Assembly: GCF_018283645.1 (NCBI RefSeq)
Contig: NZ_JAGSXH010000050.1
Location: 1-42,663, forward strand
Direction of reading: 5' to 3'
Source of the DNA: Actinocrinis puniceicyclus
Lineage (GTDB): Bacteria > Actinomycetota > Actinomycetes > Streptomycetales > Catenulisporaceae
Length of the DNA: 42,663 nt
Part shown: positions 1 to 42,663 of the stretch, piece by piece
How positions within the stretch are numbered: the first letter of the stretch is position 1
Layout of the letters: each line of letters starts with the position of its first letter
Position numbers and translations under genes: made by a program
Notes under the pieces: generated by a model
The model's input: only the letters and a program-made list of their open reading frames with translations
The model's database searches: none
What the model was told of the DNA's origin: nothing

Positions 1-79
1 GGCGCGCCCAACGCTCCAACTGGGCGCGCTCCCCGGCACTCAACACCAACTCGGCCCGCGGCCGTCCGGTTCGTGGCAT
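1..79 (-). CDS. IS630-family transposase, N-terminal end only (runs off the left edge)
   Basis: Read on the minus strand from an ATG at 79, the translation begins MPRTGRPRAELVLS and continues through ERAQLERWAR to the window edge. This is the typical start of the helix-turn-helix DNA-binding part of actinobacterial IS630-type transposases. Only 26 residues are inside the window, so the catalytic DDE part cannot be seen and activity cannot be judged. The terminal inverted repeat of the same element appears to lie at 103-123, just upstream of the start codon. Family assignment rests on the N-terminal sequence and on the TA-flanked repeats next to it. Confidence 0.75.
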   Translation of the reverse strand, partial: MPRTGRPRAELVLSAGERAQLERWAR

Positions 80-102
80 ACGCCCAGCATACACTTAGTA
101 AA

Positions 103-123
103 CGGACTTTAGAAGCAAGACAC
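103..123 (-). repeat. Probable terminal inverted repeat of the IS630-type element
   Basis: On the minus strand this reads GTGTC...TAAAGTCCG, 21 bases. It matches the MITE end at 126-146 in 14 of 21 positions, including the outer GTGTC and the inner TCCG. It lies between the transposase start codon and the TA dinucleotide at 124-125, as expected for the end of an IS630/Tc1-type element. The other end of the element is outside the window. Confidence 0.55.
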
Positions 124-125
124 TA

Positions 126-324
126 GTGTCCCGCGCCGGAAATCCGTCGCATGACTCTGCTCGACCTGGCTGCGCGCGTCCGGTCATCCGCGCCCGGCTG
201 GCAAGGCGCCGGAACACCCTCGCGGTGCTCAATCAACGCAGTGGGTCGTCTGTGGGTGTTTCGGCAACGCGGCCAGGCGGGATGCGGGGGCCGATTTTCA
301 CGGCGGATTTCCGGCGCGGGACAC
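126..324. mobile_element. MITE, 199 bp, IS630/Tc1-type ends with TA target duplication
   Basis: The ends are perfect 21-bp inverted repeats: GTGTCCCGCGCCGGAAATCC plus G at 126-146 and its exact reverse complement at 304-324. Both ends are flanked by TA (124-125 and 325-326), the target duplication made by IS630/Tc1-type transposases. The interior carries no convincing gene; short open frames across it lack start signals. The element sits 57 bp downstream of the stop codon of the first cluster gene, so it marks the edge of the biosynthetic cluster. It is presumably mobilised in trans by a related IS630 transposase. Confidence 0.85.
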
Positions 325-381
325 TAGATCCCAGCGCGTGCAAGGCGCTTCGCCCTTCAACGCCTTGGCCTGGCCCTATGG

Positions 382-1413
382 CTAAACGTGGAAGGCGGCC
401 AGCGCGAGCGTCGCGGATTCGGGGTCGTATTCGGCCAGGAGCACGCTTCGCGCCGGCCGCCGCGGCTCGTTGAGCATGCCGGCCAGCTCCCACCACGTTC
501 CGGTGGCCGGGCGGCCGGGATGCGCGTGGTGTATCAGAAATCTGTCGGCCAGGTCGCCGGCGTGCTCCGCGAGACCGGGGCCGAGGATCAGCGCCGTGTC
601 GCTCGGCCCACCGAGGCCCGCGGCGGCCGCTTCGAGCGCGCAGACCGCGGCCTCGTCGGTCTGGACGTCCGCCAGGATCTTCACCTCGCCCAAGCGCGCC
701 GGGTGTCGCGGCCGGCCCGCGGCCGCGGCGGGTAAGGACACTGGCACAGTCGAGTCACCGAGGAGCAGCGCGACTGCGGCGTTCTCGGCCGGCATCGGGG
801 CCGAGCCCGTGTCGTAGGGCAGCGACGCCTGCTCGACGACCAACAGGATCGTGCTGTGCAGCGCGTCGGTTCGGGCGTATTCGCCGGCGAGCCGCAGACC
901 GGTGAACGCCGCCACGGCGCCCTGGTCGCCGATCGCGAGGGCGAGCGGGGAGCCCGGGCACACGTGGCTCAGGTAGATGGCCGTGGAACGACCCGGGGTC
1001 AGGTCGGGCACGGCCGAGGCGAGCACGAGCAGATCCACCGCCTCGCCGGGCGGCACGGTCAGGCGCAGCAGTTCCTCGGCCATCTCGCCGTAGCTGTGGC
1101 CTCCCGCGGCGAACTTCTCCTCGTCGAGCGAGAGCCCGTCCTGCTTCAACAGATCGCTCAGGTACGTGCGCAGGAGCGCGGTGTGCGCGGCGTCTTCCGC
1201 GAGCGCGGCGCGGCCGGGAAAGCCCAGGCGAACCGCCGCGCGAACGCCCCAGTGCGCCGGACCCGCGAGCCGCCCGGCCGGTGCCGGTGCCGGTGCTGGA
1301 ATCGGAGCTGCGGTCGTTGCCGGAGCCGGACCCGGAGCCGCGGTCGTTGCCGGACCCGGAACCGGAACCGAGCGCGCCAAGGTGCCGGACACCCGTTCGT
1401 TCCCCGCTCTCAT
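382..1413 (-). CDS. Ketosynthase-like protein without the active-site Cys
   Basis: 343 residues. Residues 14-47 are a low-complexity Ala/Pro/Thr linker encoded by imperfect repeats. The rest looks like a thiolase-fold (KAS-type) protein. At the nucleophile-elbow position, where active enzymes have Cys, it reads LAIGDQGAVAAF (D163, Q164), followed by the usual helix and a VEQ strand as in ketosynthases. The C-terminal part (TGTWWELAGML) keeps the fold pattern but shows no recognisable His/Asn catalytic pair. The ATG overlaps the stop of the ACP gene (ATGA, 1410-1413), so translation is coupled. A Gln near this site recalls chain-length factors and KSQ domains, so a partner or decarboxylase role is possible, but this is inference. 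It could also be a scaffold or a degenerate acyltransferase. Confidence 0.6.
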   Translation of the reverse strand: MRAGNERVSGTLARSVPVPGPATTAAPGPAPATTAAPIPAPAPAPAGRLAGPAHWGVRAAVRLGFPGRAALAEDAAHTALLRTYLSDLLKQDGLSLDEEKFAAGGHSYGEMAEELLRLTVPPGEAVDLLVLASAVPDLTPGRSTAIYLSHVCPGSPLALAIGDQGAVAAFTGLRLAGEYARTDALHSTILLVVEQASLPYDTGSAPMPAENAAVALLLGDSTVPVSLPAAAAGRPRHPARLGEVKILADVQTDEAAVCALEAAAAGLGGPSDTALILGPGLAEHAGDLADRFLIHHAHPGRPATGTWWELAGMLNEPRRPARSVLLAEYDPESATLALAAFHV

Positions 1414-1706
1414 TCCTCGGTGAGCAGGTTCGCGGCGACGTAACTCGCCAGCGAGCCGATCGTCTCGAAGTCGTCGCGATCCAGTTCCTCGACGCTGATC
1501 TCCAGTTCCATGCTCTCCTCCAGCCGCAGCAGCAGTTCCAGGCCGGTGGTCGAGGTCAGTCCGACCGCGTCCAGCAGCGCCGTGTCCGCCGAGGCGCCTT
1601 CGATCTCGCGGCCGAGCATCTGCGGAAGCAGCGTGCAGATCGCTTCCGCGATCCGCTCGCGCGATCGCGGATCGCCGGTCAGGGCGGTGGCGCTGATGTC
1701 CAACAC
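1410..1706 (-). CDS. Discrete acyl carrier protein (ACP-1)
   Basis: 98 residues, the size of a free-standing carrier protein with a short N-terminal extension. The helix II motif is GLTSTTGLELLLRLEE; S52 is the predicted phosphopantetheine site, with LTS replacing the usual LDS. The acidic helices (SMELEISVEELDRDDFETIGSL) are typical of ACPs. The start is GTG at 1706, preceded by GGAG with 5 bases of spacing. It lies between the KAS III gene (85 bp upstream) and the Cys-less ketosynthase-like gene (4-base overlap downstream), so it probably carries the intermediate handled by these two proteins. Confidence 0.85.
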   Translation of the reverse strand: MLDISATALTGDPRSRERIAEAICTLLPQMLGREIEGASADTALLDAVGLTSTTGLELLLRLEESMELEISVEELDRDDFETIGSLASYVAANLLTEE

Positions 1707-1791
1707 GGTGGCTCCTTAGCTGCGAAAGTCCTTCGGTTGCGAAGATCCGGCGGCGCGAACCGCGCCCGGAAACGTGATCGTCCCGGGCCCG

Positions 1792-2718
1792 TCAATGCTC
1801 GAAGACCATGGCGGCGAAGGCGGCGCCGAGGCCGGCCCCCGCGGCGGCCATCACATAGCGGTCGCCCGGCTGCAGCAGTCCGCGGTCGGCGGCGGTCCGG
1901 TAGTTCACCAGCCCGTCCGCACAGAACAGGTGCCCGATCGAGCCGACGTTGTCCAGCAGCACCCGCTCCAGCGGGAACCCGAGCTTGCGGCACACCCGCT
2001 GCCAGGCCACCCGGTTCACGCTGTGCGGAAGGATCAACCGGATCTGCGTCATGTCCAGGCCGCTGCGTTCCACCGCGGTGCGGATCGCCGCGGCCAGGCA
2101 GTGCGCGTATTCCCGCTGGAACCGCGCCGCCGTCTCCGGCGAGTCGTCGTCGAACTCGCCCCGCAGCTGCGCGTCGTACGCGAGCAGCCGGTCGTGCTCG
2201 CCGTGGGCGCGCACCAGGCAGGCCGCCGCGCCCTCACCGAAGAAGGAGGTTTCCGGCACGAGCTGGGCCTGTCCGGTGAACGCCTTCTCGCCGGCGACCA
2301 CCAGCCCGAGCGCCTCAGGGTCGGCGTCGGCGGCCAGAAGCCGGCCGACCACGTCCACCGCGAGCAGGCCGGAGGCGCAGGCGTGGTGGCCCACCGCGAA
2401 GGTCGCGGCCTGTTCCAGCCCGAATTCGCGGCACAGGTCCCGCAGCGGATTGCGCGGATACGGCACGACCACGGGGAAGGTGCGCGCGTGCACGACGTAG
2501 CGCACCCGGTCCTCCCTGCCCTTCAGGCTGCCGAGGTCGGCGACCGCGCCGCGCAGCAGGTCCAGCAGCCCGCCGGGATCACGGCTCACCTCGCCGAGCC
2601 CGTGGTAGCGCCGGAAGACGCGCACCTGCATCGCGGTCAGCCCGAAATGCTCGGCCAGATCCTCGATGGGCGTCCGGCCGGACGGGACGTACACGCCGAC
2701 GGCTTCAAGAGCGGTCAT
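1792..2718 (-). CDS. 3-oxoacyl-ACP synthase III family protein (FabH-like)
   Basis: 308 residues, the normal length for KAS III. The Cys-His-Asn triad appears intact: C114 in HHACASGLLA, H232 in LPHSVNR and N257 in LDNVGSIGHLF. KAS III enzymes condense an acyl-CoA starter with malonyl-ACP; several secondary-metabolism relatives instead transfer acyl groups to alcohols or amines. The His-motif HSVNR (FabH has HQANxR) and the departure from the NTSAAS-type Asn motif argue for a specialised rather than housekeeping enzyme. It lies 18 bp downstream of the condensation-domain gene in the left operon. Substrate cannot be read from the sequence. Confidence 0.85.
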   Translation of the reverse strand: MTALEAVGVYVPSGRTPIEDLAEHFGLTAMQVRVFRRYHGLGEVSRDPGGLLDLLRGAVADLGSLKGREDRVRYVVHARTFPVVVPYPRNPLRDLCREFGLEQAATFAVGHHACASGLLAVDVVGRLLAADADPEALGLVVAGEKAFTGQAQLVPETSFFGEGAAACLVRAHGEHDRLLAYDAQLRGEFDDDSPETAARFQREYAHCLAAAIRTAVERSGLDMTQIRLILPHSVNRVAWQRVCRKLGFPLERVLLDNVGSIGHLFCADGLVNYRTAADRGLLQPGDRYVMAAAGAGLGAAFAAMVFEH

Positions 2719-2736
2719 CGCACCCCCAGAGCCCTT

Positions 2737-4251
2737 TCATACATGGACCGGCCCCGCCGCCGGCTGCCGCGCCGACACCCGCGTCGGCGCCCGCGGGTCG
2801 AGCGCCGCCTCCACGGCCGCCGCCTCCATCTCGCGCGCCAGCGCCTCGTTGCCGGCGGGGGACAGGTGCCGGGTGTCCGCGCAGACCATCAGCTCGATGC
2901 CGTCGCCAGCGTCGTCGATGTGCAGGAACAGCTGCTCGTACGGGTTGACCTTCTTCTCGACCCAGCGGAAAGTGCTCGCGGCCCGCTCGTCGCCGAGCCG
3001 CCGCGCGCTGATCGGTTCGGGGCCGGTCGGCGCGACGCGGCGGTCGTTGAAGAAAGCCCAGTGGGTACACGACCACGGCCGCGCGTCGGGATCCAGCAGG
3101 CGCGCCTCCCGCACCAGCCGCTCGATCAGCGCGGTCTCCGCCTTCGGGTCGAAATAGGAATACTTGCGCACCGTCATCGAGAGCTGACGTGCCTGGCGCA
3201 CCGCGTCGTCGATCGTGCTCTCGGCGACGTCGAGGACGCAAACGCCGCTCTGCACGAGGTTGCCGACCATGTCGGCCAGCCCGGGGCGGAACCGGTTGCT
3301 CGCCAGTGGCCTGATGACCGCGGGGTTCAGCAGCCCCAGCCGGCCCAGCGCGGTCGCGTAGAGCGCCATCAGCACCGCCGAGGCGTCGGCCGCGGTGCGT
3401 TCGGCGATCGCGGGCAGCGCCAGTTTGAGGGCGCGGGATCGCAGCACTCCGGTCCAGTGCCTGGGCTCGCGCTCGTCGCCGGAGAGCGGGAGTGGCCGCG
3501 GCGGCACCGAACGCAGCACCTTCTCCATGAACCGCATCGCCGCGTCGTTCACCCGGCGTCCGGCGGGCGAGTCCTGCCAGCGCGCCAGTTCCAGCTGTTG
3601 CAGGCCGATCGGCGGGTCAGTCACGCCCGCGTCGATCTGCCGACTCATCGCCACCATGCCCAGGTTGTCGCTGACGGTATGGCACGAGATGGCGACCACG
3701 TGGGTGAGTCGCCCGTCCTGACGCACGACGCCCATCTGAATCGGCCACTGGGATGTGAAGTCGCGCGGCCTGGTGCGGTAGCAGGCTTCGATGCGCGCCG
3801 CGACGGCCGCGGCGTCTTCCCGCTGCGCCGCGTCGAAGACGTCGAGCGTGATCTCGCCGTCGCGGTGCAGTTCCTGGACCGGCGAGCCGGGTACGTCGAA
3901 CCGCAGCCGGGTGCGCAGCGAGGGGAAGCGGGACATCATGTACCTGAGCCGGTCGGCGGTGTCCTGCACCGTGGTGCCCGGCGGCAGCGGGATCACCCCG
4001 CCCATGGAGATCCAGCCCTGGCGGACCATGGCCTCCAGGATCTCGCGCTGACCCCACGTCAGCTCCGCGACGCCCTCGCCGTCGCCGGCGAAGTGCACGG
4101 GCACGCGCTCGCTCGGCGCGGGCACGGTCGCGGGCCTGATCGACGCGTTGAACGGGGGCACGGTGGCGGACAGCGGGAAATGGCCGATGCGCGGGTCGGC
4201 GAAGAGTTCCGGGCGCGACGCGGAAGCGGCAGGCGAGGTCGGTGCGGTCAT
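2737..4251 (-). CDS. Free-standing condensation-domain protein (NRPS C-domain fold)
   Basis: 504 residues, about the size of a single C domain plus a short N-terminal tail. The catalytic motif reads SCHTVSDN (H191, D195), so the HxxxD core is kept while the common second His and final Gly of HHxxxDG are changed. Later parts (ASNRFRPGLADMVGNLVQ) resemble the latch and floor regions of condensation and acyltransferase members. Such stand-alone proteins join a carrier-bound acyl group to an amine or alcohol acceptor. No adenylation or carrier domain is fused. The ligase gene ends one base before its ATG, so the two are probably made together. An acyltransferase of the PapA type is an alternative description. 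Confidence 0.75.
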   Translation of the reverse strand: MTAPTSPAASASRPELFADPRIGHFPLSATVPPFNASIRPATVPAPSERVPVHFAGDGEGVAELTWGQREILEAMVRQGWISMGGVIPLPPGTTVQDTADRLRYMMSRFPSLRTRLRFDVPGSPVQELHRDGEITLDVFDAAQREDAAAVAARIEACYRTRPRDFTSQWPIQMGVVRQDGRLTHVVAISCHTVSDNLGMVAMSRQIDAGVTDPPIGLQQLELARWQDSPAGRRVNDAAMRFMEKVLRSVPPRPLPLSGDEREPRHWTGVLRSRALKLALPAIAERTAADASAVLMALYATALGRLGLLNPAVIRPLASNRFRPGLADMVGNLVQSGVCVLDVAESTIDDAVRQARQLSMTVRKYSYFDPKAETALIERLVREARLLDPDARPWSCTHWAFFNDRRVAPTGPEPISARRLGDERAASTFRWVEKKVNPYEQLFLHIDDAGDGIELMVCADTRHLSPAGNEALAREMEAAAVEAALDPRAPTRVSARQPAAGPVHV

Positions 4252-4252
4252 G

Positions 4253-5887
4253 TCAGTCAGCCGCCGCTCGTGCCAGGCTGCGCTGGCGCATCAGGAACTT
4301 GCGTACCTTTCCGGTGGGGCCGGTGATGAGGTGGTCCTCGCCGACCACCACGACCTCTCGCAGCGTGGCCGCCGCGGCCTCGGTGAGCGCGGCGCGCACC
4401 TCGGCGGTCCGGTCGACGCCGGGGTCGGCCCAGTCGTGCAGCGCGAGCAGGACGTCGGTGGTGACCCGGCCGTCCGGGCCTTTCGCCGCCACGACGGTGC
4501 AGTCGTGCACGTCCGGGCACGTTCTCAGGATGTTCTCCTCCGATTGGGCGGTGTACAGCCACTGGCCGCCGCCGAGGTCGATCGCGTCCACGGCGCGGTC
4601 CACGTGGTAGTAGTAGCCCTCTTCGTCGCGGTAGAGCAGGTCGCCGGTGAGGTAGTAGCCCTGGAACCTGGTGCGGTACCAGCCGGCCGAGTCGTTCCAG
4701 TAGCCGGCGGCGACGCTCGGCGACTTGAGCCCGAAGTGCCCCACCTCTCCCGGCGGCACCTCCTTGCCGGTGGCCAGGTCGAGCAGCGCGATCTCGACGA
4801 ACACGTGCGGCCTGCCGATGCAGCGGCCGTACCGCTCGGTGTCGGGGCGGTGCGTGATGTGGAAGGCGGAGTGGCCCATCTCGGTCGAGCCGAGGCCGTC
4901 GACGAACATCGACCCGGGCACGCGGCCGACGCCGCCGCGGCCGACCGTCTGCCGGGAACCGGCCGCGACGAGCCGCCGCACGTGTGCTTCGTGCGCGCAG
5001 TCCCCGGTGTTGTACCAGAGCGCCACCGAGTCCACGTCGCGCTCGGTCAGATCGATGCGCGCCAGCGCGGCCCACGTCGCCGCGAAGCCGAACACGCCGG
5101 TGGGCTTCCAGCGTTCGATGGTCTCCACGATCGCCGGGCCGTCGGCCTGCTGCGAGAGGAACAGCAACTCGCCCCGGTTGCACATGATGTGGTTGATCGC
5201 GGCGATCCCGGCCGCGTGCGGGGCCGGCAGCGTGCACAGCACCCGCTCGGTGCCCTGCGCGCGCGGCGTCTTGAGCCGGATGAGCCGGGTGGCCGCGAAC
5301 AGGCTCGCGTTCGAGTGCACGACGGCGGTCGGCATGCGCGTCGTGCCCGAGGAGTGCGTGATCGCGATCGGGTCCTGCTGGTGGTGCCGGTACGGCGCGG
5401 GCGCCGCGGCCGGCTCGCCGGAGCCGGTCGACGCCGGGTCGATCAGCAGGTCGCGGGCGAGGCCGAGGCTCTCGCCGGCGAGCAGGCCGCGGTGGGCGCC
5501 GTCCGCGACCAGGCCGACCGCCCGCAGTCTTCTGATGTACTCGGCGGCCACGTCGCCGGGCAGCGCCGGGTTCATCAGCGCCGGGATCGCGCCCAGCCAG
5601 GTCAGCGCCATGAAATGCAGGAAGCAGTCGGCGGCGGCCGAGACGTAGACCGCGACCGGGTCGCGCGGCCCGATGCCCTGGGCGTGCAGCCACGCCGCGC
5701 GCGCCGCCACCCGGTCGCGCAGTTCGCCGAGCGTCATCCCGTGGAAGGCCGGCAGGCCGTCGACCGGCGTATCGAAGCCGAGTCCCGGGCCGTCGAGCGG
5801 CGCGCCGTGCTCGATGAGCTTGGGCAGGACGTTGCCCGCGCCGAGGTCGGGATCGGCGGCCAGTGCCGCCCGGATGCTCGTACCCAT
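4253..5887 (-). CDS. AMP-dependent acyl-CoA/acyl-ACP ligase
   Basis: About 544 residues of the ANL superfamily. Motifs in order: the phosphate loop ITHSSGTTRMPT, an aromatic-rich core, YLTGDLLYRDEEGYYYHVDR with the ribose-binding Asp, and the C-terminal catalytic Lys in GPTGKVRKF. It would activate a carboxylic acid as adenylate and pass it to CoA or to one of the neighbouring ACPs. I place the start at ATG 5887 because AGAAGGGA sits 4 bases upstream; an in-frame GTG at 5902 would lie on that Shine-Dalgarno sequence. A 14-bp tandem repeat array lies just upstream. The substrate code cannot be read with confidence. Confidence 0.85.
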   Translation of the reverse strand: MGTSIRAALAADPDLGAGNVLPKLIEHGAPLDGPGLGFDTPVDGLPAFHGMTLGELRDRVAARAAWLHAQGIGPRDPVAVYVSAAADCFLHFMALTWLGAIPALMNPALPGDVAAEYIRRLRAVGLVADGAHRGLLAGESLGLARDLLIDPASTGSGEPAAAPAPYRHHQQDPIAITHSSGTTRMPTAVVHSNASLFAATRLIRLKTPRAQGTERVLCTLPAPHAAGIAAINHIMCNRGELLFLSQQADGPAIVETIERWKPTGVFGFAATWAALARIDLTERDVDSVALWYNTGDCAHEAHVRRLVAAGSRQTVGRGGVGRVPGSMFVDGLGSTEMGHSAFHITHRPDTERYGRCIGRPHVFVEIALLDLATGKEVPPGEVGHFGLKSPSVAAGYWNDSAGWYRTRFQGYYLTGDLLYRDEEGYYYHVDRAVDAIDLGGGQWLYTAQSEENILRTCPDVHDCTVVAAKGPDGRVTTDVLLALHDWADPGVDRTAEVRAALTEAAAATLREVVVVGEDHLITGPTGKVRKFLMRQRSLARAAAD

Positions 5888-5900
5888 CGGGTCCCTTCTC

Positions 5901-5984
5901 ACAGGGTTCTCATCACAGGGTTCTCATCACAGGGTTCTCATCACAGGGTTCTCATCACACGGTTCTCAATCGCACGGTCTCATC
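5901..5984. repeat. 14-bp tandem repeat array between KAS II and ligase genes
   Basis: Four perfect copies of ACAGGGTTCTCATC start at 5901, 5915, 5929 and 5943, followed by two degenerate copies (5957-5971 and 5972-5984). The array fills most of the 117-bp gap between the KAS II stop (6005) and the ligase start (5887), and its last copy ends next to the ligase Shine-Dalgarno sequence. It is not in a coding frame. It could act as a spacer that varies by slippage, or contain repeated protein or RNA binding sites; neither is shown. Confidence 0.9.
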
Positions 5985-6004
5985 ACGCTGCCTCGGCTCA
6001 TGGC

Positions 6005-7279
6005 TCAGACCGCGCGCGCCAGCCGGGTGCTCGGCTGGCCGAAGACGAGGCTGACGTTGTGGCCGCCGAAGCCGAAGGAGTTGGATACGGCGTGGCTGAG
6101 CCGGGCCGGCCGGGCGAGCTTGCGCACGTGGTCGAGCTCGCAGGCCGGATCGGGGTCGTCGAGGTTCTGCGTCGGCGGCAGCAGGCCCCGGCGCAGCGCC
6201 AGCACGGTCACCGCGGCCTCCGCCATCCCGGAGGCGCCGAGCATGTGGCCGGTCACCGCCTTCGTCGCGCTGACCGGCGGCTGGTGGTCGCCGAAGGCGG
6301 TGCGGATCGCCAGCGCCTCGGCGGTGTCGCCGAGCTTGGTGCCGGTGCCGTGCGCGTTGAGGTAGCCGACGTCGGCCGGGCCGATCCCGGCGTCCGCCAG
6401 CGCCCGGCGCATGCACTCGGCCGCGCCTTCGCCGTCCGGACGCGGCGTGATCGGGTGATAGGCGTCGTTGGTCGCGCCCCACCCGACCACGTCGGCGTAG
6501 CCGGCCGCGCCGCGCGCGTCCGCGTGCGCCGCACGTTCGAGCACGAAGACGCCCGCCCCCTCGGCGAGCACGATCCCGTTGCGGCGCCGGTCGAACGGCC
6601 GGCTGGCGGAGGCGGGATCCTGCGCCCAGCCGCGGGCCAGGGCACGGGCGTTGGTGAACGTGTCCGCGAGCGTGCGGAACAAGGGCGCCTCGCTGCATCC
6701 GCACACCGCCACGTCGGCGAGCCCTGATCGCAGCAGGCGAAGTCCCTCCGCGATCGACTGCCCGCCGGCGGCGCACGCGGTGGCGACGCAGGAGCTGTAG
6801 CCGCGGATGCCGTACTTGATCGCGATCCGCGCCGCGCCCATGTTGGGCAGCATGCCGGGCAGCAGGTACGGGCTGACGCCGACCCGGCCGCGCTGCGAGC
6901 GCTCGATCGACTGGGCTTCGAGCGTGGGCAGCCCGCCGGTGCTGGAAACCACCACCGCGGTGCGGTACGGGTCGACGTCGCGCCCGATTTCGAGCCCTGC
7001 GTCGGCCAGCGCGTCCTCGGCGGCGCGCAGCACCATCACGATGTAACGGTCGACGACCCTGGTCTCCGGTCCCGGCAGCACCGCGGCCGGGTCGATCGGC
7101 GGGCCGAAGCCGGCGACCTCGACCGCGCCCTGCAACGGATGCCCGGGCGGCGGCGTGCTCAGGCCGCTGCGCCCGTCGCACATCGCCGCCATCACCTCGG
7201 CCGCGCTCGTTCCCACCGTGGTCACCAGGCCCATGCCGGTGATGACCACGCCGTCGCGTCCGGCGTCGCGCTCGCTCAA
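6005..7279 (-). CDS. 3-oxoacyl-ACP synthase II (FabF-type ketosynthase)
   Basis: 424 residues, full length. The Cys-His-His triad is intact: C169 in VATACAAGG, H310 in NAHGTGT and H345 in VTGHMLGAS, with the C-terminal SNSFGFGGHN loop. It catalyses decarboxylative condensation of an acyl chain with malonyl-ACP. Its gene follows an ACP gene by 33 bp and heads the left operon. There is no chain-length factor directly beside it, so it resembles a dedicated fatty-acid-type elongating enzyme more than a classical type II aromatic PKS pair. No ketoreductase, dehydratase or acyltransferase gene lies in the window; these steps, if used, must come from primary metabolism. Confidence 0.92.
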   Translation of the reverse strand: MSERDAGRDGVVITGMGLVTTVGTSAAEVMAAMCDGRSGLSTPPPGHPLQGAVEVAGFGPPIDPAAVLPGPETRVVDRYIVMVLRAAEDALADAGLEIGRDVDPYRTAVVVSSTGGLPTLEAQSIERSQRGRVGVSPYLLPGMLPNMGAARIAIKYGIRGYSSCVATACAAGGQSIAEGLRLLRSGLADVAVCGCSEAPLFRTLADTFTNARALARGWAQDPASASRPFDRRRNGIVLAEGAGVFVLERAAHADARGAAGYADVVGWGATNDAYHPITPRPDGEGAAECMRRALADAGIGPADVGYLNAHGTGTKLGDTAEALAIRTAFGDHQPPVSATKAVTGHMLGASGMAEAAVTVLALRRGLLPPTQNLDDPDPACELDHVRKLARPARLSHAVSNSFGFGGHNVSLVFGQPSTRLARAV

Positions 7280-7312
7280 ACCGCCCCTCCCTGACCGAAG
7301 AAGGCGGCGGTC

Positions 7313-7621
7313 TCAGCCGACCGCGCTCGACGCGGCGCCCGCGCCGATCCGCGCCGCCACCGCGGCCCGGAACTCGCCGACGGTCAGCACCGCCATCTGC
7401 TCGGCCTCGTCGTCCTCGAACCGGACGCCGAACGCGTCCTCGACCCGGACCAGAAGTTCGGCCAGCGCCAGCGACTCCAGGTCGGCGCCGGCCGGTCCGA
7501 GCAGGGTCGCGTCGTCGATGCCCGTGGTGTCGTAGTTCATCTCGCGCAGGGACCGCAGAATCACCTCGCGGATCTGCTCGTCCGTGCTGCTCTCGGCCGC
7601 TGCCGGCGCGTCGTCGGTCAT
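7313..7621 (-). CDS. Discrete acyl carrier protein (ACP-2)
   Basis: 102 residues. The phosphopantetheine motif is GADLESLALAELLVRVED with S50 as attachment site. Acidic helix III (FEDDEAEQMAVLTVGEF) fits an ACP. It is the first gene of the left operon, so it probably delivers malonyl or acyl groups to the KAS II gene product encoded right after it. The ATG at 7621 is preceded by GAAGGGAACCCGTTCCC, a plausible ribosome site. Its Leu-Glu-Ser motif differs from the three other carrier proteins of the cluster. Confidence 0.88.
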   Translation of the reverse strand: MTDDAPAAAESSTDEQIREVILRSLREMNYDTTGIDDATLLGPAGADLESLALAELLVRVEDAFGVRFEDDEAEQMAVLTVGEFRAAVAARIGAGAASSAVG

Positions 7622-7907
7622 GGGAACGGGTTCCCTTCAGAACGTGGGACGTGGAGTCGATGACGGTGCGGCGGGCGCGGACCGTGCTGAATCTCCAGCG
7701 GCGTACGTGCACGGATCCAATCGGTCCCCCCTCCCTGAGCGGACTGCGGCGCGGCGGCGACCGTGACCGCGGGCGGCCGTTACGCCGATACCCGCGCCCG
7801 ATACCTTGCGCAGCCGCACTCTCGGCTCCGGGGCAGGGTTTTTCAATACCCGGGAAAGATCCGTGATTTCAACCGCAGGTCACGTGCAGGACGGTGATTT
7901 CCGCATC

Positions 7908-7950
7908 GTGAAACTTTCACACAATTGACGTGAGAGCGCTCTCGTGAGAG
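7908..7950. promoter_or_regulatory. Divergent promoter region with two palindromic operators
   Basis: The 646-bp gap 7622-8267 separates the left operon from the methyltransferase operon and must hold both promoters. Within it GTGAAA-C-TTTCAC (7908-7920) is a perfect inverted repeat. A plus-strand -35-like TTGACG (7925-7930) is followed at once by GAGAGCGCTCTC (7932-7943), a perfect 12-bp palindrome centred on GCGC as in LacI-family operators. GTGAGAG is also repeated at 7930 and 7944. I see no convincing -10 box. Elsewhere in the gap, CCGCAGGCCGCAG occurs twice (8051-8063, 8098-8110). No regulator gene is in the cluster, so the binding protein is unknown. Confidence 0.5.
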
Positions 7951-8179
7951 TCTGCGTACCGTCATAAGCACCGCGGCAGATCCCGCACTCCGAGGCTCTA
8001 AATGCCCCGGCGTGGACGCGGTGCCGGAATAGCTCTGATTATCCCGCTAAGCCGCAGGCCGCAGCGTTATGGCCCGGAAACTTGGCGTGGGGGGAAACCG
8101 CAGGCCGCAGAAGATTTCCGGCGCGGCCGAATTTCCCGCGCCCGCGCGCCGGTCCTTATTTCGCCGAGGTAAGACGGCG

Positions 8180-8211
8180 CGGCATGGTTTGTTATTCAGC
8201 GCACCATGCCG
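8180..8211 (+). other. Hairpin in the presumed 5' leader of the methyltransferase operon
   Basis: CGGCATGGT (8180-8188) and ACCATGCCG (8203-8211) form a perfect 9-bp stem with a 14-base loop. It lies 56 bp before the chosen GTG start of the methyltransferase, so it could be transcribed as part of the leader. There is no following T run, so it is not an obvious terminator. A protein-binding dyad is as likely as an RNA structure. Confidence 0.4.
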
Positions 8212-8267
8212 GCTACGGAACTCCGCACGCATTCGCTCGCCGCCCTCTCGCCCGGAGACTTGACGAC

Positions 8268-9275
8268 GTGGAAGCCGACTCGGACGCACGCACCACCACC
8301 AGCACGAGTATGAGCACGAAGACCGAGGCCGCGCGGCCTGCCGCCGTGGCCGACTTCGGGCAGCCGCTCAACGACGCGGTCGAGCGTTACTACGACACCA
8401 CGCTCGATCTCTACGAAGAGCTGTGGGGGGAGCATGTGCACCACGGGTACTGGGACGCGGGCGAGCGTCCCGACGAGGGCGGCGCGGACCGGCACGCGGC
8501 CACCGGCCGGCTGGTGCGCGAACTGGTCGCCTACGCCGACGTGCCTGCGGGCGCCGCGGTGCTCGACGTCGGCTGCGGCATCGGCGGCCCGGCCTTGTAC
8601 CTGGCCGGCGATCTCGGCTGCCGGGTGCACGGGGTCAGCCTCAGTGCCCGGCAAGTGGCCCGCGCCGAGCAGAAGGCCGCGGCGGCCGGCCTTGGCGCGC
8701 AGCTGCGCTTCGAGCAGATCGACGCGCTGCAGACCGGCCTGCCGGACGCCTCCTTCGACGTGGTGTGGGCGCTGGAAAGCGTGATGCACATCCCGGACCG
8801 GGCGGCCTTCTTCGCCGAGGCGCTGCGTCTGCTGCGTCCGGGCGGTGTCCTGGCGGTCGGTACCTGGGCGGTGCGCGACGGCGAGCTGGATCCCGGTGAG
8901 CGCGAACTGGTCGCGCAGGTCCTCAAGCATCAGGTGATGCCGAGCCTGATCTCGCTGGAGGAGCATGCCCGCCTGGCCGAGGCCGCCGGTTTCGCGCAGG
9001 TCGACTTCGCGGACTGGAGCGTCAACGTGGCCGACTCCTGGGATCCGCGATTCGCCCGGATCCAGTCGCTGGACGACGGCCGGGCGCTCATGCGCAAACT
9101 CGCCCGCGAGCGCGGCGTCGAAGTACTCGGATACTTCTACGCCGGCCCGATCATGCTCAAGGGTTTCGAGACCGGTGTGCTCACGTACGGCGCCCTGCGT
9201 GGCGTCAAACCGGCCGCGCATGACGCCCGGAGTGCACCCGGGCAGAGCGGAGCCGGGCAGGTCGGATCCGGGTGA
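8268..9275 (+). CDS. SAM-dependent methyltransferase
   Basis: About 335 residues. SAM motif I is VLDVGCGIGGPALYLA, followed by GVSLSARQV, the acidic DALQTGLPDASFDVVWALESVMHIPD block and LLRPGGVLAVGTW. This is the class I pattern of small-molecule methyltransferases related to tocopherol, sterol and cyclopropane-synthase-like enzymes; the N-terminal YYDTTLDLYEELWGEHVHHGYW stretch belongs to that group. It could methylate carbon or oxygen; the sequence does not decide. GTG 8268 has GGAG 10 bases upstream; an internal ATG at 8310 has no good ribosome site. It is the first gene of a six-gene operon and its stop overlaps the next start (GTGA). Confidence 0.8.
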   Translation: MEADSDARTTTSTSMSTKTEAARPAAVADFGQPLNDAVERYYDTTLDLYEELWGEHVHHGYWDAGERPDEGGADRHAATGRLVRELVAYADVPAGAAVLDVGCGIGGPALYLAGDLGCRVHGVSLSARQVARAEQKAAAAGLGAQLRFEQIDALQTGLPDASFDVVWALESVMHIPDRAAFFAEALRLLRPGGVLAVGTWAVRDGELDPGERELVAQVLKHQVMPSLISLEEHARLAEAAGFAQVDFADWSVNVADSWDPRFARIQSLDDGRALMRKLARERGVEVLGYFYAGPIMLKGFETGVLTYGALRGVKPAAHDARSAPGQSGAGQVGSG

Positions 9276-9619
9276 CCGCGCGGGATTTCGGCACCACGGC
9301 CGCACCCGTCTTCGATCGCGATGACGAGAGCCGGTGCGCAGACATCGCCGCGCTGCTGCGCGAGAGTCTCGGCGAGGACCGCACGTGGCCGGCGGACCTC
9401 GGACCGCACACGCGCCTCGACGCCGATCTCGCGCTCGACAGCCTGGAGACCGCCGCCTTCGCCGCGGCGCTGCGGCAACACCACGGCGACGCCGCCGACC
9501 TGCTCGCCTACATCGCAGACCTCGACCTTGATGCGCTCATTACCCTGACGATCGCGGACGTGGCCCGGTACGTCGCGGACCGCCTGGCCGCCGGCGGTGA
9601 CCGGAGCGCACCGCGATGA
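9272..9619 (+). CDS. Discrete acyl carrier protein (ACP-3)
   Basis: 115 residues. The core motif LDADLALDSLETAAFAAAL has the classical DSL with S57 as phosphopantetheine site. The C-terminal helix (ALITLTIADVARYVADRLA) fits an ACP. The GTG start overlaps the methyltransferase stop, and its own stop overlaps the glycosyltransferase ATG (ATGA at 9616-9619). Sandwiching a carrier protein between a methyltransferase and a glycosyltransferase suggests that at least one of these tailoring steps acts on a carrier-bound intermediate; that is inference from position. Confidence 0.8.
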   Translation: MTARDFGTTAAPVFDRDDESRCADIAALLRESLGEDRTWPADLGPHTRLDADLALDSLETAAFAAALRQHHGDAADLLAYIADLDLDALITLTIADVARYVADRLAAGGDRSAPR

Positions 9620-10818
9620 GCCGGTTCCTGTTCGTCTCGCTCCCGCTGGCCGGCCACGTGAACCCGCTCGCGGCCGTCGCCCGGGAGCTGGAACGCGCCG
9701 GGCAGGAGGTCGCCTGGGCCGGTTCCGAGGCGTTCCTGCGGCCGCTGATCGCGCCCGGGCAGCGCGTGTACCCGATCCCGCTGCGCGCGCACCGCGGCGG
9801 CGCCGAGCGCGGGCTGGCCTCCACCAAGTCGCGGTGGGAGGGCTACATCGTTCCGCACGCCCGCGTGACCCGCGCGGGAATCCGCGGGGCGATCGCCGAC
9901 TTCGCGCCCGATGTGCTCGCGGTGGACCAGCACGCTGTGGCGGGTGCGATCGAGGCACACCGCCACGGCCTGCTCTGGGCGACGCTCGCGCCGACCACGA
10001 TGGAGCTGACCCGGCCGCTGCGCACCTTCCCCAAGGTCGAGGCGTGGATCCTCGACCAGCTGGCCGCGATGTGGAGCGTCGCGGGCATGCCCGGTCTCCC
10101 GCCGCACGACCTGCGCTTCTCCCCGCACCTTGTGATCGCGTTCACCGGCGCCGCCCTTGTGGGAGAGGCGATGGCGCAGCTGCCCGCGAACACGCACCTG
10201 GTCGGGCCCGCGCTCACCGGCAGACCCGCCGACCCGGCCTTCCCCCGGCATTGGCTGGACGAGGGCCGCCGGCACGTCCTGGTCACCGTCGGCACCCTGG
10301 CCGCCGATATGTCAGGAACCTTCTACCGGCGGGCCGGCGCGGCGCTGCGCCCCCTCGGCGACCGGCTCCAGGCCGTCGTCGTCGCCCCGGACGGCGCCAT
10401 GCCCGACCCGCCCGAGCACGTCCTCGTGCGGCCGCGGGTGCCGGTGCTGGAGCTGATGCCGCGGCTCGACGCGGTCGTCAGCCACGGCGGGCTGAACACG
10501 GTGTGCGAGGCGCTGGCCCACGGCGTACCCCTGGTGATCGCGCCGATCCGCGGCGACCAGCCGATCAACGCGGCCCAGGTGGCCGCGGCGGGCGCGGGAA
10601 TCAGGATCCGCTTCGACGGCGCGCGGCCCGAGTCGCTGCGTGACCCGCTGCTGACAGTGCTCGAAGATCCGTCCTACCGGTCCGCGGCCGCGCGCGTGGC
10701 GCGGTCCCTGTGCGAAGCCGGGGGCGCGGCCGCCGCGGCGCGTCACCTGGGCGCACTGGCCGAGCGCGGCGCCGGATCGCCGGTCCTCGCCGGCGGCAAC
10801 CATTCCGAGAACGAGTGA
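9616..10818 (+). CDS. GT1-family glycosyltransferase (MGT/UGT-like)
   Basis: 400 residues, GT-B fold. The N-terminal half starts MSRFLFVSLPLAGHVNPLAAVA, the acceptor-side signature of macrolide-type glycosyltransferases with a His at the catalytic-base position. The C-terminal nucleotide-sugar part has SHGGLNTVCEALAHGVPLV and IRGDQPINAAQVA. Such enzymes transfer a sugar from an NDP-sugar to a hydroxyl of a natural product or lipid. Three genes downstream is a UDP-xylose-synthase-like gene, so the donor may be UDP-xylose or a derivative. The start is fixed by the ATGA overlap with ACP-3. Confidence 0.88.
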   Translation: MSRFLFVSLPLAGHVNPLAAVARELERAGQEVAWAGSEAFLRPLIAPGQRVYPIPLRAHRGGAERGLASTKSRWEGYIVPHARVTRAGIRGAIADFAPDVLAVDQHAVAGAIEAHRHGLLWATLAPTTMELTRPLRTFPKVEAWILDQLAAMWSVAGMPGLPPHDLRFSPHLVIAFTGAALVGEAMAQLPANTHLVGPALTGRPADPAFPRHWLDEGRRHVLVTVGTLAADMSGTFYRRAGAALRPLGDRLQAVVVAPDGAMPDPPEHVLVRPRVPVLELMPRLDAVVSHGGLNTVCEALAHGVPLVIAPIRGDQPINAAQVAAAGAGIRIRFDGARPESLRDPLLTVLEDPSYRSAAARVARSLCEAGGAAAAARHLGALAERGAGSPVLAGGNHSENE

Positions 10819-10826
10819 GGGTTGAC

Positions 10827-11591
10827 GTGAAGACGCTGCGCGACATCTGGCTGATCTTCCAGCGGCACATGCTGCTGATGCTGCGCTCCCCGCTGTGGGT
10901 GTTCCTGGGGGTCGCCCAGCCCATCGTCTACCTCGCGCTGTTCGCGCCGCTGCTCAAGCCCGCCCTCGCCTCGCTCGACAGCGGCTCGATGGCCACCGCG
11001 TACCGGATCTACGTGCCGGGCATGCTCGTCGCCGTCGCGCTGGGCGGCGGCCTGTACGTCGGTTTCGGGCTGCTCGGCGAGATCGCCTCCGGGGTGGTCG
11101 AACGCGCCCGGGTCACCCCGGTCAGCCGGTACGCCCTGGTGCTCGGCCGCTCGCTGCGGGACGTGGTCGCGGTGCTGGTGCAATCCGCGATCATCACCCT
11201 GCTGTCGCTGCCGCTCGGCCTGTTCGTGCGCATCGGGGACCTGCTGCTCGCCTACGCGCTGCTCGCGCTGATCTCGCTGACCAGTTCGGCCATCTCGTAC
11301 GGGATCGCGATCCGGGTCAGCAACCCGAACGTGCTCGGCCAGGTGATCAACAACGTCGCGCAGCCGCTGATGCTGCTGTCCGGCACGCTGCTGCCGATCG
11401 CGCTGGCCCCGCTGTGGCTGCGCCGGGTGGCGGACTGGAACCCGTACAGCTGGGCCGTCAGCGGGATGCGCGCGCTGTTCGCCGGGCACTCCGGCGACCC
11501 CGCGGTATGGCGCAGCCTTGTGATCATGGGTGGCCTGGTAGTGGTGTCCCTGGCCTGGTCGGCGCGCCTTTTCGCGCGCTCGGTGCGGTAG
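10827..11591 (+). CDS. ABC-2 type transporter permease (DrrB-like)
   Basis: 254 residues with about six hydrophobic membrane segments and an ABC-2 permease pattern (VVERARVTPVSRYALVLGR, then the late segment LMLLSGTLLPIALAPLWLR and NPYSWAVSGMRAL). It would form the membrane part of an exporter with the ATPase encoded 28 bp downstream. GTG 10827 is chosen because GAGTGAGGG precedes it by 6 bases and the protein then begins VKTLRDIWLIFQRHML, typical for the family. It lies 8 bp after the glycosyltransferase stop. Likely role: export of the glycosylated product, possibly also self-resistance. Confidence 0.88.
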   Translation: MKTLRDIWLIFQRHMLLMLRSPLWVFLGVAQPIVYLALFAPLLKPALASLDSGSMATAYRIYVPGMLVAVALGGGLYVGFGLLGEIASGVVERARVTPVSRYALVLGRSLRDVVAVLVQSAIITLLSLPLGLFVRIGDLLLAYALLALISLTSSAISYGIAIRVSNPNVLGQVINNVAQPLMLLSGTLLPIALAPLWLRRVADWNPYSWAVSGMRALFAGHSGDPAVWRSLVIMGGLVVVSLAWSARLFARSVR

Positions 11592-11619
11592 TGGCGAGGC
11601 GGAAGAAGTGGAGCTGAGC

Positions 11620-12702
11620 ATGAACGAGGCCGTGATCCAGGCCGAAGGACGGGCCGCGGGCCGAGCCGAGGGGCGGGCCATGATCGAAGCCAGAGGGCTG
11701 CGAAAGTCCTTCCAGACCCGCAAGCGCGGCAAGACCACCGCGGTCGACGCGGTCGTCGGCATCGACCTGCGCGTCGAGGCGGGGGAGATCTTCGGTTTCC
11801 TCGGGCCCAACGGCGCGGGCAAGACCACCACGCTGCGGATGTTCGCGACCCTGCTGCCGCCGGACGGCGGCGAGGCCGTGATCGCGGGTGCGGACCTGCT
11901 GCGCAAGCCGGCCGAGGTGCGCCGCGCCATCGGCTACATCGCGCAGGGCGGCGGCACCTGGGACGACGTGACCGCGCGTCAGGAACTGGTGCTCCAGGCC
12001 CGGATGCACGGCATCGGCAAGGCCGAGGCGCAGCGCCGGGCCGCGCAGTCGCTGGAGGCGTTCGAGCTGGCCGACTACGGCGACCGCAACTGCAAGACCT
12101 ACTCCGGCGGGCAGCGGCGGCGCGTGGACATCGCGCTCGGCGTCGTCCACCGGCCGAAGGTGGTCTTCCTCGACGAGCCGACGACGGGGCTCGACCCGCA
12201 GAGCCGGGCGCACATGTGGGACATGGTGCGCAAGCTGCGCGAGGAGGGCATGACGGTCTTCCTCACCACGCACTACCTGGACGAGGCCGACGCGCTGTGC
12301 GACCGGATCGCGATCATCGACGCGGGCCGGATCGTCGCCGAGGGCACCCCGGCCGCCCTGAAGCGGGAGATCTCCGGGGACGTGGTCACCGTCCGCGTCG
12401 CCGCGGCCGACGCGGAGCAGGTCGGTGCGGCCCAGAGCACTGCCGCTCAGAGCACTGCCGCGCAGGTCACCACGGCGCAGAAGGCCGCGGATCTGCTTGC
12501 CGCGGAGCCTTACGCGCGCTCGGCGGAGGCCCGCGACAACGGCGAGCTGCGGCTGGCCGTGGACGTGGGCGAGTCGGCGATCCCGAGGATCATGCGGACG
12601 CTGGAAAGCGCGGGCATCGAGCTCTCCACGATCGAACTGCACCGTCCGACGCTTGACGACGTCTTCTTCGCCAAGACCGGACGCTCCCTGCGCGAGTCCT
12701 GA
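11620..12702 (+). CDS. ABC transporter ATP-binding protein (DrrA-like)
   Basis: 360 residues. Walker A GPNGAGKTT (62-70), signature YSGGQ (161-165), Walker B VVFLDEP (181-187) and switch His in TTHYLDEAD (H218) are intact, and the C-terminal extension ending PTLDDVFFAKTGRSL is typical of DrrA-type drug exporters. ATG 11620 has GGAG 6 bases upstream and is preferred over GTG 11608. A repeat-derived insertion (AQSTAAQSTAAQVTTAQ, from 12421) sits in the C-terminal regulatory part. It pairs with the permease encoded upstream to export the cluster product. Confidence 0.92.
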   Translation: MNEAVIQAEGRAAGRAEGRAMIEARGLRKSFQTRKRGKTTAVDAVVGIDLRVEAGEIFGFLGPNGAGKTTTLRMFATLLPPDGGEAVIAGADLLRKPAEVRRAIGYIAQGGGTWDDVTARQELVLQARMHGIGKAEAQRRAAQSLEAFELADYGDRNCKTYSGGQRRRVDIALGVVHRPKVVFLDEPTTGLDPQSRAHMWDMVRKLREEGMTVFLTTHYLDEADALCDRIAIIDAGRIVAEGTPAALKREISGDVVTVRVAAADAEQVGAAQSTAAQSTAAQVTTAQKAADLLAAEPYARSAEARDNGELRLAVDVGESAIPRIMRTLESAGIELSTIELHRPTLDDVFFAKTGRSLRES

Positions 12703-12725
12703 GCGCGCGTCCAGCGCACTTCCCG

Positions 12726-12777
12726 GTCGGGTCAGGTCAGGTCAGGCCGGCCGAGGTCGGGCCGGGTCGGGTCGGGT
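12726..12777. repeat. GGTC-rich tandem repeats in the gap before the UDP-xylose synthase
   Basis: The stretch consists of imperfect repeats of GGTCGGGTC and GGTCAGGTC (copies of GGTC every 5 bases at both ends). It fills the gap between the ABC ATPase stop and the next gene. No promoter or terminator is evident in it. It belongs to the wider pattern of short tandem repeats at gene boundaries in this window. Confidence 0.7.
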
Positions 12778-12851
12778 CATTGTTCGAGTACGAGCGTACG
12801 GTGCGCGGTTCCGGCGCGGTCCCGGCGGCCGCGCCGAGGGAGGGTGGGTTG

Positions 12852-13859
12852 ATGCGCGGCGCCGAGACGGAACCCCGGCCTGTCCCCGCGGCCGGCCGAC
12901 CGGAACGCGGCCTGCACCGGGCCGTGGTCACCGGGGGCGCGGGCTTCGTCGGCTCGCACCTGTGCGACCGGCTGCGGGATCAGGGAGCCGAGGTCGTATG
13001 CGTGGACAACCTGCTGACAGGGCGCGCGGTCAACCTCGCCGGGCTGCGCGACGACCCTCGGTTCACGCTGCTGCGGCATGACGTGTGCGAGCCCTTCGAC
13101 GTGGACGGGCCGGTGGACCTCGTGGCGCACCTGGCCTCCCCGGCCTCGCCGCGCGACTACGCCCGGTACCCGATCGAAACGCTCAAGACGGGTGCGATCG
13201 GCACGCTCAACGCCCTGGAGCTGGCGCGGCGCAAGGGCGCGCGGTTCGTGCTCGCCTCCACCTCGGAGGTGTACGGCGACCCGCTGGTGCATCCGCAGAC
13301 CGAGTCGTACTGGGGCAATGTGAACCCGATCGGGCCGCGCAGCCAGTACGACGAGGCGAAACGCTACGCGGAGGCGCTGACCACGGCGTATCGCACGAAG
13401 CTGGGCGCCGACACGGTGATCGTGCGGATCTTCAACACCTACGGTCCGCGGATGCGGCCGGGGGACGGGCGCGCGGTCCCGAACTTCATCGCGCAGGCCC
13501 GGGCCGGCCGCCCGCTGACCGTGGCCGGGGACGGCACGCAGACCAGGTCCCTGTGTTATGTCGACGACACCGTCGCCGGGATCCTGGCCGCGGCCCGCGG
13601 CGCGCACCCGGGGCCGATCAATCTGGGCAATCCGGCGGAGCTCACCATCCTCGCCCTCGCGCAGTACATCAGGGACCTGTGCTCATCGCGCTCGCCGATC
13701 TCGTTCGTCGAGCGGCCCGCGGACGATCCGTGCGTGCGGATGCCGGACATCGCGCTGGCCCGCACGGCGCTGGGATGGCGGCCGAGCATGGAGCTGGAGA
13801 AGGGTTTGAAGACCACCATCGACTGGTTCGCCGCGCACGAGGAGCTGACAGAGCACTGA
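12852..13859 (+). CDS. NAD-dependent UDP-glucuronate decarboxylase-like (UDP-xylose synthase family)
   Basis: 335 residues of the extended short-chain dehydrogenase family. The NAD site is TGGAGFVGSH (27-36) and the catalytic pair is Y166 and K170 in YDEAK. Several stretches follow the UDP-xylose synthase signature closely: HLASPASPRDYARYPIETLK, STSEVYGDPLVHPQTESYWG, NVNPIGPRSQYDEAKR and RIFNTYGPRM. The family converts UDP-glucuronate to UDP-xylose. ATG 12852 has GGGAGGG upstream and is preferred over an upstream TTG at 12780. Last gene of the plus operon; it probably supplies a pentose donor for the glycosyltransferase. A dTDP-glucose 4,6-dehydratase is less likely. Confidence 0.82.
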   Translation: MRGAETEPRPVPAAGRPERGLHRAVVTGGAGFVGSHLCDRLRDQGAEVVCVDNLLTGRAVNLAGLRDDPRFTLLRHDVCEPFDVDGPVDLVAHLASPASPRDYARYPIETLKTGAIGTLNALELARRKGARFVLASTSEVYGDPLVHPQTESYWGNVNPIGPRSQYDEAKRYAEALTTAYRTKLGADTVIVRIFNTYGPRMRPGDGRAVPNFIAQARAGRPLTVAGDGTQTRSLCYVDDTVAGILAAARGAHPGPINLGNPAELTILALAQYIRDLCSSRSPISFVERPADDPCVRMPDIALARTALGWRPSMELEKGLKTTIDWFAAHEELTEH

Positions 13860-13918
13860 CCCGGCGGGGTGCGGGCACGGCGGGGCACGGCCGTGGTCCC
13901 GGGCCGGTCCGTCAGGGT

Positions 13919-14632
13919 TCAGACAGGCGGCCAGCTGCGGCGGACGACGTGGTACGGCTCGGTGCCCTCCAGCGCGAGCGCGGCGCGGAATCCCACCGGA
14001 CTTCGCAAGCCTCTGATGCTGAAGGCCTGGCAGAGCGCGCCGCCCGGAACGTGCTCGCCGGTGTCCAGCACCGGCAGGCACAGGCCCTGGGCGAGCCTGC
14101 CGCCGCTGGCCTTCACGCACGCCTCCTTGCGGACCCACAGCGATGCGAACCGGGACGCCGCCCGCTTCGGTCCTCCGGCGGCGACATATCCGGCCTCGTA
14201 CGGCGGGAAGTAGCGTTCCGCGATGCGGATCGCCGCGCCGGCGGCAGGCAGGCTCTGCACATCCACGCCGACCCGCCGGGAACCGGTGAGCGCGAGCATG
14301 GCCACATCCCCGCTTCCGGAAAGGTTCAGCTGCACCGCGCTGGCGGCCCCGGCCCCGGCCCCGGCCCCGGCGCCGTCGAATTCGGGTTTGCCGTGCGGGC
14401 CGATGCGCCAACGCAGTTCGGCGGGCGCGACGCCGAGCTGCCGGCCGAGGATGAGACGCATGGCGGCGTGCGCGACCGTGTAACGGCGCCGTTCGTCGCC
14501 GGAGCCGAAGGATTCGGCGCGCCGCAACTCGCGCGGGTCGAGCAACGCCGCCAGATCGGCGAACGTCGAAACGGCCGCGCCCGCGTCGGTGCGGATCAGC
14601 CAGACCTCAACGGTTTCAGTGCTCGATGACAT
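13919..14632 (-). CDS. 4'-phosphopantetheinyl transferase (Sfp type)
   Basis: 237 residues. Motifs in order: WRIGPHGKPEF, LNLSGSGDVAMLAL, GVDVQ and WVRKEACVKA. It would convert the cluster's apo-ACPs to holo form using CoA. Two family positions are changed: the His of the usual NLSHS is Gly, and the Glu of GxDxE is Gln, while the Asp of GVDVQ and the Glu of WxxKEA are kept. An Ala/Gly repeat (GAGAGAGAG, encoded around 14345-14376) interrupts the region before LNLS. The start ATG 14632 lies inside the end of the aminotransferase gene (17-base overlap). Last gene of the long minus operon. Confidence 0.85.
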   Translation of the reverse strand: MSSSTETVEVWLIRTDAGAAVSTFADLAALLDPRELRRAESFGSGDERRRYTVAHAAMRLILGRQLGVAPAELRWRIGPHGKPEFDGAGAGAGAGAASAVQLNLSGSGDVAMLALTGSRRVGVDVQSLPAAGAAIRIAERYFPPYEAGYVAAGGPKRAASRFASLWVRKEACVKASGGRLAQGLCLPVLDTGEHVPGGALCQAFSIRGLRSPVGFRAALALEGTEPYHVVRRSWPPV

Positions 14633-16076
14633 CGCCGCGCTGCGCCGCCTCCGGCCTGGGCGCCCGCCGGATTTCAGCGTCCCGGATGTCCGCTTCGCCG
14701 GTCGCCGTGTCGCCGAGGGTAGCGTTGCGGAAAGTCGCGTCGCCGAGGGTAGCGTCGCCGAGGGTCGCGTCGTGGATGAACGCGGCGAGCCGGCGCACCC
14801 CTTCCTCGATGAGCTCCGGCGTCAGATAGCTGCACGAGAGCCGGAGCCGGCGCGCGCCGCTGCCGTCGGGATGGAAAGCCGCCATCGGCGTCCATAAGAC
14901 CCCGTAGTCGCGCGCGCACCGCTCCAGGGCCGCGGCGTCCGCCGTGAACGCCACCGACAGCTGGACGAAGAAACCGCCCTCCGGACGGTTCCAGCGCACC
15001 CCGAGCCGGTCGCGCCGCGCGGGCGGGAAGGCCCGCTCCAGCGCAGTAAGCAGGGTGCGAAGATTGTTCGCGTAGAAGCCGACCGCCCGCGCGTTCGCCG
15101 CGCGCAGCCGAAAGCCGTGCCGGACCAGCATGCCGCCGATGACCGCCTGGCTGACCGCCGAGCTGTTCACCGTCGTCATGCTCTTGATCTTCGCCAGCTC
15201 GTCGGCCAGCCGGGAGCGGCGCCCGTCGCGGTCGATGACCGGCTGATCGGCGATGACGTAGCCGACGCGCGCGCCCGGCAGGCAGGTCTTCGCGAAGGAG
15301 CCGAGGTAGATCACCCGGGCGTCCTGGTCCAGGGCCTTGAGGGTGGGGCGCGGCGGACCGGGCTCGGCGGCGAAGAACCCGTACGGGTTGTCCTCGATGA
15401 TCAGCAGGTCCTCCCGCGCCGCGACCTCCAGCAGGCGGCGGCGCGCCTCCACCGGCATGCTGGCGCCCGACGGATTGGCGAAATCAGGCACCAGATACAG
15501 CGCGCGCGGCCGGTCGCCCTGGTCGCGCAGCGCGCGCGCCGCGCGGGCCACCGCCTCGGGATCCGGCCCTCGGGCTTCGAGCCACTCCTCGGGCTCGGGC
15601 AGCGCGACGGTGCGGATGTCGAGCACCCTCGCCGCGCCGGTGATGCCGACATAGCAGGGCGAGCTGACCAGGATCACGTCCCGGCGTTTCGCGCACAACG
15701 CGCGCAGGACGAGCAGCATGCCCTCCTGGGCGCCGACCGTGATGACGAAGTCCTCCGGCGAGGCGGCTATCCCCTCGTCGTTCGCGACGGTCCGCGCGAC
15801 CAGCTCGTGAATCAGCCCTTTGGTGCGGCCGTACTGGAAGAGCGCCGCGCGCACCTGCTGCTCGTCGTAGCCGAGTTCCCCGCGCAGATGACCGGCGAAG
15901 GCGTCCAGGCTCTCGTGCAGGTCCTCGAACGCGAAGAAACCCTCGTAGGGGCGGCCCGGAGCGAACGAGACGGCCTGCGGGTGGCGCGCGGTGACCTCGT
16001 TGAGGAAGGTCATCTCGTCGAGCAGCGGGTCGGACAGCGACGCGTGCAGCGCGTCGAGCCGCAGCGCGGCCGTCAC
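14616..16076 (-). CDS. hpgT: (4-Hydroxy)phenylglycine aminotransferase (HpgT/PglE-like)
   Basis: 486 residues, PLP fold type I. The PLP lysine is K263 in YLGSFAKTCLPGARVGY. From memory of glycopeptide-cluster HpgT, the N-terminal part (ASLSDPLLDEMTFLNEV, AVSFAPGRP, ALFQYGRTKGLIHELVAR) and LVPDFANPSG and IIEDNPYG match this family rather than general aminotransferases. HpgT makes hydroxyphenylglycine from hydroxyphenylglyoxylate; PglE does the same for phenylglycine. The GTG start overlaps the hydrolase stop (GTGA at 16073-16076). The C-terminus carries about 40 extra residues of pentapeptide-like repeats (DATLG units), encoded near 14690-14775. Confidence 0.85.
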   Translation of the reverse strand: MTAALRLDALHASLSDPLLDEMTFLNEVTARHPQAVSFAPGRPYEGFFAFEDLHESLDAFAGHLRGELGYDEQQVRAALFQYGRTKGLIHELVARTVANDEGIAASPEDFVITVGAQEGMLLVLRALCAKRRDVILVSSPCYVGITGAARVLDIRTVALPEPEEWLEARGPDPEAVARAARALRDQGDRPRALYLVPDFANPSGASMPVEARRRLLEVAAREDLLIIEDNPYGFFAAEPGPPRPTLKALDQDARVIYLGSFAKTCLPGARVGYVIADQPVIDRDGRRSRLADELAKIKSMTTVNSSAVSQAVIGGMLVRHGFRLRAANARAVGFYANNLRTLLTALERAFPPARRDRLGVRWNRPEGGFFVQLSVAFTADAAALERCARDYGVLWTPMAAFHPDGSGARRLRLSCSYLTPELIEEGVRRLAAFIHDATLGDATLGDATFRNATLGDTATGEADIRDAEIRRAPRPEAAQRGDVIEH

Positions 16077-17038
16077 CGGCCGTCGGCTTCCGCCGGCTCG
16101 TCCGCCGGCCCGAACGCGCCACGCAGCCGCCGCGCCGCGTACTGCACGGCCTCGCGGCCCTGGTCGAGCGTTCCCGCCATCGCGAAGAAGCCGTGCGGCA
16201 TGCCCGCGTAACGCCGCACCTCGGCCGGCACCCCGGCCTTGTCCAGTCGCCGCGCATAATGCTCGCCCTCGTCCCGCAGCGGGTCGTACTCCGCGGTGAT
16301 GACCGTGGCCGGCGGCAGACCACTGAGATCGGGCGCGCGCAGCGGTGACGCGAGCGGATCGAGCCCGTCCCGCTCGTCGGCGAGGTAGTGCCGCCAGTAC
16401 CACTGCACCGAGTCGCGGTTGAAGAGCATCGGATCGGCGTTCTCACGCATCGAGGGTGTGTCACCGCCGTACTCGGTGTTCGGGTACACCAGCAACTGGT
16501 GCACGAGCGGCGGTCCGCCGCGTTCCCGGCTCAGCAGCGTGACCGCGGCGGCGAGGTTGCCGCCCGCGCTGTCGCCGCCGACCGCCACCCGCCGCGGGTC
16601 CAGGCCCAGCGTCGCGGCGTTGCCGGCGGCCCAGGTCAGGGCCGCCTGGCAGTCCTCGACGGCCGCGGGGAACGGGTGCTCCGGGGCCAGCCGATACCCG
16701 ACCGACACCGTCGCGCAGCCCGCCGCGTTCGCCAGGCTGCGGCAGATCGCGTCGCAGGTGTCGAGGGTGCCCAGCACCCAGCCGCCGCCGAAGAAGTAGA
16801 CCAGCGCGGGCAGGGCCCCGGCGCGGTCGGGCCGGTGGATGCGTATCGCCAGCTCACCGCCGGGGCCGTCGATCGTATGGTGTTCCACGGCCGCCACGGG
16901 TTCCGGCCGGCCGGCACCCGCGCGGATGTCGGCCAGGTCCGCCGCGCGGGCCTCTTCGAGCGTCATCGTGTACAGCGGCGGGGTACCCGCGGCCTCGCGC
17001 CGCGCGCGCAACGCCGCGGCCTGAGGGTCGAGCGGCAT
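16073..17038 (-). CDS. Alpha/beta hydrolase of the HSL/esterase family
   Basis: 321 residues. The catalytic triad is S157 in GGDSAGGN, D252 in AEYDPLRDEGE and H282 in MPHGFF. The oxyanion motif normally HGGG reads FFGGGW, with Phe at the His position. The family hydrolyses esters or thioesters of small acyl groups. Placed between E1 beta and the aminotransferase, it could release an acyl group from CoA or ACP, comparable in position to the thioesterase PglD of phenylglycine operons, although PglD belongs to a different hydrolase group. The start is ATG 17038, 39 bp after the E1 beta stop. Confidence 0.85.
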   Translation of the reverse strand: MPLDPQAAALRARREAAGTPPLYTMTLEEARAADLADIRAGAGRPEPVAAVEHHTIDGPGGELAIRIHRPDRAGALPALVYFFGGGWVLGTLDTCDAICRSLANAAGCATVSVGYRLAPEHPFPAAVEDCQAALTWAAGNAATLGLDPRRVAVGGDSAGGNLAAAVTLLSRERGGPPLVHQLLVYPNTEYGGDTPSMRENADPMLFNRDSVQWYWRHYLADERDGLDPLASPLRAPDLSGLPPATVITAEYDPLRDEGEHYARRLDKAGVPAEVRRYAGMPHGFFAMAGTLDQGREAVQYAARRLRGAFGPADEPAEADGR

Positions 17039-17077
17039 CGTCGTATCACCGATCCCTGATTCGTCCGGGGGCGTGGT

Positions 17078-18049
17078 TCATCCGTGCTCCTTCGCGACCG
17101 CGCGCACGGCCTGCCGCAGTTGCTCCGCGTTCGGCTGGAGCGCGCGGTCCAGCGCGAGGGCGAACGGGAGCACCGCGCCGTCCGGCCGGGTGATCCGGCG
17201 CGGCGGGGCGATCAGCCGCGACTCCTGCGCCGCGCTCGCCACGACCTCCGCGCCGATCCCGCAGCTGCGGTTGGAGTCGTCGATCACCACCAGCCTGCGC
17301 GTCTTGGCCAGCGAGAGGCTCAGCGCGGGCCAGTCGAACGGGTAGAGCGTGCGCGGATCGAAGACCTCGATCGACACCTCTTCGGCCAGTTCCGCGGCGA
17401 CGGCGAGCGCGGTGTGCACCAGATGGCCGACCGCCACCACGGTCACGTCCGTGCCCTCGCGGTGCACGCGCGCCGCGCCGAGCGGGACGGCCTCCAGCTC
17501 CCGGGTGACGTCCTCGCGGACGCTCATCGCCGCGGACGGTGCGAAGAAGACGACCGGATCGGGGTCGCGGATGGCGGAGGCGAGCAGGCCGTACGCGTCC
17601 GTGGGCGTGGCCGGGACCACCGTCTTCACGCCCACGTGCGCGAACAGGCTGTAGGGATGATCAGAGTGCTGACCCGCCCAGCCCTCGCGCGATCCGGAAC
17701 CGGGCACGACGTACGTGATCGGCGCGGCGGCCTGCCCTCCCGTCATCAGGCTGATCTTGTGTGCCTGGTTCGCGATCTGCTCGAAGACCAGGAACAGCAG
17801 CGAGGGGATCTGGAACTCGACCACCGGACGCCGGCCGCACAGCGCGGCGCCGAGCGCGAGCGAGGTGAACGCCTGCTCGGACAGCGGCAGGTCCACCACG
17901 CGGTCGCGGCCGAACCGGTCCTGCAGGCCGAAGGTGAGCCCGGCCATGCCGGCGCCGACGTCCTCGCCGAAGACGCACACGGCCGGGTCCGCCTCAAGCG
18001 CGTCAGCCAGCGCGCGATTGAGGGCCTTGGCATAGGAAAGAAGGCTCAC
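17078..18049 (-). CDS. 2-oxoacid dehydrogenase E1 component, beta subunit
   Basis: 323 residues of the transketolase-like E1 beta family. Recognisable parts are VFGEDVG near the N-terminus, DLPLSEQAFTSLALGAAL, VEFQIPSLLFLVFEQIANQA, GQHSDHPYSLFAHVGVKTVVP and EVFDPRTLYPFDW. With the alpha subunit it would decarboxylate a 2-oxoacid on thiamine diphosphate. The GTG start overlaps the alpha-subunit stop (GTGA, 18046-18049). No E2 (lipoyl acyltransferase) or E3 gene is present. Among pathway relatives, PglB/PglC of streptogramin phenylglycine synthesis also lack a neighbouring E2. Confidence 0.9.
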   Translation of the reverse strand: MSLLSYAKALNRALADALEADPAVCVFGEDVGAGMAGLTFGLQDRFGRDRVVDLPLSEQAFTSLALGAALCGRRPVVEFQIPSLLFLVFEQIANQAHKISLMTGGQAAAPITYVVPGSGSREGWAGQHSDHPYSLFAHVGVKTVVPATPTDAYGLLASAIRDPDPVVFFAPSAAMSVREDVTRELEAVPLGAARVHREGTDVTVVAVGHLVHTALAVAAELAEEVSIEVFDPRTLYPFDWPALSLSLAKTRRLVVIDDSNRSCGIGAEVVASAAQESRLIAPPRRITRPDGAVLPFALALDRALQPNAEQLRQAVRAVAKEHG

Positions 18050-19170
18050 GGCAGCGCTCCCGCCCGCGGACGCAGCCCGCTCGCGTAGAGGAAGTCGCAG
18101 GCTCCCGACGGATCGGGCGTCGCGCTGCCGAGCGCGAACTCGCGTGCGTCGTCCAGTTGCGCGGCGACCTGCGCGTCGATCGCGGCGCGCTCCGCTTCTG
18201 CGTCGGCCAGCGCCGCGGCCGCCGACTCCAGCGGGTCTCGGGCCCGCCAGGCGGCGATCTCCTCGGCGGTGCGGTAGGCGAGGCGGAACCGGCGCTCCAC
18301 GGTGTGGTGCCCTTCGAAGCGGTAGGTCCGGCATTCCAGGAAGACCGGGCCGCGCCCGGCCCGGGCGCGGCCCGCGGCCGCGCTCGCCGCGCCGCGCACC
18401 GCCTCCACGTCCATGCCGTCGACTTCGAACGCTGCGACTCCGAAGCCGCACGCGCGTGCCACCGCGCTGCCCGCGACCGCGGCGGCGGCCGGCAGCGTGG
18501 TCGCGTAGCCGTTGTTCTCACAGACGAACAGCAGTGGCAGCTTCCAGATCGCGGCCAGGTTGAGCGTCTCAAGCAGCACGCCCTGGTTCAGCGCGCCGTC
18601 GCCGAAGAACGCGGCCACCACCCGGTCCGCGCGCGCCTGCTTCGCCGCCCACGCCGCGCCGGCCGCGATCGGGACCCCGGCGCCGACGATCCCGTTCGCG
18701 CCGAGGATCCCCAGCCGCAGGTCGGCGGCGTGCATGGATCCGCCGCGGCCCCGGTTCGACCCGGTCACGCGACCGGCCAGCTCGGCCAGCAGCAGGCGCG
18801 GCGGTACTCCCTTCGCCAGCACGTGGCCGTGTCCGCGGTGGGTGCTGGTGATCTGATCGCCGGGGCGCAGCGCGGCGCACACGCCCACCGCGACCGCCTC
18901 CTGCCCGATGTACGGGTGGGTTCCGCCGACGATGTGCCCGGACCTGACCAGCTCCAGCGCCAGTTCCTCGAAACCCCGGATGAGCCGGATCATCCGGTAC
19001 CTGGCCGCCGGGGTGTCCAGCGGCTCGACGGATCGGGCCCCGGCGGAAGGCGGATCAGTGGACTGTGGATCAGCGGTCTGTGGGTCGACGGTCTGTGGAT
19101 CAGCGGTCTGTGGGTCGACGGTCTGTGGGTCGACGGTCTGCGGCGCTCGATCGTCCAGCGCCCGGGTCAT
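18046..19170 (-). CDS. 2-oxoacid dehydrogenase E1 component, alpha subunit
   Basis: 374 residues. The thiamine-diphosphate motif is FFGDGALNQG through CENN (190 onward), and THRGHGHVLAKG and GSMHAADLRLG are typical of E1 alpha. Residues 11-40 are a tail of DPQTV/DPQTA units encoded by 15-bp tandem repeats (about 19050-19140); the conserved part begins near residue 53. The ATG overlaps the stop of the oxygenase gene (19167-19170). Possible roles: a phenylglycine-type oxidative decarboxylation, conversion of an arylglyoxylate to an aroyl starter, or a branched acyl starter supply. Substrate is not evident from the sequence. Confidence 0.9.
   Translation of the reverse strand: MTRALDDRAPQTVDPQTVDPQTADPQTVDPQTADPQSTDPPSAGARSVEPLDTPAARYRMIRLIRGFEELALELVRSGHIVGGTHPYIGQEAVAVGVCAALRPGDQITSTHRGHGHVLAKGVPPRLLLAELAGRVTGSNRGRGGSMHAADLRLGILGANGIVGAGVPIAAGAAWAAKQARADRVVAAFFGDGALNQGVLLETLNLAAIWKLPLLFVCENNGYATTLPAAAAVAGSAVARACGFGVAAFEVDGMDVEAVRGAASAAAGRARAGRGPVFLECRTYRFEGHHTVERRFRLAYRTAEEIAAWRARDPLESAAAALADAEAERAAIDAQVAAQLDDAREFALGSATPDPSGACDFLYASGLRPRAGALP
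19056..19145. repeat. 15-bp tandem repeats encoding the DPQT tail of E1 alpha
   Basis: Five to six copies of a 15-bp unit (for example GTCGACGGTCTGTGG and GATCAGCGGTCTGTG variants on the plus strand) encode repeated DPQTV and DPQTA in frame. The repeat sits in the first 45 codons of the E1 alpha gene, before the conserved domain. Because the unit is a multiple of three, copy-number changes would keep the frame. Confidence 0.85.
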
Positions 19171-20096
19171 CGAGCCGCGTCCCAGATCACCGGGCAGAAC
19201 TCCGGGTCCGCGTAGTCGGGCTCGCCCTCAGCCGTACGGCGCACCAGCACATCGTGGTTGTACACCACCGGCGTGCCGTCCGGCCGATCGTAGCGCCGGT
19301 ACCGGTTCTCGCCGTCCTGCAGGTGCAGCGAGACCGCACGGCGCGGAACCTCGGCGAGGTTCGGGCCGCTGCCGTGGTACACGCGGCAATGGTGGAAGCT
19401 GACATGCCCGCGCGGGATCTCGACCGGGACCTTGCGAAGCTCGGCGCCGTTGTACTGCGCGTTGCGCTCCAGCAGCCGCTCCAGTTCGCCGCGGTCGCGC
19501 TGGGCGAAGTGCCGGCTGGAGTCGTCCCCGCCCGGGGCCTCCCGCCACCGGTGACTGCCGTCGATCATCGTGATCGTGCCCATGCGCTCGTCGCAGTCGT
19601 GGAACGGGATGAACGCGGTGAGCATCCGGTCCGAGCTACAGGTCTGCCAGTAGTGCCGGTCGAAGTGCCAGGGCACCAGGTTGCTCGGCTCCCGCGGGTT
19701 CGGCGGCTTGTAGATGAGCGTGGCCTGGAACACCCTGATCCGCTCGGCCTCGGCCAGCGCCGCGGCGACGGCGCCGAGCAGCGGCTTGCGCAGGATGCGT
19801 CCGGCGGTTTCGCACTCGTAGTGGATGTAGTCGTTGTGCCGCTGCACCGGTCCGTGCTCAGACCGCCAGGCGGCCAGGTTCGGCGGGCGCACCGGCAGCT
19901 CGCGCTCGCGCAGCCCCTCGTAGAACTTGTCGGTCGCGTCCTGCAACTCGTCGAGTTCGTCGTCGGTGAACAGGCGGCGGCCGGACAGGTACCAGCCGTG
20001 CTCCGCGTACCAGCGCACCTCGTCGGCGGTCGGCAGCGCCGCACGCTCCTGAGCACTGAGACCGTACGACGCGGCGATCTGCTCGGTGTCGATCAT
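19167..20096 (-). CDS. Phytanoyl-CoA dioxygenase (PhyH) family Fe(II)/2-oxoglutarate oxygenase
   Basis: 309 residues. The iron ligands are probably H144 and D146 in PWHFDRHYW and H241 in YHGSGPNLAEV, and the 2-oxoglutarate-binding Arg lies in PRRAVSLHL. Members hydroxylate amino acids, acyl-CoA, or carrier-bound substrates in natural-product pathways. ATG 20096 is preferred over GTG 20099 because the GGGGG Shine-Dalgarno sequence is then 6-7 bases away. It lies 15 bp after HmaS and overlaps E1 alpha, so it works in the same operon. Its substrate is unknown; aromatic or acyl hydroxylation are both open. Confidence 0.87.
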   Translation of the reverse strand: MIDTEQIAASYGLSAQERAALPTADEVRWYAEHGWYLSGRRLFTDDELDELQDATDKFYEGLRERELPVRPPNLAAWRSEHGPVQRHNDYIHYECETAGRILRKPLLGAVAAALAEAERIRVFQATLIYKPPNPREPSNLVPWHFDRHYWQTCSSDRMLTAFIPFHDCDERMGTITMIDGSHRWREAPGGDDSSRHFAQRDRGELERLLERNAQYNGAELRKVPVEIPRGHVSFHHCRVYHGSGPNLAEVPRRAVSLHLQDGENRYRRYDRPDGTPVVYNHDVLVRRTAEGEPDYADPEFCPVIWDAAR

Positions 20097-20111
20097 CACT
20101 TCCCCCTCTTT

Positions 20112-21089
20112 TCAGCCGTTGGCGGCGGAGCGCTGCCGCTCGACCGCCTCATACAGGGCCTTGATGTTCGCGGTGCCGAAACCGGCCGCGCCGCGCCGCT
20201 CGATCAGTTCGAAGAAGAAGGTGCCGCGCGGGTGGGTGGAACGGGTGAAGATCTGGAACAGCCGGCCGCCGTGGTCCTGGTCCATCAGGATGTTGAGCTC
20301 GCGCAGGGTGTCCACGGGGATGTCGGTGCCGCCGAGGCGCTCGGCGAGAGCGTCGTAGTAGGTGTCCGGGGTGCTCAGGAAGCCGACGCCGCGCTGCGCC
20401 AGAGTCCGCACCGAGCAGGCGATGTCCCCGGTGCGCAGTGCCAGGTGCTGCACTCCCGGGCCGCCGTGCGCCGCGAGAAAACCGTCGATCTGACCGGGGG
20501 CGCGGTCGGTGTCCGGTTCGAGCAGGGTGAAGGTCACCGTGTTGGACGGGCTCTGCACCACGACCGAGTCCATGCCCTGTTCGCCCACGGACACGTACTC
20601 CGCGAACGTGCGCGCGAAGCCGAGCGCCTGCTCGCAGAAGCGCACGGTGTCCTTCAACTCCCCGGCGGGCACGCACAGCGCGACGTGGTCCACGAGCCAC
20701 GGTTGAGCGCCCGCCGCGAAGTCCGCGAAGTGCGCGGCGGCGCCCGGCTCGACGAAGCTCAGGGCCACGTCGCCGAACCCGGCGACAGTGCGCTGCGCGG
20801 CGTCGATGACATCGGCGCCCGAGCCGACCGCGCGGGCGTAGTCCTCCTGCGGGTCTTCGCAGCCGAGCGCGATGACGGCCACGCCGTCGCCGTGCCGCTC
20901 CACGTACTGCTGTGCGCGGTTGCCGGGCGCGGCCTCGGTCAGCACGAGGCTGATCCCGCCGAGGCCGAGTTCGGCCCCGCCCCGCGAGCGGCGGCGTGCC
21001 ACGAATCCGTAGTCGTGGATCAGCCGCTCGGCCGCGGCGTCGGCGTCCTGCACGTGGAACTCGGTGTGCGCGATCCCCAAGATCGCCAT
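20112..21089 (-). CDS. hmaS: 4-Hydroxymandelate synthase-like dioxygenase (HPPD superfamily)
   Basis: 325 residues. Iron ligands are H135 (LVDHVALC), H215 (GVQHLALR) and E294 (FFFELIERRG). HPPD has a P-x-NEP segment in the active-site wall; here it reads TFTLLEPD followed by APGQIDGF, the pattern I recall from glycopeptide hydroxymandelate synthases. The C-terminal NIKALYEAVE also fits. HmaS converts 4-hydroxyphenylpyruvate to 4-hydroxymandelate. ATG 21089 has GGGAGGG five bases upstream. A mandelate oxidase gene (25366) and an HpgT-type aminotransferase gene (14616) in the same cluster support HmaS over a tyrosine-catabolic HPPD. Phenylpyruvate as substrate cannot be excluded. Confidence 0.85.
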   Translation of the reverse strand: MAILGIAHTEFHVQDADAAAERLIHDYGFVARRRSRGGAELGLGGISLVLTEAAPGNRAQQYVERHGDGVAVIALGCEDPQEDYARAVGSGADVIDAAQRTVAGFGDVALSFVEPGAAAHFADFAAGAQPWLVDHVALCVPAGELKDTVRFCEQALGFARTFAEYVSVGEQGMDSVVVQSPSNTVTFTLLEPDTDRAPGQIDGFLAAHGGPGVQHLALRTGDIACSVRTLAQRGVGFLSTPDTYYDALAERLGGTDIPVDTLRELNILMDQDHGGRLFQIFTRSTHPRGTFFFELIERRGAAGFGTANIKALYEAVERQRSAANG

Positions 21090-21132
21090 GTTTCCCTCCC
21101 TAGATCGCGATGTACCGGCGGTGGGCGCCGGA

Positions 21133-21897
21133 TCATCCATCCCCCGCGACGTACAGCGCAACAGCGCGGTCCCCGGCTGCGCCCGGGACGGTGCCTTGTT
21201 CGACCGCCAGCACCAGCGCCTCCCGCGCGTCGCCGTCGCCGATCAACACGGCGGCCGCGGTCAGCGCCTCGGCCAGGGACAGCCGGCAGGTCTGCTCCGG
21301 GGTCTCGCCGCGCCCGGTCGCCGCCGGACCCAGACTGATCACGGGTCCGGCCAGCCCCCATCGCGCCGCGACGTGTCCGAGCACGGCGTTCGGGTTGGAC
21401 TGGAAGAACAGCAGGGGCGGCACCCGTGCGCCGGCGGCCACCGCCTCGGCGAGCGCGCGCGCCGTGCCCTGGTCGCCGCCCGCGCTGGCGAGCAGGATGC
21501 CGACGCCGGCGGCGCGCCGCGGCTCGGCGGCCGGCGGCTCGCCGAAAACCTGCCGCAGGCAGCGCTCGGCGACCTCGATCACGAGCGGATTGAAGCTGGA
21601 GACGATGAAACCCGGGACCGCGGGCGGCGCCGCGCCGTCGTCGGCCGGCTCCGGCCAGCACGCCCGCGCCAGCACCCGCAGGGAATCGGTCGCCGCCGCG
21701 CTTCGGACCGCCGAAACGACGGGCGCTGACTCCCAGGGCGCTGAGTCCCAGGACCCTGATTGCCAGCGCACCGAATCGGCGGGCGCCGAGTCTACGGGCG
21801 CCGAGTCTACGGGCGCCGAAACGGAGGGCGCTGATCCTACGGGCGCCGTGTGCGTGTGTTCGGAAACTGCCTGCACCGGCCCGGTCCCCACGGTCAC
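21133..21897 (-). CDS. Half-length ketosynthase-like protein (Ketoacyl-synt_2 type), no active-site Cys
   Basis: 254 residues, about the N-terminal half of a ketosynthase. Residues 18-65 are a repeat-derived linker (SAPVDSAPVDSAPADS). Residues 92-250 follow the ketosynthase fold; FFQSNPNAVLGHVAARWG and LAGPVISLGPA match the stretch that leads to the nucleophile, but the Cys motif is absent and the His motifs would be in the missing half. Similar short proteins accompany ketosynthases in aryl-polyene-type clusters as chain-length-factor-like partners. Its GTG overlaps the stop of the KS gene (GTGA, 21894-21897), which supports a KS partner. A truncated, inactive remnant is the alternative. Confidence 0.65.
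   Translation of the reverse strand: MTVGTGPVQAVSEHTHTAPVGSAPSVSAPVDSAPVDSAPADSVRWQSGSWDSAPWESAPVVSAVRSAAATDSLRVLARACWPEPADDGAAPPAVPGFIVSSFNPLVIEVAERCLRQVFGEPPAAEPRRAAGVGILLASAGGDQGTARALAEAVAAGARVPPLLFFQSNPNAVLGHVAARWGLAGPVISLGPAATGRGETPEQTCRLSLAEALTAAAVLIGDGDAREALVLAVEQGTVPGAAGDRAVALYVAGDG
21720..21845. repeat. 15-bp imperfect tandem repeats encoding the SAPVD linker
   Basis: Units such as GGGCGCCGAGTCTAC and GGGCGCTGAGTCCCA recur every 15 bases across this interval, encoding DSAPV, ESAPV and related pentapeptides in frame near the N-terminus of the half-length ketosynthase-like protein. Two adjacent copies near 21781-21812 are identical. It resembles the arrays in E1 alpha and in the aminotransferase tail. 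Confidence 0.8.
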
Positions 21898-23030
21898 GCG
21901 GCACCGACCAGCAAGGCGGTATTGGCGCCGCCGAAGGCGGAATTAACGCTGAGCGCATAACCCGGGCGGGCGGCGCGCGCCTCGCCGAGCACCAGATCGA
22001 GCCGGCATTCAGGGTCCTGCTCCAGAAAGCCGGCGTTGACCGGCAGCCGTCCCGTATTCAGCGCGAGCACGGTGACGATCAGTTCCAGCAGCGCCGACGC
22101 CTCCAGGGCGTGTCCATGCACCGATTTGGTCGAGCTCACCGGCAGGCGCTCGACGCCGTCGCCGAAGACCCGGCGCAGTGCGGCGGCCTCGGCTGGGTCG
22201 GCCAAGGGCGAGCCGGTCGCGTTCGCGTTGACGTACGCGATCTCTTCCGGCGCGGCCCCGGCGCGGCGCAGCGCCATACCGATCGCACGGGCCAGTCCTT
22301 CGCCGTCCGGGCGCGGCCTGCACACGTGATACGCGTCACCGGCGCCGCCCCACCCGGACAGCCTCGCCAGCGGCTCGACGCCGCGCCGACGTGCCGCGCC
22401 GACGGCTTCGAGCACGACGGCGGCCACGGCGTCGCCGAGCAGCAGACCCCCGCGACCCTTGCTGAACGGGCGGGCCGCACCGTCACGCGACAGCGCCCGC
22501 CCGGCGTCGAAGACGGCGAACGTGTCGGGTTCCACCAGATATCCCGCCGCGACGACGACCCGCTCGTGTCTGCCCGCGCGGATGTGCGCGGCGCCGTCGG
22601 CGACTGCCGTACTGGACGCGACACAGGCGCCCGTGTACACCCGGCACGGCGGTTGCGAACCGAACCGTTCCGCGATGCCCTCCGCCACCTGACCGGTGAC
22701 GTCTGCGATCCTCAGGTCGCTGTGCACGGCGAGCAAGACAGGGGTCTGCGCCACGACCCCGCTTGGCTCGGCGTCGCGGTCGAGCCGGGCGCGCCGCAGC
22801 GCGCCGCCGATGACCTCGACCAGTTCTGACGCCAGTCCGTGGACCTCAGGCAGCTGCGCCGCATGACCGGTGCCGGTGCGAGACACATCGAACCGGGTCA
22901 CCGGTCCGAACGCCGGGCGGCCGGCGAGTACGGCATCGAAGAGAGCCTCGGGCCCGCGTCCGCAACCGCTGACGACGCCGATACCGGTGATGCCGACCCC
23001 GCGCTGCGGCCGGGTGTCAGTGTCCGCCAT
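21894..23030 (-). CDS. Beta-ketoacyl synthase with Asn in place of the first catalytic His
   Basis: 378 residues, FabF/KSalpha-like. The nucleophile is C136 in YTGACVASST and the second His is H307 in STKSVHGHALE. The first His motif, normally NAHGTGT, reads VNANATGSPLAD, so N270 replaces His. A Cys-Asn-His site may still self-acylate but decarboxylation could be weakened or changed. The gene is coupled to the half-length ketosynthase-like gene downstream and follows an ACP gene by 9 bp, so the three look like a minimal KS, partner and ACP set. It may act as an acyltransferase or a specialised condensing enzyme. Confidence 0.85.
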   Translation of the reverse strand: MADTDTRPQRGVGITGIGVVSGCGRGPEALFDAVLAGRPAFGPVTRFDVSRTGTGHAAQLPEVHGLASELVEVIGGALRRARLDRDAEPSGVVAQTPVLLAVHSDLRIADVTGQVAEGIAERFGSQPPCRVYTGACVASSTAVADGAAHIRAGRHERVVVAAGYLVEPDTFAVFDAGRALSRDGAARPFSKGRGGLLLGDAVAAVVLEAVGAARRRGVEPLARLSGWGGAGDAYHVCRPRPDGEGLARAIGMALRRAGAAPEEIAYVNANATGSPLADPAEAAALRRVFGDGVERLPVSSTKSVHGHALEASALLELIVTVLALNTGRLPVNAGFLEQDPECRLDLVLGEARAARPGYALSVNSAFGGANTALLVGAA

Positions 23031-23039
23031 CCGAGTTAC

Positions 23040-23297
23040 CTACCGCCCCGCATCCGCCGGCGCGGCCGTGGTCAGAACACTGTTCAGCACGTCGAGTGCG
23101 TCCGTGACCGTCGCGATACGGGCCAGGTGCGCCTCGCTCAGTTCGAGCACCACCGCGTAACGCTGTTCCAGTTCGGTCACCAGCCAGGTCAGTTCGAGCG
23201 AGCCGAGCGTCTCGTCCACGCTCCGCGGGTCGCGGCCGCCGAGCGCCGCGATGATCTCGACCAGTTCCGACCGCTCGAGCAGCGGCGCGCGGCTCAC
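23040..23297 (-). CDS. Discrete acyl carrier protein (ACP-4)
   Basis: 85 residues. The helix II motif is ETLGSLELTWLVTELEQRYAV with S33 as the phosphopantetheine site. It precedes the altered ketosynthase gene by 9 bp and probably supplies that enzyme. The GTG start overlaps the stop of the small ORF upstream (GTGA, 23294-23297) and has no good Shine-Dalgarno sequence of its own, so its translation may depend on that of the small ORF. Confidence 0.82.
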   Translation of the reverse strand: MSRAPLLERSELVEIIAALGGRDPRSVDETLGSLELTWLVTELEQRYAVVLELSEAHLARIATVTDALDVLNSVLTTAAPADAGR

Positions 23298-23461
23298 CGA
23301 GCGCTACCTATGGCCCGGTGTGCAAGACCACTGGTTTGGTGTGACAAGCCGCCGCCCCGGTGCGAAAGTCCGCGCCGAGACGGCCCGGACGGCCCGCGCC
23401 GCGACGGCAGCGGAAGTGAGAACGCCCAGTGACGTGGTAATGAAGACAGCTGATCCCGCAT
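23294..23461 (-). CDS. Small ORF, 55 codons, strong ribosome site, coupled to ACP-4
   Basis: ATG 23461 is preceded by AAGGGGAGGAA with 3-6 bases of spacing, the best ribosome site of this operon. The frame ends in a TGA that overlaps the GTG of ACP-4. The peptide starts MRDQLSSLPRHWAFSLPLPS and continues as a basic Arg/Gly/Ser/His-rich tail (RRGLSHRGGGLSH). Codon 8 is TTA, rare in such genomes. Third-position GC is lower than in neighbouring genes, so the peptide itself may not matter. It could be a leader that sets translation of the ACP-KS genes, or a small protein. I recognise no family. Confidence 0.5.
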   Translation of the reverse strand: MRDQLSSLPRHWAFSLPLPSRRGPSGPSRRGLSHRGGGLSHQTSGLAHRAIGSAR

Positions 23462-23488
23462 CGGTTCCTCCCCTTTGTCGATGGTCGA

Positions 23489-23506
23489 AGCGTCGCCGGG
23501 GACGCT
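23489..23506 (-). other. Short hairpin between ligase stop and small ORF
   Basis: AGCGTC and GACGCT form a 6-bp stem with a 6-base loop. It starts at the last base of the ligase stop codon and ends 28 bases before the small ORF start. There is no T run, so termination is doubtful; it could stabilise the upstream or downstream RNA segment. Confidence 0.35.
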
Positions 23507-24927
23507 CAACCGCCGGCGGCCTCGGCTGCCTTCCGCAGGCCCGCCGGATCGCGCAGCAGCTTGCCGGTCGCCGTGCGCGGCAACGCCGGCAGCACACGCA
23601 GGTGTCTGGGTTGCTTGTAGGACGCCAGTTCCTGCCCGAGCCGCCGGCGGACCGCCTCGGCGCTCGTTGCGTCCGCCAGCGCGGCGTACGCCGTGATCAC
23701 GCCGTCTTCGAACACGATGACGGACTCGGCCACGCCCGGAAGCGAGCCGAGGGTGTGCTCGACCTCGGTCAGATCGACCTTCAGTCCGCCGATCGAGACC
23801 TGCGAGTCGTTGCGGCCGAGGATCACCACGCGCCCGCCGTCCTGCGCGCGCGCCGCGTCGCGAGTGTGCAGCCAGCCGTCCGACCAGCGCGCCGGATCCG
23901 TGGCGCCTAGATACGGCGACGCGGGCATCAGGATATGGAGCTCGCCGTCGCGCACCTCCAGGCAAAGCCCCGCGGTCGGTTCCACCGCCGGATGCAACTC
24001 GCCGGTCAGGTCGGTCGCGATGACCCCCAATTCGGTCATCCCGTACATCGTGCCGAGCGGCACGCCGTACCGGGCGGCGAACGCCGCGGGCACGCCCGGT
24101 CGCACCAGCTCGCCGGCAACGATCATCCGTGCGAAGTGGGGAAGGCCGGGCGGTTGTGCGACGCCGGAGAGCAGTTCGGCGTAGAAGGGCACGCCGATCA
24201 CGGTGGTCGGCCGCTGGTCCCACGAGACCGCGTCCAGGATCCCGGCCGCGGTGAGCCGTTCCGGCAGCACCAGCTCGACGCCGGCGTGCAGCGCGTGCAA
24301 CAGCCCCCCGACCAGGCCGAGCACGTGCACCATCGAGGCGAGCAGCACGATGCGTTCGCCGCGGCGCGGAAACCGAGGCAGCAGCGCGTAGCGTCCGAGC
24401 TCTGCTTCGAGGTCGGCCGCGGTGCGCCCGATGACCTTCGAAGGGCCCGTAGAACCGGAGCTGAGCTGGATCAGCGCGTGCCCGGTCTCGGCGGGCCGTC
24501 CCCGGCGCAGCGCCGTGGCGACCGGCTCCACGTCGGCGTATCCGCGCAACGCCGCGCCGCCCGGCGCCTTGGTCCCCTGCACGAGCACCTGTGGGGCGAG
24601 CCGGTCCAGCGCGCGGCGCACCTCCGCTTCGGCGAGGCGGTGATCCAGCAGGCTGACCTGTCCGCCGAGCCGCCACGCGGCCAGCAGCGTGGCCACGTAG
24701 CCGGGGGAGGGCGGCAGGCACAGCGCCACCGTGCCGCCGGCGGCCAGACCCGCGTCCGCCAACTGCCGCTGCCGTTCGGCGACCTGGGCGCGCAGAGTGC
24801 CGCGGTCGCACGGCCGGCCGAAGCGCAGACAAGGGTCGTCCTCGCCGCCGGAGAGCAGGACCCGATCGACCCACGCGCCTTGCTGCGGGCCGGTCTGCGC
24901 GCTGCTGCTCAAAAGACTGGTCAACAC
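23506..24927 (-). CDS. Adenylate-forming ligase (stand-alone A-domain or acyl-CoA ligase type)
   Basis: 473 residues, shorter than most acyl-CoA ligases. Motifs: phosphate loop LSSGSTGPSK, MYGMTELGVIATD, HTRDAARAQDGGRVVILGRNDSQV with the ribose-binding Asp, and the catalytic Lys in RTATGKLLRD. It would activate an acid, such as an aryl acid or amino acid made by this operon, for loading onto an ACP or CoA. It is the first gene of the long minus operon. The start is uncertain: GTG 24927 lies only 2 bases after GGAG, and the TTG three bases further on would have better spacing. A promoter with an operator lies about 140 bp upstream. Confidence 0.82.
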   Translation of the reverse strand: MLTSLLSSSAQTGPQQGAWVDRVLLSGGEDDPCLRFGRPCDRGTLRAQVAERQRQLADAGLAAGGTVALCLPPSPGYVATLLAAWRLGGQVSLLDHRLAEAEVRRALDRLAPQVLVQGTKAPGGAALRGYADVEPVATALRRGRPAETGHALIQLSSGSTGPSKVIGRTAADLEAELGRYALLPRFPRRGERIVLLASMVHVLGLVGGLLHALHAGVELVLPERLTAAGILDAVSWDQRPTTVIGVPFYAELLSGVAQPPGLPHFARMIVAGELVRPGVPAAFAARYGVPLGTMYGMTELGVIATDLTGELHPAVEPTAGLCLEVRDGELHILMPASPYLGATDPARWSDGWLHTRDAARAQDGGRVVILGRNDSQVSIGGLKVDLTEVEHTLGSLPGVAESVIVFEDGVITAYAALADATSAEAVRRRLGQELASYKQPRHLRVLPALPRTATGKLLRDPAGLRKAAEAAGG

Positions 24928-24980
24928 GACTCCACGGCTCAGCTCGTCGAGCGTCGGTGGCGGGGCTGGACTGCGCTCAA

Positions 24981-25025
24981 GGCGGATCCCCCCACGGCGG
25001 ATCCGTTCAAGGCGGACCCGTTCAA
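24981..25025. repeat. Three 15-bp tandem repeats in the leader of the long operon
   Basis: Units start at 24981, 24996 and 25011: GGCGGATCCCCCCAC, GGCGGATCCGTTCAA and GGCGGACCCGTTCAA. They lie between the predicted promoter (25066-25095) and the ligase start, so would be in the untranslated leader. Function unknown. Confidence 0.8.
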
Positions 25026-25065
25026 AGAAAGGGGTGGATCCGGCGGCGAGGTCTCGCGCGGCCCG

Positions 25066-25095
25066 AGCCTGTCACTTCCGTCACACCCGAGTCAA
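25066..25095 (-). promoter_or_regulatory. Predicted promoter of the long minus operon
   Basis: On the minus strand TTGACT (25095-25090) and CAGGCT (25071-25066) are separated by 18 bases, close to the actinomycete vegetative consensus. Its -35 box overlaps the last two bases of the palindrome at 25094-25109, so a protein bound there would block it. It would drive the ligase and, by coupling, the genes down to the phosphopantetheinyl transferase. Confidence 0.5.
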
Positions 25096-25109
25096 TGGTC
25101 TAGACCATT
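25094..25109. promoter_or_regulatory. DasR-type (dre-like) GntR-family operator
   Basis: AATGGTCTAGACCATT is a perfect 16-bp palindrome. Its core TGGTCTAGACCA is the known core of DasR-responsive elements, the operators of the GlcNAc-controlled GntR/HutC regulator of actinomycetes. It lies in the 438-bp gap (24928-25365) between the divergent ligase and mandelate-oxidase genes and overlaps the -35 box of the ligase promoter. I saw no second copy in the window. Binding by another HutC-type regulator is possible. Confidence 0.7.
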
Positions 25110-25365
25110 TTGGGCGGTGGTCCGGCCGGGCGCCGGGGAACCGCGCCTGTCGGCGACATGATCGAGGCGCCGCGGTCGTGAAAGTTGCACCGGTCCATGC
25201 GCCACAGGCCACTGATCCGCAAGCGGCAAGCGGGTTTCGGCACTGAATCCGTGCCGTTGCGTTGACTTCGCCACGCCCCCGGCGCGAGAGTCGGACCCCG
25301 CGCCACGGCGAGCGCGGCCGCGACGCGATGCCCGGCCGCATCCGGGTGCCCGAGAGGGGGGGAGT

Positions 25366-26448
25366 GTGTCGCAACCGCTCACGCTCGAAGAGTTCGAGCA
25401 TCAGGGCTCTGCGCGTATGCCACCGGACGTTCGCGACTACATCGGCGGTGGCGCGGGCCGGGAACAGACCCTCGCGGCCAGCCGTGCCGCGTTCGACCGT
25501 TTCGCCCTGCGGCCGCGCGTACTGGTCGACGTGCGCGCGCCGGACCTTTCGGTCCGGCTGCTCGGTACGTCGCTCGCCGCGCCGATCGGGGTGGCTCCCA
25601 TGGCCTTCCACCGGCTGGTGCATCCGGACGGAGAGCAGGCGACGGCGCGTGCGGCCGGCGCCGCCGGAGCACTCTTCGTCACGAGCATCTTCGCCAGTCA
25701 GAGCCTTGAGGACATCGCCGCGGCGGCGAGCGGGCCGCTGTGGCTCCAGCTCTACTGGCTGCGCCGCCGCGAGGCGCTCGCCGACCTCGCGCAGCGGGCC
25801 GAGGCGGCCGGATATCGAGCCCTGATGCTCACCGTGGACGCCGCGCGGGTCGCACGCCGACTGCGCGACGTGCGCAACTCCTTCAGCGTTCCGCCGCACA
25901 TCCGCGCGGTCAACCTCGACGCGGCGCTGCCCGAGATCGCGGCCTACGGCGCCGCGGGCATCTCGGCGATCGAAGCGCACTCGCGCGACCAGTTCGACGC
26001 CGCGGTCACCTGGCGGGACCTGGAGTGGCTCACCTCGCGCACCCGGCTGCCCCTCGTCCTCAAGGGCGTGCTCACCGCCCAGGACGCGCTGCTCGCCGCC
26101 GAACACGGCGCCGCGGCCGTCGTCGTCTCCAATCACGGCGGCCGGCAGCTCGACGCGGCGGTGCCCGGCCTCATCGCGCTTCCCGAGATCACCGACGCGG
26201 TCGCGCACCGCATCCCGGTGCTCTTCGACGGAGGCGTGCGCTGCGGCGCGGACGCCGCGAAGGCGCTGGCCCTGGGCGCGCGCATCGTCCTGGTCGGCCG
26301 GCCGGTGCTCTGGGGCCTGGCCTGTGCGGGCCGCGACGGAGCCGCCGCCGTGCTCAAGCTGTTGCGCGACGAACTCGAAGAGGTCATGGTCCTGTCCGGA
26401 CGGCCGAAACTCGCCGACTTCGGACGCGACGCCGTCGTCGAGCTATGA
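25366..26448 (+). CDS. hmo: FMN-dependent 2-hydroxyacid oxidase, 4-hydroxymandelate oxidase-like (Hmo)
   Basis: 360 residues, the usual length of the glycolate/lactate/mandelate oxidase family. K233 (LVLKGVL) and the catalytic H257 with Arg in SNHGGRQLD are present; the N-terminal IGGGAGREQTL block and PIGVAPMAFHRLVHPDGE are also family-typical. The segment ARRLRDVRNSFSVPP resembles the Hmo of glycopeptide clusters (RRLRDMRNGF, from memory). It would oxidise (4-hydroxy)mandelate to the glyoxylate that the aminotransferase uses. The GTG start has a G-rich ribosome site right before it. It is alone on the plus strand, divergent from the long operon, across the dre-like site. Confidence 0.86.
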   Translation: MSQPLTLEEFEHQGSARMPPDVRDYIGGGAGREQTLAASRAAFDRFALRPRVLVDVRAPDLSVRLLGTSLAAPIGVAPMAFHRLVHPDGEQATARAAGAAGALFVTSIFASQSLEDIAAAASGPLWLQLYWLRRREALADLAQRAEAAGYRALMLTVDAARVARRLRDVRNSFSVPPHIRAVNLDAALPEIAAYGAAGISAIEAHSRDQFDAAVTWRDLEWLTSRTRLPLVLKGVLTAQDALLAAEHGAAAVVVSNHGGRQLDAAVPGLIALPEITDAVAHRIPVLFDGGVRCGADAAKALALGARIVLVGRPVLWGLACAGRDGAAAVLKLLRDELEEVMVLSGRPKLADFGRDAVVEL

Positions 26449-26478
26449 AAGGGCATTTAGTCCTGTTTCGAGTCGGAG

Positions 26479-26502
26479 TACAACGATAAGCGTTGTATTC
26501 TT
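26479..26502 (+). terminator. Rho-independent terminator after the mandelate oxidase gene
   Basis: TACAACG (26479-26485), a 5-base loop ATAAG and CGTTGTA (26491-26497) form a perfect 7-bp stem followed by TTCTT. It lies 31 bp after the stop codon at 26448 and marks the right end of the biosynthetic cluster. The rest of the 240-bp gap to the next gene holds no gene that I can see and is less GC-rich than its surroundings. Confidence 0.65.
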
Positions 26503-26688
26503 CCAGGTCACCCGATGTACCGGTCGTTGTGGCCTCAGGTTTCGAATTCACTTTGATCGTGGCGTGCGTTGGTGCAAAGCTGCTACAAAGTCATGGGCCG
26601 GGCGGCCCGTCGGGGTCATAACATGAGTGCTCGTCTCATTCGCCGGGCACCGCTGGCGGGTCATATCCACAGCGTGGGGGAACCGAAC

Positions 26689-28299
26689 GTGCACAAGCGC
26701 CAGTCCGCGGTCTGCGCCGCGGTCGCCGGGATCGGGATTCTCGTCCCGGCGACGGCGCACGCGGACTCCGCCGCCGACTCCGTCAAGGCGTTGCCGGTGA
26801 ATGCGTTGTCGAACAGGCCGCTGTCCGCCCCCGCGCTGCTCCCGCCGGGCCGCACCGCGGCTCGCACGGTGCGGACGCACGCGGCCGGACCGCTCTCCCC
26901 GAGCCTGAGATTCAGTGATGTGGGCATGCTCAGCGTGGCGGGCTTCGCCGCGGACCAGAACTGGATCGCCGGCACCTCCTACTCCTTCGACTTCGGCGAC
27001 GGCAGCGCACCGGTGAGCACTTCCGGAAGTGCCGTCAGCCACAGCTACTCGAAGCCCGGCACCTATCCCGTCACCCTGACCGAGACCGACCCGGCCGGTG
27101 ACTCCGCGACCGTCACCGCGCCGTACACGACCAGGGGCACGAACTTCAGCCCGTATGGACCGACCCGGCTGCTCGACACGCGCAACGGGACCGGCGCGCA
27201 GCAGGGTGCCGTCGCGCCCGGCGACACGATCAGGCTCAAGGTCGCGGGGGTCGGCTCGGTTCCGGCGAACGCCGCGGCGGCCGTGCTGAACCTGACCGTC
27301 AACTCGCCGACGGCGGCGGGCGTCATCACCGCTTACCCGGACGGCGACCGCGCCGCACCGGGCACCGCGAGCGTCGACTTCGCCGCCGGGCAGACGGTCG
27401 CCACGCTCGCGGTGGCGCAGCTCGGCGCCGACGGCACGGTGGACCTGCTCAACAACAGCTCCGGCACCGTGCAGGTGATCGCCGACATCACCGGCTACTT
27501 CACGCCGGCCGCCGCGGCCGGCTACACCTCGCTCTCGCCGGTGCGCCTGCTGGACACGCGCAAGGGCATCGGAGCGCCGGCCGGCGTCGTCGGCGCGGGC
27601 AAGGCGGTCACGCTGACCATCGCGGGCGCGGACGGCGGCCAACTGCCCGGCTCCGGCATCACGGCCGTCGCGCTCAACGTGACGGCCACCGGCACACTGG
27701 GCACCGGCTATGTCACCGCCTACCCGGACGGCACCACCCGGCCGGCGACCTCGAACGTGAACTTCACCGCCGGCCAGGTCGTGGCGAACACGGTCATCGT
27801 CCCGGTCGGCAGTGACGGGAAGATCGACCTGTACAACTCGAGCACCGGAACGCAGATCATCGCGGACGTCGACGGCTACTTCAGCGCGGGCGGCACGAAC
27901 GCCTACCTTCCCATGGACCCTGACCGCATCGACGACACCACCTCGGACGGCTGGGGCCCGATTCCCGGCGCCGGGGTGCGGGAACTGGGCCTCATCTACA
28001 CCGCCGATCCGGACACCGGCGACCCGGTCCCGATGGCGCTCGGCATGAACGCGTTCGTCATGACCACCACCGTGACCAACACCGCGCAGAGCGGCTATCT
28101 GACGGTATATCCGTTCGGCGTGACGCGGCCCGTCGTGTCGAACCTCAACTTCGCAGCCGGCCAGACGGTCGCCAACCTCTCGCTGGCCACCGCCGGCACG
28201 GACGGCGCGCAGAACGTCAAGGCCGTGGACTACTACAACGGCACCTCAGGCTACTTCGACGTCAGGACGGATCTGACCGGGGTCTTCGGCACTTATTAG
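26689..28299 (+). CDS. Secreted protein with PKD domain and LDTR repeat modules
   Basis: 536 residues. A signal peptide (VHKRQSAVCAAVAG, IGILVPATAHA) follows the GTG at 26689, which has GGGGGAA upstream. A PKD domain follows (YSFDFGDG, HSYSKPGTYPVTLTETD). The rest consists of three modules of about 115 residues, each beginning GPTRLLDTR or SPVRLLDTR and ending near IADITGYF or IADVDGYF; the third is degenerate (MDPDRIDDTT). PKD domains and these modules occur in extracellular actinomycete proteins and probably bind surfaces or polymers. No catalytic domain is seen. The modules are shared with the S53 peptidase encoded 136 bp downstream. Confidence 0.8.
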   Translation: MHKRQSAVCAAVAGIGILVPATAHADSAADSVKALPVNALSNRPLSAPALLPPGRTAARTVRTHAAGPLSPSLRFSDVGMLSVAGFAADQNWIAGTSYSFDFGDGSAPVSTSGSAVSHSYSKPGTYPVTLTETDPAGDSATVTAPYTTRGTNFSPYGPTRLLDTRNGTGAQQGAVAPGDTIRLKVAGVGSVPANAAAAVLNLTVNSPTAAGVITAYPDGDRAAPGTASVDFAAGQTVATLAVAQLGADGTVDLLNNSSGTVQVIADITGYFTPAAAAGYTSLSPVRLLDTRKGIGAPAGVVGAGKAVTLTIAGADGGQLPGSGITAVALNVTATGTLGTGYVTAYPDGTTRPATSNVNFTAGQVVANTVIVPVGSDGKIDLYNSSTGTQIIADVDGYFSAGGTNAYLPMDPDRIDDTTSDGWGPIPGAGVRELGLIYTADPDTGDPVPMALGMNAFVMTTTVTNTAQSGYLTVYPFGVTRPVVSNLNFAAGQTVANLSLATAGTDGAQNVKAVDYYNGTSGYFDVRTDLTGVFGTY

Positions 28300-28435
28300 C
28301 CGACCACCGGCGGACCGCCTTGTTGTCGCCCACAGGCTCCGGTGCTTCGGGACGGATTCCCGAGGCGTCCGGTTTCGCCGCTCCCGAGGGGGGACGGCGG
28401 CTTACAGCACCACCGCACGAGACTTGGGGATTCAT

Positions 28436-31400
28436 GTGAACAAATCCAGCAGCGCGGCGCCCGGGGAGCCTTACCAGGCCTCGCCCCGGCGCGCGCGGCG
28501 GACGGCCATCCCGGCTGTCGCCGTGAGCCTCGCGGTCGGCGCGGCCCAGGTGGCGCTCGCGGCGCCCGGCCACGCGGCGGCGCCCGTCCGGGTCGCCGTC
28601 GGCGGCGCGCCCACGGTGCCGCACAGCGCCAAGGCCGCCGCGGCTCCGGCGGACTCGACGAAGCTCAGCATCGACATCGAGCTCAAGACGCCGACCTCGG
28701 CCCAGTTGCCCGCGCTCGCCGCGGCGCTCAACGATCCGAAGTCGCCGAACTACCACCACTTCCTGGCCAAGGGGCAGATCGCCCAGCAGTTCGGTGCCTC
28801 CGCGGCCGAAGTCGCGGCCGTGGACGCCGCGCTCAAGGCCGCGGGCCTGACCCCGGGCCCGGTTTCCGCGGACGGCCTCTTCGTTCCGGTGACCGCCACG
28901 GTCGGCCAGGCGAAGAACGCGTTCGGCACCGGCTTCGCGGGTTACCGCTACGCCGGCCGCGCCGTCTACGCGAACACCAGCGCGCCGAAGTTCGACGCCG
29001 CGGTCTCGGCGGACATCGCCGGGGTCGTCGGTCTCGACAACATCGCGTACGCGGTGCCGCACCACGTCACCTCCGGCAAGCAGGCCAAGAGCACGGTGCA
29101 GTCCTCCGCCGTCAAGTCCCACGCCGCGGTGAAGTCGAACACGGTGCAGCCGAACTACGCGGTACCGACGTGCTCGAACATCAACACGATCTACAACAGC
29201 CCGTCGTTCAACCTGCACGACGGCACCAACTACTACACGGCCGACGTTCTGGCCAACATCTACGGCACCGGTTCGCTGCTCAACGGTGGCAACAACGGCT
29301 CCGGCGTGACCGTCGCGGTCTTCGAGCTCGAAAGCTACGACCCGGGCGGCTTCAACGACCTGAAGAACTGCTACGGCATCTCCACCCCGATCAGCCAGGT
29401 CTCGGTCGACGGCGGTCCGACCGCCCAGCCCAACATGTACACCGGCGTCGGCATCGAGTCGGCGCTCGACATCGAGAACATCGCCACCATGGCGCCCGGC
29501 GTCTCGATCATCGACTACGCCGGTCCGGACTGGAACCTGAACTCCACCACCGACACCCAGGTGCTGGACACCTACAACCGGATCGTCACCGACGACTCCG
29601 CCAAGGTGATCTCCAGCAGCTGGGGCCAGTGCGAGGCGCAGGCCAACCCGTCCACGATCTCCGCGGAGAACTCCATCTTCTCCGAGGCGGCGATTCAGGG
29701 CCAGACGGTCATCGCGGCCTCCGGCGACTCCGGCGACACGGGCTGCTACGACCCGACCGCCACGTCACCGGACAGCGAGCTGTCCGTGGACGACCCGGCC
29801 AGCCAGCCCTTCGTGCTCGGCGCGGGCGGCACCACCATGCACGGCCTGACCAACAACTCGATGGTCGAGTCCGCGTGGAACTCGGTGCAGACCGACGGCA
29901 ACGGCCACTACTACTACGGTGCGACCGGCGGCGGTGTCTCCACGAACGCGGCGCCGTCGTTCCAGCAGTACGTCACCGCGGCCGGATACTCGGCGCACTG
30001 CGCCGCGGCCGCGACCAGCGGCTGCCGTCAGGTTCCTGACGTCGCCGCGCTGGCCGACCCGGCGCAGGGCTACGTCATCGACGAGTACTACTACGACGGC
30101 AACCCCGCCGACACCGGGAACTACTACAACATCATCGGCGGCACCAGTGGCGCCGCACCGGTGTGGGCGGCGATCTACGCCCTCGCCGACGCCAGCGCCG
30201 CATGCCAGGCCGGCACGCCGGCCGGTCAGGCGGCCCCGGCCCTCTACAAGGCCGCCAAGACCCCGGACAAGTACTCCGTCTTCCGCGACGTGACCGCGGG
30301 CAACAACGGCATCTCCGCTTACAACGCGGCTTACAGCTACCCGGCGAACGCCGGCTACGACATGGCGACCGGCTGGGGCTCCCCGATGGCGCCGGGCGTC
30401 GTCGCCGTCGCCTGCGCGGGCAGCGTCGAATCCGCGGCGAGCTACTACGTGCCGAACGGCCCGACACGCATCCTGGACACCCGGTACAACATCGGTGGCG
30501 CCGGCCCCGTCGCGGCGAACGGCGGCACGGTCAAGCTGCAGATCACCGGTCAGAACCACGTCCCCGCCTCGAACGTCACGGCCGTCGTGCTCAACGTGAC
30601 GGCGACCGCGACCCACGCCACCGGCTACGCAGTCGTCTACCCGGACGGCAGCGCGATGCCGGCGACCTCCAACCTCAACTGGGTCGGCGGGCAGGTCGTG
30701 CCCAACCTGGTCACCGTGCCGGTCGGCGCGGGTGGCAAGGTGGACCTGGTCAACGAGTCCGGGGGCACCGTGCAGTTCATCGCGGACCTCGCGGGCTACT
30801 TCACGACGGACTCCACCAGCGCCTCCACCTACACGGCAGTCGGTCCGGTCCGGGCGATGGACACCCGTCACGGGATCGGCGTCCCGACGGGCAAGGTCGG
30901 CTCGACCAGCACCGTCAGCCTCCCGGTCGGCGGCACCACCGTCGGCTCCGTGACGATTCCGTCCGGAATCAGCGCGGTGGCGATGAACGTCACGGTGACC
31001 GCCCCGACCGCGAGCGGCTACGTGACGGTCTACCCGAACCAGGACGCCGCGGGTAACCCGGTGACCCGGCCCACCGTCTCCAACCTCAACTTCTCGGCGA
31101 ACCAGGTCATCGCGAACATGGTGATCGTCCCGGTCGGCAAGGACGGCAAGGTTGACTTCTACAACGGCAGCGGCGGTCCGACCGACCTGATCGCCGACGT
31201 GGCGGGTTACTTCACCGTCGGCACCGCGGGCGCGAAGTACCACGCGCTCGGCCCGGACCGGCTCGTGGACACCCGCATCGGCCTGGGCACCTCCGGACCC
31301 GGCACCCTCGGGGCGAACGGCACTCTCGGTCTGCCGCTCCCGGCCAGTGCCACGGCCATCCTGGCGAACGTGACGGTGGCGCAGGCGACCGCGACCGGCT

Positions 31401-31582
31401 ACCTGACCGCCTACCCGGCGGCCTCCACCCGGCCGGTCGTGTCGAACCTGAACTTCACGCCGGGCGTGTCGGTGCCGAACCTGGCGATCGTGCCCAACAG
31501 CGGGCAGGTCGACTTCTTCAACGGCTCCGGCGGCACGGTCCGGGTGATCGTCGACCTCGGCGGTTACTTCAGCGCCAGTTGA
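28436..31582 (+). CDS. Secreted S53-family (sedolisin/kumamolisin-like) peptidase with LDTR repeat modules
   Basis: About 1048 residues. Start GTG 28436 with GGGGA upstream; the signal peptide has an Arg-rich start (SPRRARRTAIPAVAVSLAVG). The pro-domain follows (SPNYHHFLAKGQIAQQFGAS). Catalytic residues fit sedolisins: E341 and D345 in VGIESALDIEN, D431 in AASGDSGDTG and S571 in GGTSGAAPVWA. After the catalytic domain come three LDTR modules (30460-31580), starting GPTRILDTR, GPVRAMDTR and GPDRLVDTR. S53 enzymes are acid-active endopeptidases that mature by cutting off the pro-domain. The modules likely anchor the enzyme to a surface or polymer. Confidence 0.9.
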   Translation: MNKSSSAAPGEPYQASPRRARRTAIPAVAVSLAVGAAQVALAAPGHAAAPVRVAVGGAPTVPHSAKAAAAPADSTKLSIDIELKTPTSAQLPALAAALNDPKSPNYHHFLAKGQIAQQFGASAAEVAAVDAALKAAGLTPGPVSADGLFVPVTATVGQAKNAFGTGFAGYRYAGRAVYANTSAPKFDAAVSADIAGVVGLDNIAYAVPHHVTSGKQAKSTVQSSAVKSHAAVKSNTVQPNYAVPTCSNINTIYNSPSFNLHDGTNYYTADVLANIYGTGSLLNGGNNGSGVTVAVFELESYDPGGFNDLKNCYGISTPISQVSVDGGPTAQPNMYTGVGIESALDIENIATMAPGVSIIDYAGPDWNLNSTTDTQVLDTYNRIVTDDSAKVISSSWGQCEAQANPSTISAENSIFSEAAIQGQTVIAASGDSGDTGCYDPTATSPDSELSVDDPASQPFVLGAGGTTMHGLTNNSMVESAWNSVQTDGNGHYYYGATGGGVSTNAAPSFQQYVTAAGYSAHCAAAATSGCRQVPDVAALADPAQGYVIDEYYYDGNPADTGNYYNIIGGTSGAAPVWAAIYALADASAACQAGTPAGQAAPALYKAAKTPDKYSVFRDVTAGNNGISAYNAAYSYPANAGYDMATGWGSPMAPGVVAVACAGSVESAASYYVPNGPTRILDTRYNIGGAGPVAANGGTVKLQITGQNHVPASNVTAVVLNVTATATHATGYAVVYPDGSAMPATSNLNWVGGQVVPNLVTVPVGAGGKVDLVNESGGTVQFIADLAGYFTTDSTSASTYTAVGPVRAMDTRHGIGVPTGKVGSTSTVSLPVGGTTVGSVTIPSGISAVAMNVTVTAPTASGYVTVYPNQDAAGNPVTRPTVSNLNFSANQVIANMVIVPVGKDGKVDFYNGSGGPTDLIADVAGYFTVGTAGAKYHALGPDRLVDTRIGLGTSGPGTLGANGTLGLPLPASATAILANVTVAQATATGYLTAYPAASTRPVVSNLNFTPGVSVPNLAIVPNSGQVDFFNGSGGTVRVIVDLGGYFSAS

Positions 31583-31638
31583 CACCGCACGTCTAAGCAG
31601 TACCGCGGTTATGCAAGACCAGCAGTGATGTGAACAGG

Positions 31639-31672
31639 CCGGGGCCCGGCGGATTCGTCCGCCGGGCCCCGG
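31639..31672. terminator. Strong bidirectional hairpin with TTCG loop
   Basis: A perfect 15-bp GC-rich stem (31639-31653 with 31658-31672) closes on a TTCG tetraloop. It lies between two convergent genes, the S53 peptidase (stop 31582) and the flippase (stop 31727), so it can end transcription from both sides. No T run follows, as is common in actinomycetes. Confidence 0.75.
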
Positions 31673-31676
31673 TCGT

Positions 31677-31716
31677 CTCGGTTCCTCGGTTCCTCGGTTC
31701 CTCGGTTCCTCGGTTC
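31677..31716. repeat. 8-bp tandem repeat, five copies
   Basis: CTCGGTTC is repeated five times without change. It lies between the hairpin at 31639-31672 and the end of the flippase gene. It is non-coding and, not being a multiple of three, differs from the in-frame repeats elsewhere in the window. Confidence 0.9.
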
Positions 31717-31726
31717 CGCGCTCAGC

Positions 31727-33256
31727 TCAGCGCACGTTCGCCTGGTGGGCCGAGGACGGCGCCGGTTCGCCGCGCTCAGCCGCGGCAGGGCCCTTGTGCG
31801 TCGCCACCTCGTCGCGCCGCGCCGAGGCCGGCCGACCCCCGGTCACCCGCAGCACGTCCAGAGCCATCAGCGCCATCGTCGCCGCGGGGCCGGCGATGGA
31901 CGCGACGGCGGCGGTGGTCAGCGGACCGAGCGGCACCGCGAACACCACGAACATCGTCACCACCCCGAGACACCACGCGAACAACACGGTCTGCTGCCGG
32001 TTCAGCGCGGTCAACGCGGACTGCAGGATGTTCGCCACCAGAAGGAAGAGCGTGCCGAGGGACAGTTCCATCAACAGCACGGCCGACAACCGCACCTTCG
32101 CGCCCATCACGGTGGTCAGCACCCACGGGCCGACCAACCCGCTCGCCACGATCCCCGCGATCCCGGCCGCGACGCAGATCGCCACCAGCGCGGCCGTCGT
32201 GCGGCGCACCTCGGCCATCCGCCCGAGCGCCGCCGCGGCCGTCAGCCTGGGCAGCAGCGGGGCCTGGAGCGGGAAGAGGATCAGCAGCCCGAGCCGGGTC
32301 AGCCCGACCGCCGAGGCGACCGAGATGGCCAGCTTCGAGTCGGTGGTGAGCCGGCCGGTGACCACGAGCGGCATCGCGTACATCAGCACCTGGCCGGCCA
32401 GGACACCGCCGGTGAGCCGGGCCAGCCGCGCCGCCGCCTGGTTCGCGGTCTCGGGCGCGGTGTCCAGCACGGTGTTGTCCAGAGCGCTGCCGTCCGGCGC
32501 GGCGTTGCCCGCAGACGCGTTTTCCGGCGCGGTGTCAACGACCGCCTGGGCCTGGACGGCCTCGGCCGGCGGGGCGTTCGCGGCGGCTGTCTCGGTCGCG
32601 CCGAGCGCATCAGCGTAGGGAATCGGCGCGCGCGCGACGAGTAGTCCGGACACCGCGGCCACCATCGGACCCAGCGCGAAAACCAGTCCCTGGGACCAGG
32701 TGGATCCGAGTGCGAGCGCCGCCAGCACGATGCTCGGCAACAGCCGCGCCAGGCCCTCGACCACCATCGTGATCGCGTAGGAGCGGAACTGCCGGCGCCC
32801 CGAGAGCACCCCGCGCACCAGAAAAGAGGCCCAGATCCCGGCCAGGCCGATCAGCAACTCGGCGAAAACGGCCCAGTCGCCGTACATCCAGTGGTGCGTG
32901 ACGAACGGGCTCGCCGCACACACCAGCGCGAGCGTGCCGACACCGACCCAGGCCGCGTTGCGCACCTGGTGCCGGATCACCTGCGGCTCCGAGTGCCCGA
33001 GCGCCAGCGCCCGGCTCACGGCCCGGGTCATCTCCTGCTCGAAGGCCGCGAACATGCCGGTGCCGATCGCGGCGAGCAGGAAGTAAAGGCCCGGAAGCGG
33101 CGCGACCCGGATCGGCGGCATCGAGTGGTTCACGACGGCGATGAATCCGGATCCGGCGGCCGCGGACAACCCCAGCCCGGTCGCCAGCAGGACGACCGGC
33201 CGGTTCAGCAGGGACGCCAGGCGCGTTCCACGGCCCGGATCGGGTGCGGTATCCAT
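31727..33256 (-). CDS. Polytopic membrane protein, MOP-type flippase (Wzx/MurJ-like)
   Basis: 509 residues with 10-12 hydrophobic segments arranged in two halves, as in polysaccharide or lipid flippases. Between the halves lies a hydrophilic Ala-rich loop of about 65 residues (from ATETAAANAPPAEAVQAQ to ETANQAAARLARL). The second half has NILQSALTALNRQQTVLFAW, typical of this superfamily. The C-terminal 40 residues are polar and cytoplasmic. ATG 33256 is chosen from the onset of similarity-like sequence; the ribosome site is weak. It stands alone, so the substrate (a lipid-linked sugar or similar) is unknown. Confidence 0.72.
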   Translation of the reverse strand: MDTAPDPGRGTRLASLLNRPVVLLATGLGLSAAAGSGFIAVVNHSMPPIRVAPLPGLYFLLAAIGTGMFAAFEQEMTRAVSRALALGHSEPQVIRHQVRNAAWVGVGTLALVCAASPFVTHHWMYGDWAVFAELLIGLAGIWASFLVRGVLSGRRQFRSYAITMVVEGLARLLPSIVLAALALGSTWSQGLVFALGPMVAAVSGLLVARAPIPYADALGATETAAANAPPAEAVQAQAVVDTAPENASAGNAAPDGSALDNTVLDTAPETANQAAARLARLTGGVLAGQVLMYAMPLVVTGRLTTDSKLAISVASAVGLTRLGLLILFPLQAPLLPRLTAAAALGRMAEVRRTTAALVAICVAAGIAGIVASGLVGPWVLTTVMGAKVRLSAVLLMELSLGTLFLLVANILQSALTALNRQQTVLFAWCLGVVTMFVVFAVPLGPLTTAAVASIAGPAATMALMALDVLRVTGGRPASARRDEVATHKGPAAAERGEPAPSSAHQANVR

Positions 33257-33468
33257 GACCCAGGCATGGTAGCGCAGCGGAAGATCACGGCGGCCGGCAC
33301 GCAAGTGCAGCCCCCGTGTGTATTCGAGGGCTGCAAGATCAACGTAGCGCGATCCGCACCGAAGTCCAGGCTCGGCAGGTATCGCTTGCATTGCGATCGC
33401 CGCGCGGGTGACCGTCGCGCGGCCCGCCGCGGTCCCGCGATCCTGTCGTTCTCGCGCGTATTCGCGCG

Positions 33469-33504
33469 ACCCGTCCGTGCACCCGTCCGCGCACCCGTCC
33501 GTGC
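33469..33504. repeat. 12-bp tandem repeat, three copies
   Basis: ACCCGTCCGTGC, ACCCGTCCGCGC and ACCCGTCCGTGC follow each other directly. They lie 32 bp upstream of the dienelactone hydrolase start, in the divergent promoter region shared with the flippase gene. Confidence 0.85.
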
Positions 33505-33536
33505 GGCACGCGGGCCCGGGGTGCAGGATATGCCGC

Positions 33537-34295
33537 ATGAGCGAGAACGATGCATTCCTCTCCGCGACGGTAAGGATCACCGGGCACGGCGGAGCCGAGA
33601 TCGAGGCCTATGCGGCCCTGCTCCAGGACGAGACCGCGCGCGGCGGGGTGGTGGTCATCCATCACCTGCCCGGGTATGACGAGGCGACGAAGGAGATCGT
33701 GCGGCGGTTCGGCCACCTCGGCTACAACGCGGTGATGCCGAACCTGTTCTGGCACGACGCGCCCGGCGCCGCCCCGGACGACGCGGCGGCGGCGGGCCGG
33801 GCCAAGGGCGGGGTGCCGGACGAGCGGCTGGTCGGCGACGTCGCCGGCGCGGCCGAGTATCTTCGTTCACTGCCGAACTCCAACGGCAAGGCCGGCGTCA
33901 TCGGCTTCTGCTCCGGCGGGCGCCAGTCCGTCCTGGCCGCGTGCAGCCTGCCCCTGGACGCGGCGGTGGACTGCTACGGCGCCTTCGTCACCGGTGACCC
34001 GTCCACCATCCAGGGCCACCCGATGCGCCATGTCGCCCCGCTCTACGACAAGCTGCCCGACCTGCACTGCCCGCTGCTCGGGCTGTTCGGCGCGGACGAC
34101 CAGCACCCGTCCGCGGCCGAGGTCGCGGAACTCGAGCAGATCCTGACCAAGCTCGGCAAACCCTTCGAGTTCCACAGCTACCCGGACGCCGGCCACGCCT
34201 TCTTCATGGTCGAGCGGCCCGCGTTCCGGCCCGCGGCGGCGAAGGACGGCTGGGAGCGCATCGGCTCGTTCTTCGGCAAGCACCTGAGCGCTTAG
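33537..34295 (+). CDS. Dienelactone hydrolase family protein
   Basis: 252 residues. The triad is Cys in GVIGFCSGGR, Asp in LFGADDQHPS and His in YPDAGHAFF. The N-terminal VVVIHHLPGYDEATKEIVRRF and NAVMPNLFWHDAP are also typical of the family. It hydrolyses lactones or esters of small molecules in the cytoplasm. ATG 33537 has AGGA 8 bases upstream. The neighbouring small gene follows after 9 bp and may be co-transcribed. The physiological substrate is not evident. Confidence 0.88.
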   Translation: MSENDAFLSATVRITGHGGAEIEAYAALLQDETARGGVVVIHHLPGYDEATKEIVRRFGHLGYNAVMPNLFWHDAPGAAPDDAAAAGRAKGGVPDERLVGDVAGAAEYLRSLPNSNGKAGVIGFCSGGRQSVLAACSLPLDAAVDCYGAFVTGDPSTIQGHPMRHVAPLYDKLPDLHCPLLGLFGADDQHPSAAEVAELEQILTKLGKPFEFHSYPDAGHAFFMVERPAFRPAAAKDGWERIGSFFGKHLSA

Positions 34296-34304
34296 GGGGC
34301 GTCT

Positions 34305-34565
34305 ATGTGCACTTACATCACCGCCAAGGTCGACACCGAGGGCAGCGGCAAAGGCGCCGAGGGCTGGTTTCCTCTGACGCAGACCACCGTCTACTTCGAC
34401 CACCCCGTGCACGCGGCCGCCGAGCACACGCTCAACATCGACTTCCGCAACCCGGGCCGCGGCGCCGGCGCGCGCGTGGCGGTGGAGTTGACCGCGGAAA
34501 CCGCGCGGGCGCTGGCGAAGGCGATCATGGAAACGCTCGACGCCGTCCCGCAGGACCTCACTTAG
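34305..34565 (+). CDS. Small conserved actinobacterial protein (DUF6295-like)
   Basis: 86 residues, starting MCTYITAKVDTEGSGKGA and containing VYFDHPVHAAAEHTLNIDFRN and VAVELTAETARALAKAI. I recall this as a small conserved family of unknown function in actinomycetes (DUF6295, from memory). AGGGGG stands 6 bases before the ATG. It lies 9 bp after the dienelactone hydrolase gene and is probably in the same transcript. No catalytic motif is apparent. Confidence 0.75.
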   Translation: MCTYITAKVDTEGSGKGAEGWFPLTQTTVYFDHPVHAAAEHTLNIDFRNPGRGAGARVAVELTAETARALAKAIMETLDAVPQDLT

Positions 34566-34610
34566 CGCCCGGCTGACATCGCCGGCCGCCGGCCGGATGC
34601 GGCGGGTACC

Positions 34611-35396
34611 TCACCCGTCCATCTGGCCGGTCAGCGAAACGTTGCCGTTGTGCGGGCTCACCTGCCCGCCGATCACGATGTTCTTCGGGTCCGGCTTCGG
34701 GCTGGCGAACAGCAGGTGCGAGATCTGCAGGTTCGTGTACTCCGGCCGCGGCACGTGGTTCATGATCTTCAGGGCCTGGTCCTGGCCCGCCGACTCCACG
34801 TCGAAAAGGCCGTAGCCCAGCGCGCGCCCGATCCCGGAGCGCCGGTAGGCCATGTCCGTCAGCCGCGAGACCGGCATCGAGCGCACCGTCGTGCTGATGA
34901 TGCCCTCGATGACCACGATCCGCTTGTTGGTCAACACGAAGAAGCGGTCCGCCCACTCGCCGATCTGCAGCGCGGCCCAGCCGAGCACGACCAGCAGCAC
35001 GATCAGCAGCATCCCGCCGACGCCGAAGAGCTTGTTCTGCACCAGCCAGGCGATCCCGTAGGCGAGCGCGCCGACGATCACCGCCGCCAGCAACTGCGCG
35101 CGCGCGTCGGCCTTGCGCAGCGCCATCGCCTTGCGGATGTCCCAGACCGTGGCGAGCGCCCACAGCACCCAAAGTCCCCACAGCAGCCAGGCCACGTTCA
35201 GTGCGCTGCCGGTCCTGACCGGCTGCGAGACGTTGACCGCGATCGTGACGAACACGCCGACGACGGCGAGCGCCACCGGCTGGATCAGCGAGGCCCAGTG
35301 GAAGCGGGTGTGGATCACGACCTTCTCGTCGGGGTCGAGGAACTTCCTTATGTGCCCCGGTGCCTGGCTGGACGCGATCGACGGGAACATGGTCAT
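34611..35396 (-). CDS. Membrane protein with bacterial PH domain
   Basis: 261 residues. Four hydrophobic segments lie between about residues 35 and 145. The PH-like domain follows (DRFFVLTNKRIVVIEGIIST, MPVSRLTDMAYRRSGIGRALGYG). The N-terminal KFLDPDEKVVIHTRFHWASL resembles YdbS/YdbT-type proteins. The molecular role of this family is not well known; membrane or envelope functions are assumed. The small membrane-protein gene ends 6 bp before its ATG, so the two are likely co-transcribed. Confidence 0.82.
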   Translation of the reverse strand: MTMFPSIASSQAPGHIRKFLDPDEKVVIHTRFHWASLIQPVALAVVGVFVTIAVNVSQPVRTGSALNVAWLLWGLWVLWALATVWDIRKAMALRKADARAQLLAAVIVGALAYGIAWLVQNKLFGVGGMLLIVLLVVLGWAALQIGEWADRFFVLTNKRIVVIEGIISTTVRSMPVSRLTDMAYRRSGIGRALGYGLFDVESAGQDQALKIMNHVPRPEYTNLQISHLLFASPKPDPKNIVIGGQVSPHNGNVSLTGQMDG

Positions 35397-35402
35397 CGGC
35401 GG

Positions 35403-35573
35403 CTAGTGGACGTTGCTGTGGAAGCTGACGATGTTGCCGATCGAGTGGAAGAAGTTCGACACGAACACGAACACGTCCTTGACGAATCCGGCTGTGGTGT
35501 TCGGATCATGCACTATCCAGAACACGACGAACAGAACGAGGCCCCATTGGATGGCCGGCTTGGCCTTCGGCAT
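35403..35573 (-). CDS. Small membrane protein, 56 residues
   Basis: The peptide starts MPKAKPAIQWGLVLFVVFWI and has one clear membrane segment; a second, amphipathic stretch (VFVFVSNFFHSIGNIVSF) ends the protein. No family function is known to me. ATG 35573 is the only sensible start; a GGGGAAGGG purine run lies about 11-12 bases upstream. It directly precedes the PH-domain gene. The 387-bp gap 35574-35960 upstream of it is shared with the transhydrogenase operon and holds a 13-bp inverted repeat ACGTG-TAG-CACGT (35659-35671), but I see no clear promoter boxes or gene in it. Confidence 0.65.
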   Translation of the reverse strand: MPKAKPAIQWGLVLFVVFWIVHDPNTTAGFVKDVFVFVSNFFHSIGNIVSFHSNVH

Positions 35574-35960
35574 GACGATCGCGACCCTTCCCCTCCGAAC
35601 GCGACACCGACGCATCGACCTGACCGGCCCGCGTGGGTCAGACCGCTGACGACGGACCACGTGTAGCACGTAAGTCCCTGACCGGTACCAGCGTAGCCTG
35701 ATCCGCTTCGCTCCGGCTGACTTCAATAGGGGTACCCGGCGCGGCGGGGGCCGGAAACCGGGACGGCGCAACGTGATCGGGGTCGCGGACCGTCCGGCTC
35801 CGGGCTCGCGGTGCTTCGGCAGTCGGTTCGCGCGCCCCGCGTGCGCCCCCGGGCGACCGCGCCGGACGCCCGGCGGCGCCGCGGTCAAGGACCGGACGCC
35901 GGTGATATTGGTGTCGCCGGTTACTTCCCCACGGTGCTACCGCCAGGTACGGTGCACGCC

Positions 35961-37229
35961 ATGCGTATCGGAGTGCTGTCGGAAACCAGACCGGGCGAAC
36001 GCCGGGTGGCGCTGCCGCCCGAGGCGGTGTCGGCGCTGTGCGCCGCACCGGACACGACGGTGACCGTCCAGTCTGGCGCGGGCCGCCATCTCTACGCCAC
36101 CGACGACGACTACCGAGCCGCCGGCGCCGAGATCGTCGATTCGGCTCAGCAGCTCGCCTCCGGGTCGGACGTGCTCGCGGTGGTCAACCCGCCGGAACTG
36201 ACGGTGATCGCCGCACTACCCGCCGGCGCGAGTCTGCTCGGTCTGCTCAATCCTTTCCAGGAAGCGCAGGCGATGCTCGCCGCCCGCGATCACGGCGTGA
36301 CGGCATACGCACTCGAACTTGTACCCCGCATCTCCCGAGCGCAGAGCGTCGACGCGCTTTCGTCTCAGGCGCTTGTCGCCGGATATCGCGCCGCGCTGGT
36401 CGGCGCGCAACTGCTGCCGCGCTTCTTCCCTCTGTTCATGACCGCGGCAGGCACCATCCCGCCGGCCCGCGTGCTGGTGCTCGGCGCCGGGGTCGCGGGT
36501 CTTCAGGCCATCGCGACCGCGCGCCGGCTCGGCGCGGTGGTCAGCGGCTACGACGTGCGTTCCGCCGCCGCGGACGAGGTGCGCTCGCTCGGCGCCACCT
36601 TCGTCGAACTGCACCTGGAGACGCAGGAGGGCGCCGGCGGCTACGCCAAGAGCCAGAGCGCTGATTTCGCGGCGCGGCAGCACGCCGCGCTCGCGCCGTA
36701 CGTCGCCGAGTCGGACGTGGTGATCACCACCGCCGCGATTCCCGGCCGCACCGCGCCGCTGCTGGTGACCGAGGAGATGGTCGCGGCGATGCGGCCCGGC
36801 TCCGTCGTGGTGGACCTGGCCGCGCAGAGCGGCGGCAACTGCGCGCTGTCCAAGCCCGGCGAGACCGGCGTCTTCAACGGCGTGTCCGTGTGGGGCGGGG
36901 CGGACGTGCCCTCACAGCTTCCGGTGCACGCGAGCAAGCTGTACGGAGCGAACATCTCGGCGTTCGTCGCGCTGCTGCGCGCCGGGGACATGCAGGACGA
37001 GATCCTGGCCGGCTCCCGGGTCACCGAGGGCGGCCGCTTCGTCCACGAAGCGGTACGCAACGCGCTCGCTCCCGGCGAACCGGAGCCCGAACCGGAGCCC
37101 GAACCGGAGCCCGAACCGGTGCCCGAGCCGGTGCCCGCATCCGATCAGAGCGAACCGGAGCCGGCGGCCCCAGCACCGGAGCAAGCGCAACAACCCGAGC
37201 AGTCAAACCAGTCCACTCAACCGGAGTAG
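35961..37229 (+). CDS. pntAA: NAD(P) transhydrogenase alpha subunit part 1 (NAD-binding domain I)
   Basis: 422 residues. Starts MRIGVLSETRPGERRVALPP; the NAD site is VLGAGVAGLQAIATARRLGA, and the RQD-type loop region (SADFAARQHAALAPYVAES) is present. With the two following genes it forms the proton-translocating transhydrogenase, which couples hydride transfer from NADH to NADP+ to proton entry. The C-terminus carries a repeat-rich tail (EPEPEPEPEPEPEPV, encoded 37081-37130), unlike the compact family end. ATG 35961 is chosen from the family start. Three-gene organisation of pnt is usual in actinomycetes. Confidence 0.93.
   Translation: MRIGVLSETRPGERRVALPPEAVSALCAAPDTTVTVQSGAGRHLYATDDDYRAAGAEIVDSAQQLASGSDVLAVVNPPELTVIAALPAGASLLGLLNPFQEAQAMLAARDHGVTAYALELVPRISRAQSVDALSSQALVAGYRAALVGAQLLPRFFPLFMTAAGTIPPARVLVLGAGVAGLQAIATARRLGAVVSGYDVRSAAADEVRSLGATFVELHLETQEGAGGYAKSQSADFAARQHAALAPYVAESDVVITTAAIPGRTAPLLVTEEMVAAMRPGSVVVDLAAQSGGNCALSKPGETGVFNGVSVWGGADVPSQLPVHASKLYGANISAFVALLRAGDMQDEILAGSRVTEGGRFVHEAVRNALAPGEPEPEPEPEPEPEPVPEPVPASDQSEPEPAAPAPEQAQQPEQSNQSTQPE
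37081..37130. repeat. Glu-Pro repeat at the end of pntAA
   Basis: Repeats of GAGCCCGAACCG (12 bp) encode a poly-EP tail and then VPEP units. In frame; a copy-number change would alter tail length only. A Gln/Pro-rich stretch follows to the stop. Confidence 0.85.
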
Positions 37230-37236
37230 GTGGCGC

Positions 37237-37542
37237 GTGGCGAACCAGATCGGTGGCATGGGTCTGCTGACCATCTTCGTGCTCGCGGTGTTCGTGGGCT
37301 TCGAGGTGGTCTCCAAGGTCTCCTCCACCCTGCACACACCCCTGATGTCCGGGGCGAACGCCATCCACGGCGTCGTCCTGGTAGGCGCCATCCTGATCAC
37401 CGGTGTCTCGTCCGGCCCGGCGCAGATCACCCTCGGGCTGATCGCGATCGTGCTCGGCACGGTGAACATGGTCGGCGGTTTCGTGGTCACGGACCGGATG
37501 CTGCGGATGTTCTCCGCCCGGCGCGGCGAGGAGCGCAGATGA
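37237..37542 (+). CDS. pntAB: NAD(P) transhydrogenase alpha subunit part 2 (membrane domain)
   Basis: 101 residues with three membrane segments (LLTIFVLAVFVGFEVVSKV, SGANAIHGVVLVGAILI, GLIAIVLGTVNMVGGFVVTD). HTPLMSGANAIHG is the family signature. It forms part of the proton channel. GTG 37237 is preceded by a GGAG ribosome site in the end of pntAA, and the stop overlaps the pntB start (ATGA, 37539-37542). Confidence 0.93.
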   Translation: MANQIGGMGLLTIFVLAVFVGFEVVSKVSSTLHTPLMSGANAIHGVVLVGAILITGVSSGPAQITLGLIAIVLGTVNMVGGFVVTDRMLRMFSARRGEERR

Positions 37543-38918
37543 GCACCGGAGCGCAGTTCGGCTACCTGATCGCCGCGATCTGCTTCATCCTCGCGCTGAA
37601 GGGGCTGTCCGCGCCGAAGACCGCCCGCTACGGAAACTGGGCCGGGGCTGCGGGCGCGGTCATCGCGGTGGCCGTCACGCTCAGCGTCGGCCACCTCCAG
37701 CACCTCGGCCTGATCCTCGGCGCGGTCGCGGTCGGCGCGGTGATCGGCGTCCCGGCGGCCACCCGGGTCAAGATGACCGCGATGCCGCAGCTGGTGGCGA
37801 TCTTCAACGGGGTCGGCGGCGGGGCGGCCGCGCTGGTCGCCCTGATCGAGTTCCTCACCGTGGCTTCGCAGTCCTCGAAGATCGCGATGGGCGACCAGGC
37901 GGCCACCGTGTTCACCGTCCTGGTGGGCTCGGTCTCCTTCGCCGGCTCCATGGTCACCTTCGCCAAGCTCCAGGAGCTGATGACCACCCGGCCCGTGGTG
38001 CTGCCCGCCGGCCGCTGGATCTCCGGGGCGGTCTTCGTCGCGGCCGTCGGCCTGGCCGTCGCCGGGCTGCCGGTGCGCTCGACCGGGCTGCTGGTCACGC
38101 TGCTGCTGGTCTCCCTCGGCCTCGGCGTGCTGTTCGTGCTTCCGGTCGGCGGCGCAGACGTGCCGATCGTCATCTCCCTGCTCAACGCGTTCACCGGCCT
38201 GACCGTCGCGGCCTCCGGCTATGTGCTGGGCAATACGCTGCTGATCGTCGCCGGCACCCTGGTCGGCGCGTCAGGCACGATCCTCACCCGGCTGATGGCC
38301 GCCGCGATGGGTCGCCCGTTGACCGGCATCCTGTTCGGCGCGTTCCGGGCGAGCGTCGCCGGCCCGGCCGCGGCGGCGCAGAACCGCCCGGTGCGCTCGG
38401 GCACCCCCGAGGACATCGCCATCCTGCTCGGCTACGCCCGCAAGGTGATCGTCGTCCCGGGTTACGGGCTCGCGGTCGCGCAGGGCCAGCACACCATCCG
38501 GGAACTGGCCGACCTGCTCACGGCGCGTGGGGTCAAGGTCGCGTACGGCATCCATCCGGTGGCCGGTCGCATGCCGGGTCATATGAACGTGCTGCTCGCC
38601 GAGGCGAACGTGCCCTACGAGTCGCTGCTGGAGATGGACGAGGCGAACATGGAGCTCTCCAGCGCGGACGTGGCCTTGGTCGTCGGCGCCAACGACGTGG
38701 TCAACCCGGCTGCGCGCACGAGCCCAGGCGCCCCGATCTACGGCATGCCGATCCTCAACGTCGACAGCGCCGCCGCCGTGGTGTTCTGTAAGCGCTCGCT
38801 GCGCCCGGGCTTCGCCGGCATCGAGAACGAACTGCTCTACGACCCCAAGACGACGCTGCTGTTCGGCGACGCCAAGGAGAGCCTGAGCAAGGTCGTCGCC
38901 GCCGTGAAGGCCCTGTGA
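37539..38918 (+). CDS. pntB: NAD(P) transhydrogenase beta subunit
   Basis: 459 residues. An N-terminal membrane half of 8-9 segments is followed by the NADP-binding domain III (KVIVVPGYGLAVAQGQHT, GIHPVAGRMPGHMNVLLAEA, VALVVGANDVVNPAA). Domain II part IFNGVGGGAAALVALIE is typical. It completes the pntAA-AB-B complex in the cytoplasmic membrane. The ATG overlaps the stop of pntAB. A 15-bp direct repeat overlaps the stop codon (38911-38940), so the gene end shows slippage marks. Confidence 0.95.
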   Translation: MSTGAQFGYLIAAICFILALKGLSAPKTARYGNWAGAAGAVIAVAVTLSVGHLQHLGLILGAVAVGAVIGVPAATRVKMTAMPQLVAIFNGVGGGAAALVALIEFLTVASQSSKIAMGDQAATVFTVLVGSVSFAGSMVTFAKLQELMTTRPVVLPAGRWISGAVFVAAVGLAVAGLPVRSTGLLVTLLLVSLGLGVLFVLPVGGADVPIVISLLNAFTGLTVAASGYVLGNTLLIVAGTLVGASGTILTRLMAAAMGRPLTGILFGAFRASVAGPAAAAQNRPVRSGTPEDIAILLGYARKVIVVPGYGLAVAQGQHTIRELADLLTARGVKVAYGIHPVAGRMPGHMNVLLAEANVPYESLLEMDEANMELSSADVALVVGANDVVNPAARTSPGAPIYGMPILNVDSAAAVVFCKRSLRPGFAGIENELLYDPKTTLLFGDAKESLSKVVAAVKAL

Positions 38919-38940
38919 CCGCAAGCCCTGTGACCGCAAG
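38911..38940. repeat. 15-bp direct repeat across the pntB stop codon
   Basis: CCCTGTGACCGCAAG occurs twice in a row (38911-38925 and 38926-38940); the first copy holds the pntB stop TGA. A third partial copy begins at 38941. A short inverted repeat CCCGG...CCGGG (38941-38959) follows, in the gap to the convergent upp gene, and may act as a weak terminator. Confidence 0.9.
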
Positions 38941-38967
38941 CCCGGTGCCGCGCGCCGGGACCTCCGC

Positions 38968-39606
38968 TTAGACGACGCCGTACAGCCGGTCCCCGGCGTC
39001 CCCGAGACCCGGCACGATGTAGCCGTGCTCGTTGAGATGGTCGTCCACGGCGGCGGTCACGACCGTCACCGGGATCGGGTGTCCGGCCAGCTCCTGGTCG
39101 AGCTTCGCGATGCCCTCCGGCGCGGCGAGCAGGCAGATCGCGGTCACGTCCCGGGCTCCGCGCGCGGCCAGCAGCCGGATCGCCGCGATCAGCGTGCCGC
39201 CCGTCGCCAGCATCGGGTCCAGCACGTAGCACTGCCGGTCGGAGATGTCGTCCGGGAGCCGGGTCGCGTAGGTCGAGGCGACCAGGGTGCCCTCGTCGCG
39301 CACCATGCCGAGGAATCCGACCTCGGCGGTCGGCAGCAGCCGCACCATCCCATCGAGCATGCCGAGGCCGGCCCGCAGGATCGGCACCACCAGCGGTTTC
39401 GGCGCGGCCAGCCGTACACCGCGGGCCGGGGAGACCGGGGTCTGCACCTCCAGCGGCGAGACCCGTACGTCCCGAGTCGCCTCGTAGGCGAGCAGCGTCA
39501 CCAACTCGTCCGAGAGCCGGCGGAACGTCGGGGAGTCGGTGTTGCGGTCGCGCAGCGCGGTCAGCTTGTGGGCGATCAGCGGATGCTCCGCGACGTGGAT
39601 ACGCAT
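38968..39606 (-). CDS. upp: Uracil phosphoribosyltransferase
   Basis: 212 residues, normal length. The PRPP-binding motif is [17 protein letters not shown] and the uracil-binding C-terminus ([18 protein letters not shown]) is present. The N-terminal [20 protein letters not shown] is family-typical. It converts uracil and PRPP to UMP in pyrimidine salvage. ATG 39606. In actinomycetes upp is often near tadA, as here; the genes between are divergent. Confidence 0.95.
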
Positions 39607-39730
39607 GGGCAGAGTCTATGCGGGCACGCGTTGCACGAACCGTTCGGCGTGCGCACACGTTGGCAGGCCGGATGAGCGGGTAGGACTGAACGGAAGGAAA
39701 CGAGCGAACATGGACGAAGGGGGTTCGGCC

Positions 39731-39970
39731 ATGACCGATCGCCGCCGCGCGGGGGACGATCCGCAGCCGGGCGTCCGGGCGGTGCCGGACGCCTCCGCCG
39801 CCGGTTCCGAAGATCCCGAGGACAGCGAGCCGGAGCGCGAGCGCAGGTTGCGACGCGCGCGCTTCCTCGCCGAACTGGCCGAGGCGCGCGAGCTGCGCAA
39901 GCGGGTCGCGCCGCGCCGTACCCGCGCGGCCGAACTGCACGAGCGGGTGCTCCGTACGTTTCGGTACTGA
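39731..39970 (+). CDS. Small charged conserved protein near upp
   Basis: 79 residues from ATG 39731 (GGGGG 9 bases upstream), or 86 from ATG 39710, whose purine-rich ribosome site is weaker. The N-terminal half is acidic and low in order (AGSEDPEDSEPERERR); the C-terminal half is basic and helical (RRARFLAELAEARELRKRV, RTRAAELHERVLRTFRY). The ending RTFRY and the position beside upp and tadA suggest a conserved actinobacterial small protein, but I know no function. The 193 bp that follow hold no evident gene. Confidence 0.65.
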   Translation: MTDRRRAGDDPQPGVRAVPDASAAGSEDPEDSEPERERRLRRARFLAELAEARELRKRVAPRRTRAAELHERVLRTFRY

Positions 39971-40163
39971 TCCGCTCGGCTGATCCGCCGCGGCGATCCT
40001 GGCGGCCGCCCGGCGCGGCGCGCCGATCCGACCCTTCCAGCCGCTGCCGATGTGCGTCGCTTTCTGTCACGATGCGAGTGCGGGCATTGTCCGTGACGGA
40101 TGCGAGTACGGCGCCGGTTCCTGAGGCGCTGTTCCTGGTATGCGACAGCTGGAGAGGACGGCC

Positions 40164-40703
40164 ATGGCGCCGCAGGCGGACTACTTGGAGTTCGACGACT
40201 CGCTCGTCGACTTCGCCGTGGCCGCCTACCAGGAGGACGGGCACTGGGACGCGGTCGGGTTACCGCCGCACGTGGCCGAGTCCCTCGACGCTTTTCTCTC
40301 CGCCCTGCATCAGCAGGTCTCCGAGGGCCCCACCATCGGGCTGGTGGGCCTCGGGGACGAGTATTTCGTCGCGGCCAGGCCGGTCGGCGCGCGGGTGCTG
40401 CTGTTCCTGTCCGATGTGGCCGCGGCCGTGGACGACCGAATCGCGGGCGACGTGCTCGACCGGGTTGATCCCGGCGCCGACCCGCGGGAGTTGGCCGACG
40501 GGCCGATCGGCGACCAGGACATGTTCGCCGACCTCGGTCTCGACCCGCTGGAGCTGGCGTTCGTGTGCGAACGGCTGCAGCGGGAACCGGAGTTCGGGCT
40601 GGGCGAGGCGGTCGGCGGCATCGCATCCAGGCTCGGCTTCGGCGAGCAGTTCGCCCACGCCGCGCGGCGGGACGAACAGGCCGACCAGTGGCTGGATGGT
40701 TGA
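40164..40703 (+). CDS. tRNA adenosine deaminase-associated protein, copy 1
   Basis: 179 residues, no catalytic motif. The pattern VGLGDEYFVAARPVGARVLLFLSDVAAAVD, then PIGDQDMFADLGLDPLELAFVCERL, runs parallel to the next gene (WFAVVRL, LFVSDAAAVSRSAYADLLL, AGDADLLADFGVRAATLTRLC). I therefore read the pair as paralogues of the tadA-associated family of actinobacteria (TIGR03941-type, from memory). Function is unknown beyond conserved linkage to tadA. ATG 40164 has GGAGAGG upstream. It carries a TTA codon at 40260-40262. Confidence 0.65.
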   Translation: MAPQADYLEFDDSLVDFAVAAYQEDGHWDAVGLPPHVAESLDAFLSALHQQVSEGPTIGLVGLGDEYFVAARPVGARVLLFLSDVAAAVDDRIAGDVLDRVDPGADPRELADGPIGDQDMFADLGLDPLELAFVCERLQREPEFGLGEAVGGIASRLGFGEQFAHAARRDEQADQWLDG

Positions 40704-40769
40704 GTGGTGCATCGGCCGCGCGGACCGGTCTCCCGCGCGGCCCGAGATCGAGGGGAGAGTGTGCTCGCC

Positions 40770-41348
40770 GTGGCGTACTTCGCCGCACTGCTGGCGCGGT
40801 CAGCGGACCGATGGACGGCCCGGGACGCCGATCTGGACGAGATCGAGGACGTCGCCGGCCTGATGGAGCTCATGCGGGAGGTTCCCGAGGACTACGAGGG
40901 CGACGACGAACCGGACACCTCCGTGCTGCTGCTGGAGCAGGAGGACGTGTGGTTCGCCGTGGTTCGGCTCGACTCCGATGACGATCCGCGGTTGTTCGTC
41001 TCCGACGCGGCCGCGGTTTCCCGGTCGGCATACGCCGATCTGCTGTTGTCCGCCGACCTGCTCCCGCCCGGCGCGGACGGCCGCGACGAGGCGGGCGTCG
41101 GCGCGGTCGGCGAGCAGGAAGCGGACGAGGACGCGGAACCCGGCTCGGCCGACCTCGCCGTGGTGGAGACCGGCGAGCACCGGCCGTTGCATTCGGGGCC
41201 GGCCGGCGACGCCGATCTGCTCGCCGATTTCGGCGTGCGCGCGGCCACGCTGACGCGCCTGTGCCATCAAGGCGTGGTCCCGGCGGACGCGCTCGCGGAC
41301 GTAGCGGCCGCCCTGGGCGCGGCCGAGGAACTCGAGGAGGTCCGCTGA
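40770..41348 (+). CDS. tRNA adenosine deaminase-associated protein, copy 2
   Basis: 192 residues. The start VAYFAALLARSADRWTARDA and LLLEQEDVWFAVVRLDSDDDPRLFVSDAAAV match the actinobacterial tadA-associated family. An acidic insertion (EQEADEDAEPGS) precedes the conserved end. GTG 40770 lies 10 bases after GGGGAGAG and matches the family start; GTG 40761 is too close to it. The stop at 41346-41348 lies next to the tadA region. Likely co-transcribed with tadA. Confidence 0.75.
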   Translation: MAYFAALLARSADRWTARDADLDEIEDVAGLMELMREVPEDYEGDDEPDTSVLLLEQEDVWFAVVRLDSDDDPRLFVSDAAAVSRSAYADLLLSADLLPPGADGRDEAGVGAVGEQEADEDAEPGSADLAVVETGEHRPLHSGPAGDADLLADFGVRAATLTRLCHQGVVPADALADVAAALGAAEELEEVR

Positions 41349-41575
41349 GCTCGGATGCTCCACGCGCATCAAGCGCTCCGGAGGCGGGCCGTCCCGGCGC
41401 TCCCGGCGCTCCCGGAACTTCACGTGCTCGTGCTCCAGGCGCTCCGGGTGCTCCAGGTGTTCAAGGCGCCCCGGATGCAGGCGTGCGAGGTGCCCAAGGC
41501 GCGAGAGGTGCACCGGCGTCGACTGGCGCGCCGCCCCCGTTGCCGGCCTGGCTGCTGACTCGCTACGCCGCATGG

Positions 41576-42016
41576 ATGCGTGAGGCGTTGGCCGAGGCTG
41601 AACAGGCCCCGCATACTGGCGACGTCCCGATTGGCGCCGTCGTCGTCGACGCGGAGGGCCAGATCGTCGGCCGAGGCCGCAACGTGCGTGAGGCGGAAGC
41701 CGACCCGGTCGGTCACGCGGAGGTCGTGGCGTTACGCGCCGCGGCGCGCGCGGCGGGCAGTTGGCGCTTGTCCGGCTGCACGCTCGTGGTCACTCTCGAA
41801 CCCTGCGCGATGTGCGCCGGCGCGTCGGTCCTCGCGCGGGTCGACAGGATCGTCTTCGGCGCTTTCGACCCGAAGGCCGGAGCGGTCGGCTCGCTTTGGG
41901 ATCTGCCGCGTGACTCAAGGCTCAACCACCGCCCGGAGGTCGTCCCCGGTGTGTTGTCCGCCGAGGCAGGCGCCCTGCTGGAGAAGTTTTTCGCATCTCA
42001 CCGAGCGGTCGGGTAA
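41576..42016 (+). CDS. tadA: tRNA-specific adenosine deaminase
   Basis: 146 residues from ATG 41576. Zinc and catalytic residues are H47 and E49 in GHAEVVAL and C77, C80 in EPCAMCAG. It makes inosine at the wobble base of tRNA-Arg(ACG). The start is uncertain: the frame stays open upstream to 41261, and 41345-41575 would encode a Gly-Ala-Pro-rich extension with GAPGAPG repeats. A GAGGAGG (41334-41340) stands before a CTG at 41345 that overlaps the upstream stop, so a longer protein is possible. A TTA codon occurs at 41732-41734. tRNA-Ser follows 10 bp after the stop. Confidence 0.92.
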   Translation: MREALAEAEQAPHTGDVPIGAVVVDAEGQIVGRGRNVREAEADPVGHAEVVALRAAARAAGSWRLSGCTLVVTLEPCAMCAGASVLARVDRIVFGAFDPKAGAVGSLWDLPRDSRLNHRPEVVPGVLSAEAGALLEKFFASHRAVG

Positions 42017-42026
42017 GGTTCTCCCC

Positions 42027-42111
42027 GGTGACGTGTCCGAGCGGCCTAAGGAGAACGCCTCGAAAGCGTTTGTGGTGCAAGCCACCCGGGGTTCAAATCC
42101 CCGCGTCACCG
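42027..42111 (+). tRNA. tRNA-Ser, anticodon CGA
   Basis: GGTGACG (42027-42033) pairs with CGTCACC near the 3' end, discriminator G at 42111. The anticodon stem AACGC/GCGTT holds the loop CTCGAAA, giving anticodon CGA (reads UCG). The long variable arm (TGTGGTGCAAGCCACC) and the T arm CGGGG-TTCAAAT-CCCCG fit a serine tRNA. No CCA is encoded. A hairpin follows directly. Confidence 0.95.
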
Positions 42112-42117
42112 CAGGTG

Positions 42118-42151
42118 AAGGGCGGTAGCCGAGCGATCGGCCACCGCCCTT
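42118..42151 (+). terminator. Terminator-like hairpin after tRNA-Ser
   Basis: AAGGGCGGT (42118-42126) and ACCGCCCTT (42143-42151) form a 9-bp stem, with a further GGCC-type pairing inside the loop. It begins 6 bases after the tRNA. Between it and the transposase remnant (42152-42390) I see only a 19-residue hydrophobic open frame (ATG 42231, MAVAALIVSIV) that ends early and may be a gene remnant. Confidence 0.7.
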
Positions 42152-42390
42152 CGGCATTCCCGTCCCGCTTCCCGTCTCAGTTGACCCGACTGGCGGCCTG
42201 GAAGCGACTTGAGCACTACGGTTGTCGGTCATGGCGGTTGCCGCACTGATCGTCTCGATCGTGACTGCTCTCGGCTGTCAGGAGCCGTGATGATCATCCT
42301 TGGAGGGCTCATGCAGGAGCTCCCACTGCTGGTGCGACGAAGGAACAGCTCGCGGCGCAGATCTGGGGGCCATACGTGTTCGCTCCTGGC

Positions 42391-42568
42391 GTGGGTAGAG
42401 CCCTTTCATGCTGCCCTCGGGTACGTAGCGGCGGGGGAAGGCGATTCACTCGTCGTGCAGTTCGAACAAGACGGCGGCGACCAGCCGCAGGAGCGCGTCG
42501 TCGTTGGGGAAGACCCTGGACGACGTCGATGCGGCGTTTGACCTCGCGGTTGACCCGTTCTAGCCCCC
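42391..42568 (-). pseudogene. Remnant of an IS256-family (Mutator-type) transposase, frameshifted
   Basis: On the minus strand the frame has LERVNREVKRRIDVVQG, the signature near the end of IS256-type transposases. After VVQG the match continues in another frame as FPNDDALLRLVAAVLFELHDE, then meets TGA where the family has Trp, and beyond it RRYVPEGSMKGLYP matches the family end. So at least one frameshift and one stop interrupt it. Sequence upstream toward 42647 shows no clear transposase match. It is a decayed 3' fragment and cannot be active. It lies just downstream of the tRNA-Ser gene. Confidence 0.8.
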
Positions 42569-42663
42569 ATCCTCCGCACATAGCGGTATCGGTTGAATGC
42601 GCTGGTGTAGGCCGTGACGGTGTGCGGTGGCGGTGTTGTTCGGGCATGTTGATGACTCCGCCC

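Follow-up and report, generated by a model that had tools for sequence, protein, structure and literature searches.

A perfect 16-bp palindrome, AATGGTCTAGACCATT, lies at positions 25094-25109 (strand unassigned) of the window, the whole stretch of 42,663 nucleotides analysed here, and represents a candidate DasR-responsive element (dre) with the core TGGTCTAGACCA at 25096-25107. It is very probably the dre of the GntR/HutC repressor DasR, which would keep an 11-gene operon repressed until amino-sugar phosphates rise, and production by the cluster is probably released on amino-sugar build-up. This proposal is built on an operator, a promoter geometry, a DasR orthologue, an amino-sugar regulon and a conservation pattern that were all found directly, and from these it extends to binding, repression and sugar response. 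The window thus appears to harbour a conserved, candidate DasR-controlled cluster. That DasR controls antibiotic clusters is already established; the new elements are the conservation of the predicted dre across Streptomycetaceae and the family of the window's host, the second putative operators in relatives and the dre-free sister clusters.

The biosynthetic operon and its neighbours

The operon consists of 11 co-directional minus-strand genes, running from 24927 down to 13919, most of which overlap or are separated by a few bases; a gap of 208 bp divides the first gene from the second. That first gene encodes an AMP-binding acyl/aryl ligase (23506-24927), whose orthologues stand first in this operon in relatives and whose start is likelier the TTG at 24924, located after GGAG, than 24927. 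It is followed by genes for an acyl carrier protein (ACP; 23040-23297, assigned by position and orthology, without a Pfam match), a ketosynthase or chain-length-factor-like protein (KS/CLF; 21894-23030), a small ketosynthase N-terminal-like protein (21133-21897, without a Pfam match), a 4-hydroxyphenylpyruvate dioxygenase/hydroxymandelate synthase (HPPD/HmaS) family protein (20112-21161; TIGR01263, above cut-off) and a phytanoyl-CoA dioxygenase (PhyH) family oxygenase (19167-20099). The remaining genes encode the E1 alpha (18046-19170) and E1 beta (17078-18049, start approximate) subunits of a 2-oxoacid dehydrogenase, an alpha/beta hydrolase (Abhydrolase_3; 16073-17038), a PLP aminotransferase (14616-16080, start approximate) and, finally, a 4'-phosphopantetheinyl transferase (13919-14632). 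An FMN-dependent 2-hydroxyacid (hydroxymandelate-type) oxidase gene (25366-26448, plus strand) is divergent from the operon and shares with it the intergenic region that holds the dre, an arrangement also seen in Kitasatospora clusters.

The cluster in the window combines a KS/CLF pair, ACPs and the HPPD/HmaS, FMN hydroxyacid oxidase and aminotransferase families, which would be expected in a type II PKS-like cluster with a hydroxymandelate-type precursor pathway. A literature search on the product retrieved type II PKS-like relatives (cispentacin, avenalumic acid and kitacinnamycins) and no matching cluster, and plasmids searched with the PhyH protein yielded distant matches only. None of the genes in the window was recognised as a regulator; as the window is the whole contig, this holds for the contained part of the cluster, and a regulator may lie beyond the contig ends. 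Since the contained part has no recognised regulator, the structural genes would be direct targets of DasR. The block of methyltransferase, glycosyltransferase, ABC and NDP-sugar genes at 8082-13859 is 67-74% identical to the dre-free sister clusters L071 and L072, and the hydroxymandelate oxidase/AMP-ligase side (13919-26448) is arranged like the dre-bearing Kitasatospora branch. The cluster thus looks like a mosaic of these two parts. The adjoining stretch at 26569-31582 encodes two large secreted proteins in which 'GPTRLLDTR...' segments recur; one contains a PKD domain, and the other is a kumamolisin-type (S53) protease.

Scoring of the operator

The palindrome was scored with a 16-bp matrix built from the 38 dre sites of Streptomyces coelicolor in Table 1 of PMC4398421, a source independent of this genome. 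It reaches 27.2 bits, a value that rests on a matrix from a family other than that of the window's host, and exceeds each of the 38 published sites, which score 15.1-23.5 bits on leave-one-out. The second-best site in the window obtains 6.6 bits from the same matrix. Compared with the dre consensus A(G/C)TGGTCTAGACCA(G/C)T, the site agrees at 14/16 positions. A simulated genome matched in dinucleotide composition, which is less A+T-rich than real upstream DNA, yielded about 0.13 sites per Mb in the range of 17-18 bits, and no site of 19 bits or more occurred in 8 Mb. In published work, no failure of a high-scoring predicted dre to bind DasR in vitro is on record (PMC4398421).

Counting the 12-bp core across the genome was considered as evidence and dropped, as signal and control were not separated. 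The exact core occurs three times in the 6.77 Mb genome against once for the reversed control, and with one mismatch allowed there are 28 copies against 26, that is, no excess. The core alone is thus not significant by counting, and the 16-bp matrix was used in place of the counts.

The promoter and the position of the operator

The operon promoter lies on the minus strand at 25066-25095, with a -35 box TTGACT (25095-25090), a spacer of 18 bp and a -10 box CAGGCT (25071-25066). The palindrome shares two bases with the -35 box, its 12-bp core abuts the box, and some 170 bp separate the dre from the first gene of the operon downstream. An earlier note, made from the letters alone, had described a perfect dre-type operator overlapping the -35 box of a good promoter that reads into ten or more genes. 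The operator, its overlap and the gene count are borne out. As for the promoter, the pair is present and is the only one in the whole intergenic region under a relaxed promoter pattern; a stricter sigma-70 scanner does not call the pair because CAGGCT is a weak match to TATAAT. Plus-strand transcription running across the operator to the oxidase gene was also considered, and the plus strand shows no promoter-like pair.

With the core at about -37 to -48 relative to an expected start near 25059, a DasR dimer on the palindrome would lie next to the -35 box. There it would block the access of RNA polymerase to the promoter and hold the 11-gene operon repressed, possibly together with the divergent oxidase gene. 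Layered control is conceivable, as at the dptEp promoter of the daptomycin cluster, which is targeted by six regulators (PMC9404778), and DasR might then activate the promoter or affect it little while other global regulators dominate. However, a steric block classically involves this placement next to the -35 box, which is kept across lineages, and such an outcome is considered unlikely. Repression by DasR is thus retained as the preferred reading.

The DasR orthologue and the amino-sugar regulon

The genome encodes eight UTRA-domain proteins, of which the one at 16733-17440 on contig C18 is the best (UTRA 153 bits) and represents the DasR orthologue. Its protein aligns over the full length to the DasR crystal structures PDB 4zs8/9i0v (E 1e-125), and it combines the N-terminal GntR helix-turn-helix and C-terminal UTRA domain of the HutC subfamily, being DasR-like throughout. 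The gene and a solute-binding protein gene diverge from an intergenic region that contains two dre sites (24.0 and 25.0 bits), the same arrangement as dasR-dasA in S. coelicolor. Pattern searches of the genome, allowing up to two mismatches, revealed further dre sites of 19-25 bits before a nagA-type amidohydrolase gene on the contig of dasR, a GH18 chitinase gene and solute-binding protein genes. With such sites at dasR, the nagA-type gene, the chitinase gene and others, the genome looks as if it carries a complete amino-sugar regulon, and the window dre is the top scorer among the regulon sites examined. The DasR homologue and the genomic dre sites that the earlier note proposed to look for are thus present, and the absence of any DasR/HutC regulator, named there as refuting, is not the case. 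Its reading of the site as a DasR operator is supported.

Some sites lie outside amino-sugar metabolism. Dre-like sites precede the genes for acetyl-CoA synthetase (25.0 bits) and citrate synthase (21.1 bits), and a weaker one of 14.9 bits lies between genes resembling acetate kinase and phosphoketolase (loci L020, L017 and L099, on contigs C66, C33 and C277). Acetate metabolism in this organism may therefore be within the reach of DasR.

A second HutC regulator, closest to YvoA/NagR, is encoded on contig C33 (positions 1414-2193 of locus L005), divergent from the PTS gene crr. HutC proteins have GT-N-TA-N-AC operators in common. The paralogue could read similar DNA, and its protein matches YvoA/NagR (E 3e-47) and DasR (E 2e-45) almost equally. 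It could thus be this paralogue that mainly reads the window operator, the signal still being an amino-sugar phosphate; this is improbable, however, as the best dre at its own gene scores 11.3 bits against two of 24-25 bits at dasR. Moreover, the genome of Kitasatospora CB01950 (L056) retains the conserved site with DasR as sole match, no paralogue reaching E 1e-30.

The effectors of DasR are GlcN-6-P and GlcNAc-6-P, both of which release it (PMC9404778, PMC12680351). Supply of GlcNAc or breakdown of chitin would raise GlcNAc-6-P or GlcN-6-P, DasR would leave the operator, and the cluster would be expressed.

Conservation in related clusters

Orthologous clusters were fetched by similarity of the CLF or AMP-ligase protein, and the operator played no part in their selection. 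A dre at the same promoter was found in ten clusters, one from S. tateyamensis, one from a genome of the host's own family (G003, cluster L070) and eight from Kitasatospora, the last hence not independent of one another. In all ten, TGGTATAGACC stands directly before the TTGAC box upstream of the AMP-ligase gene and scores 17.7-19.3 bits. When five diverged lineages (the window, L070, L054, L055 and L063) are aligned without gaps, the columns of the core TGGT[CA]TAGACC are almost invariant, and the flanking columns mostly agree in just two or three of the five. Furthermore, DasR occurs in 9/9 genomes examined and is 78-87% identical in the other eight.

Each of the ten comparison clusters carries a second dre (18.8-21.4 bits), which has no counterpart in the window. 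In Kitasatospora and S. tateyamensis it lies before ABC exporter genes and is doubled in L054; in G003 it is found in a divergent KSIII/glycosyltransferase region (L070:6155, 19.9 bits). Strains with the cluster and two dre sites include Kitasatospora griseola JCM 3339 and K. cheerisanensis KCTC 2395. A functionless chance palindrome, to which the genomic core counts near control would point, is highly implausible against a score far over background, a position on the promoter and conservation in independently fetched clusters, each with its second site. Additionally, a dre of 18.5 bits (AGTGGTGTAGTCCACA) lies near but outside a related Streptomyces cluster (L073:795-810). Among the papers covered by a literature search, none deals with control of a Kitasatospora cluster of this kind by DasR.

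Not all related clusters carry the site. The sister clusters L071 and L072 possess the same set of AMP ligase, ACP, CLF and KS genes, with a methyltransferase gene in the divergent position, and contain no dre above 9 bits in 20 kb. At the remaining AMP-ligase loci examined, largely sister clusters, all sites are below 12 bits, and a rearranged Actinacidiphila cluster (L059), without an AMP ligase at this place, has no dre. The signal therefore belongs to one cluster branch and not to the gene family, and the control is not universal in the wider cluster family. Genome G003 contains two related clusters, L070 with two dre sites and L072 with none. The dre-free sister clusters thus offer a natural comparison, including L070 against L072 within one genome.

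Implications

That the cluster forms a dedicated arm of the chitin/GlcNAc response is a tentative idea, held with rather low confidence. On this reading, the biosynthetic operon and the exporter or tailoring promoters would have stayed under DasR in Kitasatospora and the host's family while gene content was reshuffled, and the product might act where chitin or cell wall is degraded, for example against fungi or competing bacteria. The predicted control also provides a concrete candidate elicitor (GlcNAc, chitin or removal of dasR) for a cluster common to Kitasatospora and the host's family. Moreover, it would represent a clear case of a near-consensus dre placed directly on a structural biosynthetic promoter and kept between families.

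Comparison with known systems

NagR/YvoA of Bacillus subtilis, likewise a repressor of the HutC type, controls amino-sugar genes and has an operator whose core is similar. In the present genome the paralogue on contig C33 is the NagR-like one, whereas the gene lying amid dre sites is the DasR orthologue. The core regulon of S. coelicolor (nag, pts, das and chi) has the same 16-bp dre in a near-promoter position (PMC4398421); however, its target is amino-sugar catabolism, whereas the window site, which outscores the catabolic sites, stands before a secondary-metabolite operon. In the act and red systems of S. coelicolor the amino-sugar signal is tied to antibiotic genes, as proposed for the window. 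There, DasR acts via the pathway regulators actII-ORF4 and redZ, whose dre sites are weaker (10.49 and 12.44 on the scale used in that study; PMC4398421), while direct action on structural genes is predicted here.

The closest precedent is the daptomycin dptE operon of S. roseosporus, which belongs to a cluster without its own regulator and is directly repressed by DasR (PMC9404778). In both cases DasR would act directly on a core structural operon. Nevertheless, the dptE operon has a poor dre (AGTGGTTTGGTCCGCC) at +72 to +87, downstream of the start, whereas the window presents a near-consensus palindrome against the -35 box. Unlike that of dptE, a dre of the window type is conserved across genera and accompanied by a second site in relatives.
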